Assembly: GCA_004963905.1 (NCBI GenBank)
Contig: SUGL01000002.1
Span: 246,280-310,279, forward strand
Direction: 5' to 3'
From: Mesorhizobium sp.
Lineage (GTDB): Bacteria > Pseudomonadota > Alphaproteobacteria > Rhizobiales > Rhizobiaceae
DNA length: 64,000 bases
A model generated the notes under the pieces. It made no database searches, had not been told where the DNA came from, and worked only from the letters and a program-made list of their open reading frames with translations. The position numbers were made by a program, and so were the translations under genes. Of this stretch, positions 1 through 64,000 are shown piece after piece (position 1 is the stretch's first letter; every line of letters starts with the position of its first letter).

Positions 1-85
1 CTTCAAATTGTACGCCTCGCTGAAACGGAAATCGTAACACACCGCCTTTAAGCCAATGCGTCCAAAGGGAGAAAGGCGAGTGAGC

Positions 86-826
86 ATGGAACCGCAGACG
101 CCGCCGGCTAGAGCATGGACGCGCGTCGTTTGGCTGTCGCTGCTGGGCACCGCCGGCTGCGTGGGCCTGTCGCTTGGCCTCAACTATCTGCTCCTGTTCA
201 TCGACGGGCTGACGCCATTCGGTCGCAGCGTCGTCACCGCGACGCTTCTTCCCATCGTCATCGGCCTGCCGCTTTTTGCCATGCTCGGCTGGAGACAGGT
301 CGAGATCCGCCGCTTCCGGCAGGAACTCACCAGGACCGGCACCTACGACCGCTTGACCGGCTGCCTCAACGGCGCGGTGTTCACGTCGATGGTCGACAGG
401 CGGGCGGCGCGGCCGGCCGGCCCGCGCTCCGGCGCCTTCCTCGTCATCCACCCGGAACATCTTGCGTCGATCAACCTGCGCTTCGGCCTTGGATGGGGCG
501 ACGAAGCATTGCGTCTCATCGCTTCGGCCATCCGATCCTCGGTGCGCAAGGACGACCTGATCGGCCGGCTCGGAAATTCGATGTTCGGGGTTTTCCTTCC
601 CGGCGCGACGAAGCAGGACGCCAAGGAGATCGGCGAACGCATTCGACAGGCGGTCGGACAGATCTATTTTGCGCCGAAAGGCGACAAGGACGTGCTTGCC
701 ATCCGCGCCGGCGGCGTTGTCTTTGAGCATGAACTGGCGTTCGAGGACATGTTCCGGTCGGCGGAGGAACTTCTGTTGGAGGCTCAGGACGAGGCTGACC
801 TGGCGTTGTCGCATGTCAGCAACTGA
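86..826 (+). CDS. Membrane-anchored GGDEF-fold protein with degenerate signature motif
   Basis: Two hydrophobic segments (about residues 13-38 and 48-68) precede a GGDEF-type domain that opens with the usual D-x-LTG-x-x-N signature (YDRLTGCLN, residues 87-95). The catalytic loop that should read GG(D/E)EF is GNSMF (163-167), so both the second Gly and the acidic metal-binding residue are lost. Diguanylate cyclase activity is therefore unlikely; a sensory or protein-interaction role is an inference. The ATG at 86 is preferred over the in-frame ATG at 56 because GGAGAAAGGCG lies just upstream of it. The gene stands alone and converges on the dehydrogenase gene that follows. Confidence 0.8.
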   Translation: MEPQTPPARAWTRVVWLSLLGTAGCVGLSLGLNYLLLFIDGLTPFGRSVVTATLLPIVIGLPLFAMLGWRQVEIRRFRQELTRTGTYDRLTGCLNGAVFTSMVDRRAARPAGPRSGAFLVIHPEHLASINLRFGLGWGDEALRLIASAIRSSVRKDDLIGRLGNSMFGVFLPGATKQDAKEIGERIRQAVGQIYFAPKGDKDVLAIRAGGVVFEHELAFEDMFRSAEELLLEAQDEADLALSHVSN

Positions 827-899
827 CCCTGCGGGCGGAGCCCCACGTGGGCGGCGATTCCGCCGCAGACCGTTCTTCAAAATCGGCCTGGTGTAAGCG

Positions 900-2372
900 T
901 CAGATGCCGCCCATGCAGAGATATTTCATCTCAAGGTAATCCTCGAGGCCATGGCGGGATCCTTCCCGCCCGATGCCCGACTGCTTCATGCCGCCGAAAG
1001 GCGCGGCTTCCGAGGACATGCGTCCGGTGTTGATGCCCACCATGCCATATTCCAGGGCTTCGGCCACACGCCAGACCCGTTTCAGGTTGGAAGCATAAAA
1101 ATAGGCGGCGAGGCCGTAGATCGTGTCATTGGCTTCACGAACGACCTGATCGGCGTCGTCGAAGCGAATGACCGGAGCCAATGGCCCAAAGGTCTCCTCC
1201 TGCGCCACCGTCATTGCGCTGGAGATATCGGTGAGCACCGTCGGCTGGAAAAAAGTACCGTCCGCGCCAATCCGGCCTCCGCCACACCGGATCGCGCCGC
1301 CTTTTGCCACGGCATCGGCGATGTGGGATTCGATCTTGGCGAGCGCCTGGCCGTCGATCAGCGGGCCGATGGCGACACCGGGATCGAAACCGTCGCCGAC
1401 CTGAAGCCTGCGAACCCGTTCGACGAATTTGTCGACGAACTCGTCATGCACGCGCGACTGCACGTAAAGGCGGTTCGCCGAAACGCAGGTCTGGCCGGCA
1501 TTGCGGAACTTCGCCTGGATCGCGCCATCGACGGCGGCATCCACATCGGCGTCGTCGAAGACGATGAAAGGCGCATTGCCGCCCAGCTCGAGGCTGACCT
1601 TCTTGATCTGGTCCGAGCACTGGCGCATCAGCAGGCGCCCGACCTCGGTCGATCCGGTGAAGCTGATCTTGCGCACTTTGGGATTGTGGCAGAGCTCACG
1701 CCCCACCGCAGCGCCCTCGGAGGCGTAGACAAGGTTCACGACACCGTCTGGAAAACCGGCCTCCGCGGCGAGCGCGAACATGGCGCCCGCGACCAGCGGC
1801 GTCTGCTCGGCAGGCTTCAGCACGATGGCGCAGCCGGCGGCCAGCGCCGGCGAGATCTTGCGCGCCACCATCGATGCTGGAAAATTCCACGGCGTGATCG
1901 TGCCGACAACGCCGATCGGCTGCTTGATCACCAGCATGCGGCGGTCCGTCGACGGCGCCGAGATCGTCTCGCCATAGATACGGTTGGCCTCCTCGGCGTA
2001 CCATTGCAGATAGGCGGCCGCATGCGAGACCTCGGATTTGGCTTCGGCGAGCGGCTTGCCCATCTCCGCGGTGAGGATCGCGGCGAGGTCGTCGGTGTGG
2101 TCGACGATCAGCTGATGCCATTGCCACAGCATCTCGCTGCGCTCGCGGGCGGTCAGCGCCGCCCACTCGGCCTGAGCGACATAGGCCTTGTCGATCGCCG
2201 CGCGCGTCTCCTCGACCCCCATGTCGGGAAGCTCCGCCAGCAGCTCGCCGGTCGAGGGATTGAAGACCTCGAAGCTGCGCCCGCCAGCCGGCGCGCCAAG
2301 CGGCACACGGTCGATCGCGCAGAACAGGTCGGGGGATTTCAGGTGGCGGATCATCGGCAGGCACAGGGGCAA
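900..2372 (-). CDS. gabD: NAD(P)-dependent succinate-semialdehyde dehydrogenase
   Basis: Aldehyde dehydrogenase superfamily, 490 residues, a normal length. It carries the general-base motif LELGG (Glu262) and the nucleophile motif GQTC (Cys296), and ends in the EMKYLCMGG-type tail typical of succinate-semialdehyde dehydrogenases. The expected reaction is succinate semialdehyde to succinate in GABA or related 4-carbon catabolism; other medium-chain semialdehydes cannot be excluded. The longest start is a TTG at 2372 with a good GAGGAAGGG site; an ATG at 2354 lacks one. It is divergent from a LysR-type gene at 2786, a common regulator-target arrangement. Confidence 0.9.
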   Translation of the reverse strand: MPLCLPMIRHLKSPDLFCAIDRVPLGAPAGGRSFEVFNPSTGELLAELPDMGVEETRAAIDKAYVAQAEWAALTARERSEMLWQWHQLIVDHTDDLAAILTAEMGKPLAEAKSEVSHAAAYLQWYAEEANRIYGETISAPSTDRRMLVIKQPIGVVGTITPWNFPASMVARKISPALAAGCAIVLKPAEQTPLVAGAMFALAAEAGFPDGVVNLVYASEGAAVGRELCHNPKVRKISFTGSTEVGRLLMRQCSDQIKKVSLELGGNAPFIVFDDADVDAAVDGAIQAKFRNAGQTCVSANRLYVQSRVHDEFVDKFVERVRRLQVGDGFDPGVAIGPLIDGQALAKIESHIADAVAKGGAIRCGGGRIGADGTFFQPTVLTDISSAMTVAQEETFGPLAPVIRFDDADQVVREANDTIYGLAAYFYASNLKRVWRVAEALEYGMVGINTGRMSSEAAPFGGMKQSGIGREGSRHGLEDYLEMKYLCMGGI

Positions 2373-2785
2373 TACCGGTTCCCTTCCTCAGCCAGGTTGA
2401 TGGGTATCGATGGCGCCAACGTTTATGCCGCGCATCCGTGCCTCTCATAGGGCCTGGGAAGCACGGCGGTAGACCCAACTGGGCAGTTGGCGTCTCGAAG
2501 CGTCGATACGAATGACAGCTAGCCAAGGGAGCGGAAGCGCCCGAAAGCGGGGCTGGTGTTGCGACGGAGCATCTAGTTTTAAGTCATATAAATAAAATCA
2601 GTAGTTTGGTTCGTATTTTTTGTAACATGGCGACGACCAGCAAAACGATCGCTATGATCGGCGCCGCAATTACCGGAAGCCAAGCTTTGGCGATCCTCGA
2701 CCTTGCCTGAATTCTCGGTTGCGGTAGCATAGCCGCAAATTAGTTGTGCCTGAAAAATCGAATTTCGCTGAGGGGCCGAAATCCT
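2373..2785. promoter_or_regulatory. Divergent intergenic region between gabD-like and lysR genes
   Basis: This 413-base gap separates two divergent genes. Its right half (about 2575-2640) is markedly AT-rich compared with the GC-rich surroundings and is the likely promoter/operator zone for the LysR gene and perhaps the dehydrogenase. I see no convincing coding sequence, tRNA or terminator. The assignment as a LysR-controlled region rests on gene arrangement only. Confidence 0.45.
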
Positions 2786-3691
2786 ATGGAGATGCAGCAG
2801 GTCCGCTATTTTCTGGCCCTGTCCAACACGCTGAATTTCACCAGAGCGGCAGAGGAATGCAACGTCACTCAGCCGGCGCTTACGCGCGCAATCAAGACGC
2901 TCGAAGAGGAACTGGGCGGAGAACTGCTTCGGCGGGAGCGGCAGCACTCGCATCTTACCGAACTTGGACGGCGCATGCTGCCGCTGCTGCAGCAGTGCTA
3001 TGACGCGGCTACATCCGCCAAATCACTGGCCAAGGCGGTTCAAAGCAGCGATGTGGCCCCTCTCAACGTGACGATCTCCAACAGTATCAACATCGCACTG
3101 TTGGTTTCGCCGTTCACGGAGCTTTTCCGGGCCTATCCCGGCGCGCATCTCAAAATCCACCGCGGCTCGCCAGCGGCTGTCATCGAGGCCCTCAAAAATG
3201 GTGAAGTCGAGCTGGCGGTTGCAGGCCCGCTGGACCAGGCTTGGGATCGTCTCGACACATGGCCACTTTTCCAGGAAGGAATCGAGCTCGCCGTGAATTC
3301 CGATCATCCGCTGGCCCGGCGCAACGAGGCCGATGTCGCTTTGGCTCAGCTTGCCGCGGAGCCCGTGCTTAGCCGGATCGACTGGGAGACCAGCGAGGAG
3401 CTGTCGCGCTCGCTATCCGCCAAAGGCTATTCGCCTCGAACCGCACATGAGGTCGAGACCGACCAGGATCTTCTCGCCTTGCTCGAGGCCAACGCCGGTG
3501 TCGGCTTCGTCTCGCTCACGTCACCGCGATCCTCCAACACTCGCCGGCTCAAGCTTCGTGATCTCGACGTTTCGCGGATCGTTTCCGTCTATGCGGTTGC
3601 CGGCAGGCAGCGCTCCCCTGTCGCGACGACTTTGCTCAACCTGTTGAGGTCGGCCGACTGGTCGTCCTTCGGCGTCAGCGAGCCCGCCTGA
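2786..3691 (+). CDS. LysR-family transcriptional regulator
   Basis: 301 residues with an N-terminal winged helix-turn-helix (MEMQQVRYFLAL, then NFTRAAEECNVTQPALTRAI) and a C-terminal periplasmic-binding-protein-like effector domain. The ATG at 2786 has GAGGGG nine bases upstream and starts exactly at the family's conserved N-terminus, so a longer reading from 2744 is rejected. It is divergent from the succinate-semialdehyde dehydrogenase gene and overlaps the convergent peroxiredoxin gene by 17 bases at the 3' end. It is one of three LysR proteins in the first 14 kb sharing the N-x-FTRAxExCNVTQPAL(T/S)RAI signature. Effector unknown. Confidence 0.9.
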   Translation: MEMQQVRYFLALSNTLNFTRAAEECNVTQPALTRAIKTLEEELGGELLRRERQHSHLTELGRRMLPLLQQCYDAATSAKSLAKAVQSSDVAPLNVTISNSINIALLVSPFTELFRAYPGAHLKIHRGSPAAVIEALKNGEVELAVAGPLDQAWDRLDTWPLFQEGIELAVNSDHPLARRNEADVALAQLAAEPVLSRIDWETSEELSRSLSAKGYSPRTAHEVETDQDLLALLEANAGVGFVSLTSPRSSNTRRLKLRDLDVSRIVSVYAVAGRQRSPVATTLLNLLRSADWSSFGVSEPA

Positions 3692-4379
3692 GCGCCGCGA
3701 TCATCTCATCAATGTCCATGCGACGGCGGTAGTCCGGATCGACGAAGCGATCAGTGATGATCCCGTCGGTCCCAACGATGAAGGTGGCTGGAATCGGCAG
3801 AAACCAGCTGCTGTTGCCCTGGTAGTTGGGGAGATCGAACCCCAGGCCCATCAGCCGCTCCATCTCGGCGCCGCCCCAGATCGCAAGGTTGAGCGATAAC
3901 GCATAGCCGTTGTCCATGTCGACCAGGAACGGGAACTGTGCCCCGACCAAAGCCTTCATGGCTTTGGCGAATTTGCGCCGCTCCGGCATGATCACGACGA
4001 CCTGTCCGCCCAGTTCCGCGATCTCGCGCTGCACCTCGACGATCCCGATGGCGTTCAAACGGCAATACGGGCACCAATGCCCGCGCTGAAAGGTGATGAC
4101 GGCTGGCCCCCTTTCCAGGATCTCGGCCAGGCTGACGAGCTTGCCATCGTCGTCAGGCAGCAGGAAACCAGGCATGGCTTCGCCCGCTGCCGGCGCCATA
4201 GTTCCGGCTCCCTGCTTCTCAAGGCGATCCACCAGTCGCTCTACAGCGTCCGCGAATTCGGAATTCATACGCCGGACCGCTGCGGCAATCACCGCCAGCC
4301 GCTCGTTCAGAGGCGCATCGAGCTCGATGGCTGCCTGGACGGATTGCTCGAATGTCATTGCCTGGTCGTCGGCGGCCAT
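3675..4379 (-). CDS. Peroxiredoxin-like (AhpC/TSA) thioredoxin-fold protein
   Basis: A thioredoxin-fold protein with about 80 N-terminal helical residues followed by an AhpC/TSA domain. The active-site segment is FQRGHWCPYCRLN, a CxxC rather than the single peroxidatic Cys of a typical 2-Cys Prx, as in many redoxin-family proteins of alphaproteobacteria. Probably cytoplasmic, since no signal peptide is visible. The start at 4379 (MAADDQAMTFEQ) is chosen because the residues before it look like untranslated leader; MTFEQ at 4358 is an alternative. The gene may act in peroxide or thiol redox homeostasis, which fits the nearby disulfide oxidoreductase operon, but substrate is unknown. Confidence 0.8.
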   Translation of the reverse strand: MAADDQAMTFEQSVQAAIELDAPLNERLAVIAAAVRRMNSEFADAVERLVDRLEKQGAGTMAPAAGEAMPGFLLPDDDGKLVSLAEILERGPAVITFQRGHWCPYCRLNAIGIVEVQREIAELGGQVVVIMPERRKFAKAMKALVGAQFPFLVDMDNGYALSLNLAIWGGAEMERLMGLGFDLPNYQGNSSWFLPIPATFIVGTDGIITDRFVDPDYRRRMDIDEMIAALRRAR

Positions 4380-4512
4380 GTCTGCACTTTCACACTTCGC
4401 ACACAGCCTACCACCGGAACCCCTCGGCAATTGCCATGTTTTTCCTGCATGGTTTCGATGCCCTGCGTGCATCGACGCGTGAAATCTTCTATTCGCCGGC
4501 CGGATCGACACG

Positions 4513-5859
4513 TTACATCATGTTCCTGATATCCGCCGAAAAAGTCGGGAAACCGTAGACCATCTCGGACAGAGCTCGCGCCGTGATGCCGTGTTTCATG
4601 GCAAGCGCGAAGATGTGGATCAGCTCTTCGCCGGCATGGCCCACCAGATGTGCTCCAACGATGCAATCCGTCGGCTCCTCGATAATTATCTTCGACCAGG
4701 CAACCGCCTCGGCATAGGTCCTGGCGGAGAGCCAGCCTTGCATGTCGTTGACGTGGACCTTGATGCGAAGACCCCGTTCTCTCGCCTTTGCTTCGGTCAG
4801 TCCGACGCTTGCCACGGCCGGAATGCTGTAGAGCGAGGCCGGGATGTGACTGTAGTCGGGCCGATGCTCCGGTCCGTCGACAATGTTGCGGCCGACAATC
4901 CCGCCCTCATAGGTCGCCACCGGCGAAAGCTGGGGGGAGCTCCACACCGCATCGCCACAGACATAGATATCGGGGTTGGAGCGTGAGCGCAGATGGTCGT
5001 CGATTTCGATGCGGCCTTCGCGATGCACGACGATACCGGCGCCAAGATCGAGGCCTTCGACATTGGCCACGCGCCCGGCGCAGTTGACGACCCGATCCGC
5101 CTCGACCAGGGATTCGACGCCGTCCTTCGCGAAGCTCACCCGCAGCCGCCCGCCGGCCTCTTCGACTTTCCTGACCCAAGCCTTGGTGTGGATGCCGATA
5201 CCGAGCCGCTCGCTCTCGCCGCGGAGCTGGGCAACGGCATCCGCGTCGAAGCCTCCGAGAAGTTGCGGCAGGGCCTCGAGGATCGTCACGTCGACGCCCG
5301 CGCGCGCATAGACATGCCCCAGCTCGAAAGCGATGACGCCGCCGCCGATGAACACCACCGCACGCGGCAGCACAGCAGCGCTCAGAACATCGTCGGAAGT
5401 CGTCAGATGCTCGGCGCCCGGGATCGGCAGCGGACGCGGCTTGGAGCCGGTGGCGATGACGATGTTCCTGGCCTCGAGTTCTCGGGCACCGACGCGGACG
5501 GCGTTGCTGCCGATAAATGTGGCCTCGCCGTGGATGACGTGGACGCCTCGCTTGGCCATCAATCCGGACAGTCGGGATGGGATATCCCTGATGATCTCCT
5601 TTTCCCGTTCGATCAAGGCTCGCCAATCGAGCCGCGGCTTATCGAGCGTGATTGCATGACTGCCGGCCCTGTCGATCTCGTCGAGCGCATGAGCCGCGGC
5701 GACCAGAACCTTCTTCGGCGTGCAGCCGCGATTGGGGCAGGTGCCGCCGAGGTCGCGCGCCTCTATCATGGCAACGGAAAGTCCGGCGGCGCGCGTCGCG
5801 ACCGTGACGCCCATTCCGGCATTGCCGCCGCCCAGGATCACGACGTCATACTTTTCCAT
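4513..5859 (-). CDS. FAD-dependent pyridine nucleotide-disulfide oxidoreductase
   Basis: 448 residues. An N-terminal FAD Rossmann motif (ILGGGNAGMG) is followed by the redox-active disulfide GGTCPNRGCTPKK (Cys41, Cys46), a second NAD(P)-binding Rossmann motif (FIGGGVIAFELG), the IYVCGDA FAD motif and a dimerisation domain. The C-terminal catalytic His-Pro pair of glutathione reductase and lipoamide dehydrogenase is replaced by Phe-Pro (YGFPTFSADI), so it is neither; its disulfide or other substrate is unknown. GGAGGGG precedes the ATG at 5859. It is the last gene of a minus-strand run, 17 bases after the NADH dehydrogenase gene. Confidence 0.85.
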   Translation of the reverse strand: MEKYDVVILGGGNAGMGVTVATRAAGLSVAMIEARDLGGTCPNRGCTPKKVLVAAAHALDEIDRAGSHAITLDKPRLDWRALIEREKEIIRDIPSRLSGLMAKRGVHVIHGEATFIGSNAVRVGARELEARNIVIATGSKPRPLPIPGAEHLTTSDDVLSAAVLPRAVVFIGGGVIAFELGHVYARAGVDVTILEALPQLLGGFDADAVAQLRGESERLGIGIHTKAWVRKVEEAGGRLRVSFAKDGVESLVEADRVVNCAGRVANVEGLDLGAGIVVHREGRIEIDDHLRSRSNPDIYVCGDAVWSSPQLSPVATYEGGIVGRNIVDGPEHRPDYSHIPASLYSIPAVASVGLTEAKARERGLRIKVHVNDMQGWLSARTYAEAVAWSKIIIEEPTDCIVGAHLVGHAGEELIHIFALAMKHGITARALSEMVYGFPTFSADIRNMM

Positions 5860-5876
5860 CGCACCCCTCCACTCTG

Positions 5877-7271
5877 CTAGTGAAGCTTGATCCGCGGCCT
5901 GGCGCGCCTGACGATCATCTCGCCGATCGACGCCAGAGTTGTCTTCGCCAGGCCATGCACTGCCTTGAGATGCATCTTGTGCAGCGAGCGATAGGCAAGC
6001 CTCGCAACGAGACCTTCGATCTTCAGTCCTCCGATCAGGCTGCCGAAGGCACCGTAGTCGGCGAGCGATACGAGGGAACCATAGTCGCGGTAGCGATACG
6101 CCGGCGCGGCCTGCCCCGCGAGACGTGCCGCAACCACCTTCGCCATGTGTTCTGCCTGCTGATGGGCTGTCTGGGCGCGCGGCGGCAAGGCGCTGTCTTC
6201 GCCCGGCAGGACGCAGTTCGCGCAGTCGCCAATCGCGAACACATTCTCGTCTCCGACGGCGCGCAAGGTTTCGTCCACGATCAGGCGGTTGATGCGATCT
6301 GTCTCGAGGCCATCGAGACCCTTGAGGAAATCCGGCGCCTTGATCCCGGCGGCCCAGACCACGAGTTCGGCCGGCACGAACAGCTTTTCGCCAAGCCGGA
6401 TGCCGTCTTCCGTGACTTCGGTGACCTTGATGCCGCATCGGATCTGCACACCCAGCTTGATGAGCAGGCGCGCCGAAGCATGGGCCATGTGCTCCGGAAG
6501 GGCGGGCAGAATGCGCGGGCCGGCCTCGACGATGGTGATGCGGATCAGCCTCTCGAAATCGATGTTGTCGAGATTGTGCGAGGCAATTTCGCGCATCGAT
6601 CTATGCAATTCCGCGGCCAGTTCGACACCGGTGGCTCCCGCGCCGACGATGACGCAATGGAGCTGGCCAGGCGCCAGCTGCTCATATTGCGCGTTGGCGC
6701 GCAGGCACGCGTCTATCATGCGCCTGTTGAAGCGAGCGGCCTGCTCCGCCGTGTCGAGCGAGATGGCGTGACGAGCCGCACCTGGCGTGCCGAAATCGTT
6801 GCTGACGCTGCCAACGGCCATAACCAGCGTGTCGTAGCCAAGAACGCGCGGCGGTATGATCTGCCTGCCGTCATCGTCGAAGCTGGGCGCGACGAAGATC
6901 TGGCGCTTTGCACGGTCGACGCCGACGACCTCGCCGATACGGTATCGATAGTGGTTGCGGCTGGCATGGGCGATGTATTCGACGGCGTCGTGCGACGCGC
7001 TCAGGGCGCCGGATGCCACCTCATGCAGCAGCGGCTTCCAGATATGGGTGCGGCTGCGGTCGACAAGCGTGACCGAAAGCCGACGGTTGCCGAATTTGCG
7101 GCCGAGACGTGTCGCGAGTTCCAGTCCGCCCGCGCCGCCACCGACGATGACCACGCGATGCAGAGACTTGTCCGCGTGCGAGGGAGTCTCCGGTATCGTG
7201 CGGAAAAGCGCGGCGTTGTTGGCAAGCACGGCTTCAGGAATGAGCCGCATGCCTGGAGTGATGATCTGCAT
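5877..7271 (-). CDS. ndh: Type II NADH dehydrogenase-like NAD(P)/FAD oxidoreductase
   Basis: 464 residues with two Rossmann motifs (VVIVGGGAGGLELATRLG near residue 41 and IVGAGATGVELAAELH) and the FAIGDCA FAD-binding motif, the architecture of non-proton-pumping NADH:quinone oxidoreductases (NDH-2). It would oxidise NADH at the inner face of the cytoplasmic membrane and pass electrons to quinone. The C-terminal part (YRSLHKMHLKAVHGL) resembles the amphipathic membrane-binding region. The start at 7271 has GGAGA six bases upstream. It lies in the bdhA-patatin operon, where re-oxidation of NADH made by 3-hydroxybutyrate dehydrogenase would be a sensible role (inference). Confidence 0.87.
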   Translation of the reverse strand: MQIITPGMRLIPEAVLANNAALFRTIPETPSHADKSLHRVVIVGGGAGGLELATRLGRKFGNRRLSVTLVDRSRTHIWKPLLHEVASGALSASHDAVEYIAHASRNHYRYRIGEVVGVDRAKRQIFVAPSFDDDGRQIIPPRVLGYDTLVMAVGSVSNDFGTPGAARHAISLDTAEQAARFNRRMIDACLRANAQYEQLAPGQLHCVIVGAGATGVELAAELHRSMREIASHNLDNIDFERLIRITIVEAGPRILPALPEHMAHASARLLIKLGVQIRCGIKVTEVTEDGIRLGEKLFVPAELVVWAAGIKAPDFLKGLDGLETDRINRLIVDETLRAVGDENVFAIGDCANCVLPGEDSALPPRAQTAHQQAEHMAKVVAARLAGQAAPAYRYRDYGSLVSLADYGAFGSLIGGLKIEGLVARLAYRSLHKMHLKAVHGLAKTTLASIGEMIVRRARPRIKLH

Positions 7272-7304
7272 CGGTGGTCTCCATCTCTTCCTCGGCGCGG
7301 TGCA

Positions 7305-8456
7305 TCACTCTTGCGATTCGTGGATCACGATGCCCTGCAGCATGTCGACTTCGCATTCCCACGGCTTTTGCGAGAGGACGCGCTGCCCATGCTCGTATCC
7401 AGCCTGCCAGCGGGTGCGGATGCCAGCGCGCGTGAAGTCGATGTCCTTGGTGTGATCCTCGCCGTCGAGGCGCGGCGAAAGCAGCCGAACGAGGTGCATG
7501 ACCGACGGGCAGCCATAGGAGGCGAGTTCCTTGAACATCGGATCGTCGCGCCGCTCCTCCGGGACGAGTTTTCCCATTTCGCGCACGACGTGCCTGAGCC
7601 GATGCAATTGCTCCTGGCGGGCGACGTGGCTTCTGCCACGGCTGGCGTATTGGAGATCCTTCTGCCGCCCCATGACCTGCCAGATCGATTTTGGCTCGGA
7701 GCCCCGCGGCTGCCACATGTTTACCGCGAAGATCAGCGCATCGCGGCGCGGTCGCGCGTCGAGCACGACCTCGATCGGGGTATTGGAATAGACCCCGCCG
7801 TCCCAATAGGGCTCGCCGTCGATGCAAACCGCCGGAAAGGCTGGCGGCAAGGCGCCCGATGCCATGATGTGGGCCGCCGACAGCGGCATCTGAGTGCTGT
7901 CGAAGTATCTGAGCTCACTGGTGTTGACGTTGACGGCGCCGACCGTCAATCGCGTATGGCGCCGGTTCAAACACTCGAAGTCGATAAGATCGTTCAGTGT
8001 CCTCTTGAGCGGGTCGGTGGTGTAGTAGGAGGCATTTTCCACGCCGACTTCGCGATTCACCCCGAACATGGCGCTCGGGTTCGGTTCGAAGAAGCCGGGT
8101 ATCCCGCGCATCACCGTGCCCATATTGGCGAAGATGTTGCTCGGAACCATCATCCGGAAGAACTCGTCGAGCGGGCTGCTTCGGCTGACGCCATCCCAGA
8201 ACTCCTGGAGCCTGGGCAAACGATCCTTAGGTTCGTTGCCGGCAATCAGCGCGGCATTGATGGCGCCAATCGATGTGCCGATGACCCAATCCGGTTCGAT
8301 GCCGCCTTCGACCAGCGCCTGGTAGACGCCGGCCTGGTAGGCGCCGAGCGCACCGCCGCCTTGAAGGACAAGCACGGTCTGACGTTTGACGTCGCCCTGG
8401 TGTCCGGTTGCCGCCTCTGCTCCTGGAACGGACAGGTTTTGCGTGATCTTGTTCAT
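7305..8456 (-). CDS. Patatin-like phospholipase/hydrolase
   Basis: 383 residues. All patatin catalytic elements are present: oxyanion-hole LQGGGALGAYQAG (near residue 33), nucleophile elbow G-T-S-I-G (Ser62) and the catalytic Asp in WDGGVYSNTP. The C-terminal third is the extension found in the DUF3734-type patatins that often sit next to 3-hydroxybutyrate dehydrogenase. Expected to hydrolyse acyl esters in lipids, or perhaps act in polyhydroxybutyrate granule turnover; the latter is inferred only from the neighbour bdhA, 22 bases upstream. The ATG at 8456 has GGAG upstream and the family's N-terminal length. Confidence 0.88.
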   Translation of the reverse strand: MNKITQNLSVPGAEAATGHQGDVKRQTVLVLQGGGALGAYQAGVYQALVEGGIEPDWVIGTSIGAINAALIAGNEPKDRLPRLQEFWDGVSRSSPLDEFFRMMVPSNIFANMGTVMRGIPGFFEPNPSAMFGVNREVGVENASYYTTDPLKRTLNDLIDFECLNRRHTRLTVGAVNVNTSELRYFDSTQMPLSAAHIMASGALPPAFPAVCIDGEPYWDGGVYSNTPIEVVLDARPRRDALIFAVNMWQPRGSEPKSIWQVMGRQKDLQYASRGRSHVARQEQLHRLRHVVREMGKLVPEERRDDPMFKELASYGCPSVMHLVRLLSPRLDGEDHTKDIDFTRAGIRTRWQAGYEHGQRVLSQKPWECEVDMLQGIVIHESQE

Positions 8457-8478
8457 GGCCTTCGCTCCTGGTGCAGGT

Positions 8479-9264
8479 CTAGTGGGCGGTCCAGCCGCCT
8501 TCGATCGGCATGATGGCGCCGGTGATCGAGGCCGCGTCGTCCGACGCCAGGAACAGGCAGAGCGCTGCGACCTGCTCGACGGTGACGAACTGCTTGGTAG
8601 GCTGGGCGGCGAGCAGCACATCCTTGATCACCTGCTGCTCGCTGATCCCGCGGGCCCTGGCCGTATCCGGGATCTGCTTTTCGACCAGCGGCGTGAGCAC
8701 GTAGCCGGGACAGACGGCATTGACCGTTATGCCCTGTTCGGCGACCTCGAGCGCGACCGTCTTGGTCAGGCCGGCCATGCCGTGCTTGGCGGCGACGTAG
8801 GCGGATTTGTATGGCGAGGCGACGAGGGCATGGGCGGACGCGACATTGATGATGCGGCCCCATTTGCGCGTCTTCATCGCCTGCAGAGCACGGCGGATCG
8901 TGTAGAAGGACGAGATGAGGTCGATCGCCACGACCGCTTCCCACTTCTCGATCGGGAAATCGTCGATCGGCGCGACATGCTGAATGCCGGCGTTGTTGAC
9001 CAGGATGTCGACCGCGCCGAATTCGGCGATGGCCTTGTCCATCATCGCGGTGATCGCCGCGCCTTTGCTCATGTCGGCATTGTCGTAGCGCACGGTCACC
9101 CCGTGGTCGGCGGCGAGCCTCGACCGAAGCAGCTCGATCTCGGCGGCATCGCCGAAACCGTTCAGAACGACGTTGCAGCCCTTGGCCGCGAAGGCCTCGG
9201 CGATGCCTTGGCCGATGCCGCTGGTCGAACCTGTGATGAGAGCCGTCTTTCCTGTGAGCATCAT
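8479..9264 (-). CDS. bdhA: 3-hydroxybutyrate dehydrogenase
   Basis: Classical short-chain dehydrogenase of 261 residues with TGSTSGIG (11-18) for NAD binding, NNAG (90-93) and the Ser143-Tyr156-Lys160 catalytic triad (YVAAK). The segment NNAGIQHVAPIDDFP and the end GGWTAH are typical of bacterial D-3-hydroxybutyrate dehydrogenases, which interconvert 3-hydroxybutyrate and acetoacetate in ketone-body and PHB catabolism. It is the first gene of the minus-strand series bdhA - patatin - ndh - disulfide oxidoreductase (gaps of 22, 33 and 17 bases) and is divergent from a LysR gene. Confidence 0.93.
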   Translation of the reverse strand: MMLTGKTALITGSTSGIGQGIAEAFAAKGCNVVLNGFGDAAEIELLRSRLAADHGVTVRYDNADMSKGAAITAMMDKAIAEFGAVDILVNNAGIQHVAPIDDFPIEKWEAVVAIDLISSFYTIRRALQAMKTRKWGRIINVASAHALVASPYKSAYVAAKHGMAGLTKTVALEVAEQGITVNAVCPGYVLTPLVEKQIPDTARARGISEQQVIKDVLLAAQPTKQFVTVEQVAALCLFLASDDAASITGAIMPIEGGWTAH

Positions 9265-9533
9265 CGTTTCCTTCTGTCGAAGCCGTGGCCGCAGTGACCT
9301 GCCACCGGTTGCGAACGACGGACGGCAAGCCCACCGTTCGTGGTCTCGCGATCAGTATGGCGAGCCTCCCGAAGCTGCGGAAATGCCGTTGAGACATGGA
9401 TTCGATAGCTGGCGGTGTGATCGCTGTGGCCACGAGGCAGCTCCGCAAGCCGGGTTGTTTGACCTAGGGGCAGCTAGTAAGATCGCCCGGCAACGCGGGC
9501 CGTGCGGCAAGCACGTTCCAGGGGAAGCGTGCA
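9265..9533. promoter_or_regulatory. Divergent bdhA/lysR promoter region
   Basis: A 269-base non-coding gap between bdhA and the LysR gene starting at 9534. No independent gene is visible. By arrangement it should hold the operon promoter and the LysR binding site; I could not pick a specific operator by eye. Confidence 0.4.
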
Positions 9534-10445
9534 GTGGAGATCAGCCAGGTCAGATATTTCTTGGCCGTCGCCAAGGAGCTGAATTTCACCAGGGCTGCCG
9601 AGCAGTGCAATGTCACGCAGCCGGCGCTGTCGCGCGCGATCAAGCTGCTGGAGGATGAATTCGGCGGACCCCTCTTCCATCGCGAGCGCCGGTTCACCCA
9701 CCTCACCGAGCTCGGCCGCATGGTTGAGACTTATCTCGAAGGTGTCTTCGAGAACTCCCGCCAGGCAAAGCAGATTGCCGAGCAGTATGTGAACCTGAAA
9801 AGGATGCCGCTCAGGCTTGGCATCATGAGCACGATCGCTCCGGACGAAATCATCGAGCTGATCGCAGCTGTTCGTGGCCATCACCCCGGCGTGGAACTCC
9901 ACCTTTGCGATTCAGACGCCGCGAGCCTCCGGCGAAGGCTGCTCGAAGGCGATCTCGAGGCCGCCATCTACGCATTGCCTTCGGACGTTCCCGACGAGGA
10001 GGTGCACGCCCTGCCGCTGTTTCGCGAGCAGATGGTGATGGCGGTCCACCTGGCTCATCGTCTGGCCAATCAGCGGGTCGTGCGGGTGAAGGACATGAGC
10101 AATGAAAGCTACATTCACCGCAACAACTGCGAATTTGCCGGCTACGCGGATGCCATCCTTGCCCAGCAGGGGGTCACCGTCAGCCCCGTCTATTGGAGCG
10201 ACCGCGACGACTGGACACTCGCCATGATCGCGGCCGGACTCGGTTTCGGGTTCATGCCCGAGCACACCGCGAAGCACCCGGGCGTAGCGGCATTGCCGAT
10301 CACCGAGCCGGAATTCTGGCGCGACGTCAATCTCGTCACGGTGCGCGGCCGCAGGCATTCGCCAGCGGTCGGCGCGCTGGTCCGCGAAGCCACCCAGAAG
10401 AAATGGTTCGGCGAGCGGGCAAAGGCATTGTCCGCCGCCGAGTGA
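9534..10445 (+). CDS. LysR-family transcriptional regulator (divergent from bdhA operon)
   Basis: 303 residues; N-terminal winged HTH (VRYFLAVAKELNFTRAAEQ, CNVTQPALSRAI) and a C-terminal effector-binding domain. The start is a GTG at 9534 with AGGGGAAG upstream, matching the conserved MEISQVRYFLAV N-terminus. It is divergent from bdhA and is the likely regulator of the bdhA - patatin - ndh operon (inference). Its closest look-alikes in this window are the LysR proteins at 2786-3691 and 13156-14070. Confidence 0.9.
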   Translation: MEISQVRYFLAVAKELNFTRAAEQCNVTQPALSRAIKLLEDEFGGPLFHRERRFTHLTELGRMVETYLEGVFENSRQAKQIAEQYVNLKRMPLRLGIMSTIAPDEIIELIAAVRGHHPGVELHLCDSDAASLRRRLLEGDLEAAIYALPSDVPDEEVHALPLFREQMVMAVHLAHRLANQRVVRVKDMSNESYIHRNNCEFAGYADAILAQQGVTVSPVYWSDRDDWTLAMIAAGLGFGFMPEHTAKHPGVAALPITEPEFWRDVNLVTVRGRRHSPAVGALVREATQKKWFGERAKALSAAE

Positions 10446-10506
10446 CTTCGCCGCGCGATACGGGCAGCCTCGCAGGGTTCGAAGGACTTCCAGCTCGTCG
10501 CGCCGA

Positions 10507-10971
10507 TCAGTTTTTCCTGATCGACGAGGTCACGGACTGAATGACCTCGGTCGCCATTTTGAACTGCGCGCTGCGGTCGGTGATGCCGTGCCGTTTGGCA
10601 ATCCAATCGAAATCGCTGTAGGCGGCATAAACCGTGCCATCTCCGGTTTGGTAAACCAGCACGCGCACCGGCCAGTCCAGGCCGGCCTCGGGATTCGAGG
10701 TGATGAAAGTCGTGCCGAGCGCCGGATTGCCGAACATCACGAGCCGTGACGGCTTGACGTCGTTGCCGGCTTTGTTGCCGAGCTTTGCCTGGTCGATCAC
10801 GCCGAAGAACATGAGGCCCTTCTTGAGCACGTCCTTCTTGATGCGGGCGACGGTCTCGGCGACCGAATAGTCGCTCTTCACCGTGACGACGCCGTCCGAG
10901 GCGGCCGCGGGGAGGACGACCGTCATCAGCATGGCGGCGCCGGTGATCAGGGTTTTCAGGTAGGTAGTCAT
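10507..10971 (-). CDS. Secreted DUF302-family protein
   Basis: 154 residues. An N-terminal signal peptide (hydrophobic ITGAAMLMTVVLPAAAS, cleavage near AAAS-DG) precedes a DUF302 domain: TVKSDYSVAETVARI at the start, then FGNPALGTTFI and DLPVRVLVY-like WPVRVLVYQTGDG. DUF302 proteins are small periplasmic or cytoplasmic proteins of uncertain function. GGAGACTGAG lies just before the ATG at 10971. It follows the MFS gene by 99 bases on the same strand and may be cotranscribed with cupin and MFS genes. Confidence 0.85.
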   Translation of the reverse strand: MTTYLKTLITGAAMLMTVVLPAAASDGVVTVKSDYSVAETVARIKKDVLKKGLMFFGVIDQAKLGNKAGNDVKPSRLVMFGNPALGTTFITSNPEAGLDWPVRVLVYQTGDGTVYAAYSDFDWIAKRHGITDRSAQFKMATEVIQSVTSSIRKN

Positions 10972-11070
10972 CTCAGTCTCCGTTGGGTTCGGTGGTTGGC
11001 TAGTGCATCGAGATTCTTGCGCGATCTCGCCAGAGGCGGATGGCCTCATGGCCGATCGCTTTTCCGATCG

Positions 11071-12273
11071 TCATGTTGTTGGTGTCTTCAGTGCTCGCGC
11101 GACCGCAATCGCAGCCACAAGGACTGCGGTCAGCGCGGCCACGCAGGCCGTCCAGCCGACCCGGTCGTAGATCTGTCCGATGACGAAGCTGCCGGCGAGC
11201 CCGCCTGCATAGTAGGACGCGAGATAGATGCCGCTCGCAGCGGCTCGGTCGCGCGATGCCGTTCGGCTGACATGTCCGGTGGCGATCGCCTGCGCCAGGA
11301 AGGTGCCGATGGCGACCAGCGCCATCCCGGCGAGGACGATGGGAAGGCTGGGCGTAAGCAGCAGAAGCAGGCCGGCGATCGCCAGCCCCAGCGTTGCGCC
11401 TACGCCCACACTCGGGCCGAGACCCGAGGCTACACGCCCGGCGAGCGGAGTGGTCAGCATCGACGGCAGGAAGACGAAATAAACCGCGCCCAGTGCCATC
11501 GGTGTCAGCGAAAGAGGCACTGCTACGAGCTGGAAGTTCACATAGGTGAAGGTGCCGATGAAGACGAAGAGGATCAGGAAGCCGATCGCGAAACAGGCAC
11601 GCAGCTCGGCATTTTGCAGCGGAACTCTCCAAGCCGCGCGGGCGGGCCGGCCCTCCGCATCGGCATGCATCATTGCCGAGGTCTTCTGCAGCGTGAACCA
11701 GACAACAGCCGCGCCGGACAGATTGAGGGCGGCGAAGGTCAGGAAGTTGGTGGAGATGCCGAACATGTCGGCGACGGCCGCCGACATCAGCCGGCCGAAA
11801 AAGTTGCTGGCAACATTGCCAGTCACATACGCCGCAAGCGCGCTCGTGGTCTGCCGGGCGGAAAAATGCTCCGCCAGGTAGGCCATGGTGAGCGTGAACG
11901 CGGTCGACATGCAAAGGCCTTGCGCTACGCGCAGCAGGGCGAAGACCACAATATTGTCAGTCTGCGAAAGCAGCGTCGTCGGGACCGCCAGGATGGCCAG
12001 GCTGATCCAGATGCCGTTGCGGCGATCGATGCCGCGCCCGATGAGAGCGACGGCGATACCGGCCACCGCCATGCCGAAGGTGCTGGCGTTGACGGCGAAG
12101 CCCATGGTCGCGCGGCTGACGCCGAATTTTGTCACCAGTGAGGGCAGGATGGCCTGGGTGGCGAACAGGTCGACGAGCGTCAGGAACGCGATCAGGGCGA
12201 TCAGCCCAAACCGCCAGCTGTCCGCGGCCACCCTGCGGAGCCTCATCAATTCGGTATGTTCACTGGTCGTCAT
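11071..12273 (-). CDS. Major facilitator superfamily transporter
   Basis: 400 residues with about 12 hydrophobic segments. The loop between TM2 and TM3 has the expected small basic motif (IGRGIDRRNGIW), and an RVAQGLCMS segment occupies the TM4 region, as in the YnfM/multidrug efflux branch. An exporter of small molecules is likely; substrate unknown. AGGAG precedes the ATG at 12273, while the extra upstream reading has no membrane-protein character. It sits between a cupin gene (89-base gap) and a DUF302 gene on the same strand. Confidence 0.87.
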   Translation of the reverse strand: MTTSEHTELMRLRRVAADSWRFGLIALIAFLTLVDLFATQAILPSLVTKFGVSRATMGFAVNASTFGMAVAGIAVALIGRGIDRRNGIWISLAILAVPTTLLSQTDNIVVFALLRVAQGLCMSTAFTLTMAYLAEHFSARQTTSALAAYVTGNVASNFFGRLMSAAVADMFGISTNFLTFAALNLSGAAVVWFTLQKTSAMMHADAEGRPARAAWRVPLQNAELRACFAIGFLILFVFIGTFTYVNFQLVAVPLSLTPMALGAVYFVFLPSMLTTPLAGRVASGLGPSVGVGATLGLAIAGLLLLLTPSLPIVLAGMALVAIGTFLAQAIATGHVSRTASRDRAAASGIYLASYYAGGLAGSFVIGQIYDRVGWTACVAALTAVLVAAIAVARALKTPTT

Positions 12274-12362
12274 CACAGGCTCCTGGCCAGCGTCCTCAGG
12301 CGATCGCCCGAGGACGCACTGTTGGTTGCTGCTGCTGGGATCCGCTGGCCGCGACGAGCGGC

Positions 12363-12863
12363 TCACATCATGTGATCGTCGTGCATTGCCGGCGGCAGAA
12401 CGTCGGCTGAGTAGAGCACGGCCGGAACCTTGCCGTTGTTCTTCCACCAGTGGGCGAGCTGGCCGAACTCGGCGGTCACGTCGCCGGCCGCATGCTCGAT
12501 GCCGACCTTGCAGGTGCTGGCGTATTCGGTGATCGAGCCTTCGACGACGATGATGTTGGCGGGACGAACCGTGTGCTCATGCCACGGCACGACGCCGCCC
12601 GGCTGAACGACGAGCTTGCGCAGACGCAGCATGTTGCCCTTCCAGGCTTCGCCCTTGGGGCTGAGGTCGATCGCCGAAAGAACCGTGTCCGTCACGCCGA
12701 CGGGCTTGCTGGGATGTTCCTGGATGTCGGTGGTGGCGGCCTGGCCGGCAGGGCAGTCGCCGGCGAAAACCGGGGCCACCGAAAACGCGGCGGTCGCGGT
12801 GAGAAGTCCGAGTGTCAGCGCCAGCTTCAGCGGCACCCGCAATGCAATAGTCCTGGAAGCCAT
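12363..12863 (-). CDS. Secreted cupin-domain protein
   Basis: 166 residues with a signal peptide (LALTLGLLTATAAFSVAPVFAG) and a single cupin fold: the first metal-binding motif is visible as GGVVPWHEHTVRPANIIVVEG, the second is weaker (GDVTAEFGQLAHWWKN). The end is His/Met-rich (PPAMHDDHMM). A periplasmic metal-binding protein or enzyme is plausible, but no substrate can be assigned. GGAGAAATAGAC precedes the ATG at 12863. First gene of a possible cupin - MFS - DUF302 operon. Confidence 0.82.
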   Translation of the reverse strand: MASRTIALRVPLKLALTLGLLTATAAFSVAPVFAGDCPAGQAATTDIQEHPSKPVGVTDTVLSAIDLSPKGEAWKGNMLRLRKLVVQPGGVVPWHEHTVRPANIIVVEGSITEYASTCKVGIEHAAGDVTAEFGQLAHWWKNNGKVPAVLYSADVLPPAMHDDHMM

Positions 12864-13050
12864 GTCTATTTCTCCTTTGTCGGTGCCCAATCGCGGAAGC
12901 GGGGCATAGGAGGAGAGTGACGGCAGCCTCGAGGAAAGAGAAATGCTGACTGGCTCTTAATTCGATACCTGAAAACTATGGTGCATGGCCAGCACCAGCG
13001 CGGCTATCCAGCTACGACATTTGTCGCAGCGTTCGGCTCCACTTCGAAAT

Positions 13051-13158
13051 GCTAAAGCGCGTCGCGATCTTTCAGATACGCTCCATGCGCTTTAGCTTTT
13101 TGATTTTACGCATGTCTTTGTCCCGAAACCGGTTCCCACTTTCGGGAGACATGCTTTA
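13051..13158. repeat. Palindromic intergenic repeat, copy 1
   Basis: Two inverted-repeat modules. The first pairs GCTAAAGCGC (13051-13060) with GCGCTTTAGC (13087-13096). The second runs from CATGTCT (13111) to AGACATG (13153) with the internal pair CCCGAAA/TTTCGGG and the core ACCGGTTCCCACTTT. The same core recurs at 21648, 24089, 24662 and 25045. It reaches the stop codon of the minus-strand LysR gene. Confidence 0.75.
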
Positions 13159-14070
13159 AGCAGCGCTCTTCCTGGCCGACAGGTCGATACCGCTCTCCGG
13201 CCAGCTGTGCGCCTTGACGCTGTTCACGAAGGTCGATGTCGCCGGCGAGAAGCGGCGCCCGGCCACCACGACGAGCGAGACTTCGCGCCAGACCTCGGGA
13301 TCGACGACGGGCCTGATTTGCAGACCTGGGATGACGGCGCTGAATTCCGGGATGAAGCAGATTCCCAGCCCGCCTGAGACCATGTTTTGAATCCAGTCTT
13401 CGCGTTCGCTGGCGTAGGAAATCCTGAGCTTCACGCCACGTTCGTTGCAGAGGCCGGCGAGGTAATCCCGATACTCGCAATTCAGGCGTCTCAGATAGTT
13501 CTCGCCGTCGAGCTCGGAGATGGCAACATTGTCGTTGCGGGCCAGCCGATGGCCGTTGGGAAAGGCAAGCACGAACCGTTCGCGATAGAGCGGGGTGACG
13601 TCGAAGCGCTCCGGAAAACTGTTGCTGGACGCCATGATGGCGACATCGATCTCACCGGCTTCCAGCAGCTGCGAAAGCGAAGCCGGCACGCCCTCAACAA
13701 GCTGCAGCTGAATGCCTTGCTGGCGCCTGTTGAAGTCGGTCAACAGGCCGGTAAATCGCCGCGGACCGATCGTGCACATGACCCCAACCTTGAGATTTGC
13801 ATTCTCCAGGCAGAGAAACCTCGACGCTTCCTGACGCACGCCGGTCACCTCGTCGAGGATCTGCTGGAACCGGGGGCGCAGCAACGCGCCCAGATCGGTG
13901 AGATGGGTCAGGTTCCGCTCGCGGCGGAACAGCAAGCCGCCGACCTCATCCTCGAGCTGCTGGATCGCGCGGGATAGCGCGGGCTGGGTGACGTTGCACT
14001 TTTCGCCCGCGCGCGTGAAATTGCGGGTCTCGCAGACGGCCAGGAAGTAGCGGATGTGATGGATGTCCAT
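13156..14070 (-). CDS. LysR-family transcriptional regulator
   Basis: 304 residues with the same N-terminal HTH signature as the two earlier LysR proteins (IRYFLAVCETRNFTRAGE, CNVTQPALSRAI) and a C-terminal effector domain. AGAGGGACG lies upstream of the ATG at 14070. It is separated from its neighbours by about 160 bases of non-coding sequence and its target is not obvious; candidates are the cupin operon downstream and the small secreted-protein genes upstream. The stop codon lies at the edge of a palindromic repeat. Confidence 0.9.
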   Translation of the reverse strand: MDIHHIRYFLAVCETRNFTRAGEKCNVTQPALSRAIQQLEDEVGGLLFRRERNLTHLTDLGALLRPRFQQILDEVTGVRQEASRFLCLENANLKVGVMCTIGPRRFTGLLTDFNRRQQGIQLQLVEGVPASLSQLLEAGEIDVAIMASSNSFPERFDVTPLYRERFVLAFPNGHRLARNDNVAISELDGENYLRRLNCEYRDYLAGLCNERGVKLRISYASEREDWIQNMVSGGLGICFIPEFSAVIPGLQIRPVVDPEVWREVSLVVVAGRRFSPATSTFVNSVKAHSWPESGIDLSARKSAA

Positions 14071-14179
14071 GCGGGGCGTCCCTCTCTAGCATAGGTGCAC
14101 GCTGGAACCCTGCCGCATGGCACTCCATCGCGCCAATGCATGAGCGCTATAAAGTCGATAGCGTTTCGTCATGCGACGA

Positions 14180-14198
14180 AGGCGGGCCGAGGCCCGCC
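14180..14198. repeat. GC-rich hairpin between small secreted-protein and lysR genes
   Basis: GGCGGGCC and GGCCCGCC form a perfect stem with a two-base spacer. It lies just past the stop of the minus-strand small protein gene at 14235, where a terminator would be, but no clear U-run follows on either strand. It could stabilise an mRNA 3' end or terminate weakly. Confidence 0.4.
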
Positions 14199-14234
14199 AT
14201 CAAAAACATTCTGCAGTGCCGGGCGCCGAGAATG

Positions 14235-14510
14235 TCAGCTGTGATGGCCCAAGGCGAAAAGCCGGGCGCAGAATTGAGCATGCGGCTTGCTCATGGCGGC
14301 GTCGTTGCATTCCTTCATCATCGAAACCTGCATCGCCTTCGGCGTGGCTTTCCATGCCATCTCGAAGTCGGCGCTCGACTTCATCGTCTTCATGCCGGAA
14401 TCGGTGAAGAAGGGCTGCATGTTGGACGGTTCGTCGAGGACTCCGGCGGACGCCACCCCGCCAATAACCGAAAGGGCAAAAGCGCCAAAGCAGATAGCTT
14501 TGATATTCAT
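14235..14510 (-). CDS. Small secreted protein of unknown function (paralogue A)
   Basis: 91 residues with a signal peptide (AICFGAFALSVIGGVASAG). The mature part carries FFTDSGMKTMKS, FEMAWKATPK, MMKECNDAAMSKPHAQFCA. Nearly the same pattern occurs in the protein encoded at 14698-14976, so the two are clearly paralogues, including two cysteines 13 positions apart with a His between. I do not recognise the family. Conserved Cys, His and Met suggest a disulfide or metal site (inference). The bufferin operon begins 1.8 kb away on the other strand. Confidence 0.72.
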   Translation of the reverse strand: MNIKAICFGAFALSVIGGVASAGVLDEPSNMQPFFTDSGMKTMKSSADFEMAWKATPKAMQVSMMKECNDAAMSKPHAQFCARLFALGHHS

Positions 14511-14697
14511 GGTGAGAACCTTCTCTGGAATTGCGCAATCGCCCTTTTGACGACTGCGCTGATGACTGGCGGCTTTTGGAACTTTATTGTTCCCGCTTGC
14601 CGAGGTGGACTTTGCTTCATCCGGCGCTCAACTCGCCAATGCCGTCTACGAATGGAGTTTATGCCGCCCTGTATTCCAAAGGGCTCGGCGAGCACCG

Positions 14698-14976
14698 CTA
14701 ATTGGCTCCATCCAAAGCAAGCACGTTGGCGCAGAATTGGGCGTGGGGCTTGCTCATCGCCGGGTCGTTGCACGCCTTCGTCATCTTGACGCGATCGTGC
14801 TTCGGCATGGCGAACCAGGCCTTCTTGAACCCAGCCATAGGTTTCATCGTCTTCATCACGGAGTCCGTGTAGAACGTCGGCAATGCAGCGAGATCGCTGA
14901 ACGGGTCGGCTGAAGCGGGGCTCGCGCCAAGACCAATTGCAAGCGCAGCCACACAGGCCAATTGTCTTTTCATCAT
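14698..14976 (-). CDS. Small secreted protein of unknown function (paralogue B)
   Basis: 92 residues (91 if the second of two adjacent ATGs is used), preceded by AGGAGACGG. A signal peptide ends near ASPASA. The mature region has FYTDSVMKTMKP, FKKAWFAMPK and KACNDPAMSKPHAQFCA, lining up without gaps over much of paralogue A. It lies upstream of paralogue A on the same strand with a 187-base gap, so cotranscription is possible. It is divergent from the degenerate patatin-like gene at 15193. Function unknown. Confidence 0.75.
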   Translation of the reverse strand: MMKRQLACVAALAIGLGASPASADPFSDLAALPTFYTDSVMKTMKPMAGFKKAWFAMPKHDRVKMTKACNDPAMSKPHAQFCANVLALDGAN

Positions 14977-15192
14977 CCGTCTCCTGTTCCCGGCCGCGGT
15001 TCTGGCAGCGGCTCCAACCAAGCGATGCGCATCGCCTGGCCTGATCGGGATGAAGAGTGCGGCGCGCGAGGACCGGCAGCCAATGCAATCTGCCTATGGA
15101 CTTCATGCCACCTCGGCATTTCGGCTGAACAAGAAGATGCGGCAGTCTCTCTCCAGTCGTCCCGGTGACGATCTTGGGAGGGAGACCAGACC

Positions 15193-16050
15193 ATGCTTAC
15201 CCAGCCCGCAATGAGAACAGACCAAGCCATCGCGTCAGTCGCTAATCTTGGTGCGGAAGACCGGACGATCGACATCGTGCTGGCAAACGATGCACATGGC
15301 GCTTTCGTCTGGGGTGTGCTCGATCGCCTGCTGGACGAGCCGAGCTGCAGCGTCAGCGGCGTCACCGCGTCGGGCTTTGCAGCGATGGAGGCGGCGGTCT
15401 TCGCCTATGGCTTGAGCGTCGGCGGCAGGCGCGGCGCGCGGACGGCACTCGCCAATTTCTGGCGGCGCGTCTGCCACGCCAGTGTTTTCGCCGATGACAG
15501 GGCCAGCCTGCTTCGATCGGTCGTGGAACAGTCAATCGATATCGAGCAAATCCGCGTCGAACGTAGCCCGGTGAAACTTTGCGTCCAGACCGTTAACGCC
15601 CGCACTGACGCCGTGAAGGTTTTCACCGGCAGTCAGTTGTCGATCGACGCGATCATCGCGGCGGCCACGATCCCCTTCCTCTCGCTGCCTGTCGAGATCG
15701 ACGGCGACATCTATTGGGGTGACGGCGACGTCTTCCAGGCTCCGCCTGTCCTGGCAACTGAAGCTCGCCATCGCCTGATCGTCACCGGCAGACCGTCCGT
15801 GTTCACCACACCGTGTCCGGACCGCAGCACCGCCGCCGATCATTGCTTGACCAAATGCGCGCCCGTCCACACCATATTCGACAGTCGATACCGTGCCGGA
15901 GCCCCGCTGCTTCTGCGGCCCTGGATCGACTGGGGCGAGCTGACCGAGATGCGCGACAGGGGGCGGCAGCGCGCGGCGGACTGGCTTGCCGCCGATCCTT
16001 TCCGCGCTGATGAAACCCCGGCCTCCAACTGCGAAAGACGATATATCTAG
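15193..16050 (+). CDS. Patatin-like protein with degenerate active site
   Basis: 285 residues that follow the patatin fold order but with broken motifs. The oxyanion hole that should be GGG-x-x-G reads LANDAHGAFVWG. The nucleophile elbow G-x-S-x-G reads T-A-S-G-F. The catalytic Asp motif DGG reads WGDGDVFQAPP. Hydrolase activity is doubtful; it may be a pseudoenzyme or bind a ligand. GGGAGGGAGACC precedes the ATG at 15193. It lies between the paralogous small secreted proteins and the bufferin operon and is followed by a strong terminator. Confidence 0.65.
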   Translation: MLTQPAMRTDQAIASVANLGAEDRTIDIVLANDAHGAFVWGVLDRLLDEPSCSVSGVTASGFAAMEAAVFAYGLSVGGRRGARTALANFWRRVCHASVFADDRASLLRSVVEQSIDIEQIRVERSPVKLCVQTVNARTDAVKVFTGSQLSIDAIIAAATIPFLSLPVEIDGDIYWGDGDVFQAPPVLATEARHRLIVTGRPSVFTTPCPDRSTAADHCLTKCAPVHTIFDSRYRAGAPLLLRPWIDWGELTEMRDRGRQRAADWLAADPFRADETPASNCERRYI

Positions 16051-16107
16051 GCGCCTCGCTCCCCGCCTAGCCGCGCCTGCTTCGCATACTCCCGAATGCA
16101 GGCGCCA

Positions 16108-16138
16108 AGCCCTCCGGTTCCCCGCCGGAGGGCTTTTT
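16108..16138 (+). terminator. Rho-independent terminator
   Basis: AGCCCTCCGG and CCGGAGGGCT form a ten-base stem around a seven-base loop, followed by a run of T on the plus strand. It closes the patatin-like gene and separates it from the bufferin operon. Confidence 0.85.
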
Positions 16139-16284
16139 CGCGCCGAGCCACAGAACATAGTGGCAGCGTATCAATTCCATGCCGAGACAGCATTTCAGCT
16201 CGGCATCGCGATCGGAGAGACTGATTTTGCAGACAGGCCCGAAGGCCGGTCTTTCTCTCGAAACGCCAACCAGGAGACAAGCCT

Positions 16285-16554
16285 GTGATCAACACCAAGA
16301 CCCTCATCGGATCGGCCCTCGCGGCCGCCACTTCGCTTGCCGCGACAGCGGCCTACAGCGGCCCCGCCGCCAAGCCCAGCTTCGCCTTCGAGAAGTGCTA
16401 CGGCGTGGTCAAGGCGGGCCAGAACGACTGCCAGACCGCGACGCATTCCTGCGCCGGCACCGCGACCGCCGACAACCAGCCGGATTCCTGGCTTTACGTG
16501 CCCGCCGGCAGCTGCGCCAAGATCGCGGGCGGCAGCGACAAGCCGAAAGCCTGA
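16285..16554 (+). CDS. bufA: Bufferin-type RiPP precursor (DUF2282)
   Basis: 89 residues: a signal peptide ([20 protein letters not shown]) followed by a core with four cysteines, Cys38 (EKCYG), Cys49 (NDC), Cys56 (HSCAG) and Cys77 (GSC). This is the DUF2282/BufA1 pattern. In characterised bufferins, the MNIO enzyme converts core cysteines to thiooxazoles, giving a periplasmic copper-binding peptide. The GTG at 16285 has AGGAGACAAG upstream. It heads the operon bufA - bufB - bufC - doxX. Modification in this organism is inferred. Confidence 0.88.
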
Positions 16555-16598
16555 GTAAATCCCGACTTCCGACCAGCGCAATAGAATGGAGGAGACCG

Positions 16599-17624
16599 AT
16601 GTCCCGTGCGTTTCAGCCTCTTGCGATCCCCGCATCGGCGGGCATCGGTCTTCGCTCGCCTCACATCAGCGAAATGCTGACCAGGCGGCCTTCCGCCGGC
16701 TGGCTGGAGGTTCATGCCGAGAACTACATGGGGGACGGCGCCGGCGTCGAGGCGCTGGAAAAACTTCGCGAGATCTATCCGCTTTCGGTGCATGGCGTCG
16801 GCCTGTCGCTCGGCAGCGCGCGAGGCTTGGACCGCGATCATCTGGAGCGGCTGCGCAAGGTCTGCGAGCGCTTCCAGCCCGATCTCGTTTCCGAGCATCT
16901 GGCCTGGAGCGTCGCCGACGGCGCCTATCTCAACGATCTCTTACCGCTGCGCTATGACGAAGAAGCGCTGGCGATCGTCGCGCGCAACGTCGAAACCGTC
17001 CAGGAAACGTTGAAGCGGCAGGTGCTGATCGAAAATCTGTCTGCCTATGTCGCGTTTGCGGACTCCTCGATGAACGAGGCCGAGTTCCTGACCGAGCTCG
17101 TGATGCAGACCGGCTGCGGCCTGCTGCTGGACGTCAACAATGTCCAGGTCTCGGCGCACAATTTGCAATATGACGCGAGGGCCTTCATCGATGCGCTGCC
17201 CGCGGGCGCGATCGGCGAGATCCATCTTGCCGGTCATGCCACCAATAGGGTCGGGGCCGACACGGTGCTCATCGACGACCATGGCTCTCGCGTTCCACCG
17301 GTCGTTTGGGCTCTCTATGAGCACGCCATAACCTGCCTCGGGCCGCGACCCACGCTGATCGAATGGGACACCGACGTTCCGGTTCTCGATGTGCTGCTTG
17401 GCGAAGCCATGTGGGCCGACATGCTCACCGCTTCGATCATGTTCAGCCGCAAGCAGGCTGCGAGACAGGCCGCGGCAGCCAAGCCCCGTCCCGTATCCCC
17501 TACCCCCTTTGAAAACGTGCGGACCAGCATGCCTGTGCTTGCAGCATTTGCTGCCGCCAAGGCCGGGCCTGTCATGTCGAACGCTTTGACGCCGATGGAG
17601 GGAAGATACGATGTTGCCGCTTGA
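16599..17624 (+). CDS. bufB: Bufferin maturase, DUF692/MNIO-family iron enzyme
   Basis: 341 residues with the TIM-barrel DUF692 fold of multinuclear non-heme iron oxidative enzymes. Candidate metal-ligand segments are visible in order: VHGVGLS (His65), IENLSAY (Glu145), LLDVNNV (Asp178) and SAHN (His187), EIHLAGH (His209, His213), DDHG (His228) and LIEWD (Glu255). It should oxidise cysteines of BufA into oxazole-type rings together with BufC. About 60 Ala/Pro-rich residues follow the barrel, longer than many homologues. GGAGGAGACC precedes the ATG at 16599; the 3' end overlaps bufC by 14 bases. Confidence 0.92.
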   Translation: MSRAFQPLAIPASAGIGLRSPHISEMLTRRPSAGWLEVHAENYMGDGAGVEALEKLREIYPLSVHGVGLSLGSARGLDRDHLERLRKVCERFQPDLVSEHLAWSVADGAYLNDLLPLRYDEEALAIVARNVETVQETLKRQVLIENLSAYVAFADSSMNEAEFLTELVMQTGCGLLLDVNNVQVSAHNLQYDARAFIDALPAGAIGEIHLAGHATNRVGADTVLIDDHGSRVPPVVWALYEHAITCLGPRPTLIEWDTDVPVLDVLLGEAMWADMLTASIMFSRKQAARQAAAAKPRPVSPTPFENVRTSMPVLAAFAAAKAGPVMSNALTPMEGRYDVAA

Positions 17625-18396
17625 ACACCTGCAGACCGCCATGGCGCGCTCGGTGCTTGCCGCCGAACCAATGGTCTTCGCGAAAATGCTGACCGCCGGC
17701 AAGGCCGATCCACTGGCCCGCCTGCGCATCTACCAGAACAATACGCGCAGCTCGCTCACCGCGGTGCTGATGGCGGTCTTTCCGGTTACCGTTCGCCTGG
17801 TGGACGAACGGTTCTTCCGCTATGCGGCGAGCGAGTTCATTCGACGCCATCCGCCGGTTGAATCGCGCCTTGCGCGCTATGGCGCCGGCTTCCCGCGCTT
17901 CCTCAAGACGATCGACACGCTGTCCGACATGCCGATCGTCGCCGAAACGGCGCGGCTCGAATGGGCCATCGCCGAGGCGCTCGATACGGCTTCGCTGCCG
18001 GCCCGCGGCCTCGCAGAATACGACGACACCGACCTCGGGCTCTCGCCGGATATCCTGCTCCAGCCCTCGCTGCGCCTGATCGTCTCGCATTGGTCGATCC
18101 TGTCGGTATGGATGGCGCATCAACAGGAGACGGCGGTCGACGAAACCGTAACCTGGATAAGGCGCCCCGAACGCGTGGCGTTGTGGCGATCGGGGAACTA
18201 CGTGCGGCTTTTTCTGCTCGACCGCGCGAGCTTCGCCTTCTGGCATTCGCTGAAGCATGGTTTCGGCCTCGAGCATGCCACTGGTCGTGCCTTGGTGCTC
18301 GACCCGGCCTTCGACCTGGTTTCGGCCCTTGTGCGTCTGTTCCGCGACAGGCTCATCACCGACGTGCGGGTCGCCTCGAATTCCCCCTCAAACTGA
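17611..18396 (+). CDS. bufC: Bufferin maturation partner, DUF2063 (HvfC/BufC)
   Basis: 261 residues beginning with the DUF2063 DNA-binding-like domain pattern (RLRIYQNNTRSSLTAVLMAVFPV, typical R-x-x-IYxxN motif), followed by a C-terminal domain rich in Leu and Arg. BufC/HvfC partners bind the precursor leader and present it to the MNIO enzyme. It starts inside the end of bufB, which implies translational coupling, and is followed by doxX after 11 bases. No membrane segment or signal peptide is seen. Confidence 0.88.
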   Translation: MLPLEHLQTAMARSVLAAEPMVFAKMLTAGKADPLARLRIYQNNTRSSLTAVLMAVFPVTVRLVDERFFRYAASEFIRRHPPVESRLARYGAGFPRFLKTIDTLSDMPIVAETARLEWAIAEALDTASLPARGLAEYDDTDLGLSPDILLQPSLRLIVSHWSILSVWMAHQQETAVDETVTWIRRPERVALWRSGNYVRLFLLDRASFAFWHSLKHGFGLEHATGRALVLDPAFDLVSALVRLFRDRLITDVRVASNSPSN

Positions 18397-18407
18397 CGGA
18401 GACGGTC

Positions 18408-18884
18408 ATGACCGCAATATCGGAGCATTCCTCGTCCAACCCGGCCGGCTTTGTCGGCCTCTACAAGCGTATCATCAAGCTGCCCGAGCACATTCCATTC
18501 TCGCTGGTTCAACTCGCTGCCCGTGTGGCGGTGGCCCATGTGTTCTGGCAGTCCGCCCAAAGTAAGCTGGCATCCTGGCCGGTCACGTTGCAGCTCTTCG
18601 CCGACGAATACAATCTGCCGTTCATCGACCCGTCGATCGCGGCGCCGTTGGCGACAACCGCCGAAATCACCGGCTCGGTGCTGCTTTTCTTTGGGGCCTT
18701 CTCGCGTCTCGGCGCGCTGATGCTGATTGGCGTGGTCTCCGTCATCCAGATCTTCGTCTATCCGGAGAACTGGGCGGAGCATCTGCTGTGGGCGTCGCTG
18801 CTGCTTCTGGTGCTGGCACGCGGCGCCGGTGTCTTCTCGCTCGACTATGTCGCCGAGCGAGCCCTTTCGGCATCCAGAAAATGA
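18408..18884 (+). CDS. DoxX-family membrane protein of the bufferin operon
   Basis: 158 residues with about four transmembrane segments, starting at an ATG with GGAGAC just upstream. It has DoxX features: LVQLAARVAVAHVFWQSAQSKL at the first helix and EITGSVLLFFGAFSRLGAL near the second. DoxX proteins are regular last genes of bufferin and related (hvfX) operons; the role there, perhaps electron transfer or secretion-linked redox chemistry, is not settled. Gap to bufC is 11 bases. Confidence 0.87.
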   Translation: MTAISEHSSSNPAGFVGLYKRIIKLPEHIPFSLVQLAARVAVAHVFWQSAQSKLASWPVTLQLFADEYNLPFIDPSIAAPLATTAEITGSVLLFFGAFSRLGALMLIGVVSVIQIFVYPENWAEHLLWASLLLLVLARGAGVFSLDYVAERALSASRK

Positions 18885-18911
18885 ACATTCCGTCCGGGTG
18901 GGAAAAGCGCG

Positions 18912-19619
18912 GTGCGCATCTTCATCGTTCACGCACACCCCGAGCCCAACAGCTTCAATGGCGCCCTGACCCGCGCCGCGCAGGAGGCGTTGTTCACGGC
19001 GGGACATGAGGTCGTCGTCTCCGATCTCTACGCCATGGGCTTCAATCCGGTATCAAATCGCCGCAACTTTACGACCGTGCACGATGCGAACTACTACCGC
19101 CAGCAGGCCGAGGAGGCGAATGCGGCTGCCCATGACGGGTTTGCTCCAGACATCCAGGCGGAGATGGACAAGCTTTTCTGGTGCGATGCGTTGATCCTGC
19201 AGTTTCCGCTCTGGTGGTTCGGGCTGCCGGCGATCCTCAAGGGCTGGGTCGACCGCGTGTTCGCATCAGGTGGCCGCATTTATGGCGGCGGCAAATGGTA
19301 TGACCGCGGCGTCTTCTCCGGAAAGCGTGCGATGTGCTCCGTCACGATCGGCGGACCGCCGCCGATCTACTCCGATCGAGGCCTGAACGGCCCGATCGCC
19401 GAGATCCTGTTCCCGATCAACCACGGCATGCTCTACTTTGTCGGCTTCACGGTGATCGAGCCATTTCTGGTGCACGCACCAGCACGCATCGGCGACGATG
19501 AGCGCCGGATGTGCCTCGATCGCTACCGCGAACGCGTCCTCAGCCTCGCTCATGCTCCGACGATTGCGTATCCGAAGCTGGCGGAGTTCGACGATATGCA
19601 TGTTTTGAAGTCGACGTGA
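18912..19619 (+). CDS. NAD(P)H-quinone oxidoreductase, flavodoxin-like fold
   Basis: 235 residues of the NQO1/MdaB/KefF flavodoxin-like family: IVHAHPEPNSFNGAL binds the FMN/FAD phosphate, and FPLWWFGLPAILKGWVDRV is the hallmark central motif. It would perform two-electron reduction of quinones or similar compounds in the cytoplasm. The start is a GTG at 18912, 27 bases after doxX, so cotranscription with the bufferin operon is likely. Whether it serves copper-related redox stress is inference. Confidence 0.88.
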   Translation: MRIFIVHAHPEPNSFNGALTRAAQEALFTAGHEVVVSDLYAMGFNPVSNRRNFTTVHDANYYRQQAEEANAAAHDGFAPDIQAEMDKLFWCDALILQFPLWWFGLPAILKGWVDRVFASGGRIYGGGKWYDRGVFSGKRAMCSVTIGGPPPIYSDRGLNGPIAEILFPINHGMLYFVGFTVIEPFLVHAPARIGDDERRMCLDRYRERVLSLAHAPTIAYPKLAEFDDMHVLKST

Positions 19620-19689
19620 AAAGGCTCTGTCCGGTTCACCAAGCGGTGCGCCGGCCACAGGTCCTGGCCGCGATTTCAAAGGGATAGGC

Positions 19690-19764
<75 letters not shown>

Positions 19765-19985
19765 CTGCGATGGCGGCGCTTCTGCCATAACGAACCGGCA
19801 AGCGCAAGGCCAAGAAAACCTTAAAACGACGCATGTGATTGTCGCAAAACGGCGCGGTTTCGGGCGGCATGCATCGAACGCCGCAGCTGTGGAAGCCGCT
19901 TCCAGGCAGTCTTCCATGACATGGCGGCGCCACAATGATAACTATGCCTGAACCAGAGCCGGCTATGCGCCGGCGGGGACGGACG

Positions 19986-20162
19986 ATGAACGACAAGGCA
20001 AATCCACCCAAGAAGGGCGACGGCGAGCGCAAGGACCGGCTCGCCGAAGCGTTGCGCGCCAACCTGCAGAAGCGCAAGGCGCAGGCGCGCTCTCGGCGCG
20101 CCGGGGATGCCGATCAGCGGCCGGAGGGCCTGCCGTCTGCAGGAAAAATGCAGAAAAAGTAA
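19986..20162 (+). CDS. Small conserved basic protein upstream of murA
   Basis: 58 residues, highly charged (Lys/Arg-rich, e.g. NLQKRKAQARSRRAG), without signal peptide or membrane segment. The ATG at 19986 is preceded by GGACGG, and the longer reading adds only Pro/Arg-rich sequence. Small proteins of this type sit directly before murA in related rhizobia, from memory. Function unknown; the basic character would allow nucleic acid binding. Confidence 0.6.
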   Translation: MNDKANPPKKGDGERKDRLAEALRANLQKRKAQARSRRAGDADQRPEGLPSAGKMQKK

Positions 20163-20304
20163 CCCAAATCAGCCACACTGGCCGACCACACTTGGTCCAC
20201 AGATGGGGAAATCCTATTTCTTGAACCGCGCCGGCCAATAGTCTAGAGCCGGACATACTCAACCGATTGAAAGCGGCCCGTCCGGGCCGAGGGGACGTTC
20301 TTTC

Positions 20305-21597
<1,293 letters not shown>

Positions 21598-21647
21598 CGC
21601 TTCGCTGCATCCGTTTCGGGCGAGTTGCACCAGCGGGAAAGACCCAC

Positions 21648-21775
21648 TAGAGCGTGATTGATCTCGATTTTGTCGAGTTCGACACGCTCTAGAATTTTGT
21701 TTGAGCATGATTTTTGCCGAACCGCAGGTCCGCGAAAAGCAAAAACCGGTTTCCTCTTTTCGGGATCATGTTCTA
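21648..21775. repeat. Palindromic intergenic repeat, copy 2
   Basis: TAGAGCGTG (from 21648) pairs with CACGCTCTA (to 21691). A second module from GAGCATGA (21703) to ATCATGTTCT (21774) contains AAAAACCGGTTTCC, the core shared with the copies at 13051, 24089, 24662 and 25045. It lies between murA and the DUF2948 gene. Confidence 0.75.
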
Positions 21776-21815
21776 ACAGAAGCTTGAACCGTCAACCTTC
21801 AGGTGCGCATACCGC

Positions 21816-22250
21816 ATGGCCGCTCTCAAGCTCATCGCGCTCGACGACCAGGACCTGAGCATCGTCTCGGCCCATGTTCAGGACGCCGTGATGAAGGTCT
21901 CCGACCTCGAATACCTGCCGGCGGCCAAACGCTTCGTGCTGACCATGAACCGCTTCGTCTGGGAGGCGAAGTCCGGCTTGTTCCGCCAGCACAATGAGCG
22001 GCGCCAAAGTGTTTTACATTTCGACCGGGTGCTCGGCGCCAAGACCAGCGGCATTGCCCGCGACAAGCCGGCCGAGGTGCTTTCGCTGCTGGCGATCAGC
22101 TTCGTTGCGATCAGCAGGCCGGCCGGCATCGTCGAACTGGTGTTTTCCGGAGGCGGCACGATCATGCTCGACGTCGAGTGCATCGAGGCCCGGCTCGCCG
22201 ACATCGGCGGCGCCTGGGAAGCCACCTCACGCCCTGTTCACAGGACCTGA
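21816..22250 (+). CDS. DUF2948-family protein
   Basis: 144 residues with no signal peptide or membrane segment. It begins LKLIALDDQDLSIVSAHVQDAV and contains RFVLTMNRFVWE, the typical pattern of the DUF2948 proteins encoded directly before hisD in alphaproteobacteria. Biochemical role unknown. It ends nine bases before the hisD start, so the two are probably cotranscribed. Confidence 0.88.
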   Translation: MAALKLIALDDQDLSIVSAHVQDAVMKVSDLEYLPAAKRFVLTMNRFVWEAKSGLFRQHNERRQSVLHFDRVLGAKTSGIARDKPAEVLSLLAISFVAISRPAGIVELVFSGGGTIMLDVECIEARLADIGGAWEATSRPVHRT

Positions 22251-22259
22251 GCGCAGACA

Positions 22260-23552
22260 ATGGCCATCACGCTTAGCCAAACCGACGCCGATTTCGAGCA
22301 GCGCTTTTCGGCATTCCTCACCACCAAGCGGGAGGTGTCGGCCGATGTCGAGGCGGTGGTGCGCGACATCATCGCGCGAGTGCGCGCCGAAGGCGACAAG
22401 GCCCTCATCGATTACACGCTGAAATTCGACAAGGCCGATCTCGGCAAGCTCGGCATCGCCGTATCCAAGGACGATATCGCCAAGGCCTATGCCGCGGCCG
22501 ACCCGGCAACCGTCGAGGCGCTCGAATTCGCGCGCGACCGCATCCGCTCGCATCACGAGCGGCAGAAGCCGAAGGACGACCGCTATACGGACGCCGCCGG
22601 CGTCGAGCTCGGCTCGCGCTGGACGGCGATCGAGGCCGTCGGCCTTTATGTGCCGGGCGGCACGGCGAGCTATCCGAGCTCGGTGCTGATGAATGCCGTG
22701 CCTGCGAAAGTCGCCGGCGTCGAGCGCATCGTGATCGTGGTGCCGGCCTCCGGCGGCGTCATCAATCCGCTGGTGCTGGTCGCGGCCGACCTTGCCGGCG
22801 TTTCGGAGATTTACCGCATCGGCGGGGCGCAGGCGGTCGCCGCGCTCGCCTACGGCACCGAGACGATCAAGCCGGTCGCCAAGATCGTCGGACCGGGCAA
22901 CGCCTATGTCGCGGCCGCCAAGCGCCAGGTGTTCGGCACCGTAGGCATCGACATGATCGCCGGGCCGTCGGAAGTGCTGGTCGTGGCCGACGCCGAAAAC
23001 GATCCGGACTGGATCGCCGCCGATCTGCTTGCGCAGGCCGAGCATGACGCGTCGGCGCAGTCGATCCTGATCACCGACAATGCCGAGTTCGGCAAGGCGG
23101 TGGAGCACGCGGTCGAGCGCCAGTTGAAGACCCTGCCGCGCGCCGAGACCGCCGCGGCGAGCTGGCGCGATTTCGGCGCCGTGATCCTGGTGCCGGAGAT
23201 CGAAGCCTCGCTGCCGCTGGTCGACCGGATCGCGGCCGAGCATGTCGAGCTCGCCTTCGACGACGCCGAGCGCTTCCTCGCGAGGATGCGCAATGCCGGG
23301 GCCGTCTTCCTCGGCCGGCACACGCCGGAAGTCATCGGCGACTATGTCGGCGGCTCCAACCACGTACTGCCGACGGCGCGCTCGGCGCGTTTCTCGTCCG
23401 GCTTGTCCGTGCTCGATTTCGTCAAGCGGACGTCGATCCTGAAGCTCGGCCCGGAGCAGCTCAAGGCGCTGGCACCGGCGGCGATCGCGCTCGCCAAGGC
23501 GGAAGGGCTCGACGCACACGCACGCTCCGTGGCGATCAGGCTGAACATGTAG
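22260..23552 (+). CDS. hisD: Histidinol dehydrogenase
   Basis: 430 residues, the usual length. Converts L-histidinol to L-histidine by two NAD-dependent oxidations, last step of histidine synthesis. Visible landmarks: [41 protein letters not shown], the zinc/active-site region [12 protein letters not shown] and [15 protein letters not shown]. It is followed after two bases by the UPF0262 gene. Confidence 0.97.
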
Positions 23553-23554
23553 CG

Positions 23555-24040
23555 ATGTCCGGCCGCCATCAAAACCGCGACAGGCTGATCGACGTCGAGC
23601 TCGACGAATCGATCGGACGTTCGACGCCCGATGTCGAGCATGAACGGGCGGTGGCGATCTTCGACCTGATCGAGGAAAACAGCTTCCGGCCGGTCAATGA
23701 CGACGGCGCCGGGCCATACAGGCTGAAGCTGTCGCTGGCCGAGCAGCGCCTGGTGTTCGCCGTCAGCCGCGAGGACGGCGCCGACGTGGTCACCCACATC
23801 CTGTCGCTGACGCCGCTGCGGCGCATCGTCAAGGATTACTACCTGATCTGCGAAAGCTACTACGAGGCCATCCGCTCCTCGACGCCCAGCCATATCGAGG
23901 CGATCGACATGGGCCGGCGCGGGCTGCACAATGAAGGCTCGCAGACGCTGATGGACCGGCTGGCCGGCAAGATCGAGATCGACTTCGATACGGCCCGGCG
24001 GCTGTTCACGCTGGTCTGCGTGCTGCACTGGCGGGGCTAG
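23555..24040 (+). CDS. UPF0262-family protein
   Basis: 161 residues, soluble. The pattern [29 protein letters not shown] near the N-terminus and [13 protein letters not shown] in the second half match the UPF0262 family, which sits between hisD and a low-molecular-weight phosphatase gene in many Rhizobiales. Function is unknown. It starts two bases after hisD and is very likely in the same transcript. Confidence 0.9.
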
Positions 24041-24088
24041 ACTAGGATGTCGTTTCGTTGAATCGCCATCCTGATCTAACTCTTTGCT

Positions 24089-24140
24089 GGAGCATGGTCT
24101 TCTCCGAAAACCGGTTCCCACTTTTTGGGATCATGCTCTA
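24089..24140. repeat. Palindromic intergenic repeat, copy 3
   Basis: GGAGCATGGTC on the left pairs imperfectly with GGATCATGCTC on the right around the core CCGAAAACCGGTTCCCAC. It lies directly before the GTG start of the phosphatase gene, so the leader of that gene is made of repeat sequence. Confidence 0.8.
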
Positions 24141-24572
24141 GTGCCCGCGCTGCCGCATTCGATCCTGTTTTTGTGCGGCATGAACGCCGTTCGCTCGCCG
24201 ATGGCGGAACAGCTGGCGCGACGGTTCCTGCCGGCCACCACCTTCGTCGCTTCGGCCGGCGTGCGCAGCGGCGAGCGCGATCCCTTCGTCGACGCCGTGC
24301 TTGCCGAGGAGAATCTGACGCTCGGCGAGCGGCAGCCGAGAACACTGGACGAGCTGGAGGACGACTATTTCGACCTGATCGTGACGCTGGCACCGGAAGC
24401 GCATCACGCCGCGCTCGAGCTCACCCGCTCGCTCGCCGTCGAGGTCGAATACTGGCCGATGCCCGACCCGACCGACACCGGGGGCACGCGCGAGCACATC
24501 ATGGCGGCCTATCGCGACGTGCGCGAACGGCTGAAAGCGCGCATTGCCAGGCGTTTCGCGCCGCCGGAGTGA
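24141..24572 (+). CDS. Low-molecular-weight protein-tyrosine-phosphatase family protein
   Basis: About 143 residues from the GTG at 24141. The P-loop near the N-terminus, LFLCGMNAVRSPMAEQLA, gives C-x5-R-S, the active site shared by low-molecular-weight tyrosine phosphatases and arsenate reductases; the acid loop is probably PMPDPTD. An ATG at 24084 is in frame, but the extra 19 residues would be encoded by the palindromic repeat, so the GTG right after it is preferred. Substrate unknown. It belongs to the hisD - UPF0262 - phosphatase - infA block. Confidence 0.82.
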   Translation: MPALPHSILFLCGMNAVRSPMAEQLARRFLPATTFVASAGVRSGERDPFVDAVLAEENLTLGERQPRTLDELEDDYFDLIVTLAPEAHHAALELTRSLAVEVEYWPMPDPTDTGGTREHIMAAYRDVRERLKARIARRFAPPE

Positions 24573-24661
24573 AAAAGGCGCCGCCGATTAAGCATGTTCA
24601 CAAGCGGACGATTATCATATAGGTTCCGCCGCAAATTCCGGCCGGAGTCGGATCAAAGAAG

Positions 24662-24714
24662 TAGAGCATGATGTCGTCCGAAAACCGCTTGACACTTTTC
24701 GGCATCATGCTCTA
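24662..24714. repeat. Palindromic intergenic repeat, copy 4
   Basis: TAGAGCATGATG at the left end is the exact inverse of CATCATGCTCTA at the right end, and the inner core is CCGAAAACCGCTTGACAC. It sits between the phosphatase gene and infA. Confidence 0.85.
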
Positions 24715-24748
24715 GGCGCCGGAACCGCCATCCAAGCAAAGGTATCGA

Positions 24749-24967
24749 ATGCCGAAGGAAGAAGTCCTCGAGTTTCCGGGCGTGGTCACGGAACTGCTGC
24801 CCAATGCGATGTTCCGGGTGAAGCTCGAAAACGAGCACGAGATCATCGCCCACACGGCCGGCCGCATGCGCAAGAACCGCATCCGTGTGCTGACCGGCGA
24901 CAAGGTCCTGGTCGAGATGACGCCTTACGACCTGACCAAGGGCCGCATCACCTACCGTTTCAAGTAA
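24749..24967 (+). CDS. infA: Translation initiation factor IF-1
   Basis: 72 residues, the standard length, a single S1-like OB fold: [23 protein letters not shown], then [24 protein letters not shown] and the C-terminal GRITYRFK. It binds the ribosomal A site during initiation. Standing between two copies of the palindromic repeat, it keeps the rhizobial order with maf downstream. Confidence 0.97.
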
Positions 24968-25044
24968 CAGTTCGGCGCGAACCCAGAGCTGGATGATATC
25001 AGGTCTGTTCGACCCGAAATCATCCGGCTCCAAACCAGGGAGTG

Positions 25045-25094
25045 GGGCATGATGTCGTCCGAAAACCGCTTCACACTTTTCGGCATCATGCTCC
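25045..25094. repeat. Palindromic intergenic repeat, copy 5
   Basis: GGGCATGATG (left) and CATCATGCTCCC (right) enclose TCGTCCGAAAACCGCTTCACAC, nearly identical to the copy at 24662. Its right end is immediately before the maf ATG at 25096, so the ribosome-binding region of maf lies within the repeat. Confidence 0.85.
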
Positions 25095-25095
25095 C

Positions 25096-25722
25096 ATGAG
25101 CATCCTGCAGAAGCTCGTGCTTGCCTCGGGTTCGCCGCGCCGCATCGAGCTGTTGCAGCAGGCCGGCATCGAGCCGGACCGCATTTTGCCGGCCGACGTC
25201 GACGAGACGCCGCTGCGCGCCGAGCATCCGCGCTCGCTGGCCAAGCGCCTTTCCAAGGAAAAAGCCGAAAAGGCGCTCGCATCGCTGAAGAGCGAGGAAG
25301 ACCATGCGCCGGCCTTCGTCCTCGCCGCCGATACGGTGGTGGCCGTCGGGCGCCGCATCCTGCCCAAGGCCGAGACCATCGACGACGCCGTCAACTGCCT
25401 CGGCCTGCTTTCCGGCCGCTCGCACCGCGTCTATTCCGGCATCTGCCTGATCACCCCGGGCGGCAAGCTCAGACAGCGGCTGGTGGAAACCAGGGTCCGC
25501 TTCAAGCGGCTGCCGCGCGAGGAGATCGACGCCTATGTCGCGTCGGGCGAATGGCGCGGCAAGGCCGGCGGCTATGCCGTGCAGGGGCTTGCCGGTTCCT
25601 TCGTCGTCAAGCTGGTCGGCTCCTACACCAACGTGGTCGGCCTGCCGCTTTACGAGAGTGTGGCGCTGCTTTCCGGCGAGGGCTTCAAGGCGCACAAGAA
25701 CTGGCACGTCGCGCGGCCGTGA
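25096..25722 (+). CDS. maf: Maf-family nucleoside triphosphate pyrophosphatase
   Basis: 208 residues. The N-terminal [18 protein letters not shown] signature, the [10 protein letters not shown] segment, [17 protein letters not shown] and [10 protein letters not shown] are Maf hallmarks. Maf proteins hydrolyse canonical or modified dTTP/UTP/CTP and may limit mutagenesis. The ATG at 25096 matches the family start; the in-frame extension upstream is repeat DNA. It is followed by yacG. Confidence 0.92.
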
Positions 25723-25747
25723 GCATGACGACCCATGAGCCTTATCC

Positions 25748-25969
25748 ATGAGTCTTGACGACAAGGTGACGCCGCTCCGACCGAAGCGGCCCTGCCCGGA
25801 ATGCGGCAAGCCTTCGGCGCGCGAGCATTATCCGTTCTGCTCGGCGCGCTGCAAGGACATCGACCTCAATCGCTGGCTGAAGGGCACCTATGTCATCCCC
25901 GGCCGGGACGGCGAGGAGGAAGAAGACGACGGCTCGAAACAAGGCCCGGCGCCCAAAGACGAGGGGTGA
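25748..25969 (+). CDS. yacG: DNA gyrase inhibitor YacG (zinc-binding)
   Basis: 73 residues. The four zinc ligands are in [10 protein letters not shown] and [11 protein letters not shown], the classic C-x2-C ... C-x3-C pattern, and the C-terminus is acidic (DGEEEEDDG). YacG homologues bind GyrB and inhibit DNA gyrase. The gene follows maf after 25 bases and precedes tRNA-Phe, the usual order in this group. Confidence 0.93.
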
Positions 25970-26125
25970 GGTGACGCGGCAAATTCGCCGTCTGTCGGCG
26001 ATTTTTCTTTATCGACACCTAAGCGCTGGACAGGCGAAATTCCCATGCTATAACCCACGCGCTTTCCAGGGGCGCCGCCCGGCGCCCTGGTGAAACCCGG
26101 CGGGCGATCCCGTTAGCCGGCACAG

Positions 26126-26201
<76 letters not shown>

Positions 26202-26414
26202 TTCCCCCTTCTCCCTACACTCCCTTCCGCCAAGCCTTCCACGCTGCTGTTCGCGTAAACTTTTGAAAATAGGCGCTTTTTTGACGGCCTCATCGCGCTT
26301 TGGCGTATTCCGAAGCAGGTGATCGCATTTGGTCCAACGGCTTCGAGCTGTTGGTTTCTTCGTTGGTATCCGTCTACCCTGTTGGTATCACTCACCAGCA
26401 AAAAGCATTGGACA

Positions 26415-27668
26415 ATGACACTCTCTGACGTGAAATGTCGAAATGCCCGCCCAGGGCCTAAACTTCGGAAAATCTCCGATGGAGGCGGTCTCCAGCTATG
26501 GGTACAACCGACCGGCTCACGCCTGTGGCGCCTTGCCTATCGCTTCGATGGCAAACAGAAGCTCCTGGCACTGGGAAGCTATCCGCTTCTGTCCCTGGCG
26601 GAGGCTCGACAGGCACGAGATGAGGCAAAGCGGCTGCTGATGAAGGGAATAGACCCCGCACGTGAGAAGCAGGAGCGGAATGCTGACACGCGCGATAGCT
26701 TCCGCGTCATTGCAGACGAATTCATCGCTAAACTAGAAAAGGAGGGCCGTGCGGAAAGGACGATCACTAAGAACAAGTGGTTGCTCTCTTTCGCCTATCC
26801 GACTTTGGGCGACCAGTCGATAAGGGCGATTGATGCGCCGTCCGTTCTCAATGTGTTGCGGGAAGTGGAAGTTCGTGGTCGACACGAATCGGCCCGTCGG
26901 CTTCGATCAACAATCGGAAGTATATTTCGTTACGCGATTGCCACCGCTCGCGCCAATGCTGATCCCACCTTGGCGCTCAGGGACGCTCTTGTTAGGCCAA
27001 CGGTAACACCGCGAGCTGCAATTACCGACCCGAAGGAGTTCGGTGCTCTTTTGCGCTCGATTGATTCGTACGATGGGCAGCCAGGCACCCAAATCGCACT
27101 GAATTTGATGGCGCTCCTGTTTCCCCGCCCCGGAGAGCTGCGCGCCGCTGAATGGCCCGAATTCGACTTCGACAAAGCAGTCTGGACGATTCCTGCCGCT
27201 CGAGCAAAAATGCGGCGACCGCATAGTGTTCCTTTGTCGACCCAGGCGCTCAACCTCCTGAAGCGGCTGCGCGAGGTATATGGAGACGGGATGCTTCTGT
27301 TCCCCAGTGTCCGCACGACCACGCGCCCGATTTCCGACAACACCCTTAATGCCGCTTTGCGCCGGCTTGGCTATCGCAAGAACGAGGCCACGGCGCATGG
27401 TTTTCGGGCGACTGCGTCGAGCTTGCTCAACGAAAGCGGTAAGTGGCATCCCGATGCTGTCGAACGTCAACTTGCGCACGTGGAAGGCAACAATGTCAGG
27501 CGAGCTTATGCCCGCGGCGAACATTGGGATGAACGCGTGAGAATGATGCAGTGGTGGGCTGACCATTTGGACGAGCTGAAGCTGCCGCATCATGAACATC
27601 GTCATAGCATTCGTGGTGCAGGACGCGCCGCTTCCGGACGCCTGGCAGCGATGTACCCAACGTCTTGA
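26415..27668 (+). CDS. Tyrosine integrase, P4-type, next to tRNA-Phe
   Basis: 417 residues from the ATG at 26415. An N-terminal DUF4102-like arm-binding domain (LSDVKCRNARPG, ISDGGGLQLWVQPTGSRLW, LALGSYPLLSLAEAR) is followed by the catalytic domain with Arg in PRPGELRAAEW, HGFRA and a C-terminal region HVEGNNVRRAYAR carrying the Tyr. This is the integrase type of genomic islands that insert in tRNA genes. The region just upstream (26202-26414) is AT-richer than the core genome. No distal copy of the tRNA-Phe end was found in the window. Confidence 0.92.
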   Translation: MTLSDVKCRNARPGPKLRKISDGGGLQLWVQPTGSRLWRLAYRFDGKQKLLALGSYPLLSLAEARQARDEAKRLLMKGIDPAREKQERNADTRDSFRVIADEFIAKLEKEGRAERTITKNKWLLSFAYPTLGDQSIRAIDAPSVLNVLREVEVRGRHESARRLRSTIGSIFRYAIATARANADPTLALRDALVRPTVTPRAAITDPKEFGALLRSIDSYDGQPGTQIALNLMALLFPRPGELRAAEWPEFDFDKAVWTIPAARAKMRRPHSVPLSTQALNLLKRLREVYGDGMLLFPSVRTTTRPISDNTLNAALRRLGYRKNEATAHGFRATASSLLNESGKWHPDAVERQLAHVEGNNVRRAYARGEHWDERVRMMQWWADHLDELKLPHHEHRHSIRGAGRAASGRLAAMYPTS

Positions 27669-27768
27669 TCTGGGATGAGAGCCGACGGTCCGCTCTTCGG
27701 GCAGGAATCGGCGAAAACTGAAAGTTCGCTGTCAATGCTGGCGACGGTCGCCTAACGGTCGCCTGCCG

Positions 27769-27806
27769 CCGGAACTGCGGGTTTGTCTGTAAGGCCGCAG
27801 TTCCGG
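27769..27806. repeat. Strong inverted repeat between integrase and XRE gene
   Basis: CCGGAACTGCGG (27769-27780) and CCGCAGTTCCGG (27795-27806) form a perfect 12-base stem around a 14-base loop. Upstream, ACGGTCGCCT is repeated directly. It lies between two convergent genes and could be a terminator lacking a U-run or a recombination-related site. Confidence 0.7.
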
Positions 27807-27853
27807 CCGCCAAACTACCAGATCCTCAAAAACAGTCCTAGGGGGCATTATTG

Positions 27854-28795
27854 TTATGGCTTGGCGAGGCTTACCTTCTTTCCAATATGATCGCGCCAAA
27901 TTCCGAGGCGCTTTATTCGATATTCGACAAGTTCTGGTGAGGTCCCGAAGAAGGACGCGATCTCAGCAGCACTCTTGCCGTCCGAGACCATGCGCTTGAT
28001 CGCATCTCGTGGAAGCAAAGTCGCCGACGCTAGGAAATAAGCGTCGTGTTCTTCGGCACTGTCATAAGTACGACCGAAGGAGCCGGCAATCTTCGCTATC
28101 TTAGTTAGCTTATGCCCGGAAAGAATGTGCCAATACTCTTCAAGCAGCGTTACTCTTTGTCTCTCAACGGTATGGTAGTCGTTTAGGAACACGACCCAGC
28201 TATCCTGATCAGCGTTCAAGGGAACGCTCATTGCCGACCACTCGTTACGGGATGGTCCTGCAAGCGTGTTCTTTGTCTTCTCATCGACGCAGGATGAATG
28301 TCCTAGGCGCTCTACTGTGACCGAATCAACAACCAAAAAAAACGGGTCCAATGGATCGTTCTTTTTCAATCCCAGGTCCTTTCGGAAAGCTTCAGCCGTC
28401 TGCTCCAGTTCTTCCTTGGACATAGGGATAACGTCAGCATCTGTCGGGGCGTTGCTCGGCTCTGATGTGTCACCCTCGGCATAGTGCCGCCGAACACACA
28501 CGGCGGCCCGCAGCAGGGTTTGCACTGTCCCGGAGGACGCGTTCTTCCCGGCGCGGAAGTGGACGAATGCCACCCGATCAAAGCCAAGCTCGTGTTGATC
28601 GGCATCCGGGCCGAGCCACTCGAGCAGCCTTATCTTGGAGTTGTTGTCGGGCGATCCTTCGCCCCGCTCGATTCGGGCCAGCGTGGAAAAGCTGATCCCC
28701 ACGATTGCCGACAGCGCTCTTATACTGAGGCCTTCACGTTCTCGCTTCTCGCGGACTGCCCTGACGAGCTTTTCCTCAAATTCGTTCATTTTCAC
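27854..28795 (-). CDS. XRE-family HTH protein with ImmA/IrrE-like domain
   Basis: 313 residues. An N-terminal XRE helix-turn-helix (SIRALSAIVGISFSTLARIERGEGSPD, residues about 24-50) is followed by a peptidase-like domain of ImmA/IrrE type: LLEEYWHILSGH and, downstream, EEHDAYFLASATLLPRD. The zincin motif HExxH reads EEYWH, so the first metal-binding His is missing and protease activity is uncertain. Such proteins usually regulate mobile-element or stress genes. It is divergent, with a 41-base gap, from the E2-like/SEC-C gene, which makes that gene its likely target. Confidence 0.8.
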   Translation of the reverse strand: MKMNEFEEKLVRAVREKREREGLSIRALSAIVGISFSTLARIERGEGSPDNNSKIRLLEWLGPDADQHELGFDRVAFVHFRAGKNASSGTVQTLLRAAVCVRRHYAEGDTSEPSNAPTDADVIPMSKEELEQTAEAFRKDLGLKKNDPLDPFFLVVDSVTVERLGHSSCVDEKTKNTLAGPSRNEWSAMSVPLNADQDSWVVFLNDYHTVERQRVTLLEEYWHILSGHKLTKIAKIAGSFGRTYDSAEEHDAYFLASATLLPRDAIKRMVSDGKSAAEIASFFGTSPELVEYRIKRLGIWRDHIGKKVSLAKP

Positions 28796-28836
28796 CCAAT
28801 TGTGCGATCAGCACGCGTTGACACGTCCCTCCCAGA

Positions 28837-29859
28837 ATGCATCCTGTGCTGGTGACACAGATTCGCACATCGACAGGCAAAATGGAAGTGTTGTTGAGCG
28901 GCGATGCGCGGGCTGAGTTGCAACGGATTGGCGACGGTTTGGACGCGCGCCAGCCCGTGAGGGTGAGGGATCGGGGCATTGTGATTCTCGATCCGCAGCC
29001 CACCTTAGCACCTGTCCAGGAGAAAAGTGATGAGCAGCAACAAAGAGCGCGAGGACCCGCAGCCCGGGCATGGCAAGGGTCCACCCGACGGCAAGGGTCG
29101 CCCGGTCGATCACGGCCGCCCCGTGCCGGATCACGGGTCGTCGGCCTCGCCGGCAGCTACGCCCGGCAGCTAGAGGATGTGCAACGGGCATACCCCGGCG
29201 CAACTCTCCTCCCTGATGACCACGGAGTATGGCTTCTCGCTCGCAGCCGCGTCATAGATGGCCTAGCGCGGGAAGCCATATGTCTTATCGCCTTGCCAGA
29301 CACACCAGCGGTGGAGCCGCGCGGATGGGCGTTCTGGGAGCAAGATGGGCAGGTCGAATGGATCGGCCCGCGGCACACCAATTTCCCTGATGGCTCGGTG
29401 TGCGCTTATCACGCGGAGCTCGACAAAGCTTGGTCGCCGGGCGGCGACTTGTGCACCTTGCTGGACCTCTACAGCGTGTGGGCGCTCCGTCACCTGCACT
29501 TGGTGGTGTTTGATCGGTGGCCAGGACGCCAGCATGCGATGCCGGATGATCTAGGGCAATCTGACCCTTACTATCGGCTACTCCAGTTCAAGGAGGCTGA
29601 ACTTTGCAGCTGCGGATCAGGTCGGCGCTACGGCGAGTGCTGCCGGCCGCGCGACCTGAAACTGCCGTTCCTCTCGATTATGCAGGCTTTCAAAAGGCGT
29701 AACCTTGGCCGCAGCATCCTTGATCGCGCCGCCCCTGCCGAAATTATGGCGTCAGTGACCAGAGGTGGACGAAATGCCCCACCTCCCATGTTGGAGATTC
29801 ACGATCCTCTGCGAGCGCACATCGCGGCCAGCGGGGGTGGGATCAGGACTAAGCCGTAG
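28837..29859 (+). CDS. Protein with E2-like central region and C-terminal SEC-C zinc motif
   Basis: 340 residues if read from 28837. The middle (about 108-232) shows RQLEDVQRAYPGATLLPDDHG, RHTNFPDGSVCAYH and AWSPGGDLCTLLDLYSVW, resembling prokaryotic E2 (ubiquitin-conjugating-like) folds with a candidate catalytic Cys189. Residues 257-269, CSCGSGRRYGECC, are a SEC-C zinc motif. Residues 65-105 have Arg/Gly/Pro-rich composition suggesting this stretch is not translated in this frame. Alternative starts are the ATG at 28882 and a GTG at 29179 just after the small frame at 29030-29173. The E2 assignment is by motif resemblance only. Confidence 0.55.
   Translation: MHPVLVTQIRTSTGKMEVLLSGDARAELQRIGDGLDARQPVRVRDRGIVILDPQPTLAPVQEKSDEQQQRARGPAARAWQGSTRRQGSPGRSRPPRAGSRVVGLAGSYARQLEDVQRAYPGATLLPDDHGVWLLARSRVIDGLAREAICLIALPDTPAVEPRGWAFWEQDGQVEWIGPRHTNFPDGSVCAYHAELDKAWSPGGDLCTLLDLYSVWALRHLHLVVFDRWPGRQHAMPDDLGQSDPYYRLLQFKEAELCSCGSGRRYGECCRPRDLKLPFLSIMQAFKRRNLGRSILDRAAPAEIMASVTRGGRNAPPPMLEIHDPLRAHIAASGGGIRTKP
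29030..29173 (+). CDS. Possible small Gly/His/Pro-rich protein overlapping the E2-like frame
   Basis: 47 residues, polar and low-complexity (QPGHGKGPPDGKGRPVDHG). Its ATG at 29030 has the best ribosome-binding site of the area, CCAGGAGAAAAGTG. Its stop (29171-29173) is five bases before an in-frame GTG of the E2-like gene, which would suit translational coupling. Similar Gly/His-rich leaders precede ubiquitin-like domains in some bacterial systems, but no such domain follows here. It is either a real small gene or a chance frame. Confidence 0.35.
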   Translation: MSSNKEREDPQPGHGKGPPDGKGRPVDHGRPVPDHGSSASPAATPGS

Positions 29860-30054
29860 TTCCGCTCGCCTAAGAGCGAGTTCCCTGAAGGTCAGCTGCG
29901 TGCACCGCCCTTGAACTTGTCTATGCCGACACCTCAGGAAAAACCTGCCATAGGACTGACCAGAAGGGGCGAAGAGGGACGATCTCGTGAATTTACAGTT
30001 CGGGACTGCAGCGATCGGCAGCTGAAGCTATCATTTGTGATGATCCAACAGCTT

Positions 30055-30661
30055 TTATGTCCAGGGGCCAGCTTCCCATGTGTGATCGAACGCTGTGCTA
30101 GCCAGGGCCGCCCGCGTTGGGGGCATGACAAACTCAGTGACTGCCAGCATCAACTTAGGGAGCGGTGCAGGTGCATGCGTGATAGCTGTTCGTTGAAGAA
30201 AGGCGCGCCATTGAGCTTGTTTGGTCGGGGATTCAGAAAACTCTGACGTGAGCGCAATCGGCGTCTCGGCTGGGAGACGGGTGTTGCGTCGGTCGAAGGT
30301 TGGGCCCCCGAAGCCGATGTCGATCTGAACCAGCAAACGCGCACCAGAAATGTCCGCACCGACAGTGAGACGGACGCCGCTGTATTCATTCTCTGGCCGG
30401 GCTAGCTCCGTTCGCATGGTGTTTGGCTTGAATACGACGCCCGTCCTCAACATCGAGGGCGCAAATCTCACGAAAAGCGCTGGCTAAGCGCTGGGGATCT
30501 TCGTCACCAAATCCGAGAAGATCGAGATCGCCCGTCGATCGATAAGGCGTCTCGGACCAGAGGTTGAACAGCATCGCACCTTTTTCTTTTTGCTCACGTG
30601 CGCGATGACGCAATCGGGCCCGGACCGAAGCGCCAATATTCCGCAGCGACTTTCGCGTCAT
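30055..30661 (-). pseudogene. Decayed AbiEii-family toxin (nucleotidyltransferase)
   Basis: Remnant of an AbiEii/AbiGii toxin. The upstream frame gives MTRKSLRNIGASVRARL, then GAMLFNLW and STGDLDLLGFGDEDPQRL, but about 40 residues expected between REQ and KGAMLF are missing. An extra G near 30450 (GACGGGCGTC where GACGGCGTC is expected) shifts the frame; the downstream frame continues GVVFKPNTMRTELAR, NEYSGVRLTVGA, LLVQIDIGFGG, then skips about 90 residues to RLPAETPIALTSEF and KQAQWRAFLQR. Two deletions plus a frameshift mean it is dead. Its start overlaps the AbiEi stop by four bases. Confidence 0.75.
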
Positions 30662-30945
30662 ACGGTGGCCTCGAGGTAAGGCCGGATGACATTCTGTACA
30701 CGATCGATTCCAGCAAAGTGCCAGAGCTCATCGATTGTCGCTCGCTTAAGCCGCAAACAATCGCGAAGCGCCTCGATGGCGATGTCGAGTCCAATCTTGT
30801 TGCGGTATTTGAAGCAATCGACGATGGTCTTTGCCGGATTGGTGATCCGCACCGGGGCCTGTTCATGCCGCGCTCGCGTGCAACCGCGAGAGCCCGCTGT
30901 TGAGGGTCGTTCCACCGGATTCTCGCCTGAGCGATAGCCGTCCAC
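30658..30945 (-). pseudogene. N-terminally truncated AbiEi-family antitoxin remnant
   Basis: The last ~70 residues match the C-terminal part of AbiEi antitoxins: PVRITNPAKTIVDCFKYRNKI, GLDIAIEALRDCLR and VQNVIRPYLEATV. The N-terminal winged-helix domain cannot be found upstream in any frame, and the first ~25 residues of the open frame look like noise. The stop codon overlaps the toxin start (ATGA), the usual AbiE organisation. Together with the broken toxin this is a fossil toxin-antitoxin locus. Confidence 0.7.
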
Positions 30946-31169
30946 GGACTTGGCCCACGAGTCCGCTTAGAGACGCTCTCCTGCCGTGATTCATCCGGTT
31001 CACACGTTGCTACCAGTTTGCGCCGAACGGACCTAGTCAGGCCGCTTCCGCTTAACGGGATCCTCTTATTTAAGTGAGCACGATCTCGTCGCTGCGAAGC
31101 GGTAATCAGCATGAGGCTTTGTGCTTCGACACCAACCACGCCCAGAGTATCCGAGATGAGGCAGCGTCC

Positions 31170-31421
31170 ATGAAGAGTGACGCAATCTCGTATCCCCCAC
31201 GAGGCCTTTCTCGTGAGGAAGCAGCCCGTTATATTGGTGTCGGATCGACGCTTTTTGACGAAATGGTTGCCGATGGGCGCATGCCGAAGCCCAAACGCAT
31301 CAACAGCCGCGCCGTCTGGGATCGTGTCGCTCTCGACATCGCTTTCACCTCTCTGCCGGACAAAGACAGCGGTTTGCAAGAACTGTTGAAACGAAGCAAG
31401 CGAGATGGGCAAAGAGGATAG
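31170..31421 (+). CDS. AlpA/excisionase-like HTH protein
   Basis: 83 residues with a MerR-like helix-turn-helix of the AlpA/excisionase kind: GLSREEAARYIGVGSTLFDEM, then DGRMPKPKRINSRAVWDR. Such proteins bind att sites or integrase promoters and favour excision of prophages and islands. Start at 31170 chosen because the residues upstream have no family resemblance. It lies upstream of an HTH gene and the second integrase in the same direction, the usual regulatory position. Confidence 0.78.
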   Translation: MKSDAISYPPRGLSREEAARYIGVGSTLFDEMVADGRMPKPKRINSRAVWDRVALDIAFTSLPDKDSGLQELLKRSKRDGQRG

Positions 31422-31485
31422 CGCTACGCTCATTGCGTATACGCTGTAGGCGCAGTAGAGTGCTCGGCTGTAGGGAAGGCGTGGC

Positions 31486-31737
31486 GTGAACGAGAATGAG
31501 AAGCTTGCCCAAGAAGTGAAAGCCTGGCGGGCCAAGGGAGGATTCACTGCCGAAGCCGCAGCTAAGGTGCTGGGAATACCGAAACGCACGTTCGAAGGCA
31601 TAGAGCAAGGCAGAGGCTTCCCTTACCCAGTGCTCCTGCGCGTTGCCATCGAAAGCGAAGCCCTTTCGCTACAGGCGATGCTGGAGACCTCCCCGCGCGT
31701 TGAGCACCGGCGGCAAAAGTCTGGAAGGAGCGTCTGA
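31486..31737 (+). CDS. Small HTH protein coupled to integrase
   Basis: 83 residues. AEAAAKVLGIPKRTFEGIEQGRGFPYP is a helix-turn-helix of the XRE or phage Cro/C1 type. The GTG at 31486 has AGGGAAGG upstream. The stop codon overlaps the integrase ATG (TGATG at 31735), so translation is coupled. A role in controlling the integrase is inferred from that. Confidence 0.75.
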   Translation: MNENEKLAQEVKAWRAKGGFTAEAAAKVLGIPKRTFEGIEQGRGFPYPVLLRVAIESEALSLQAMLETSPRVEHRRQKSGRSV

Positions 31738-32927
31738 TGGCTAGGCCCTTCAAGGATGCGCGATACCCTGGGGTCTCTTCGCGTCTCAAGAACGGCAAGC
31801 TAGCTTATCGCTACCGCGCGAAAGGCATGCCCGAAATCCGCCTTCCCGGTAAGCCCGGCGATCCCGAGTTCGAGGCGGCTTACGAGAAGGCCACGCAGGG
31901 TCAAGGCAAGAAGGCAGTTATCATCGATTTGCCCGGTCGGGCACTGCCAAAATCCTTTGGCCATGCCGCGCGCCGGCTTGAAACGACAATGGAGTGGCTG
32001 GATTTTGATGACGCCACGCAGCAGAAGAATGCGCGACTGATTGAGCGTTTTCTCAACCTGCGGGTCGATCCCAACTACCCACTCACCTGGCGCGATACTC
32101 CTGTCGAACATCTCGACGCGGATCGACTTCGCGCCATCATTGAAGGCATCTTCAGGACAAACCGCACAGTCGCCAAACACATGTTGGTCGCCATCAAGAA
32201 GCTTCTATGGGTCGCGACCGATGTCGAAAAATGGATCAAGCCGCAGGATGATCCATCGCTATCTATCCGTGTGCGGGTACCCAAATCGACCAAGAACCCA
32301 GCTTGGCCAATTGCGATGCGTGAAAGGTTCGAGGAGCGACACCCAATCGGTACAGCCGCACGCACCTGCTATGCACTCGGCTTCTGGCTTGGAAATCGTC
32401 GCGGCGATATCGCTGCTCTTGAGTGGGACGATCTTTTAACCGAAGAGATCGAACTGTTCGACGGCTCGCTGGTGCTAATCGAGGCCTTTGATTTCCGCCA
32501 GAAGAAGAACCGCAACCGCCATGGCGGGCGGGAGATGTTCATTCCAGTCGTAGACAAACTAGCAGCGGCCTTGGACCCGCTCGATCGCTCGAAAGGCGGC
32601 ACTGTCTTAAAGAACGCCTATGGCAGGTCATTCTCGGAAAAGAGCCTGACCGGCATGATGCAGCACTGGACGCGGCAGGCGGGAATTCCTAGCGGCTACA
32701 CGCTCCATGGCCTGCGCCGCACCTTCGGCACCTACCTCGCTGAATGCAACATCCAAGCGCGGGCCATTATGGAGGCAATGGGCCATTCCTCAATGGCCGT
32801 GACGGATGAGTATGTCCGCGAGGCCAATAAGAAGCGGATCGCGGTTGATATTGCTCGTGCCATCAACGAGCGCGAGGCCAAACGCGACGACATGAAGCGG
32901 CGGACAAACCTCCGCATTGTCAAATAA
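31737..32927 (+). CDS. Tyrosine integrase next to tRNA-Ile2
   Basis: 396 residues. The C-terminal catalytic domain shows Arg in WLGNRRGDIAALEW, HGLRRTFGTYLAE and the terminal MGHSSMAVTDEYVRE with the nucleophilic Tyr. The N-terminal part (SRLKNGKLAYRYRAKG) resembles that of phage-type integrases and is unlike the P4-type protein at 26415. Its 3' end lies 107 bases from the 3' end of tRNA-Ile2, with nested palindromes in between, so that tRNA is the probable attachment site. Confidence 0.92.
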   Translation: MARPFKDARYPGVSSRLKNGKLAYRYRAKGMPEIRLPGKPGDPEFEAAYEKATQGQGKKAVIIDLPGRALPKSFGHAARRLETTMEWLDFDDATQQKNARLIERFLNLRVDPNYPLTWRDTPVEHLDADRLRAIIEGIFRTNRTVAKHMLVAIKKLLWVATDVEKWIKPQDDPSLSIRVRVPKSTKNPAWPIAMRERFEERHPIGTAARTCYALGFWLGNRRGDIAALEWDDLLTEEIELFDGSLVLIEAFDFRQKKNRNRHGGREMFIPVVDKLAAALDPLDRSKGGTVLKNAYGRSFSEKSLTGMMQHWTRQAGIPSGYTLHGLRRTFGTYLAECNIQARAIMEAMGHSSMAVTDEYVREANKKRIAVDIARAINEREAKRDDMKRRTNLRIVK

Positions 32928-32966
32928 CCAAATCGAGTCGGAACAAACCGGGACCACGGTCTTTGC

Positions 32967-33001
32967 TTTGGGCCCATAATGGGCCCAAAACGTTTTGGGC
33001 C
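32967..33001. repeat. Two overlapping palindromes between integrase and tRNA-Ile2
   Basis: TTTGGGCCCAT and ATGGGCCCAAA (32967-32977, 32979-32989) form one palindrome. GGCCCAAAACGTTTTGGGCC (32982-33001) is a perfect 20-base palindrome sharing the middle GGGCCCAAA arm. The two structures are mutually exclusive. CTTTTT follows at 33009, so the second could terminate integrase transcription; a recombinase or excisionase site is the alternative. Confidence 0.75.
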
Positions 33002-33034
33002 GAGGGCACTTTTTATCAATGAAATCAAAGGTTA

Positions 33035-33110
33035 TGGTGGGCCCGGAGGGACTCGAACCCCCAACCAAGCGGTTATGAGCCGCCGGCTCTAACCATTGAG
33101 CTACAGGCCC
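33035..33110 (-). tRNA. tRNA-Ile2(CAU), lysidine type
   Basis: On the minus strand the acceptor GGGCCTG pairs with CGGGCCC, the anticodon loop CTCATAA holds CAT, the T-arm is GGGGGTTCGAGTCCCTC and CCA is encoded. The anticodon-arm context GGCTCATAACCGCTTGGT resembles ileX-type tRNAs whose C34 becomes lysidine, rather than elongator or initiator tRNA-Met. Isoacceptor identity is therefore inferred. Its 3' end faces the second integrase. Confidence 0.9.
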
Positions 33111-33332
33111 CACGCGGGCTGGCTTAGTGTTTTTCGCTCCGCGGCACAAGGCTTTCGAAAGCGCTGGCGGCAAACGCCAAAATCAGCCCATATTCGCTCC
33201 CTACAGCGGCGTGCGCGCCCATAAGGCGCGTGAACAGGTCCGGGCCAGCACCGCACTGCCGGGAATCGGCGCGTTTTTCGAGTCGGGCAGAAGGCGGCAG
33301 GGATACCGGATCGCAGATCTCGAGGAGTTTTC

Positions 33333-34043
33333 ATGACCAGACATCTTTTGCCTGTCGCGCTCGCTGCCGCGTTCGCGTTTCCGGCGCTGGCAAGCGCCGC
33401 CGACACGCAGCCGCCCCCGCGCATTGTCGTCTCCGGCGAGGGCGAAGCGACCATTGCGCCGGACATGGCGATCCTGACGCTCAGCGTCATGCGCGAGGCA
33501 AAGACCGCGCGCGCCGCGCTCGATGCCAACAACGACGCCATGGCGGCGGTGATCGCGGCGATGAAATCGGCGGGCATCGCCGATCGCGACCTGCAGACGG
33601 CCGGCATCCAGATCAATCCGCGCTACAATTACACCAACAAGGCGGATGGCAGCCAGGAAGCCGAGCTCGTCGCCTACCAGGTGACCAACACGCTGTCGGT
33701 GCGGGTGCGCGACGTCGACAAGACCGGCGACATCCTCGACAAGGCGGTGTCGCTCGGCGTCAACCAGGGCGGCGGCATCGCCTTCACCAATGACGATCCG
33801 AAGGCCACCGTCGCCGAGGCGCGCAAGAAGGCTGTTGCCGACGCGATCGCCAAGGCCAAGACGCTTGCCGAGGCCGCCGGCGTCAGCCTTGGCAGGGTCA
33901 TCGAGATCACCGACCAGAACGTCGCGCCTGTACCGATGCCGATGAACGCCAAGGCCTTCGACGCCGCCCGGGCGGCCGTGCCGGTGCAGGCCGGCGAGAA
34001 TTCCTACTCTGTCCAGGTCACCGTCACGTTCGAGTTGAAGTGA
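33333..34043 (+). CDS. SIMPL-domain (DUF541) periplasmic protein
   Basis: 236 residues with a signal peptide (LLPVALAAAFAFPALASAAD) and a SIMPL/DUF541 domain: IVVSGEGEATIAPDMAILTLSV, then AGIADRDLQTAGIQINPRY and the C-terminal NSYSVQVTVTFEL. Family members, such as the oxidative-stress protein YggE, are periplasmic with unclear biochemistry. GAGGAGTTTTC lies before the ATG at 33333. A strong terminator follows. Confidence 0.9.
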   Translation: MTRHLLPVALAAAFAFPALASAADTQPPPRIVVSGEGEATIAPDMAILTLSVMREAKTARAALDANNDAMAAVIAAMKSAGIADRDLQTAGIQINPRYNYTNKADGSQEAELVAYQVTNTLSVRVRDVDKTGDILDKAVSLGVNQGGGIAFTNDDPKATVAEARKKAVADAIAKAKTLAEAAGVSLGRVIEITDQNVAPVPMPMNAKAFDAARAAVPVQAGENSYSVQVTVTFELK

Positions 34044-34061
34044 AGCTGTCGGACCGCAAAC

Positions 34062-34096
34062 AAAAACCCCGGAGGGAGCGATCCTCCGGGGTTTTT
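34062..34096 (+). terminator. Rho-independent terminator after SIMPL gene
   Basis: AAAAACCCCGGAGG and CCTCCGGGGTTTTT form a long stem around a seven-base loop; the T-run follows on the plus strand and the A-run gives a U-run on the minus strand. It can serve both convergent genes, the SIMPL gene and the gene ending at 34157. Confidence 0.92.
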
Positions 34097-34156
34097 CGAG
34101 CCGCGCTTCAGCCTGGCTGAAGGCTCGACCTGCAGGCGATCCCGCCGGACAGACCC

Positions 34157-34513
34157 TCAGCGATAGATGATCGGGCAGCCGCGCTCGTTGGCGAAGACCA
34201 CCACCACGCGGTCGCCATACTGACGGCCGACCACCTTCACCGTGCGCCGGCTGACGTCGACGATGCGGGCGCGATGCAGGCCCATGCGCTCGGCCTTGTC
34301 GAGCGCGCGGTCCGGCGAGCAGCCGCGCCAGTCGCGATCCCGGCGCCAGTCACGGCGGTAATAGCCGTCGTCGTCGCCGGTGTAGACGCCGAAACGCGGA
34401 TCCTGGTTGTTGCCGAAGCCGAGATAGAGGCTGTCCGCATGCGCCGGGATAGCGCCGAGCGTGCCAAGTCCGACAAGGGCCGAAAGGGCTGCCGTCTTGA
34501 TCTGGTTGAACAT
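34157..34513 (-). CDS. Secreted conserved hypothetical protein
   Basis: 118 residues with a signal peptide (TAALSALVGLGTLGAIPAHAD). The mature part starts SLYLGFGNNQDPRFGVYTG, is rich in Asp/Arg/Tyr (YYRRDWRRDRDWRGC), and ends with a compact C-terminal part (ALDKAERMGLHRARIVDVSRR) and two Cys. I do not recognise a named family; the C-terminal pattern recurs from memory in rhizobial periplasmic proteins. AAGGAGAGAG precedes the ATG. Confidence 0.75.
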   Translation of the reverse strand: MFNQIKTAALSALVGLGTLGAIPAHADSLYLGFGNNQDPRFGVYTGDDDGYYRRDWRRDRDWRGCSPDRALDKAERMGLHRARIVDVSRRTVKVVGRQYGDRVVVVFANERGCPIIYR

Positions 34514-34723
34514 CGTCTCTCTCCTTGTTGTGGGCCTGTCGCCCTTGAACTGATGATTGGCGAACCAATGATTGCAAAATGCCTTTTCGTGTCTGAACTT
34601 TTTGCGAACCGGCCGTTCATGTCCGGTTCATGTGGAAGGAAATGCAAATCCTCGCCCCGCTCGCTTCAAAATCTGGAGCCGGAAACGCGCCGCGGCTCGC
34701 TCGGTTCCCATCAAGGCGCAAGA

Positions 34724-34810
34724 TGCGACCCGTCCCACTAGGGTTCGTCGTCTAGACGCGAACCCGTCAGGGTTCGTCGTCAACCCGCGAACCCACTAGG
34801 GTTCATCGTC
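34724..34810. repeat. 29-base tandem repeat at the 3' end of the ycgN-like gene
   Basis: Three copies of a unit ending in GGGTTC(G/A)TCGTC terminate at 34752, 34781 and 34810, an exact 29-base period. The innermost copy includes the last codons (Asp-Asp-Glu-Pro) and the stop codon of the YcgN-family gene, so the gene's own 3' end has been tandemly duplicated downstream. The third copy is partial. Confidence 0.8.
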
Positions 34811-35242
34811 AAGTATGTAATCGAAATAGTCGTCCGGCTCGGCCAGATCGGTTTCCTTGGCCTTCACCCGGCCGCGGATCGAAATCCCAGCCTCGTGCAC
34901 GGTCTCCGCGCTTCCCGAGACCAGCCTGTGCCACCAATAGAGGTCATGGCCCTCGGCGATCAGCCGGTAGGCGCAGGTCTTGGGCAGCCAGGTGATGGTG
35001 CGTACGTTCTGCGGCGTCAGCCCGACGCAGTCGGGCACGCGCGCCAAGCGGTTGGCATAGTCCGAGCAGAGGCATTTTTCGGCATCGAACAGCCGGCAGC
35101 CGACGCTCGTCCAATAGATTTCGCCCGTATCCTCGTCCTCGAGCTTGGACAGGCAGCATTTGCCGCAGCCGTCGCAGAGTGATTCCCACTCGGCCGGGGT
35201 CATTGCCTCAAGTGTCTTGGTTTTCCAGAACGGTGCGTTCAT
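34796..35242 (-). CDS. YcgN/UPF0260-family cysteine-cluster protein
   Basis: 148 residues. Cysteines in [29 protein letters not shown] and PDCVGL form the UPF0260/YcgN cluster; the family is thought to coordinate a metal, but its function is unresolved. The ATG at 35242 gives the canonical N-terminus ([20 protein letters not shown]). Its last four residues and stop lie in a tandem repeat, which suggests recent slippage or duplication at the 3' end. Confidence 0.9.
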
Positions 35243-35435
35243 GCGGCTGGATTTGGCCCTCTGGGGCCTTCCGGTCAAGCGCTGTGTCACAGTGACCCGG
35301 TATCAACATTAGAAAAACACGAAATTGCCCTCAAAAGGCCTGCCGGACATCCTTGGCTGGCTGCAATGCCTGACGGAACCAATTGCGGCTGATGAAGTTT
35401 GGGCAGGGATGGGACCCCACTAGGAGAAAACAGAT

Positions 35436-37733
35436 ATGAAACGCCAACCACGGATTCTGGCGGGTACGGCAATCGGCCTGCTTATGGCATCCGCGCCGTT
35501 GGGCGCGTATCCGCTGCAGGCCGATTTCGGCACCTCGCGGGGGGCACCGCTGATTCTGGCCCAATCGGCCTGTGCCGAGGGCCAATCGGCCGAGGAGTGT
35601 GCGCAAGGCGGCCAGCAGGGAGCGGAGCAGCCGAGGAAAAAGAAGCGCGAGCAGCAACAACAGACGGAATCCGCCCCGGCCGAACAGCCCGCCGAGTCCG
35701 AGCAGAAGCCGCGCAAGAAGCGGCAGGAGCTGCAGCAGATGCAGTCCGGCCAGTCCGATGAGGCGGCACCGGCCGAGCAGCAGCTCAGGCCGCGCAAGAA
35801 ACGCGACCAGCAGCAGCAGACCGAGACGGCTCCAGCCGATCAGGGCGGTCAACCCGCGACCGACGAGCAGCAGGTCAATCCGCGCAAGAAGAAGCGCGAG
35901 CAGCAGACCGAATCGGCGCCGGCAGAGCAGCCGGCCGAGCAGGTCGCGCCGGACCAGCAGCAGCAACTGCGCAAGAGGAAGCTCAACCAGCAGCAGCAGA
36001 GCGAGACGGCCCCGACGACCGAGCAGGCCGCCCCCGACCAGCAGCAGCAACTGCGCAAGAGGAAGCTCAACCAGCAGCAGCAAGGCGAGACGGCCCCGAC
36101 CGAGGAGGTCACCCCCGACCAGCAGCAGCAACTGCGCAAGAGGAAGCTCAATCAGCAGCAGGAAGCCGCGCCTGCGGAACAGCCGTCAGAACAACAGCCG
36201 GCAAATGACAACCAGCCTGGAAAGAAACGGAAGCTGGGCCAACAACCTGCCGAGCAAGGCCAGACCCCGGCCGAACAGGCCCCCGCGGGTCAGGGCACTC
36301 GCAAGCTCAAGCCCTTGCCGGTTCCGGGAACCGAGCAGGCACCGGCCGGGACCGAGCAGGCGCCGGCCCAAGGCGAACAGCCTTCGAACCAGAACAAGAG
36401 ACAGGCTAAGAAACCGCTGACCGAGCAGCCTGCAACGGGCCAGCAGCAGCCTGCCACGGGCGAAGAGCCGGCGGCTGGCGGCCAGCAGCCCACCACGGGC
36501 GAACAGCCGGCCAACAACAATCAGCCCGCCACTGGCGGCAATGCCGCGCAGGGCGAAGCCCCCGCCAATCCGAACGAGGCCCCCATCCTGGATAGCCAGA
36601 AGGATGTCTTGCGCAGGCACAAGGGCCGCCAGCCGGCTGGTCAGAACGAGAATGGCCAAGTCGAGCAAGGTGGCAACCAGGCCGAACAGCAAGGTGGCCA
36701 GCAGGCCGAGAAGCAGGCTCCCGTCAATCAGGGTCCGCCGCCCACCGACGACAGGACGGCGCAGCAGGCGATCCAGCCTGAGAAGATCGTTCCTGCCACC
36801 GAGGAAAAAGGCAAGCGCGTCGACCTCACGCCCCAGGAGATTGTCCGTGAACGCCGCCGGCCGCAGGGTGCCGACGTGGTGAAGCAGTTCGGCGACCGCG
36901 TGATCCTCCAGTTCAACAACCAGACTTTCGTGGAAAGCAACGAGGCTCCTCGCATCACGCGCGGCGCCAAGGATGTCTACTACGAGGATCTTTCGGGCGG
37001 CCGCACCCGCGAAATCGTCGAGCGCGAGAACGGCATCCAGATCGTCACCATCCGCAACCGCAATGGCGACGTCATCCGGCGATCGCGCATCACGCCGGAC
37101 GGCCACGAATATGTGCTGAGTTATGTCGACGAGCGGTACTATAACGATGTCGACGAATGGCGCGATCCCGGCGACGATCTGCCGCCGATGCGGCTCGACA
37201 TCCCGCGCCGGGACTACATCCTGGATTCGGAGGAAGTCGAGGATCCGGACGAGTATTACACCTTCCTCGAACAGCCGCCGGTGGAGAGGGTGCAGCGCCT
37301 CTACTCGATCGACGAGGTCAAGCGCTCGGCCCGCGTGCGCGACATCGCCCGTCGCATCGATCTCGACACGCTGAACTTCGACTTCGGCTCGGCGACGATT
37401 TCCGATACCGAAGTGCAGAAGCTCGAAGGCGTGGCCACCGCCATGGAAAAGCTTCTGAAGAAGAACCCGGCGGAAACCTTCCTGATCGAAGGCCATACCG
37501 ACGCCGTTGGCACGCCCGACGCGAACCTCGCGCTGTCGGACCGACGCGCCGAGGCGGTCGCCGAAGCCCTCACCAACTCGTTCGGTATCCCCGCGGAGAA
37601 CCTCACGACGCAGGGCTATGGCGAGGAGTATCTCAAGGTCAACACGCCTGGCCCGAACCGGGAGAACCGCCGCGTCGCCATCCGCCGCATCACCTCGCTC
37701 GTGGCGCCGGTGGCGAGCAACAACGAGCAATGA
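35436..37733 (+). CDS. OmpA-family protein with long Gln/Lys/Pro-rich repeat region
   Basis: 765 residues. A signal peptide (AGTAIGLLMASAPLGAYP) is followed by about 430 residues of Gln/Lys/Glu/Pro/Ala-rich low-complexity sequence with recurring PRKKKREQQQQ and LRKRKLNQQQQ modules, a mid-domain near residues 460-620, and a C-terminal OmpA-like peptidoglycan-binding domain (LNFDFGSATI, EGHTDAVGTPDANLALSDRRA, NRRVAIRRI). Likely periplasmic, anchoring to peptidoglycan through the C-terminus. The repeat length is probably variable between strains. It stands alone upstream of two hairpins. Confidence 0.85.
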   Translation: MKRQPRILAGTAIGLLMASAPLGAYPLQADFGTSRGAPLILAQSACAEGQSAEECAQGGQQGAEQPRKKKREQQQQTESAPAEQPAESEQKPRKKRQELQQMQSGQSDEAAPAEQQLRPRKKRDQQQQTETAPADQGGQPATDEQQVNPRKKKREQQTESAPAEQPAEQVAPDQQQQLRKRKLNQQQQSETAPTTEQAAPDQQQQLRKRKLNQQQQGETAPTEEVTPDQQQQLRKRKLNQQQEAAPAEQPSEQQPANDNQPGKKRKLGQQPAEQGQTPAEQAPAGQGTRKLKPLPVPGTEQAPAGTEQAPAQGEQPSNQNKRQAKKPLTEQPATGQQQPATGEEPAAGGQQPTTGEQPANNNQPATGGNAAQGEAPANPNEAPILDSQKDVLRRHKGRQPAGQNENGQVEQGGNQAEQQGGQQAEKQAPVNQGPPPTDDRTAQQAIQPEKIVPATEEKGKRVDLTPQEIVRERRRPQGADVVKQFGDRVILQFNNQTFVESNEAPRITRGAKDVYYEDLSGGRTREIVERENGIQIVTIRNRNGDVIRRSRITPDGHEYVLSYVDERYYNDVDEWRDPGDDLPPMRLDIPRRDYILDSEEVEDPDEYYTFLEQPPVERVQRLYSIDEVKRSARVRDIARRIDLDTLNFDFGSATISDTEVQKLEGVATAMEKLLKKNPAETFLIEGHTDAVGTPDANLALSDRRAEAVAEALTNSFGIPAENLTTQGYGEEYLKVNTPGPNRENRRVAIRRITSLVAPVASNNEQ
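35952..36173 (+). repeat. In-frame tandem repeats within the OmpA-family gene
   Basis: Nearly identical units starting at 35952, 36036 and 36117 (84- and 81-base periods) each encode DQQQQLRKRKLNQQQ followed by an ETAP-type linker; the third is cut short. Nucleotide identity is high, so unit copy number is likely to change by slippage or recombination. Confidence 0.85.
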
Positions 37734-37772
37734 TTTCAAGATCCTGACCCGATTTTCGGAATCAGTACGACA

Positions 37773-37808
37773 AGAAGGGGCCCGCCCGGATCCGGACAGG
37801 CCCCTTCT
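37773..37808. terminator. Hairpin after OmpA-family gene, no U-run
   Basis: AGAAGGGGCC and GGCCCCTTCT form a ten-base stem about 40 bases after the OmpA-family stop codon. The following bases are CTCGC, so intrinsic termination would be weak; a more convincing terminator lies at 37931. Confidence 0.5.
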
Positions 37809-37930
37809 CTCGCAAATTCAAGAAGAATTGTCCCGCTTGTGCCGCCGCGCTCATTGAATCGCCGCATTCCGGCACCCAGATTCTAGTCAGGGCGTTCCCT
37901 GCCCCGTCCCGACTCCAGCGGGACACATGA

Positions 37931-37965
37931 GCCCCGCCGGCCCCCTCTCCGGCGGGGCTTTTTTC
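37931..37965 (+). terminator. Rho-independent terminator
   Basis: GCCCCGCCGG and CCGGCGGGGC form a perfect ten-base stem with an eight-base loop, followed by TTTTTT. It lies between the OmpA-family gene and the YqhA-like gene and isolates them transcriptionally. Confidence 0.92.
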
Positions 37966-38032
37966 TTGAAAAGAAAGCACACCTGCCCGAAATACGATCG
38001 AACCCCGAAGCGAAACGACCCCGGAACATCTC

Positions 38033-38551
38033 ATGAAGCGTCTCGAACTCGCGATCGAATCCGTCATCCTTGCCTCACGTTGGCTGCTGGTCGCCTTCTA
38101 TCTGGGGCTCGGCTTGGCGCTGGCGACTTACGCGCTCTCCTTCGGCAAGAAGCTCTACGAGTTCGTCATGAGCGCCTTCACGCTCGGCGACACCGACACG
38201 ATCCTGAAGATGCTCGGCCTGATCGACGCGGCTCTCGTCGCCTCGCTCGTGGTGATGGTCATCATTTCGGGTTACGAGAATTTCGTCAGCCGCTTCGACG
38301 AACAGGATGGCGAGGTGCACTGGCTGGGCACGATCGACGTCGGATCGCTGAAGGTGAAGGTCGCCTCGACCATCGTCGCGATCTCCTCCATCCACCTTTT
38401 GCAGGTGTTCCTCAACCACGCTTCCTACACGACGGAGCAACTGATGTGGCTGACCGTCATGCATCTGGCCTTCGTGCTTTCGGCGTTGATGCTTGCCTAT
38501 ATCGACCGGGTGATGGCGCTGGCGAAAGGCAAGAAGGCCGCAGCGGAGTGA
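38033..38551 (+). CDS. UPF0114/YqhA-family membrane protein
   Basis: 172 residues with four predicted transmembrane segments (about 15-35, 60-80, 108-128 and 138-158). The segments ESVILASRWLLVAFYLGL, VIISGYENFVSRFD and STIVAISSIHLLQVF are characteristic of the UPF0114 (YqhA, TIGR00645) family of inner-membrane proteins of unknown function. It follows a strong terminator, so has its own promoter. Confidence 0.92.
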   Translation: MKRLELAIESVILASRWLLVAFYLGLGLALATYALSFGKKLYEFVMSAFTLGDTDTILKMLGLIDAALVASLVVMVIISGYENFVSRFDEQDGEVHWLGTIDVGSLKVKVASTIVAISSIHLLQVFLNHASYTTEQLMWLTVMHLAFVLSALMLAYIDRVMALAKGKKAAAE

Positions 38552-38566
38552 GGCGCCTGCGGGTCC

Positions 38567-39433
38567 TCAGTAGATCCTTTTGACCTTCGTCTGCGAGTTG
38601 GCGAACACTTCGTCAGGCACGAAGAAATCGCCTGCGAGCTGATCCGCCGCGCCCGGCGCATAGACCGAAAAGTCCGTGACGCCTTCCGCACGCAGCACCT
38701 CCTCGTCGATGTAGAAATTGCCGGTCGCCTCGCGCGACGGGCGCAGGAAGATCGCATGCGCCGCATCGGCCATGATGTCGGGCGAGCGGCTCATCGCCGC
38801 GACCGTAGCGCCGCCCAGCAGATTGCGCACGGCGGCCGTGTCGATGGTGGAGATCGGCCACAGCGAGTTGACGGCGATGCCGGCTCCGGCGAACTCGGCG
38901 CTCATGCCGAGCGTGCACATCGACATGCCGAACTTGGCCATGGTGTAGGCGACATGGTTCTTGAACCACTTGGCTTTCATGTCGAGCGGCGGCGCCAGAT
39001 TCAGGATGTGAGGATTCTTGGCCAACTTCAGGTGCGGAATGCACGTTTTGGAGACCAGGAACGTGCCGCGCGTGTTGATCTGGTGCATCAGATCGTAGCG
39101 CTTCATGTCGGTCTTCAGCGTGCCGGTAAGCTGGATGGCGCTGGCGTTGTTTACGCAGATGTCGACGCCGCCGAACCGTTCCACGGTCTTTGCCACCGCA
39201 TCGGCGACCTGAGTTTCGTCGCGGATGTCGCAGAGCACCGGCAGCGCCTTGCCGCCGGCCTGCTCGATCTCCTCGGCCGCGGTGTAGATCGTGCCCGGCA
39301 GCTTGGGATGCGGCTCGGCGGTCTTGGCGGCGATCGTCACATTGGCGCCGTCGCGCGCCGCGCGCAGCGCGATCGCCAGCCCAATGCCGCGCGATCCGCC
39401 CGAGATGAACAGCGTCTTTCCCTTGAGCGACAT
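38567..39433 (-). CDS. HSDL2-like short-chain dehydrogenase
   Basis: 288 residues. ISGGSRGIGLAIA (residues 10-22) binds the nucleotide and VAYTMAKFGMS carries the catalytic Tyr and Lys. The long middle resembles HSDL2-type dehydrogenases (LKTDMKRYDLMHQINTRGTF, ILNLAPPLDMKAKWFKNH). At the usual catalytic Ser position this sequence has Ala (NLAPPL where NLSPPL is typical). It lacks the SCP2 domain of eukaryotic HSDL2. Substrate unknown. GGGAGGCGAGAG precedes the ATG at 39433. Confidence 0.85.
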   Translation of the reverse strand: MSLKGKTLFISGGSRGIGLAIALRAARDGANVTIAAKTAEPHPKLPGTIYTAAEEIEQAGGKALPVLCDIRDETQVADAVAKTVERFGGVDICVNNASAIQLTGTLKTDMKRYDLMHQINTRGTFLVSKTCIPHLKLAKNPHILNLAPPLDMKAKWFKNHVAYTMAKFGMSMCTLGMSAEFAGAGIAVNSLWPISTIDTAAVRNLLGGATVAAMSRSPDIMADAAHAIFLRPSREATGNFYIDEEVLRAEGVTDFSVYAPGAADQLAGDFFVPDEVFANSQTKVKRIY

Positions 39434-39557
39434 CTCTCGCCTCCCTGTCTTCCTCGGGCGATCCTTGCCTGCGCCAACCCGTGGACACAAGGGGGCGTGC
39501 ATACAGCCCGAGGTGACGCAGCGGAGCCTCGCCATCTTGCGGCTTGGCACCGAAGGA

Positions 39558-39572
39558 GTATATATCCTATAC
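39558..39572. promoter_or_regulatory. Probable VapB operator palindrome
   Basis: GTATA and TATAC are separated by five bases, 19 bases before the vapB start, in an AT-rich stretch that also holds AGAAAGGTAGAATATAG. Toxin-antitoxin operons are usually autorepressed at such a palindrome; the assignment is by position. Confidence 0.5.
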
Positions 39573-39590
39573 AGAAAGGTAGAATATAGA

Positions 39591-39857
39591 ATGGCGCTCT
39601 CGATCAAGAATAGGGACGTCGAGCGATTGGCGCGGGAGCTTGCCCGCCGCCGCCACGTATCGGTGACGGAAGCGATCCGTCAGAGCCTTGAGCGTGAGGT
39701 GGCGCGCGAGCGGCTGGTGCCTCGCGACGAGAGCAGCGACCTTTTCCAACGGCTGATGACAATTTCGGACAGCGCCGCGCAGGTCCCGAAACGGGAAAAT
39801 GCGATGACCGAGGATGAGATCCTTGGCTATGACGAACATGGGGCTCCGACGCGGTGA
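39591..39857 (+). CDS. vapB: VapB-type antitoxin
   Basis: 88 residues. The N-terminus MALSIKNRDVERLARELARR is the RHH/PSK-type transcription factor domain of VapB antitoxins, and the C-terminus is a flexible, acidic toxin-binding tail (DEILGYDEHGAP). AGAAAGGTAG precedes the ATG at 39591. Its stop codon overlaps the toxin GTG by four bases (GTGA), which couples translation. It should bind DNA upstream of itself and neutralise VapC. Confidence 0.9.
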   Translation: MALSIKNRDVERLARELARRRHVSVTEAIRQSLEREVARERLVPRDESSDLFQRLMTISDSAAQVPKRENAMTEDEILGYDEHGAPTR

Positions 39858-40243
39858 TCATCGACTCGTCGGCCCTGGTCGCGATCCTCCGCGCCGAGCC
39901 GGGCCACGACCGTTTCGTGCAGGCGATCGCGGATGCCGCAAGACGCTTGATTGCTGCGCCAACCCTCCTCGAAACCAGCATGGTGCTCGCCGGTGGATGG
40001 CAGGACGAGATCCTGGACCGGCTCGACGCCTTCCTGCGGACGGCTTCGATCGAGACCGTCGCCTTCACCGCCGACCATGCCGCGGTCGCGCGCCAGGCCT
40101 TCCTGCGCTACGGCAAGGGCCGGCATCCCGCGGCGTTGAACTTCGGCGACTGCATCGCCTATGCGACGGCGCGGCTCGAAGCGATGCCGCTGCTCTTCAA
40201 GAGTGATGATTTCCGGCTGACCGACATCGAACCGGCAATCTGA
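39854..40243 (+). CDS. vapC: VapC-type PIN-domain ribonuclease toxin
   Basis: 129 residues. PIN fold with the acidic metal-binding residues visible in MIIDSSALVAIL (Asp4), LLETSMVL (Glu) and NFGDCIAYATA (Asp). VapC toxins are endoribonucleases, often cleaving tRNA or rRNA. It starts at a GTG overlapping vapB. All key acidic residues are intact, so the pair is probably functional, unlike the AbiE remnant in the island. Confidence 0.92.
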   Translation: MIIDSSALVAILRAEPGHDRFVQAIADAARRLIAAPTLLETSMVLAGGWQDEILDRLDAFLRTASIETVAFTADHAAVARQAFLRYGKGRHPAALNFGDCIAYATARLEAMPLLFKSDDFRLTDIEPAI

Positions 40244-40247
40244 CCCG

Positions 40248-40889
40248 TCAGACCAGAACCAGGCCTTGCCGCATGGCAATGGCGATCGCGTCGGTACGGT
40301 TGGCGGCGCCGAGCTTGATCAGGATCGCAGCGACATGGAATTTCGCCGTATGGACGGAAATGTTGAGCCGTCGCGCTATCACCTTGTTGGGCGCACCTTC
40401 CGCCAGCAGCGCCAGCACTTCGGCTTCGCGCGGCGACAACGCGGCGCGAGGTTGATTGTCGTCAGGCGTCTCGTCCTCGGACGGCTCTCCGTGGAAATCG
40501 CCATGTGCCTCTGACTGCCCTGCCCTGCTGACGCGGTAGCCGAACGCCGCCAGCCGCAAAGCAGCGGCAATCAGCAGCCCGTCGGCGGAGGCAGGCAGCA
40601 TCGCAAGCACGTTGCCTGCCGGCCGTTCGTGGTCGGCGCGCCGCGACAGCAGCACGCACGGCGTTGCCGGGCTCACGGCCCGGCTTTCCAAAGCAGCTTC
40701 ATCGACCAGAGCGACATCCGCCGTTTGACCCATGCCGCTTCCGGCGAGTGCCGGCAGCAGATCGTCGCTTGCCGCAAGCGTGTCGGCCAGCTGCTCGGCG
40801 CGCGCCGCGTCGCCGAGTGCGATCAGCACCGTCAGCCGGTGGGTTGCCGGCTCCGGTCGGGCGATCGTTTGTGCCGCGCTGCCTGGCAT
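40248..40889 (-). CDS. LuxR-family regulator with degenerate receiver-like domain
   Basis: 213 residues. The C-terminal LuxR/GerE HTH is clear: LSPREAEVLALLAEGAPNKVIARRLNISVHTAKFHVAAIL. The N-terminal half (LTVLIALGDAARAEQLADTLAA, ADVALVDEAAL) has the outline of a response-regulator receiver domain, but the full set of acidic and Lys residues of phosphorylated receivers is not evident, so phosphorylation is doubtful. It begins eight bases after the HtrA-like pseudoprotease gene on the same strand and likely regulates that locus (inference). Confidence 0.85.
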   Translation of the reverse strand: MPGSAAQTIARPEPATHRLTVLIALGDAARAEQLADTLAASDDLLPALAGSGMGQTADVALVDEAALESRAVSPATPCVLLSRRADHERPAGNVLAMLPASADGLLIAAALRLAAFGYRVSRAGQSEAHGDFHGEPSEDETPDDNQPRAALSPREAEVLALLAEGAPNKVIARRLNISVHTAKFHVAAILIKLGAANRTDAIAIAMRQGLVLV

Positions 40890-40897
40890 CGGCCCTC

Positions 40898-41782
40898 TCA
40901 GCTTAAAGGTTTCTCGCCGATGGTGATCGAGACGTCGCGCTCGGCGCCGCCGCTCAGGACACCGAGCGTCACGACCGCGCCGGCGCTGTCCGGCCCGAGC
41001 TTGCGGATCAGCTCGCGCGGCCCATGCACCGCTTCGCCGTTCCAGGCGACGATGATGTCGCCGACATGCAGGCCGGCAGCTTTTGCCGGGCCGCTGTCGT
41101 CGAGGCTCATCACCATGGCGCCCTGCGTGTCGCCATTGCGGATCGGGTGCAGCCCGGCGCCGAGATAACCGCGCGCGACATGGCCCTTCTCGCGCAGCGT
41201 CGCCACCGCCCGCTCGATCGTCTCGTAAGGCATGACCAACGCCCGCCGGCGTGGCCCGAACAGCAGCATGCCGACTAGGCCGGCCTTGGCATCGAGCACC
41301 GGACCGCCCTCGAAGCGGCCGCCGGTGTTGATGGCGAGGTTGATACGCCGGTCGATCGTGCCGCCGCGCATCGAGCGCCAGGCGGGCCCGACCTCGCCGA
41401 CCGTGCCGAACACGGCTAACTCGGCCCCTTCGCTATTGCCGACGGCGATTGCCACATTGCCGGGGCGCACGGCGGCGGCCTGAGGCAGTTGCGGCAGATC
41501 GGCAGCGGCCGACGCCGGCTTCAGCAGGGCAACGCCCGTCGAAGGATCGCGGCCGACAAGCTCGGCCTTCACGGTCTCGCCCGAGGCCAGCGTCAGCTCG
41601 ATCTCCTCGCCGGCTTCGACCGCTTCCTCTGCCGTGACGAAGAAGCCGTCGCGCCAGTGGAAGGCGCTCGCGGTGCGGTGGTGATGCGTGGCAAAGCTCG
41701 CCAAAGCTGGCGCGGCGGTCGCCGCGACATCGGCAATGGCGTCGGAAAAGGCGCTGAGGTTGAAGCTGTTCATTTCAATCAT
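40898..41782 (-). CDS. HtrA-like PDZ protein lacking the protease triad
   Basis: 294 residues with the layout of an S1C trypsin-like domain plus C-terminal PDZ (YLGAGLHPI, DSGPAKAAGLHVGDIIVAWNG). All three catalytic residues appear lost: the TNxHV His position reads VTAEEAV, D-I-A-L reads STGVALLKP, and G-N-S-G-G-P reads GRFEGGPV. No signal peptide is visible. It is a probable pseudoprotease, perhaps a regulatory partner for the active homologue divergently encoded at 41943. It forms a pair with the LuxR gene downstream. Confidence 0.8.
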   Translation of the reverse strand: MIEMNSFNLSAFSDAIADVAATAAPALASFATHHHRTASAFHWRDGFFVTAEEAVEAGEEIELTLASGETVKAELVGRDPSTGVALLKPASAAADLPQLPQAAAVRPGNVAIAVGNSEGAELAVFGTVGEVGPAWRSMRGGTIDRRINLAINTGGRFEGGPVLDAKAGLVGMLLFGPRRRALVMPYETIERAVATLREKGHVARGYLGAGLHPIRNGDTQGAMVMSLDDSGPAKAAGLHVGDIIVAWNGEAVHGPRELIRKLGPDSAGAVVTLGVLSGGAERDVSITIGEKPLS

Positions 41783-41942
41783 CTCCTGGGTTCAGTGACC
41801 CAGATATCGCGCCATGGCGCCGCCTCGGGTACTCGCCTGACGGCTAGTCGGCTGCCCGACTGGCCATATGGTCAGGTCGCGGCAAGTGCGGCCGCTCCGC
41901 ACATATAGGCATCCGTTGCACAGATCACACGGGAGCCCTCCC

Positions 41943-42887
41943 ATGGCCTTCGCCGCCGAAAAACTCCAATCCGATGACGCCTTGCTCGACGCCTATTCGG
42001 CGTCAGTTGCCGACGCGGTCGACCGCATCGGCCCGGCTGTCTGCCGCATCGAGCGCATCGGCGCCGGCGGCCATGGCTCGGGCTTCGTGATCGCGCAGGA
42101 CGGGCTGGTCGTCACCAATTTCCATGTCGTCGGAGACGCGCGCGCCGTGCGCGTGACGATGCCGGATGGCGCCGCGCGCGAGGGCCACGTGCTTGGCCGC
42201 GATCCCGACACCGACATTGCGCTGGTGCGCGCCGACGGCAGCTTCGCCGACGTCGCGCCGCTCGGCGATTCCAAACGCCTCAGACGCGGCCAGATCGCGA
42301 TCGCGATCGGCAATCCGCTCGGCTTCGAATGGACCGTCACCGCCGGGGTCGTTTCCGCGCTCGGCCGTTCGATGCGCGCCTCGACGGGCCGGCTGATCGA
42401 CGATGTCATCCAGACGGATGCAGCGCTCAACCCCGGCAATTCCGGCGGGCCGCTGGTGTCGTCGGCCGGCGAGGTGATCGGTGTCAACACCGCCATGATC
42501 CACGGCGCGCAAGGCATCGCCTTTGCCGTCGCCTCCAACACCGCCAATTTCGTCATCTCCGAGATCATCCGCTTCGGCCGCGTGCGCCGCGCCTTCATCG
42601 GCGTCTCTGCCGACACCACCAACCTGCCGCGCCGTGCGGCGCTGCTGTCGCAGGTGACCACGAACACGGCGGTGCGCCTGCGCAGCGTCGAGAAGAACGG
42701 TCCCGCCGCGAAGGCCGGCCTGAAGGAGGGCGACATCATCGCGGCAATAGACGGCCGGCCGGTCACCGGCGTCGACGATCTCGTGCGCATGCTCGATGCC
42801 GAACGCATCGGCCGCGAGACGCTCTGCACCGTCGTTCGCCGCTCCGGCGTCAGCCAGGTGGCGGTGACCCCCGTGGCGCGGAGCTAA
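41943..42887 (+). CDS. HtrA/DegP-like S1C serine protease with PDZ domain
   Basis: 314 residues. The triad is intact: TNFHVV (His), DTDIALVR (Asp) and GNSGGPL (Ser), followed by a PDZ domain (VEKNGPAAKAGLKEGDIIAAIDG). It has no signal peptide or transmembrane segment, unlike periplasmic DegP, so it may act in the cytoplasm. ACGGGAG lies before the ATG at 41943. It is divergent (160-base gap) from the triad-less homologue and LuxR gene, and a very strong hairpin follows its stop. Confidence 0.9.
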   Translation: MAFAAEKLQSDDALLDAYSASVADAVDRIGPAVCRIERIGAGGHGSGFVIAQDGLVVTNFHVVGDARAVRVTMPDGAAREGHVLGRDPDTDIALVRADGSFADVAPLGDSKRLRRGQIAIAIGNPLGFEWTVTAGVVSALGRSMRASTGRLIDDVIQTDAALNPGNSGGPLVSSAGEVIGVNTAMIHGAQGIAFAVASNTANFVISEIIRFGRVRRAFIGVSADTTNLPRRAALLSQVTTNTAVRLRSVEKNGPAAKAGLKEGDIIAAIDGRPVTGVDDLVRMLDAERIGRETLCTVVRRSGVSQVAVTPVARS

Positions 42888-42890
42888 GGC

Positions 42891-43012
42891 AATTCCAGGA
42901 AATGTGTGAAGCGGTTGGGCTCGGCGACTTTGCCGTAGCCTTCCGTCCGGAATTGCGTGAAAGCAAAGCGATAGAGTGGTTCGCCGTTTCCGCGAAACGG
43001 CGAACCACTCTA
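42891..43012. repeat. Intergenic repeat with perfect 19-base hairpin
   Basis: An AATTCCAGGAAATGTGTGAAG-type segment pairs imperfectly with GGAATTGCGTGAAAGCAAAG, a pattern recalled as common between genes in Mesorhizobium. Next, the arms at 42972-42990 and 42994-43012 (TAGAGTGGTTCGCCGTTTC and its exact inverse) form a perfect 19-base stem with a three-base loop. It separates the protease gene from a convergent LysR gene. Confidence 0.8.
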
Positions 43013-43029
43013 GCTCGCAGCGATGACGT

Positions 43030-43977
43030 TCATGGACGGCTTGTCTCCGGCCCCTCCTCCGTCCAGACGCCTGGTTCCATTTCGTTGAAGCAGCCGAGCT
43101 GGCGCTTGAATTCATCGATCAGCCAGGATGCGGCGGGCTTGGGGCTGCGGTCGGTGCGGTGCATGGCATAGAGCGGTGAGCGCACCTCGCGATAAGGCTC
43201 GAGATCGAGCTCGACCAGCCGGCCGCTGGCGAGGTCGTCCGCGATCAGCCAGCGCGGCAGGCCACCCCATCCCAGCCCCTCGCGCATCAGCGCATGCTTG
43301 GTGCGCACATCCGTCAATCGCCAGGTGCGATAGGCAAAGACGCCGTAGTCGCGGCCGCGCGTCCGCTCCGACTGGTCGGAGACGACGAGCTGGATGTGCT
43401 CGCGCAGATCCTCGACGGCGACGGGTTTCGGCAGTTTCGACAGCGGGTGGTCGGGTGCCGCCGCCGCTACCATCGAGGTGAAGCCGATGCGCAGCAGGTT
43501 GACATCGGCATCACCTATCAGCCCGCCAAACCCAAGGTCCGACTGGCCGTTGACGACCTGATCGACGATCAGGCCGAGCGAGCCGATATAAAGCCGCAGC
43601 ATCACCGCCGGGAACTGGGCCTCGAAGGCCTTCAGCACTCGCACGAGCGCCGGCGAAGGCAGCGCCACGTCGACCGATACCGTCACTTCCGCCTCCAGTC
43701 CTTGCCGGTAGCCGTCGGCGCGCGAGCGGATGCGCTGCAGGACGCCGATCATGCGTCTTGCGTCCTCCAGCATGGCCTTGCCGACATCGGTCAGTTGCGG
43801 CTCGCGCATGCCTTCGCGCTCGAACAGTTTCAGGCCGAGCTGCGCTTCGAGATTGGCGATGCCGTAGCTCACCACCGATTGAGCGCGGTTCAGCTTGCGC
43901 CCCGCGGCCGAGAAGCTGCCGGTGTCGGCCACGGCCACCAGGATCTGCAATTGGTCGAGCGTCGGATTTGGCTGCAT
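43030..43977 (-). CDS. LysR-family transcriptional regulator
   Basis: 315 residues. N-terminal HTH: LDQLQILVAVADTGSFSAAGRKL, NRAQSVVSYGIANLEAQLG, followed by an effector domain (VDVALPSPALVRVLKAFEAQFP). The ATG at 43977 is preferred to the TTG at 43983. It is divergent from the azoreductase gene with an AT-rich 111-base gap and is the likely regulator of that gene. Its HTH is unlike the three LysR proteins of the first 14 kb. Confidence 0.9.
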   Translation of the reverse strand: MQPNPTLDQLQILVAVADTGSFSAAGRKLNRAQSVVSYGIANLEAQLGLKLFEREGMREPQLTDVGKAMLEDARRMIGVLQRIRSRADGYRQGLEAEVTVSVDVALPSPALVRVLKAFEAQFPAVMLRLYIGSLGLIVDQVVNGQSDLGFGGLIGDADVNLLRIGFTSMVAAAAPDHPLSKLPKPVAVEDLREHIQLVVSDQSERTRGRDYGVFAYRTWRLTDVRTKHALMREGLGWGGLPRWLIADDLASGRLVELDLEPYREVRSPLYAMHRTDRSPKPAASWLIDEFKRQLGCFNEMEPGVWTEEGPETSRP

Positions 43978-44088
43978 GATCAATCTAAATTATCGATGGA
44001 TACCATGCAAATTATACCAGTTTTCACGATACAGCGGCAATCCCATATGGGCGGGGAAAGTTCAATCCAACCCCAAGGGGACACCGCC
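43978..44088. promoter_or_regulatory. Divergent lysR/azoR promoter region
   Basis: A short AT-rich gap between the two divergent genes; CTAAATTATCGATGGATACC and GCAAATTATACC contain related AAATTAT elements at a spacing of about 21 bases, suitable for a LysR binding site. The specific operator is inferred. Confidence 0.5.
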
Positions 44089-44727
44089 ATGTCTATTCTG
44101 CTTGTTACCTCCAGCCCGCGCGGCGCTGCTTCGCACTCGACCCGCGTCGCCACCGATCTTGCCCAGAAGCTGCTTGCCGCGGATCCGTCGGCCAAGCTTG
44201 TCGTGCACGACCTCGTCGCCAACCCGCTGCCGCATATCGACCCCGACTATGCGACCGGCATCTACACGCCCGCCGAAGCGCGCAGCCAGCGCCAGGCCGA
44301 GGTGGTCGGCGTGTCCGATGCCGTGCTCGACGAAGTGTTCGCGGCCGACACGATCATCCTTGCCACCGGCTTCATCAACTTCAACATCTCCTCAACGCTG
44401 AAGTCGTGGATCGACCACGTCGCCCGCTCGGGCAGGACCTTTGCTTATGGTGAGAATGGCCCGAAGGGCCTCGTCACCGGCAAGAAGGTTTATATCGTGC
44501 TCGCTTCCGGCGGCATCTATTCGGAAGGCGCCGCGGTGCAGATGGATCACGCCATTCCCTACCTGCGCAGTGTGCTTGGCTTCCTGGGCATGACCGACGT
44601 CGAGGTCATCCGCGTCGAAGGCGTCGGCATGGGCGCCGACGCTGTCACCACCGCGCTTGCCAAGGCGACCGCCAAGGTCGACGCCATCGCTGCCGCGGCT
44701 GCGAACCAGATCGCCGTGGCCGCTTAA
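44089..44727 (+). CDS. azoR: FMN-dependent NADH-azoreductase
   Basis: 212 residues of the AzoR branch of the flavodoxin-like family. ILLVTSSPRGAASHSTRVA binds FMN phosphate, and LATGFINFNISSTLKSWIDHVARSGRTF is the conserved central stretch. It reduces quinones and azo compounds with NADH, a two-electron detoxification. AAGGGGACACC precedes the ATG at 44089. Divergent LysR regulator upstream; strong terminator immediately downstream. Confidence 0.93.
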   Translation: MSILLVTSSPRGAASHSTRVATDLAQKLLAADPSAKLVVHDLVANPLPHIDPDYATGIYTPAEARSQRQAEVVGVSDAVLDEVFAADTIILATGFINFNISSTLKSWIDHVARSGRTFAYGENGPKGLVTGKKVYIVLASGGIYSEGAAVQMDHAIPYLRSVLGFLGMTDVEVIRVEGVGMGADAVTTALAKATAKVDAIAAAAANQIAVAA

Positions 44728-44747
44728 TCGCTGTTCCAAGAATGAGA

Positions 44748-44780
44748 AAGGGCAGGCGCCGATCGGCGCCTGCCCTTTTT
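44748..44780 (+). terminator. Rho-independent terminator after azoR
   Basis: AAGGGCAGGCGCC and GGCGCCTGCCCTT form a stem of about 13 bases with a small loop, followed by TTTTT. The sequence from 44781 to 45041 holds no other recognisable feature. Confidence 0.93.
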
Positions 44781-45041
44781 GCATGCCATCGGGCGCTATC
44801 GATCTGGAACGACCTTTTCTTCCCGCTGGTGCTGATCCCCTCCGGCAATTTGGCGACACTGCCGCAAGGCTGACCGTGTTCGTCGGCGAAAGCACCACCG
44901 ACCGGGGTGCTGTTCACCGGGCTGACACCGGCGCCACCGCCGGTTACGCTGCTTTGTGATAGTCGAAGCAGTTCATTTCCAGCATAACACAAGCGGCCGT
45001 CAAACGGCCGCGGCTATAGCGAGAAGATCAGGGCATCAAAC

Positions 45042-45974
45042 GTGGCGAACCAGAACAAGATCATCATCACCTGCGCGGTCACGGGATCGATCCATACCCC
45101 GTCGATGTCGCCGCACCTGCCGGTGACGGCGGAAGAGATCGCGACCGCGGCCATCGAGGCGGCCGAGGCGGGTGCTGCGATCGTCCACCTTCATGCGCGC
45201 AATCCGGTCGACGGTCGCCCCGATCAGTCGACGGAGGCGTTCGCCCCTTTCCTGCAGGTCATCAAGCAACGCTCCAACTGCGTCGTCAACATCACCACCG
45301 GCGGCGCCGCGACGATGAGCGTGGAGGAGCGGGTCAAGCCGGCAAAGGTTTTCGCGCCTGAGGTCGCCTCGCTCAACATGGGGTCGATGAATTTCGCGCT
45401 GTTTCCGATGCTGGAGCGGTTCAAGACCTTCGAGCACGACTGGGAGCGGCCCTATCTCGAATCGTCGCGCGACCGCATCTTCCGCAACACTTTCGGCGAC
45501 ATCGAGCACATACTGCGCACCTGCGCCGACAACGGCACGCGCTTCGAGATCGAGTGCTACGACATCGGCCACCTCTACACGCTGGCGCATTTCGTCGACC
45601 GCGGCCTGGTGAAGGCGCCGTTCTTCGTCCAGAGCGTGTTCGGCATCCTCGGCGGTATCGGCACCCACCCGGAAGATGTCGCCCACATGAAGCGCACGGC
45701 CGACCGCCTGTTCGGCAACGACTATCACTGGTCGGTGTTGGGCGCCGGCCGCCACCAGCTGCCGATCGCCACGCAGGCGATCGCGCTCGGCGGCAATGTG
45801 CGGGTCGGGCTGGAGGACTCGCTGTGGATCGGCAAGGGCAAGCTTGCCCGCTCCAGCGCCGAACAGGTGACCAAGGTTCGCCAGATCATCGAGGGGCTCG
45901 GCGCCTCCATCGCCACGCCCGACGAGGCGCGCCAGATCCTGCAGCTCAAGGGCGGCGACAAGGTCTCGTTCTAG
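45042..45974 (+). CDS. BKACE-family 3-keto-acid cleavage enzyme (DUF849)
   Basis: 310 residues. KIIITCAVTGSIHTPSMSPHLPVT at the N-terminus, GAAIVHLHARNP with zinc-binding His residues, and NVRVGLEDSLWIGKGKLA near the end identify the DUF849/BKACE family, which condenses a beta-keto acid with acetyl-CoA to give acetoacetate and a CoA ester (3-keto-5-aminohexanoate cleavage enzyme is the prototype). Substrate here unknown; carnitine and lysine breakdown members exist. Start is a GTG at 45042. It stands alone. Confidence 0.9.
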   Translation: MANQNKIIITCAVTGSIHTPSMSPHLPVTAEEIATAAIEAAEAGAAIVHLHARNPVDGRPDQSTEAFAPFLQVIKQRSNCVVNITTGGAATMSVEERVKPAKVFAPEVASLNMGSMNFALFPMLERFKTFEHDWERPYLESSRDRIFRNTFGDIEHILRTCADNGTRFEIECYDIGHLYTLAHFVDRGLVKAPFFVQSVFGILGGIGTHPEDVAHMKRTADRLFGNDYHWSVLGAGRHQLPIATQAIALGGNVRVGLEDSLWIGKGKLARSSAEQVTKVRQIIEGLGASIATPDEARQILQLKGGDKVSF

Positions 45975-46053
45975 CGAGAGATCGATGGCGATGAGCTCGG
46001 TACGGATAAACCGGATCGAGAATGCTATCGCAGCAGCTGCCGAGAGGCAGCGC

Positions 46054-46347
46054 CTAGCCGAACATCCTCTCGCCCTGCTCGTCGACGAGTTGGATTCCCT
46101 TCTTGATCGAGATGTCGACGGCGTCGTCCAGCCCGGCGAAACGGTCGGCGCGGATGAAGCGGTGCTCCTTCATCACGCCGTCCACTTCCTTGGAGACGAC
46201 GCCGCAAGTCTGGTACTGGCCATCGGCCTTGTAGGGCGTGGCGCTGATCAGGAAGCCCTTGTGCTCGACCTGCTTTGCCGGCTTCGAGCTTCCGGACTCG
46301 GTTGCCTCGCCACCACCGCCGCCGAAAAGACGTTTCAGAAAAGACAT
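46054..46347 (-). CDS. HlyU-family protein
   Basis: 97 residues: MSFLKRLFGGGGG leader, then VEHKGFLISATPYKADGQYQT and the C-terminal AVDISIKKGIQLVDEQGERMF, the pattern of the short HlyU-family proteins of alphaproteobacteria. Vibrio HlyU is a different, ArsR-type regulator, and the name only reflects a Pfam family. Function unknown; no metal-binding Cys cluster. It is separated from the PadR gene by about 110 bases. Confidence 0.82.
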   Translation of the reverse strand: MSFLKRLFGGGGGEATESGSSKPAKQVEHKGFLISATPYKADGQYQTCGVVSKEVDGVMKEHRFIRADRFAGLDDAVDISIKKGIQLVDEQGERMFG

Positions 46348-46460
46348 AGCGCATCCTCCAACGGCAAATCGTCCTGCATCACATAGCGTGCCGCAGGACG
46401 ATTTTCAGTAGCGGTCCTTCATTGAGCCGGCAATAGCTCCTTCGAAGCCAGCCGTCGTCC

Positions 46461-47141
46461 TCAGCGGCGCGACAGCGCCTCGAGCGCCGCCGCGGCGTCC
46501 TCCAGGATGCTGATCGCCTCGGCCTGCTTGTCTTCGCTCGCATCGACGATATCGCTGAGCGCGGCACGCAGCCGGTGACGCAGCGCGCGGAACCGGTCGC
46601 GCTTTTCATCCCGCCTTTCATGGCGGCCGCGTCGGCCATCCTCGCCCTCGTCGTTCCAGCCGAACCAGTCCCGCGCCTTGGCCATCTTGCGGCCGAACCG
46701 CTCGAGGTGGTCGAGCACGTTATCGATCATCTCGCGGTTTTCCTCGAGATGCGCCCTGCCCGCCTCGGTGATCGAAAACACCTTCTTGTTGCCTTCGCTG
46801 GACGAAACGGCATAGCCCGCTTCCTCGAGGAAGGTCAGGGTCGGATAGACCACGCCCGGGCTCGGGCTGTAGATGCCGCTGGTGCGCTCCTCCAGCGCCT
46901 TGATGATGTCGTAGCCGTGGCGCGGCGCCTCGGCCAGAAGCGACAGGGTGATCAGCTTGAGATCGCCATCGGCCAGCATGCGGCCGGCGCGGAACATGTC
47001 GCCCGGGCCGCCGCGGCCGCCGCCGCGCATGCCGTGGCCGAACGGCCCGAAGCCACCGCCCCGCCCGCCGAAACGGCCGGCCATATGCATGAACATGCGC
47101 TCGCCGAAATGGTTGTGCCCGGAATGGCTGTGTCTGTGCAT
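46461..47141 (-). CDS. PadR-family transcriptional regulator
   Basis: 226 residues. An N-terminal His/Gly/Arg-rich stretch (MHRHSHSGHNHFGE, GRFGGRGGGFGPFGHGMRGGG) precedes a PadR winged-helix domain: LKLITLSLLAEAPRHGYDIIKAL, SPSPGVVYPTLTFLEEAGY. A charged C-terminal helical part mediates dimerisation. The His-rich leader might bind metal (inference). Inverted repeats with GATATATCTTA directly upstream at 47163-47226 suggest autoregulation. No adjacent target gene is evident. Confidence 0.9.
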   Translation of the reverse strand: MHRHSHSGHNHFGERMFMHMAGRFGGRGGGFGPFGHGMRGGGRGGPGDMFRAGRMLADGDLKLITLSLLAEAPRHGYDIIKALEERTSGIYSPSPGVVYPTLTFLEEAGYAVSSSEGNKKVFSITEAGRAHLEENREMIDNVLDHLERFGRKMAKARDWFGWNDEGEDGRRGRHERRDEKRDRFRALRHRLRAALSDIVDASEDKQAEAISILEDAAAALEALSRR

Positions 47142-47162
47142 GGATTGCTCCTTGAGTTATGT

Positions 47163-47226
47163 CTTACGATATATCTTAGTTAGGTCGCTTCTTCTGCGGA
47201 GTCAAGATATATCTTACGATGTATCT
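47163..47226. promoter_or_regulatory. Putative PadR operator repeats
   Basis: GATATATCTTA occurs at 47168-47178 and again at 47206-47216, each with a neighbouring CTTACGAT. The second lies in the 12-base palindrome AAGATATATCTT (47204-47215). The sites are 22-85 bases upstream of the PadR start codon and unusually AT-rich for this region, fitting PadR operators such as ATGT/ACAT-flanked palindromes. Binding is inferred. Confidence 0.6.
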
Positions 47227-47389
47227 GAAAGAGCCGCCAGCCGGATTGATTTCATGAGAGTCAGCCGCTAGAACGCCCGCGAGGATCGCCGACTGCTCCG
47301 TAAGCGTCTGACGTCAAGCAACGCATCCACCCGGTCTTTCCGGGCATATGCCCGACGTGCTCCGGGCCTTGCCGGCGGTACACGTGCCG

Positions 47390-47770
47390 CTACCAGCGGC
47401 CGTTGCGGCGGTTCCAGGCATAGAGCAGGTCGGCGAAACGATCATAGGCAAAGCGCGTCAGCGGCAGCGCGACCGGGTTGCCGAAGAGTCCCGCCAGCCA
47501 GCCCTCGCCCGGCGTCATCCGCCAGACCGCGACCGCCACGTCGGCGCCCACCAGCAGCCTGCCCTCGGCATCGGTCGCATGCAGCCGGCGGCGGATGTCC
47601 TCGAGCGAGGCGCCATGTTCGGCCAGCGCCGCCGGCTCGAAATTGATGTCGCGGAATTCGACGCGGCCGGCCTTGACCGCCTCGACCAGCCGCCTCCTTT
47701 GACGCCTGATGCCGGCATCGCAGACCGGGCAGCGCGTGTTGTACCAGACGGTGAGCCGAGGCTTGGACAT
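47390..47770 (-). CDS. DCC-family thiol-disulfide oxidoreductase (DUF393)
   Basis: 126 residues from the ATG at 47770. The N-terminal LTVWYNTRCPVCDAGIRRQRR contains the CxxC active site typical of DUF393/DCC proteins, and the middle VEFRDINFEPA and the C-terminal domain AVWRMTPGEGWLAGLF fit. A role in thiol redox chemistry is assumed from the family. No strong ribosome-binding site was found for this start. It follows the GYD-domain gene on the same strand. Confidence 0.82.
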   Translation of the reverse strand: MSKPRLTVWYNTRCPVCDAGIRRQRRRLVEAVKAGRVEFRDINFEPAALAEHGASLEDIRRRLHATDAEGRLLVGADVAVAVWRMTPGEGWLAGLFGNPVALPLTRFAYDRFADLLYAWNRRNGRW

Positions 47771-47847
47771 CGCGCGACTATCGGCGACGCGGTGTGGCAT
47801 CGCAATGTGACGCACAGCTCCAACTGAGCCTTGTCTCCGTTGCCGCT

Positions 47848-48141
47848 TCACCCGAGCGAGGTGATGATCTCGCGATAGGCGAATTCCGGGAAGGCCTTGA
47901 GCGTGCGCGTTCGTACACTGCCGCCCGACGACAGCATCAGCGCGAAACGGGCGAGCACCGCATCGTCCGGCGCCTCGACCACGGCCACCATGTCGCACTC
48001 GCCCATGGTCAGATAAAACGCCTTGAACGAACCGCCCATCTCGCTCAGCTGCTTCTTGGCGGCGTCAAGCCGCTTCGGCGACTCACGTACGTTCTTGGCG
48101 CCCTGCTCCGTCCAGTTGATCAGCATGATGTAGGTCGTCAT
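47848..48141 (-). CDS. GYD-domain protein
   Basis: 97 residues: TTYIMLINWTEQGAKNVRESPKRLDAAKK, then SFKAFYLTMGECDMVAVVEAPDD, the typical short GYD family of ferredoxin-like folds. Family function is unknown. GGAGGGAGG precedes the ATG at 48141. It lies 77 bases upstream of the DCC gene, so the two may be cotranscribed. Confidence 0.9.
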   Translation of the reverse strand: MTTYIMLINWTEQGAKNVRESPKRLDAAKKQLSEMGGSFKAFYLTMGECDMVAVVEAPDDAVLARFALMLSSGGSVRTRTLKAFPEFAYREIITSLG

Positions 48142-48294
48142 GACACACCTCCCTCCGGTGCCACGGAGCGCGGCGCCTGGCCGTTACGGCCGGCGCCGGG
48201 GCGGGCATCCGGCTTGTCGCCCAGAAATGCATCCGACCTTGAAATTAAACTCCTGTCGGGCAGCCCCGGCAAGGCAGTGCTGTGGCTGGAGACG

Positions 48295-48320
48295 CAAAAA
48301 AGGGCGCCCAAGACGCCCTT
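48295..48320 (-). terminator. Rho-independent terminator of rpoD
   Basis: Read on the minus strand, AAAGGGCG pairs with CGCCCTTT around a short loop (TCTTGGG) and is followed by a run of T. It lies directly after the rpoD stop codon. Confidence 0.85.
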
Positions 48321-48348
48321 TCTATTTTGCCTGTCCGTGATTTTCGTA

Positions 48349-50379
<2,031 letters not shown>

Positions 50380-50747
50380 TCTTTGTCGTCTCCAAGCGGC
50401 CGAATATCGACCGCGTAAGCTGCCGGGCCGGTCATACCGGATGCGCTCGCACCAGAACGCTTCTTACCGGGGAACCAGTAGCCGCATCTCTCGTTAAGTC
50501 CAGATTAACCCTGGTATCTGTGGCAGGCCTTTCGCCTGTCCAGTGACCAGCACCTCACATCGCTCAAAATTTCCCGCCGACGCCGGGGCACGGTTAACGT
50601 TTCGAATCGTCCTGATTCCGCCAATCTGCCAGAAGGTCAAGCGCCTCTGGCATGATTCGCATGAAAAAAGCGAATCAATTACCCGACTTAGAGGCGTCGA
50701 TTCGACGCGCCTGCGCATTTCCACTTCATTTTCGCGGCCGGCTGGAC
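50380..50747. promoter_or_regulatory. dnaG-rpoD intergenic region
   Basis: A 368-base gap on the same strand. No coding sequence, repeat or hairpin with a U-run is evident. It probably holds the rpoD promoter; its sequence is less GC-rich near 50490-50700 than the flanking genes. Confidence 0.4.
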
Positions 50748-52700
50748 CTAAACGCGTCCAGCCCTGCCCGACGAAACGCCGAACCCTTCGATCAGCGCTT
50801 CCGTTGCCTGTACATCGTTGAATTGCGCTTGAATCTCGACGAGATGCCGGAAGTTTTCATCCGAAGGGTCTGCATCGAGCGCCGCCTGCGCCTGTTTCAG
50901 CTCTCTATGTAAGGTGCGCGCGCTGCGCTGCAAGTGCAGCGCCTGGTTGAAGGCGTCGCGGGCATCGTCAAGGCCTGCGGTTTCGAGCGCCGGCCACTGC
51001 CTTGCGCGCTTGATCAGCGCGACCGCACGCTCCCAGATGCCGCCGCAGCCGGCGCGCTCGATGGTCGCGATCACAGCGTCGCGGTCGTCGGCCGCGTCAT
51101 GCGCCATCGCGTCGAGGATGGCGCCGTGGAGCCTCTTCAAATCCGAATTGGCAAGGTCGAGGAATTCGACATGCGCGAAATTCTCGTCGATCAGCGGCGG
51201 ATGGTTGACCAGGGCCACAATGATCGTCGCCTCACGCACCGACATGGCCTCGCCCGTCCGCTTGACCAGCGCCGAGCGGCCGAGGCTTTCGGTGATGGCG
51301 GCGCGCGCGCCGGCCGCGCCCCGGCCAAATGCCCCGCCTGGCGCCGAACCTCTGCCGCGCTCGCCCGGCCGACCGTCCTGGCGCCCCCCTTGATGGCCTT
51401 GCCGCGCGCCGCGCTGCGAGCCGAAGAAGCTCAAGACGCGCTCGCGCATCTCCTGTTGATAGTGGTAGCGCAGGCTTTCGTCGCGGATGCGGCCGGTGAG
51501 CTCGCGCAGCGTCTTTTCGAGCTCCGCCCGCCGCTCCGGCGTGTCGAAGACGCCGCCGGCCGTCTCGCGCATCCACAAAAGATCGGCAAGCGGTCTCGCT
51601 TCCGACAACACCGCGCGAAAGGCGTCCGGACCGTCCATCTTGACGAGGTCGTCCGGATCCTTGCCTTCGGGCAGCAGCGCGAAGCGCGCGGAGCGCCCGG
51701 GCTGGATCGCCGGCAGCGCGAGGTCCGCGGCGCGCCAAGCCGCCTTCAGCCCGGCCTGATCGCCGTCGAAGCAAAGCACCGGTTCGCCGGCCATGCGCCA
51801 TAATAGCTCGAGCTGGTTTTCGGTGAGCGCGGTGCCGAGCGGCGCCACGGCGTTCTCGAAGCCCGCCTGCGCCAGCGCGATCACGTCCATATAGCCTTCG
51901 ACGGCGATCACCGTGCCGCCCTTGGCCACCGCCTTGCGCGCGCGGGCGAAATTGTAGAGCACATTGCCCTTGTGGAAGAGCTCGGTCTCAGGCGAGTTCA
52001 TGTATTTCGCGAGCGCGTCCGGCGCCAGCGCGCGTCCGCCGAAGGCGATGATCCGCCCACGCGAATCCGGGATCGGAAACATGATGCGGTCCCGGAACCA
52101 GTCGTAGGAGACCGGGATGTCGTCGCCATGCCGCACCAGCCCGCAGGCCTCGATATCGGCCTTCGGCACGCCCCTGGCGGCGAGATATTCCTTCAGCGCG
52201 TTGCGGCTGTCCGGCGCATAGCCGAGCCGGAAGGACTGCTGCGTCGCCGGCGTCAGGCCGCGGTCGCGCAGATAGGCGCGGGCTTTTGCCCCTTCCGGTC
52301 CCTGCAGCCGCTCCTGGAAGAAGACGGTCGCCATCTCCATGACGTCAGCCAGGCTGGCGCGTTCCTTCTCGCGCCGCTCCTCGGCGGCATCGCGCACCGG
52401 CATCGGCACGCCGGCCATCTCGGCGATCTTTTCGACCGCTTCGGGAAAGCTCATGCCGTCGAGCTCGGTCAGGAACTTGAAATGATCGCCCGAGACCGAG
52501 CAGCCGAAGCAATGGTAGCGCCCCTTCTTGTCCTCGCAGTGGAAGGACGGGCTCTTCTCGCCGTGAAACGGACAGCATGCCCAGAAATCGCCGCGCGACG
52601 CGTTTGACTTCTTCCTGTCCCAGGAGACGCGCTGGCCGATGACCGAGGAAATCGGCACGCGGTCGCGTATCTCGTCGAGGAAGGCGGGCGGAAAGCGCAT
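50748..52700 (-). CDS. dnaG: DNA primase
   Basis: 650 residues. CHC2 zinc domain with Cys43-x2-His46 and Cys64-x2-Cys67 (CPFHGEKS, YHCFGCSVSG), the primase core with TOPRIM metal site (VIAVEGYMDVIALAQ, then CFDGDQAG) and a C-terminal helicase-binding domain from about residue 440. Synthesises RNA primers for replication. The ATG at 52700 is chosen over the TTG at 52733 because it starts the conserved MRFPPAFLDEI N-terminus. The order dnaG-rpoD is the classic macromolecular synthesis arrangement. Confidence 0.97.
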   Translation of the reverse strand: MRFPPAFLDEIRDRVPISSVIGQRVSWDRKKSNASRGDFWACCPFHGEKSPSFHCEDKKGRYHCFGCSVSGDHFKFLTELDGMSFPEAVEKIAEMAGVPMPVRDAAEERREKERASLADVMEMATVFFQERLQGPEGAKARAYLRDRGLTPATQQSFRLGYAPDSRNALKEYLAARGVPKADIEACGLVRHGDDIPVSYDWFRDRIMFPIPDSRGRIIAFGGRALAPDALAKYMNSPETELFHKGNVLYNFARARKAVAKGGTVIAVEGYMDVIALAQAGFENAVAPLGTALTENQLELLWRMAGEPVLCFDGDQAGLKAAWRAADLALPAIQPGRSARFALLPEGKDPDDLVKMDGPDAFRAVLSEARPLADLLWMRETAGGVFDTPERRAELEKTLRELTGRIRDESLRYHYQQEMRERVLSFFGSQRGARQGHQGGRQDGRPGERGRGSAPGGAFGRGAAGARAAITESLGRSALVKRTGEAMSVREATIIVALVNHPPLIDENFAHVEFLDLANSDLKRLHGAILDAMAHDAADDRDAVIATIERAGCGGIWERAVALIKRARQWPALETAGLDDARDAFNQALHLQRSARTLHRELKQAQAALDADPSDENFRHLVEIQAQFNDVQATEALIEGFGVSSGRAGRV

Positions 52701-52786
52701 CGGGAAAGGCTCGTTTGCCCTCCATATAATCAAGCCGTCCGGGCGCGACGACTCGTTAAAGCCTATCGTACCCGCTTTTCACAGAC

Positions 52787-52815
52787 AAAAAGAAGGCGGC
52801 CGAGCGGCCGCCTCT
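52787..52815 (-). terminator. Rho-independent terminator of the RcnB-like gene
   Basis: On the minus strand AGGCGGCCG pairs with CGGCCGCCT around a two-base loop and is followed by TCTTTTTGT. It is 24 bases past the RcnB-like stop codon and upstream of dnaG. Confidence 0.85.
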
Positions 52816-52838
52816 TCAGTGTTCGGACCGTTGCCGGG

Positions 52839-53201
52839 TCAGTGCGCGGCGATCGCGCCGAAGATGATGCCGGAGACGATGCTGACCAAAAGATAGTCGT
52901 TGCCGACACGGATCCACTCCTGGCCGGGACCAGGACGGCGCAGACCGTAACGGTTCCAGTCGCGCACCGCCTGATGGCGCTTCCAGTTGGAATATCTCTG
53001 GCCGCTGCGCCAATGGCTGCGCCTCACCACCACCTTCTTCTTGACCACCACCTTCTTCTTCACGACGCCCGGCTTCTGCCAGTCGACCTGGGTGTAGTTC
53101 GACTGCGGCGCGCTCGGCTGGTTGAACGGCGCGGCCTGGCCCGAGAGGGCCGAGGCGGCCAGCATCGAGGCGGTGACGACGGAAAGTATGAGACGCTTCA
53201 T
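52839..53201 (-). CDS. RcnB-family secreted protein
   Basis: 120 residues. A signal peptide (LILSVVTASMLAASALSGQAAP) is followed by a basic stretch with the repeated KKKVVVKKKVVVRRS and an RcnB-like C-terminus: SNWKRHQAVRDWNRYGLRRPGPGQEWIRVGNDYLLVSIVSG. RcnB in E. coli is a periplasmic protein for nickel/cobalt homeostasis, but many paralogues have no known ligand. AAGGAGCACC precedes the ATG at 53201. It has its own terminator and is divergent from the Na/Pi transporter gene. Confidence 0.85.
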   Translation of the reverse strand: MKRLILSVVTASMLAASALSGQAAPFNQPSAPQSNYTQVDWQKPGVVKKKVVVKKKVVVRRSHWRSGQRYSNWKRHQAVRDWNRYGLRRPGPGQEWIRVGNDYLLVSIVSGIIFGAIAAH

Positions 53202-53564
53202 GGCTGGTGCTCCTTGGTTGTCGATAGGCAAGGAGATAGCCGGGCCCGGATGAACCGAAACTGAACGTCAGGATTACAATCCTGTAATGATTTCCAATGC
53301 TTATATAAGCTGCTTCAACAACTTGCAGAGACCGGGCAGATCATCGGCCAGGCATTCGCGTGAAGCATGCCGCCCGATTCACAGGCGGCATGCAACCAAT
53401 GTGCCCTCTATCCATTTCCGACACACGCCGTCGCGTGCCGAACGACGGCCGAATCGGGCAAAATTTATTATCCGGCTAATGTAAACTGCTGTAGTCTCGA
53501 CCTTCGAAATGCTCGCGATTCGTACCCTTTTCCGCTTCCTTGCCGCCTCGTCGCGGAGTTCGGC
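53202..53564. promoter_or_regulatory. Divergent RcnB-like/NptA intergenic region
   Basis: A 363-base gap between divergent genes. It is less GC-rich than the coding DNA, particularly around 53275-53310 and 53460-53495 (AATTTATTATCC, TAATGTAAACTGCTG), consistent with promoters in both directions. No Pho box was recognised by eye. Confidence 0.4.
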
Positions 53565-55229
53565 ATGAGCGGATCCGTCGTCCTTCTGCATCTCGCCGGC
53601 GCGGTGGCGCTAATGCTGTTTGCCACCCGTATGGTGAAGACAGGTGTCGAGCGCGCCTATGGCGATGTGCTGCGCCACAGGCTGCGCGCCACGATGCGCA
53701 ATCCGCTGATGGCGGTGCTGGCCGGCTGCGGTCTGGCGATCGCCTTGCAGAGCTCCACCGCCGTCACGCTCCTGGTCGGCTCCTTCGCCGGCGCCGGCAT
53801 CGTATCGGGTGCCGCCGGGCAGCTTGCCGTGCGCGGCGCCGAGATCGGCTCGGCGCTTGTCGTCAAGCTGTTGACCTTCGACCTGTCGCTTCTGGTGCCG
53901 GTCTGCCTCGTCGCCGGAACGGTCATGTTCATGGCCACCGAACGGCGCGATTGGCGCCAGTTCGGCCGCATCCTGGTCGGCATTGCCCTGCTGCTGCTGT
54001 CGCTGGAGATGATCGGTCAGGCCTCGGAGCCGCTGCGCCAGAGCACGCTGATGCCGATGATCGTCAATTATTTCTCCGGCGATCCCATAACCGCCTATCT
54101 TCTGGCGGCACTCGTCACCTGGCTGTTCCACTCCTCAATCGCCGCCGTGCTGTTGATGGTGACGCTGGCCGGCCGCGGCTTCATCCCGCCGGAGCTCGGC
54201 ATCGTGTTGGTGCTCGGCGTCAATCTCGGCTCCTCCATCATCGCGCCGTTGCTGACCCGCAATGCCGATCCCGGCGTCCGCGTCCTGCCGGTCGGCAACC
54301 TCCTGATGCGCGGTATGGGCTCGCTGATCATGCTGATCCTGTTCATGACGGTGAAGCCGCCGGTCGGCTTTCTCGGCGCGACCGGGCCGGACCAGATCGT
54401 CAACGCGCACATCCTGTTCAACGTGGTCATCCTGCTGGCTGGCCTGCCGCTCGCCGGCCTCGTCTACCGTGCCTCCGAAAGCATCGTGGCGCTCGGCGCG
54501 AAGCCCGAACCGGCGGCAGCGCTCGACGTCGTCGAACTGTCGGCGCTGAACGAGAGCGCGCTCGACACGCCGAGCCAGGCGCTGGCCAATGCCACGCGCG
54601 AGGTGGTGCGGGTCTGCGAGACGGTCGAGATCATGCTGAAGCGCATCATCGAGCTCTACGAGAGCGCAGACAGCGACAAGATCAAGGCACTGGCCGCCCT
54701 CGACGACCGTGTCGATAAAAAGCACGCGGCGATAAAGCTCTATCTCGCCAAGGTGACGAAGAACCCGCTCAGCGAGGACGAGGCGCTACGCTGCCAGGAA
54801 CTGATCGGCGCCTGCGTCAAGCTGGAGCAGGTCGGCGACATCGTCGTGCGCAACATGCTGGTGCATGTCAGGAAGAAGCTCGAGCGCGGACTGGAGTTCA
54901 CGCCCGAGGGCTGGCGCGAGCTCTTCGCCTTCCATGCCTCGGTGCTCGCCAATGCGCGGCTAGCCTTCAATGTGCTGGTCTCGCGCGACCCCGAAACTGC
55001 CCGGCAATTGGTGCTGGAGAAGGACCTGCTGCGCGAGCGCGAGAAAGAGACGAGCGCCAGCCATTTCGTAAGGCTGCGCGACGGCACCGCCAAAAGCGTC
55101 GAGACCAGTTCCATTCACCTCGACACCATCCGCGACCTCAAGCAGATCAACTCGCTGCTCGCCTCCATGGCTTATCCCGTGCTCGAGGAACGCGGCCTGC
55201 TCGGCGGCTCGCGGCTCAAAGCGGGCTGA
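53565..55229 (+). CDS. Na/Pi cotransporter family protein with PhoU-like C-terminus
   Basis: 554 residues. About eight membrane segments with the paired QSST motifs of the NptA/SLC34-like family (LQSSTAVTLLVGSFAGAG and HSSIAAVLLMVTLAGRGF), followed from about residue 340 by a helical cytoplasmic PhoU-like domain. Probably a sodium-dependent phosphate transporter, perhaps for export. CGGAG precedes the ATG at 53565 and the family N-terminus (VVLLHLAGAVALMLF) starts here. Confidence 0.9.
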   Translation: MSGSVVLLHLAGAVALMLFATRMVKTGVERAYGDVLRHRLRATMRNPLMAVLAGCGLAIALQSSTAVTLLVGSFAGAGIVSGAAGQLAVRGAEIGSALVVKLLTFDLSLLVPVCLVAGTVMFMATERRDWRQFGRILVGIALLLLSLEMIGQASEPLRQSTLMPMIVNYFSGDPITAYLLAALVTWLFHSSIAAVLLMVTLAGRGFIPPELGIVLVLGVNLGSSIIAPLLTRNADPGVRVLPVGNLLMRGMGSLIMLILFMTVKPPVGFLGATGPDQIVNAHILFNVVILLAGLPLAGLVYRASESIVALGAKPEPAAALDVVELSALNESALDTPSQALANATREVVRVCETVEIMLKRIIELYESADSDKIKALAALDDRVDKKHAAIKLYLAKVTKNPLSEDEALRCQELIGACVKLEQVGDIVVRNMLVHVRKKLERGLEFTPEGWRELFAFHASVLANARLAFNVLVSRDPETARQLVLEKDLLREREKETSASHFVRLRDGTAKSVETSSIHLDTIRDLKQINSLLASMAYPVLEERGLLGGSRLKAG

Positions 55230-55306
55230 CAAAATTTAGTCTTTGCTCATCCTCGCATGCGTCGGCTAAGGAACATCCGAGGCCTAACGGGAGGATGATT
55301 TAGTCG

Positions 55307-55564
55307 ATGGACACCCATTCGCGCAGCTTCGTCAAGGCGCTTTCCTGGCGCGCAACCGGCACGATCGACACGATGATCATCTCCCTCGTGGTGACTGGAA
55401 GCATCAAGCTCGCTGCAGCCATCGGCGGCACTGAAGTTGTCACCAAATCGCTGCTCTTCTACCTTCATGAGCGAGCGTGGCTGAAAATTCCTTACGGCAG
55501 GCACAAGAAGCCGGCCTCGTCGCCGGCGACCGAGGCAGAGCTGAGCCCGGTCAAGAAAAGCTAA
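55307..55564 (+). CDS. DUF2061-family small membrane protein
   Basis: 85 residues. RSFVKALSWRATGTIDTMIISLVVTGSIKLAAAIGGTEVVTKSLLFYLHERAW shows the DUF2061 pattern with one or two hydrophobic segments; the Lys/Ser-rich C-terminus (YGRHKKPASSP) is cytoplasmic. Function unknown. A gap of 77 bases separates it from the Na/Pi transporter gene, so the two may be linked transcriptionally. Confidence 0.9.
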   Translation: MDTHSRSFVKALSWRATGTIDTMIISLVVTGSIKLAAAIGGTEVVTKSLLFYLHERAWLKIPYGRHKKPASSPATEAELSPVKKS

Positions 55565-55644
55565 AGCGGCGTCGACAATTTCTGCATTGCCGGCAGCGCG
55601 CATCCGTGGTTTGACGCCCTGCATTCAAACCAACCCTTTGCGCC

Positions 55645-56826
55645 ATGCTGCCGCTAATTGCCCTGTTCATTGCCGCCTTCGCTTTCGGCACGACTGAGTT
55701 CGTCATCGCCGGCGTGCTGCCGGAGGTGGCGGAGGGTCTCGGCGTTGCCGTTCCCACTGCCGGCTATCTCGTCTCCGGCTACGCTTGCGGCATCGCCATA
55801 GGCGGTCCGCTGCTGGCGCTCGCCACCAGCAGGGTCTCGCGCAAGGCGCTGCTCATCGGGCTGACGATCGCCTTCACCCTTGGCCAGGCCGCCTGCGCGC
55901 TGGCGCCCGATTTCACTTCGATGCTTCTGCTGCGTGTCGCGACCGCCGTGGCGCATGGCTGCTATTTCGGTGTCGCCATGGTCGTCGCGGTCGGCCTGGT
56001 GCGCGAAGATCAGCGCGGTCGGGCTGTGGCGGTCATCCTCTCGGGACTGACCGTCTCCAACGTCATCGGCGTGCCGGCCGGCACCGCGATCGGCGGTCTC
56101 TGGGGCTGGCGCGCGACCTTCTGGGTGATGTGCGCGCTGGGCATCGTCGCGATCATCGCCATCGCCGCGCTGCTGCCGCGCACCGCGGGCGCAGCCAACC
56201 GGCCCGCCGGCCTGGCGCGTGAAGTGCGTGTGCTCGGCCGTCAGCAGGTCTGGACCTCGCTCATCCTGATGCTGATGCTGATGATCGGCCAGTTCGGCCT
56301 CTTCACCTATATCACGCCGACGCTGCTCGAAATCACCGGCCTCGACGAGAGCCTGATCCCCTTCGTGCTGCTGCTCAATGGCGTCGGCGCCACGATCGGC
56401 GTTCTTTTGGGCGGCAAGCTCGCCGACTGGAAGCTGATGCCGTCGCTGATCACCATGCTTTTCCTGCAGGCGGTGATGCTTGGCGTCATCTACGCCGTCA
56501 GCCCCTATCCGGTGCCGATGATCGTCGCGATCGTCATCTGGGGCGGCCTCAACTTCGCCATCGGCGCGCCGATCCAGACCCGCATCCTCGCCTGGACCGC
56601 GGACGCGTCTAACCTGGCCTCCTCGCTCATCCCGTCCGGCTTCAACGTCGGCATCGCGCTCGCCGCATCGCTGGGCGCGGCAATGCTCAATGCCGGCTTC
56701 AGCTATCGCAGCCTGCCGGTTGCCGGAGCGCTCGCCATGCTGGTGGCCGTGGTCGTCGCACTCGCCTCGCAGGGCTGGGAATGGCGCAGCCGCGCGACGC
56801 CGCCGCTGCCGGCCGCGGCGGAGTAA
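55645..56826 (+). CDS. MFS transporter, AraJ/YdeA-like (DHA1)
   Basis: 393 residues with 12 hydrophobic segments. FAFGTTEFVIAGVLPEVAEGLG (TM1) and ALATSRVSRKALLIG (loop 2-3) are typical of sugar- or drug-efflux DHA1 transporters such as AraJ and YdeA. The exported substrate cannot be inferred. No strong ribosome-binding site precedes the ATG at 55645; the gene follows DUF2061 by 80 bases. Confidence 0.9.
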   Translation: MLPLIALFIAAFAFGTTEFVIAGVLPEVAEGLGVAVPTAGYLVSGYACGIAIGGPLLALATSRVSRKALLIGLTIAFTLGQAACALAPDFTSMLLLRVATAVAHGCYFGVAMVVAVGLVREDQRGRAVAVILSGLTVSNVIGVPAGTAIGGLWGWRATFWVMCALGIVAIIAIAALLPRTAGAANRPAGLAREVRVLGRQQVWTSLILMLMLMIGQFGLFTYITPTLLEITGLDESLIPFVLLLNGVGATIGVLLGGKLADWKLMPSLITMLFLQAVMLGVIYAVSPYPVPMIVAIVIWGGLNFAIGAPIQTRILAWTADASNLASSLIPSGFNVGIALAASLGAAMLNAGFSYRSLPVAGALAMLVAVVVALASQGWEWRSRATPPLPAAAE

Positions 56827-56882
56827 GGCCGCCGCTCCGTCGCCAAGCCCAGCGAATAGGCGCATGAGGCGCTCTTACAGAA

Positions 56883-57440
56883 TTAAAGGTCAATCCGGTA
56901 CTTGAGGCTCTCCGCGCCGCCATAGGCGGCGAGCTTGGCGAACCGTCTGGCGAGAACGCCGCCGTTGGCCAGGATCACCTTCTGTGACGCAAGATTGTCG
57001 AGATCCGTGGTGATCTCGACATAGTCGAGACCCACTGCCCTCGCCTCGTCCAGCATCAGCCGCAGCGCCTCGGTGGCATAGCCGCGGCCTCGCTTCCAAG
57101 GCACCACGGCGTAACCGATATGGCCGAGCACGTGCGGCGGCAGCGCCGACGTGCCCTTCTGCCAGCGCAGCCCGATCGAGCCGGCAATTTCGCCATCCCA
57201 GATCCAGCGCCGGAAACCCGGCAGGCGTGGCACCGTCGTGCCGTCCGGCAATGTGATCGGCGGCCCTTTCGCCTCTGGGTCGTCAAGACCGGCGAGAAAT
57301 GCCACCGGGTCTTCCTCGATGGCCTCGAGCTGCTCACGCGTCGCTTCCAGGAGCCGCACATTGTCCGGCGACCAGCCGCGTTCCAGCGCTGCCTTGTAGG
57401 ACGGCAGGTGTTCGAGTGCGGGCTTGACGATTTCGACCAT
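56883..57440 (-). CDS. GNAT-family N-acetyltransferase
   Basis: 185 residues from the ATG at 57440 (MVEIVKPALEHLPSYKAAL). The acetyl-CoA-binding core is YAVVPWKRGRGYATEALRLML, the R/Q-x-x-G-x-G/A motif, followed by EITTDLDNLASQKVI. It resembles predicted acetyltransferases of unknown substrate. It follows the DnaB-like gene by 53 bases on the same strand. GAGGACACC lies upstream of the start. Confidence 0.9.
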   Translation of the reverse strand: MVEIVKPALEHLPSYKAALERGWSPDNVRLLEATREQLEAIEEDPVAFLAGLDDPEAKGPPITLPDGTTVPRLPGFRRWIWDGEIAGSIGLRWQKGTSALPPHVLGHIGYAVVPWKRGRGYATEALRLMLDEARAVGLDYVEITTDLDNLASQKVILANGGVLARRFAKLAAYGGAESLKYRIDL

Positions 57441-57493
57441 GATCCGGTGTCCTCGTGCAGACCCGGCAGGCATAGCTGCGGCAAGGATTGCGC

Positions 57494-58204
57494 TCAAGCT
57501 GCCTGAAAGCGGATTTCGCCCTTGTTCAGGAAGCACATCTTGTCGAAGAGCGACAAATCCAAAGGGTTCGGCAGCCGGACATCGCCAAGGTCGGGAAATG
57601 GCTTCCTGGACGGATCGTACGACCGGTCGATCTGCGAGATGAAGATCAGGATCAGTCCCCTGTCGCGCGCAAAAGACCGCAACATCGGAACCTGTATCTT
57701 CAGCTCCGGATTCTCGCGCCTCTGGTCGAGAAGTTGCAGGTAGTCGATGACCGCTAGCGTCCCGCGAGGCGCCGTCCGCAACCGGCCGATGATGTAGTCG
57801 GCACAGATGGCGTCCGAATTGTCGAATTCGAACAAGCCGTCGAAGAGCGCCGGCTCGGCCTCGATGGCGCGAAACCGGTCTAGAATGTCCGTGTGCGTGT
57901 ACTCCAGCGTAAAGAACACGCTTTGTCGGCCGGACTTCATCGCCTCGACCGCAAGCTCGAGGCTCATCAAGGTCTTGCCTTGGCCAGGCCTTGCGCCGAC
58001 CAGCACGAGGTCGCCAGGCGCCAGTTGCGCAAGCAGGCTGCCTGCGGGTGTCGCTTCTGTGGCTTTGGCCGCAAGCAGGCTCCAGCTGGCGAAGCCCTCC
58101 CCGGCGGCGACCCGATCGAGGGCTTGGTGAAGCGGCACTCCTTCCCTGCGGGAAAGGAGCCTGGCCTGGCGCTTCAGACGATAGACGGGCGCGGAAAGCC
58201 GCAT
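57494..58204 (-). CDS. Stand-alone DnaB-like RecA-fold ATPase
   Basis: 236 residues. A short N-terminal basic helix, then Walker A GARPGQGKT and Walker B LAVIDYLQLLDQRR, with an intervening LEYTHTDILDRFRAIEAEP and a C-terminal FISQIDRSYDPS (sensor region) of the DnaB helicase C-terminal domain. It lacks the N-terminal DnaB domain and the hexamer-linker, so it is not the replicative helicase. AGGAGG precedes the ATG at 58204. Role unknown; it precedes a GNAT gene. Confidence 0.85.
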   Translation of the reverse strand: MRLSAPVYRLKRQARLLSRREGVPLHQALDRVAAGEGFASWSLLAAKATEATPAGSLLAQLAPGDLVLVGARPGQGKTLMSLELAVEAMKSGRQSVFFTLEYTHTDILDRFRAIEAEPALFDGLFEFDNSDAICADYIIGRLRTAPRGTLAVIDYLQLLDQRRENPELKIQVPMLRSFARDRGLILIFISQIDRSYDPSRKPFPDLGDVRLPNPLDLSLFDKMCFLNKGEIRFQAA

Positions 58205-58489
58205 CGAAAAACCTCCTGGTGCGAGCAGTCTTCGCAACCCCTCCTTATGCCTGGTGCTCGAACAGTCGGTTGAGTGATCCAATGCCCCGCATGGACGATG
58301 CTTTCCCGATGGAGGGAGGAGACGTGGGCGCGCCGGAATCACATGATACCCCAACACGAACGGGCCGGGAATCACGGATGTTCAGGGCACGCTAAACTAG
58401 AAGTGTTTCGCCGATCGGCGCGATGGCTTTTATGATTGGCGCAGGTGATTCATCGTAGGAAATAGCGGCTGGAGAGGGGAAATAATCCG

Positions 58490-59494
58490 GTGCGGTTGAG
58501 ATCTGTTCCGCTTGGCGTCGCGATTGTCTGCTTCCTCGCCATTGCCGGCGCGCTGACGATGTCGGCCCGATCCTTCGCGGCGCTGCGGTCGTCGAGCATT
58601 CCGACCTGGCTGCAGGCCCATGTCGGCGAAGGCGACGGCCAGATCGCTCAGGTGGTCTTGGAACGGGCACGCGCGCTTTACCTGAGGAAGGTGAGCGAAG
58701 GTTCCGTGAAAAATCCCTGCTACTTCGCCATGGACGCGACGCGTCCCGGCGATCTGGGTAACGGAGTGCTAGGACGCCGCTACTACATCATCTGCGAGGC
58801 CGAGCAGTCGTTCCGCGCGGTCTCGGCCGGTCACGGCGGCGGCCGTAACCTGAAAGGCGTTGCGGATTTTTCCAACGGCAGGCGTTGCGCCAAGAACTTC
58901 GGCAACGCGATGGACTCGGAACTGACGGCCGGCGGCGCTTACATGACCGCCGAGGCGAAGACGTCGTTCAAGGGTTTCTACCGCGTCGGCGCGAAGCAGA
59001 ACGCGGTGTTCATGCGCACCTTCATACAGTTCGATGGCGAAGGCGAAACCGCCAACGCCAGGCAACGCGTGATCGGCGGGCACCCGGCGGCGCTGCTGAG
59101 GGGAATGTGCCTTCGCAAAAGCCCGAACAGCTCATACGCCGACCACGACGGCTATGTTCCCTTTGGCAAGCTGGTGAATTATGCCGGCGGCCGCAGCAAT
59201 GGCTGCACAAGTTGGTCGCCCGCGGATGCCGAGCAGATCATCCCGATGGTGAAGGACAATCCGACGACGCTCTACATCTATCCGGAATCGCGAGACATTG
59301 CCGCCATGGCGCGTACCGTGGCGGCCAGACAATCGACCTCGGCTGCCGGACTGTACTGGAACGCGTCCTGCCTGAAGGAAATCGGCGCTCCGAAATTCTG
59401 GCCGAAGAGGATGCTCGAGCCGATCATCGCGCAATACAAGAAGGATCACCCATTGCCGCCTCCGCAACCCGTGCCGATCTGCAAGGATCCCTGA
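58490..59494 (+). CDS. Secreted murein L,D-transpeptidase-like (YkuD-type) protein
   Basis: 334 residues with a signal peptide (GVAIVCFLAIAGALTMSARSFA). The mature domain includes DATRPGDLGNGVLGRRYYI, GHGGGRNLKG and the C-terminal YAGGRSNGCTSWSPADAEQI, which resembles the S-x-G-C active site of YkuD-like catalytic domains; the nearby His is HPAAL or HDGYV. L,D-transpeptidase activity on peptidoglycan is plausible but not certain. The start is a GTG at 58490 with GGAGAGGGG eleven bases upstream. Confidence 0.72.
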   Translation: MRLRSVPLGVAIVCFLAIAGALTMSARSFAALRSSSIPTWLQAHVGEGDGQIAQVVLERARALYLRKVSEGSVKNPCYFAMDATRPGDLGNGVLGRRYYIICEAEQSFRAVSAGHGGGRNLKGVADFSNGRRCAKNFGNAMDSELTAGGAYMTAEAKTSFKGFYRVGAKQNAVFMRTFIQFDGEGETANARQRVIGGHPAALLRGMCLRKSPNSSYADHDGYVPFGKLVNYAGGRSNGCTSWSPADAEQIIPMVKDNPTTLYIYPESRDIAAMARTVAARQSTSAAGLYWNASCLKEIGAPKFWPKRMLEPIIAQYKKDHPLPPPQPVPICKDP

Positions 59495-59519
59495 GGTTCC
59501 CGCCGTCGGGCGATAATTC

Positions 59520-59807
59520 CTACTGAAGTGATCCCTTGACGACGGCGCTTTGGCTCGGCGAGGTCCATCCGGCCGTCACGGCCTGCGCCCGCTCACTGGC
59601 AAACATTGTGAGGCACCATTCCGATCGGGCTTCGTCGTGCCGCAGGATGTAAAGCGCGCCATCGCTGCCCTTGACCTTGCAATAGCGGTAGTCGGCGCCG
59701 AACCATTGGTCGACCATCTCGAAAACATCAATCTGCTCGCCGTTGAGGTTGAACCTCCGGGGCACGTCGACGTCGCCGTCTTGCCGGGTTTCGACCTTGA
59801 TCCGCAT
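59520..59807 (-). CDS. Conserved hypothetical protein
   Basis: 95 residues, soluble: IKVETRQDGDVDVPRRFNLNGEQIDVFEMVDQWFG, ADYRYCKVKGSDGALYILRHDEARSEWCLTMF. Short proteins with the same D-Y-R-Y-x-K-V...YILRHDE pattern are widespread in proteobacteria, without known function. It is convergent with the YkuD-type gene, ending 25 bases from that gene's stop. Confidence 0.75.
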   Translation of the reverse strand: MRIKVETRQDGDVDVPRRFNLNGEQIDVFEMVDQWFGADYRYCKVKGSDGALYILRHDEARSEWCLTMFASERAQAVTAGWTSPSQSAVVKGSLQ

Positions 59808-59937
59808 GCGCGCCTCCTCGCGTTTTGATTGATAGAGGTTGATCGTTGTCCTTCACCTAGGCACTCGCCCGGCCGCCTGCCACCCGACCGGCTCGGACGG
59901 CCTGGTCGCCGGCGAAAGAACGCAGCCGCAAGACGAT

Positions 59938-60684
59938 CTACAGCACCTGCTCCAGAAACGCCTTCGTCCGCGCCTCTCGTGGGTGGTCCAATATTTCCTG
60001 CGGCGAGCCGTGCTCCACGATGACGCCTTGATCGGTGAAATAGATGCGGTTGGCGATCTCGCGTGCAAAACCCATCTCATGCGTGACCAGAATGCACGTC
60101 ATTCCTTCACCCGCCAGTTCGCGTATCGTGACCAGTACTTCCTTGACGGTTTCGGGGTCGAGCGCGGCCGTCACCTCGTCGAACAGCATCAGGTCCGGAC
60201 GCATGGCGAGCGAGCGGGCAATGGCGACGCGCTGCTGCTGGCCGCCCGACAACTCTCCCGGATAGGCGTCTTCCTTCCCCTCGAGACGGACCTTCCTGAC
60301 GAGCGCCCGTGCGCGTGCCTCGACCTCGCGGCGATCCTGCTTGAGAACGTGGATCGGCGCCATCATGATGTTTTGCAGCGCGGTCTTGTGCGGAAACAGA
60401 TTGTACTGCTGGAAGACCATGCCCACCTTGCGGCGCAGCGCCAGCTTGTCCACTGCCGGATCGTTGACTTCCTGTCCCTCGACGGTGATCGAGCCGGAAT
60501 TGATCGGCACCAGCGCGTTGATGGACCGGATCAATGTCGATTTGCCGGAGCCGGACGGCCCTATGATGCAGATGACCTCGCCCTTCATCACCTGAAGGCT
60601 GATGCCCTTGAGCACTTCGATCTGGCCGAACGACTTGTGCACGTCCTGGAGACGCACCATCGGTTCATCGGGGGTCCAGGCCAT
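59938..60684 (-). CDS. Polar amino-acid ABC transporter ATP-binding protein
   Basis: 248 residues, GlnQ-type ATPase: Walker [12 protein letters not shown]-loop [16 protein letters not shown], signature [16 protein letters not shown] and Walker [15 protein letters not shown] are all intact. It energises the importer encoded by the genes upstream on the same strand. The ATG is three bases after the second permease gene stop. Last gene of the operon. Confidence 0.95.
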
Positions 60685-60687
60685 GGC

Positions 60688-61536
60688 TCAGCTCTTGACG
60701 TTGAAGCGCCGCTCGAGACGGACAGTCCAAAGATTGATCGGGTAGCAGTAGATGAAGAAGCACAGCAGCGCGAAAGCGTAGAGCGGCGCCAAAAGGTCCG
60801 TCCGGCCGCCTTCGGCATTGTGAACCTGCGCGGTCAGGGTCAGCATCTCGTTGATGCCCACGACCGAGGCCAGCACCGTCGCCATCGTGACGAGCGAATA
60901 GAGGTTCATCCAGGGTGGCAGCATCCGCTTCACGCATTGCGGCAGGATGATCATCCACATCGTCTGCCGGCGGGTGAAGGCCAGCGAGTCGGCCGCTTCC
61001 CATTGGCCGCTGGAAATGGATTGCACCGCCCCGCGCACGATCTCGGCGACATTGGCCATGACCGGCAGCGCGAAGCCGATGACAGCCTTGACCCAGTCAG
61101 GAAACGGAACCGTGACGTCGCCGATGCGGAACTGGTAGGGGATCAGGTACATGGCGAAGAACAGCAGCACCAGCCATGGCGCGTTGCGGAAGAACTGGGT
61201 CAGCACCCACGCGCAGCGGCTGAGCCAGTGGAACTCGCTCAGCTGCAGCAGGCCAAGGCCAAGACCCACGATCGTGCCCAGCGCCATCGACAGCACGGAA
61301 ATGAGCAGATTGAAGCCGAAGCCGGTCAAAAGCAGCGGCATCCATTTGATGATGACGCCGATTATCGACAGCTCTTGCGAACCCGTCTGGGCACCGGCGG
61401 TGGGCGCAAACAAAAGCACTGCCGCGACCAAAGCCAGGCCGTGCCAGGCACGAAACCGCAAAGCCGGCACGGAAGGTGGCCGAACCGGCAGCAGCACGGG
61501 CAGGTCGGTCATTGGTTTGATGCGCCCTTCCGTCAT
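60688..61536 (-). CDS. Polar amino-acid ABC transporter permease 2
   Basis: 282 residues. HisM/GlnP-type permease with five or more membrane segments and the conserved inner-membrane coupling loop EAADSLAFTRRQTMWMIILPQC. The N-terminus has a long cytoplasmic lead (MTEGRIKPMTDLP). The ATG at 61536 overlaps the stop of the first permease by four bases (ATGA). It forms the transmembrane heterodimer with permease 1. Confidence 0.93.
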   Translation of the reverse strand: MTEGRIKPMTDLPVLLPVRPPSVPALRFRAWHGLALVAAVLLFAPTAGAQTGSQELSIIGVIIKWMPLLLTGFGFNLLISVLSMALGTIVGLGLGLLQLSEFHWLSRCAWVLTQFFRNAPWLVLLFFAMYLIPYQFRIGDVTVPFPDWVKAVIGFALPVMANVAEIVRGAVQSISSGQWEAADSLAFTRRQTMWMIILPQCVKRMLPPWMNLYSLVTMATVLASVVGINEMLTLTAQVHNAEGGRTDLLAPLYAFALLCFFIYCYPINLWTVRLERRFNVKS

Positions 61537-62279
61537 TGGCCGAATCCCGGGATGCGCAGCGACCGCTCCCAGCGGTGCATGACCCATACGAGCACGCCGA
61601 CCAGCAGAACGAACGTAGCCAACAGCACGCACATCATTTCCGTCACGTTCTGCGATTCCGCCCAGATTTGCGTGACCGCATAAAGCGCCTCGGGAACCGC
61701 GATGGCGTAGGCAAGCGTCGTGGTCTTCAGCAGATTGACCAGATTGTTGTTCAACGCCGGCAGGCAGACGCGCAGCGCCAGCGGCAGGACGACATGGCGG
61801 TAAGCGCCGAGGCGCGTATAGCCGAGGGCTTCGGCCGCCTCCACCGTGGTTTGAGGCACTGCTTCGATTCCGGACCGGAAGATTTCGATGTTGAAGGCGC
61901 CGGCGAACAGGGAAAGGGAAATGATCGCCCACTGCACGTTGCTGAGCAGCGGCTCGCGCAGGCCGATGTCGTTGTAGGTGGCTGGCAGCAGCTCACCCAT
62001 GCCGAAATAGAAGAAGAAGATCTGAACCAAGGGCGGCGTGTTGCGGAAAATGACGACGAAGATCTCGACGAGGCCGCGCACGATCCCGATCCGCGAGCTT
62101 TGCAGCCAGGCGCCGATCACCCCCACGACCAGGCTGATGAGGATCGACACGACGCTCAGATAGATCGTCATGCCGACGCCCCTGGCGAACTGGGCCGCAT
62201 CGTAGGGATCGTAGAAGATCGTGAAATTCAGCCCTGTAGTTTCGTAGAGGCTACGAAACCAAGCGGCGATTTCCTGCAT
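61533..62279 (-). CDS. Polar amino-acid ABC transporter permease 1
   Basis: 248 residues. Five or six membrane segments with the HisQ/GlnP-type motif VVIFRNTPPLVQIFFFYFG, the coupling loop TTVEAAEALGYTRLGAYRHVVLP, and a tail ending GFGQ. The ATG at 62279 is preferred over the GTG at 62288. Its stop overlaps the start of permease 2. It belongs to the operon substrate-binding protein - permeases - ATPase. Confidence 0.93.
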   Translation of the reverse strand: MQEIAAWFRSLYETTGLNFTIFYDPYDAAQFARGVGMTIYLSVVSILISLVVGVIGAWLQSSRIGIVRGLVEIFVVIFRNTPPLVQIFFFYFGMGELLPATYNDIGLREPLLSNVQWAIISLSLFAGAFNIEIFRSGIEAVPQTTVEAAEALGYTRLGAYRHVVLPLALRVCLPALNNNLVNLLKTTTLAYAIAVPEALYAVTQIWAESQNVTEMMCVLLATFVLLVGVLVWVMHRWERSLRIPGFGQ

Positions 62280-62351
62280 GCATATCACCCACTGGCAGAG
62301 GCAACCAAGGCGCGCGGTCTTTCCACGAGCGCGCCGGTCGCTCGAGGCATG

Positions 62352-63161
62352 TCAGCTCTGGTTCTTGTACTTGTCGTGCATGCGCTTTGAATAATCGGTG
62401 GGCGTGATGCCCCACTTCTGTTCGAGCTCGACGATCGTGCCCTTCTTCATCCACTCGATCGTGGCCTTGGAAACGAAATCCCTCAGGTCGTCATTGCCCG
62501 GCGCCACGGCCATGATCCAAGGAGTCTCCATGATGCCCTTCAGCGGCATGGAATAATCGGCCGACCATTGCTTATCGAGCAGTTTGCCTTGGATGAATGT
62601 CTGGTCATAAAGATAGCCTACGCAATTGCCCTGCTTCAGCGCGACGAGCGGCTTGTCGGAGCCGTCGAGCCCGACGATCTTGGCGCCGTATCTCTCGGCG
62701 ACCGACTTGTTGTAAAACGACCCGATCGTCGCGCAGAGCGGCTTGTCCTTCAGGTCCTCCCAGGACTTGATCTTGGCGCGGTTCGATATCAGCACATTGA
62801 CCGAATCCGAATAATAAGGCGGATCGACTGCTTCCACCACCTTCCGACGCTCCGGCTTGTCGGACATGGTCGCAATCAGAAGGTCGATCTTTCCCTGCTG
62901 GAGGAACTCCATCCGGTTGGCGGCGACGACCGGCACGAATTCCAGCTTGACGCCGAGCTGCTTGGCGAGATCGGCTGCCAGATCCGGCTCGATGCCGACG
63001 ATCGCCCCGGACGGATCACGGAAACCGAACGGCTTGTAGTCGGCCTTGGTTCCGACGATCAGCGTGCCGCGGGCCTTGATGTCGTCGATCTTGCCTGCCC
63101 ACGCCTGCGCCGTCAGCATGGCAAGCGTGATGCCCGCAACGACAAAGGAAAGTCTCTTCAT
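62352..63161 (-). CDS. Polar amino-acid ABC transporter substrate-binding protein
   Basis: 269 residues. A signal peptide (FVVAGITLAMLTAQAWAG) is followed by a type-3 periplasmic binding fold: GTLIVGTKADYKPFGFRDPSGAIVGIEPDLA, LLIATMSDKPERRKVVEAVDPPYY, then the C-terminal lobe. Ligand class is polar amino acid or a related compound, narrowed only by the neighbouring Asp/Glu racemase. AGGAG is nine bases before the ATG at 63161. Confidence 0.93.
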   Translation of the reverse strand: MKRLSFVVAGITLAMLTAQAWAGKIDDIKARGTLIVGTKADYKPFGFRDPSGAIVGIEPDLAADLAKQLGVKLEFVPVVAANRMEFLQQGKIDLLIATMSDKPERRKVVEAVDPPYYSDSVNVLISNRAKIKSWEDLKDKPLCATIGSFYNKSVAERYGAKIVGLDGSDKPLVALKQGNCVGYLYDQTFIQGKLLDKQWSADYSMPLKGIMETPWIMAVAPGNDDLRDFVSKATIEWMKKGTIVELEQKWGITPTDYSKRMHDKYKNQS

Positions 63162-63298
63162 TCGCTCCACTCCTGCCGGAAAATGCGCGCCGTGTCCGTC
63201 TCACCAATGGTCACGGCGGAACACAAAAAGCCGATAGCCTCGAAGCTAGAGCGCACCTGCAGAAGGTCAATGAAACGACAGCGGACCCGGCATGGTCC

Positions 63299-64000
63299 TC
63301 ACGCGCCTGCCGGACGACCGGCGCGCTCGACGATTGTTGAAGCCAATATGTCGAGGGCATCGATCTTCGCCATGTCGGCATCGAGGCCGTCGACAAGGAG
63401 CGAAAGTTCGGTGCATGCGATGGCCAGAAGATCGACATCGCCGGCGAGCGATTGGCGCGCCACGACATTGAACCGGCGGCGCAATTCAGCCGTCGCACCC
63501 TCTTTCTTGACCGCCTTGATGATGGCCATGATTTCCGTCTGATCGTCCGGATAACGGGTCTCTACGCCGAATGCTTGGAACGCTTTTTCGTAGAGCCCCA
63601 GTTGCAGCACGGCGGTGGAGGCGAGCATGCTGACGCGTCGCCGGCTGAGCGGCTGGCGCGCGATCGCCTCGGCGGTCAGCGCGACCATGTCGAGAAGCGG
63701 TATGCGGACCGCCGCCGCGATGTCTCCGGCATAGCCATGGGCGGTGTTGCAGGCGATGGCGAGCATCGTCGCGCCGGCGCGTTCCAGCCCCTTTGCCATG
63801 CGCACCAGCTCGTCGAGCGGGCTCGGCCCGGTGCCGTTGATCAGGGCGTCGATGCGGGACGGAACTTTCGGGTTCTGGTCGACCAGAAGATGGATGTGGT
63901 CGGCGTCGTCCGCGGCGGGAGTCGCCTCCATGACCCGGCGCATCAGCTCGATCGTGGCCGCCGGCCCCATGCCGCCGAGCACGCCGACGATGGGGTGGGC
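63299..64000 (-). CDS. Aspartate/glutamate racemase family protein (5' end cut by window)
   Basis: 234 or more residues; the reading frame continues past base 64000 at the N-terminus (VGVLGGMGPAATIELMRRV). Two catalytic cysteines are visible, in LAIACNTAHGYAG and LLAIACTELSLLVDG, the PLP-independent racemase pattern of the YgeA/RacX group. It would interconvert D- and L-forms of aspartate, glutamate or another amino acid. It lies 137 bases before the ABC importer operon on the same strand, so uptake and racemisation of one substrate may be linked (inference). Confidence 0.9.
   Translation of the reverse strand, partial: AHPIVGVLGGMGPAATIELMRRVMEATPAADDADHIHLLVDQNPKVPSRIDALINGTGPSPLDELVRMAKGLERAGATMLAIACNTAHGYAGDIAAAVRIPLLDMVALTAEAIARQPLSRRRVSMLASTAVLQLGLYEKAFQAFGVETRYPDDQTEIMAIIKAVKKEGATAELRRRFNVVARQSLAGDVDLLAIACTELSLLVDGLDADMAKIDALDILASTIVERAGRPAGA

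What the first reader, a model, noticed from the sequence alone, without database searches (positions are those of the whole stretch)
16285..19619. Bufferin-type RiPP operon with a quinone reductase appended
The gene order DUF2282 precursor (Cys38, 49, 56, 77), DUF692 MNIO enzyme, DUF2063 partner and DoxX protein is the hallmark of bufferin biosynthesis, established for copper-binding oxazole-modified peptides. The genes overlap or lie 11-44 bases apart. The NAD(P)H-quinone reductase 27 bases downstream is not a standard member, and the MNIO enzyme has an extra ~60-residue Ala/Pro-rich tail. Both could point to a variant system.
Basis: partly seen in the sequence, partly recalled or inferred. 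Interest (0 to 1): 0.75.

Follow-up and report, generated by a model that had tools for sequence, protein, structure and literature searches.

The report
LysR-wired bufferin operon in rhizobia
A soil rhizobium carries genes for a copper-binding peptide (a bufferin) that appear to be switched together with storage-lipid and redox enzymes by one linked regulator; the extra quinone reductase is a late, often lost, add-on.

Summary
bufA-bufB-bufC-doxX-NQO lie at 16285-19619 with the stated spacings and cysteines, and bufB passes the curated MNIO_BufB cut-off. The BufB tail (about 45 residues, not 60) marks one clade: 336-344 aa in 74 of 79 rows, against 288-299 aa in 58 other Buf1 loci. The reductase is NQO1-like and seen only in core Mesorhizobium, where it is intact in 22, broken in 12 and absent in 16 of 50 loci.

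What sets this system apart is larger. A LysR gene and a secreted-looking cupin gene accompany the operon in Mesorhizobium, Sinorhizobium, Rhizobium and Taklimakanibacter. A 27-base LysR-type box (strict pattern) occurs exactly three times in the 7.06-Mb genome, all in this locus: before bufA, before a patatin-like gene, and before a 3-hydroxybutyrate dehydrogenase operon that also encodes a patatin and an NDH-2-like flavoprotein. In Sinorhizobium and Rhizobium an NDH-2-type NADH:quinone reductase directly follows doxX. I read it as a Buf1 bufferin placed under LysR control together with NAD(P)H/quinone redox genes. LysR binding, peptide modification and copper binding are untested. New variant of a known kind.

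The parts
16285..16554 (+). bufA, Buf1 (DUF2282) bufferin precursor, Cys38/49/56/77
16599..17624 (+). bufB, MNIO enzyme (maturase), 341 aa
17481..17621 (+). clade-specific C-terminal tail of BufB (about residues 295-341)
   Evidence: lengths; dN/dS; low pLDDT
17611..18396 (+). bufC, DUF2063 + RRE-type partner protein
   Evidence: AlphaFold model and PDB matches to the TglHI structures and NGO1945
18408..18884 (+). doxX
18912..19619 (+). NQO1-like NAD(P)H:quinone reductase, accessory
16169..16195 (+). LysR-type box (T-N11-A), 116 bases before bufA
15095..15121 (+). LysR-type box before the patatin-like gene
9381..9407 (-). LysR-type box before the hydroxybutyrate dehydrogenase operon
13156..14070 (-). 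LysR regulator linked to this locus; Cys99, 198 and 238 invariant in 74 of 74 clade rows (some rows duplicate one another)
12363..12890 (-). secreted-looking cupin-like protein (Pfam Cupin_2 E 4.2e-6, just below its cut-off), conserved beside the LysR
15193..16050 (+). patatin-like protein that has lost its catalytic residues in core Mesorhizobium
16107..16135 (+). terminator-like hairpin between the patatin-like gene and bufA
   Evidence: z -5.57; aligned
8479..9264 (-). 3-hydroxybutyrate dehydrogenase (TIGR01963, 371.8 bits, cut-off 307)
7305..8621 (-). patatin + DUF3734 protein with intact catalytic motifs (true start probably near 8456)
5877..7271 (-). NDH-2-like flavoprotein
4513..5862 (-). 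pyridine nucleotide-disulfide reductase of the glutathione/mercuric reductase kind (start approximate); found in 29 of 38 core loci
3675..4511 (-). redoxin (AhpC/TSA type); not surveyed in other loci
14235..14510 (-). small secreted-looking protein, paralogue 1, function unknown
14698..15021 (-). small secreted-looking protein, paralogue 2, function unknown

Best explanation
This is a Buf1 bufferin operon belonging to a distinct rhizobial clade in which a linked LysR regulator controls it together with a redox and storage-lipid gene set. Proposed working: (1) the LysR protein binds boxes before bufA, before the patatin-like gene and before the hydroxybutyrate dehydrogenase operon, and switches them together (inferred from sequence). 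(2) BufA is made, BufB with BufC converts its two middle cysteines into thiooxazoles, and the exported peptide holds copper in the periplasm (inferred from the family). (3) DoxX works beside NAD(P)H-fed flavoprotein reductases: NDH-2 behind doxX in Sinorhizobium and Rhizobium; an NDH-2-like protein in the left operon plus an optional NQO1-like enzyme in Mesorhizobium. These, fed by NADH from 3-hydroxybutyrate oxidation, would keep quinones, thiols or the iron cofactor reduced during copper or oxidant stress (speculative). The NQO1-like gene is a later, dispensable addition.
For: Family. Regulator linkage: a search with the LysR protein kept the best 80 of 272 relatives (77 loci); of the 68 at 63% identity or more, 65 hold bufB, and in the other three the contig ends within 3 kb on the side where the operon usually lies. 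Within the genus the LysR ortholog (E <= 1e-100) is in 51 of 146 genomes: 50 of the 51 with the clade's bufB, and G240, whose operon is broken by a contig end; G232 has the operon without it. Box: 3 strict matches in the 7.06-Mb genome, all in this locus, reversed control 0. In the genus 53 of 146 genomes match, 52 of them buf-clade genomes (G240 included), and the reversed pattern matches none of 146. Across 10 representative clade loci the box is 85% identical against 55-58% in its flanks (the box was noticed in this same alignment). In Sinorhizobium/Rhizobium-type loci the boxes lie about 100 bases before the dehydrogenase gene and about 110 before bufA. Reductases: NDH-2 behind doxX in 29 of 30 non-core clade rows (two of the 29 are one record; the 30th, L193, is a short contig). 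Left operon: dehydrogenase, patatin and NDH-2-like genes in 38 of 38 named core loci with flank, box in 37. The MNIO relative HvfBC needs a reductant, and a mixed-valent diiron state correlates with its activity (passages of PMC13419390).
Against: No binding, expression, modification or copper data. The genus co-occurrence figures are not corrected for shared descent. The NQO1-like gene is broken or absent in 28 of 50 core loci, so that enzyme is not needed. The NDH-2-like protein of the left operon is only 32% identical to the one behind doxX in S. meliloti, so they may not do the same job. The disulfide reductase of the left operon is found in 29 of 38 core loci only. The other 58 Buf1 loci lack this set, so it is not part of bufferin making in general. 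NCBIfam scores of BufA, BufC and DoxX are below their cut-offs. L136 (and L184, the same locus) and L192 miss the box at bufA under the pattern used; nine LysR relatives below 50% identity have no bufB.
Confidence: 0.6

Rival explanations
1. An ordinary Buf1 copper-buffering operon whose neighbours are bystanders: LysR, cupin, patatin and dehydrogenase travel with it as one inherited or transferred block, and the box is an operator for bufA alone or a relic.
For: Core bufABC-doxX order is the published standard. Genes at the locus move as blocks and linkage can be passive. In core Mesorhizobium the patatin-like protein has lost its catalytic residues in 48 of 48 full-length sequences, and the reductase decays.
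Against: The same box sits before the dehydrogenase gene in most Sinorhizobium/Rhizobium-type loci and also before the separate dehydrogenase operon of Mesorhizobium. Linkage survives rearrangement in S. kostiense (L179), L176 and L256. LysR dN/dS is 0.028, the lowest of the eight genes measured.
Confidence: 0.25
2. The appended NQO1-like reductase is a required dedicated partner of BufBC or DoxX in this lineage, so the system makes a differently modified product.
For: 27 bases behind doxX, no promoter-like site found; where intact it is under purifying selection (dN/dS 0.11, 22 sequences); every listed match of 85% identity or more in the genus lies beside a buf operon, one of them cut by a contig end.
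Against: Broken in 12 and absent in 16 of 50 core loci, where doxX and, with few exceptions, an intact bufABC remain; parsimony counts 13 changes intact/lost on the tree, at least 4 forced by well-supported branches; not seen outside the core.
Confidence: 0.1
3. The LysR senses something other than copper, such as 3-hydroxybutyrate, quinones or reactive chlorine, and the peptide's main role here is thiol or electrophile protection.
For: The window's left operon also encodes a disulfide reductase and a redoxin; LysR relatives of 48-49% identity in two other alphaproteobacterial loci lie near the same disulfide reductase (55-58%) without bufB (L206, L207); three invariant cysteines in the LysR.
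Against: No inducer data; the disulfide reductase is missing from 9 of 38 core loci; the Buf1 family is experimentally tied to copper (PMC12452194, sections read).
Confidence: 0.3

Closest known systems
Buf1 bufferin BGC (DUF2282; PMC12452194)
   Same: bufA-bufB-bufC-doxX order, four Cys, signal-like N-terminus, DUF2063 partner with RRE fold.
   Different: LysR and LysR-type boxes instead of the sigma factor/NrsF genes described there; BufB tail; cupin, dehydrogenase, patatin and quinone-reductase genes attached.
Captophorins, fontiphorin and oxazolin pathways (PMC13097082, PMC13419390)
   Same: MNIO plus PME1 partner; thiooxazole copper peptides.
   Different: DUF2282 precursor rather than EGKCG repeats; no redox gene set of this kind noted in the text parts read (abstract, one quarter of the results, passages).
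NQO1/NQO2-type quinone reductases (4gi5, 1d4a)
   Same: Sequence match over most of the protein (E 1e-50 to 1e-43).
   Different: Operon-linked to doxX; activity untested.
Thiol-sensing LysR regulators OxyR and LsrB of Rhizobiales (PMC11975290)
   Same: LysR type with conserved cysteines in the effector domain.
   Different: Accessory gene (51 of 146 genomes), tied to one locus; redox sensing untested.

Membership tests
Buf1 bufferin | DUF2282 precursor with four conserved Cys | tested here: met
   NCBIfam BufA2 model matched only below its cut-off
Buf1 bufferin | MNIO enzyme of the BufB type | tested here: met
   NF050167 364 bits, cut-off 310; fold match to 3bww
Buf1 bufferin | Partner with DUF2063 and RRE-type domain | tested here: met
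   model pLDDT 86, best matches 8hci_A, 8hi7_A and 3dee; NCBIfam HvfC below cut-off
Buf1 bufferin | Gene order bufABC-doxX | tested here: met
Buf1 bufferin | Sec signal peptide on the precursor | tested here: inconclusive
   N-terminus looks like one by eye; no predictor was available
Buf1 bufferin | Thiooxazole at the middle Cys; copper binding | not testable with these tools
   needs mass spectrometry and metal assays
Sigma factor/NrsF-controlled Buf1 BGC | ECF sigma and NrsF genes beside the operon | tested here: not met
   none among the 20 window ORFs of 3675-19619 scanned; in other Buf1 loci the third ORF after bufB is an ECF sigma factor in 10 of 49
LysR-regulated operon | Conserved LysR-type box (T-N11-A, rule recalled) before the target, linked LysR gene | tested here: met
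   binding not tested
NQO1-like quinone reductase | Flavodoxin-like fold family and close NQO1/NQO2 match | tested here: met
   NCBIfam equivalogs only below cut-off; activity not testable

The most novel reading that the evidence does not exclude
A thiol-sensing LysR drives an electron-supply line for a bufferin: hydroxybutyrate oxidation gives NADH, a quinone reductase (NDH-2, or an NQO1-like enzyme in some lineages) passes it to quinone, and DoxX uses the quinol to keep the maturase iron or the exported thiooxazole peptide in its Cu(I)-binding state.
Probability: 0.2. Interest if true: 0.85.

Novelty: new variant of a known kind. Interest (0 to 1): 0.6.

Why it matters
The role of DoxX and the electron source for these enzymes are open. 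A clade in which quinone reductases and an NADH-making enzyme appear wired to the bufferin operon by one regulator makes both testable in harmless rhizobia. It also suggests a second mode of bufferin control besides sigma factors, and offers natural gene losses that show which parts are optional.

Tried and rejected
Considered and dropped: (a) the reductase as a required partner: broken or absent in 28 of 50 core loci (with the window and G240 counted in). (b) The reductase as a straight replacement of NDH-2: an NDH-2-like gene is present in the left operon of core Mesorhizobium, so 'replacement' is too strong. (c) G240 as a case of reductase without bufferin: the contig ends inside bufC (L137). 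(d) The longer tail as a catalytic domain: low pLDDT and fast evolution. (e) A PDB sequence search for the patatin-like protein of the window gave nothing; its relative in S. meliloti is a Pfam Patatin. (f) Integration at tRNA-Thr as the cause of reductase loss: a tRNA-Thr gene lies in 13 of 48 fetched loci scanned; left open. (g) Literature: searches listed nothing on the link; only listings were seen, apart from passages of PMC10315480, PMC4417242 and PMC11975290, which do not mention it; other listed papers, such as PMC8719888, were not opened.

Results against: the box at bufA is missing under the pattern used in L136, its duplicate L184 and L192; a box in G296 without the LysR or the clade's bufB, and a stray one in G335; no dehydrogenase box in L156; no patatin-like-gene box in L107, L123 and the contig-cut L108; 9 of 38 core loci without the disulfide reductase. 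Of the 58 other Buf1 loci four have some LysR at 25-44% identity (L254, L255, L270, L273), L230 and L231 a weak (26-28%) NDH-2-like match on the opposite strand, and L223 a ferredoxin-reductase-like flavoprotein behind doxX; some of those contigs are short.

Rows dropped before counts: one search left out bufB copies that ran off a contig or aligned over under 240 residues, and ten loci as duplicate or same-genome records (L174, L175, L184-L187, L199, L201, L204, L205); the tree further left out bufB under 300 aa and all but 8 of the 58 outgroup rows; dN/dS used only coding sequences over 90% of full length. The 58 comparison loci were top hits of searches, not a random draw. On rechecking I corrected a first count that had the disulfide reductase in all 38 loci (a wrong ORF start; now 29 of 38).
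Full report
Observation. Pfam and NCBIfam identify DUF2282, MNIO (MNIO_BufB above its cut-off), DUF2063, DoxX and a Flavodoxin_2 protein. The genome has one MNIO match. The four BufA cysteines are invariant in 29 of 29 aligned proteins from the clade and from other Buf1 loci. AlphaFold models: BufC (pLDDT 86) matches the TglHI structures and NGO1945 best, so the DUF2063 plus RRE layout holds; BufB (pLDDT 85) matches the DUF692 protein 3bww best. By the family description in PMC12452194 (sections 4, 13, 14 and 18 read), the two middle cysteines would be modified and the outer two form a disulfide.

The tail. BufB is 336-344 aa in 74 of 79 clade rows; the others are two rows of one Taklimakanibacter record (317) and three odd copies of 243, 251 and 365 aa (L130, L193, L090). 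In 58 other Buf1 loci it is 288-299 aa. The extra stretch is about 45 residues, is predicted with low confidence, and evolves faster than the core (dN/dS 0.34 against 0.074). It is a clade mark with no evident function.

The reductase. It is NQO1/NQO2-like. Among 50 core Mesorhizobium loci (48 fetched by their bufB, the window, and the contig-broken G240) it is intact in 22, broken in 12 and absent, by tblastn, in 16; in one of the 16 (L098) only 473 bases after doxX are held. On a BufB tree the core clade has 98% SH-aLRT support; intact/lost needs 13 changes, and well-supported branches force at least 4 for the intact state. Intact copies are under purifying selection (0.113). No copy of this kind is seen in clade loci outside the core.

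The larger unit. Aligning neighbours showed that a LysR gene and a cupin-like gene stay with the operon across genera. To avoid choosing loci by bufB, I searched named genomes with the LysR protein: of 272 relatives the best 80 were kept, giving 77 loci, 68 at 63% identity or more and 9 below 50%. Of the 68, 65 contain bufB; in the three others the contig ends within 3 kb on the usual side. Three of the 68 are contigs of one S. terangae assembly and two are from one Mesorhizobium MAG, so they are not all independent. None of the 9 distant ones has bufB. In Sinorhizobium/Ensifer, Rhizobium and Taklimakanibacter the order is cupin-lysR, then 3-hydroxybutyrate dehydrogenase, patatin, bufABC, doxX, NDH-2 and, where identified further, an adenylate/guanylate cyclase; in L176, L179 and L256 the operon lies on the other side of cupin-lysR. 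NDH-2 is present behind doxX in 29 of 30 non-core clade rows (two are one record; the 30th, L193, is a short contig). For the S. meliloti copy the best PDB match is a non-electrogenic NADH:ubiquinone reductase, E 1.8e-106. In 58 other Buf1 loci there is no cupin, patatin or NDH-2 of this kind (some contigs are short); the third ORF after bufB there is an ECF sigma factor in 10 of 49 scanned.

The box. The stretch between the patatin-like gene and bufA holds a terminator-like hairpin (16107-16135; fold z -5.57; missed by the scan) and a conserved box with ATGC-N7-GCAT, the T-N11-A form of LysR sites (the rule is recalled). With the pattern TAT-N7-AT-N9-GCATTT it occurs before bufA in 56 of the 57 loci L080-L136 and in the window, before the patatin-like gene in 45 of 48 fetched core loci and the window, and between lysR and the dehydrogenase gene in most Sinorhizobium/Rhizobium-type loci; shuffles of four loci gave none. 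A stricter pattern matches exactly three times in the whole genome, all here. In 146 genomes of the genus it matches in 53, of which 52 carry the clade's operon (G240 included), and its reversed control matches none; 147 matches in all by my sum of the table, two of them (G296, G335) outside the locus, one more (G277:C25) assigned by its letters only. Box identity across 10 representative clade loci is 0.85 against 0.58 and 0.55 in its flanks, measured on the alignment in which the box was noticed. The third site led to a second operon at 3675-9264 on the minus strand: 3-hydroxybutyrate dehydrogenase (TIGR01963 above cut-off), patatin with DUF3734, NDH-2-like flavoprotein, disulfide reductase, redoxin. 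The first three genes are present in 38 of 38 named core loci with flank, with a box in 37; the disulfide reductase is found in 29 of the 38; the redoxin was not surveyed. The LysR ortholog (E <= 1e-100) is in 51 of 146 genomes of the genus: 50 of the 51 with the clade's bufB, plus the contig-broken G240. The Fisher values ignore shared descent. Azospirillum brasilense has a LysR of 47% identity divergent to a DUF2282 operon, with a match to the looser pattern between them, so LysR control may be wider than this clade.

Mechanism. Shown by sequence: the linkage, the boxes, the family memberships. Inferred: LysR binding and joint control. Speculative: that the NADH-making dehydrogenase and the quinone reductases feed DoxX or the maturase. 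Support for a need of reductant comes from the HvfBC work, where a reductant is required and a mixed-valent diiron state correlates with activity (passages of PMC13419390). Three cysteines of the LysR are invariant in 74 of 74 clade rows, some of them duplicates; OxyR and LsrB are thiol-sensing LysR proteins of Agrobacterium (abstract start and passages of PMC11975290).

Decay in core Mesorhizobium. The patatin-like protein beside bufA has lost the GGGxxG loop, the serine and the aspartate motif in 48 of 48 full-length core sequences, while 9 of 9 outside keep them; a second patatin with intact motifs lies in the left operon.

Novelty. In the main text of PMC12452194 the words LysR, cupin and quinone do not occur, nor LysR, cupin or reductase in that of PMC13097082; full-text searches listed no paper on such a link. 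The library lacks most subscription papers and supplements were not read.

Noticed in passing
window 14235-14510 and 14698-15021, minus strand: Two paralogous small secreted-looking proteins with a shared FYTDS-MKTMK...CND-AMSKPHAQFC motif and no family match, present in most core Mesorhizobium loci in the place where the dehydrogenase gene lies in other genera.
   Followed up: partly
window 15193-16050: Patatin-like protein with all three catalytic motifs lost in 48 of 48 full-length core sequences yet kept, with its own LysR-type box.
   Followed up: partly
window 12363-12890: Cupin-like protein with a signal-like N-terminus and a Met/His-rich C-terminus (PPAMHDDHMM) that could bind metal; seen by eye.
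   Followed up: no
L223:3518-4879: In another Buf1 locus a ferredoxin-reductase-type flavoprotein directly follows doxX: a third kind of reductase in that place.
   Followed up: partly
L206, L207: LysR relatives (48-49%) lie near the same disulfide reductase (55-58%) as in the window's left operon, with no bufB in the stretch held.
   Followed up: partly
L279:3508-4934: Azospirillum brasilense plasmid: LysR (47%) divergent to a DUF2282 operon with a similar box between them.
   Followed up: partly
window 19690-19764: tRNA-Thr just behind the reductase; 6 of the 12 broken reductases are cut on the 3' side that faces this place, as if insertions at the tRNA had eroded the gene.
   Followed up: partly
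window 2744-3691: By eye, a second LysR-type ORF next to the redoxin gene, with an aldehyde-dehydrogenase-like ORF beyond it.
   Followed up: no
G287 (L082, L108; contig C110): One genome carries two copies of the locus; by its contig length it is a MAG, so mixing of strains is possible.
   Followed up: no
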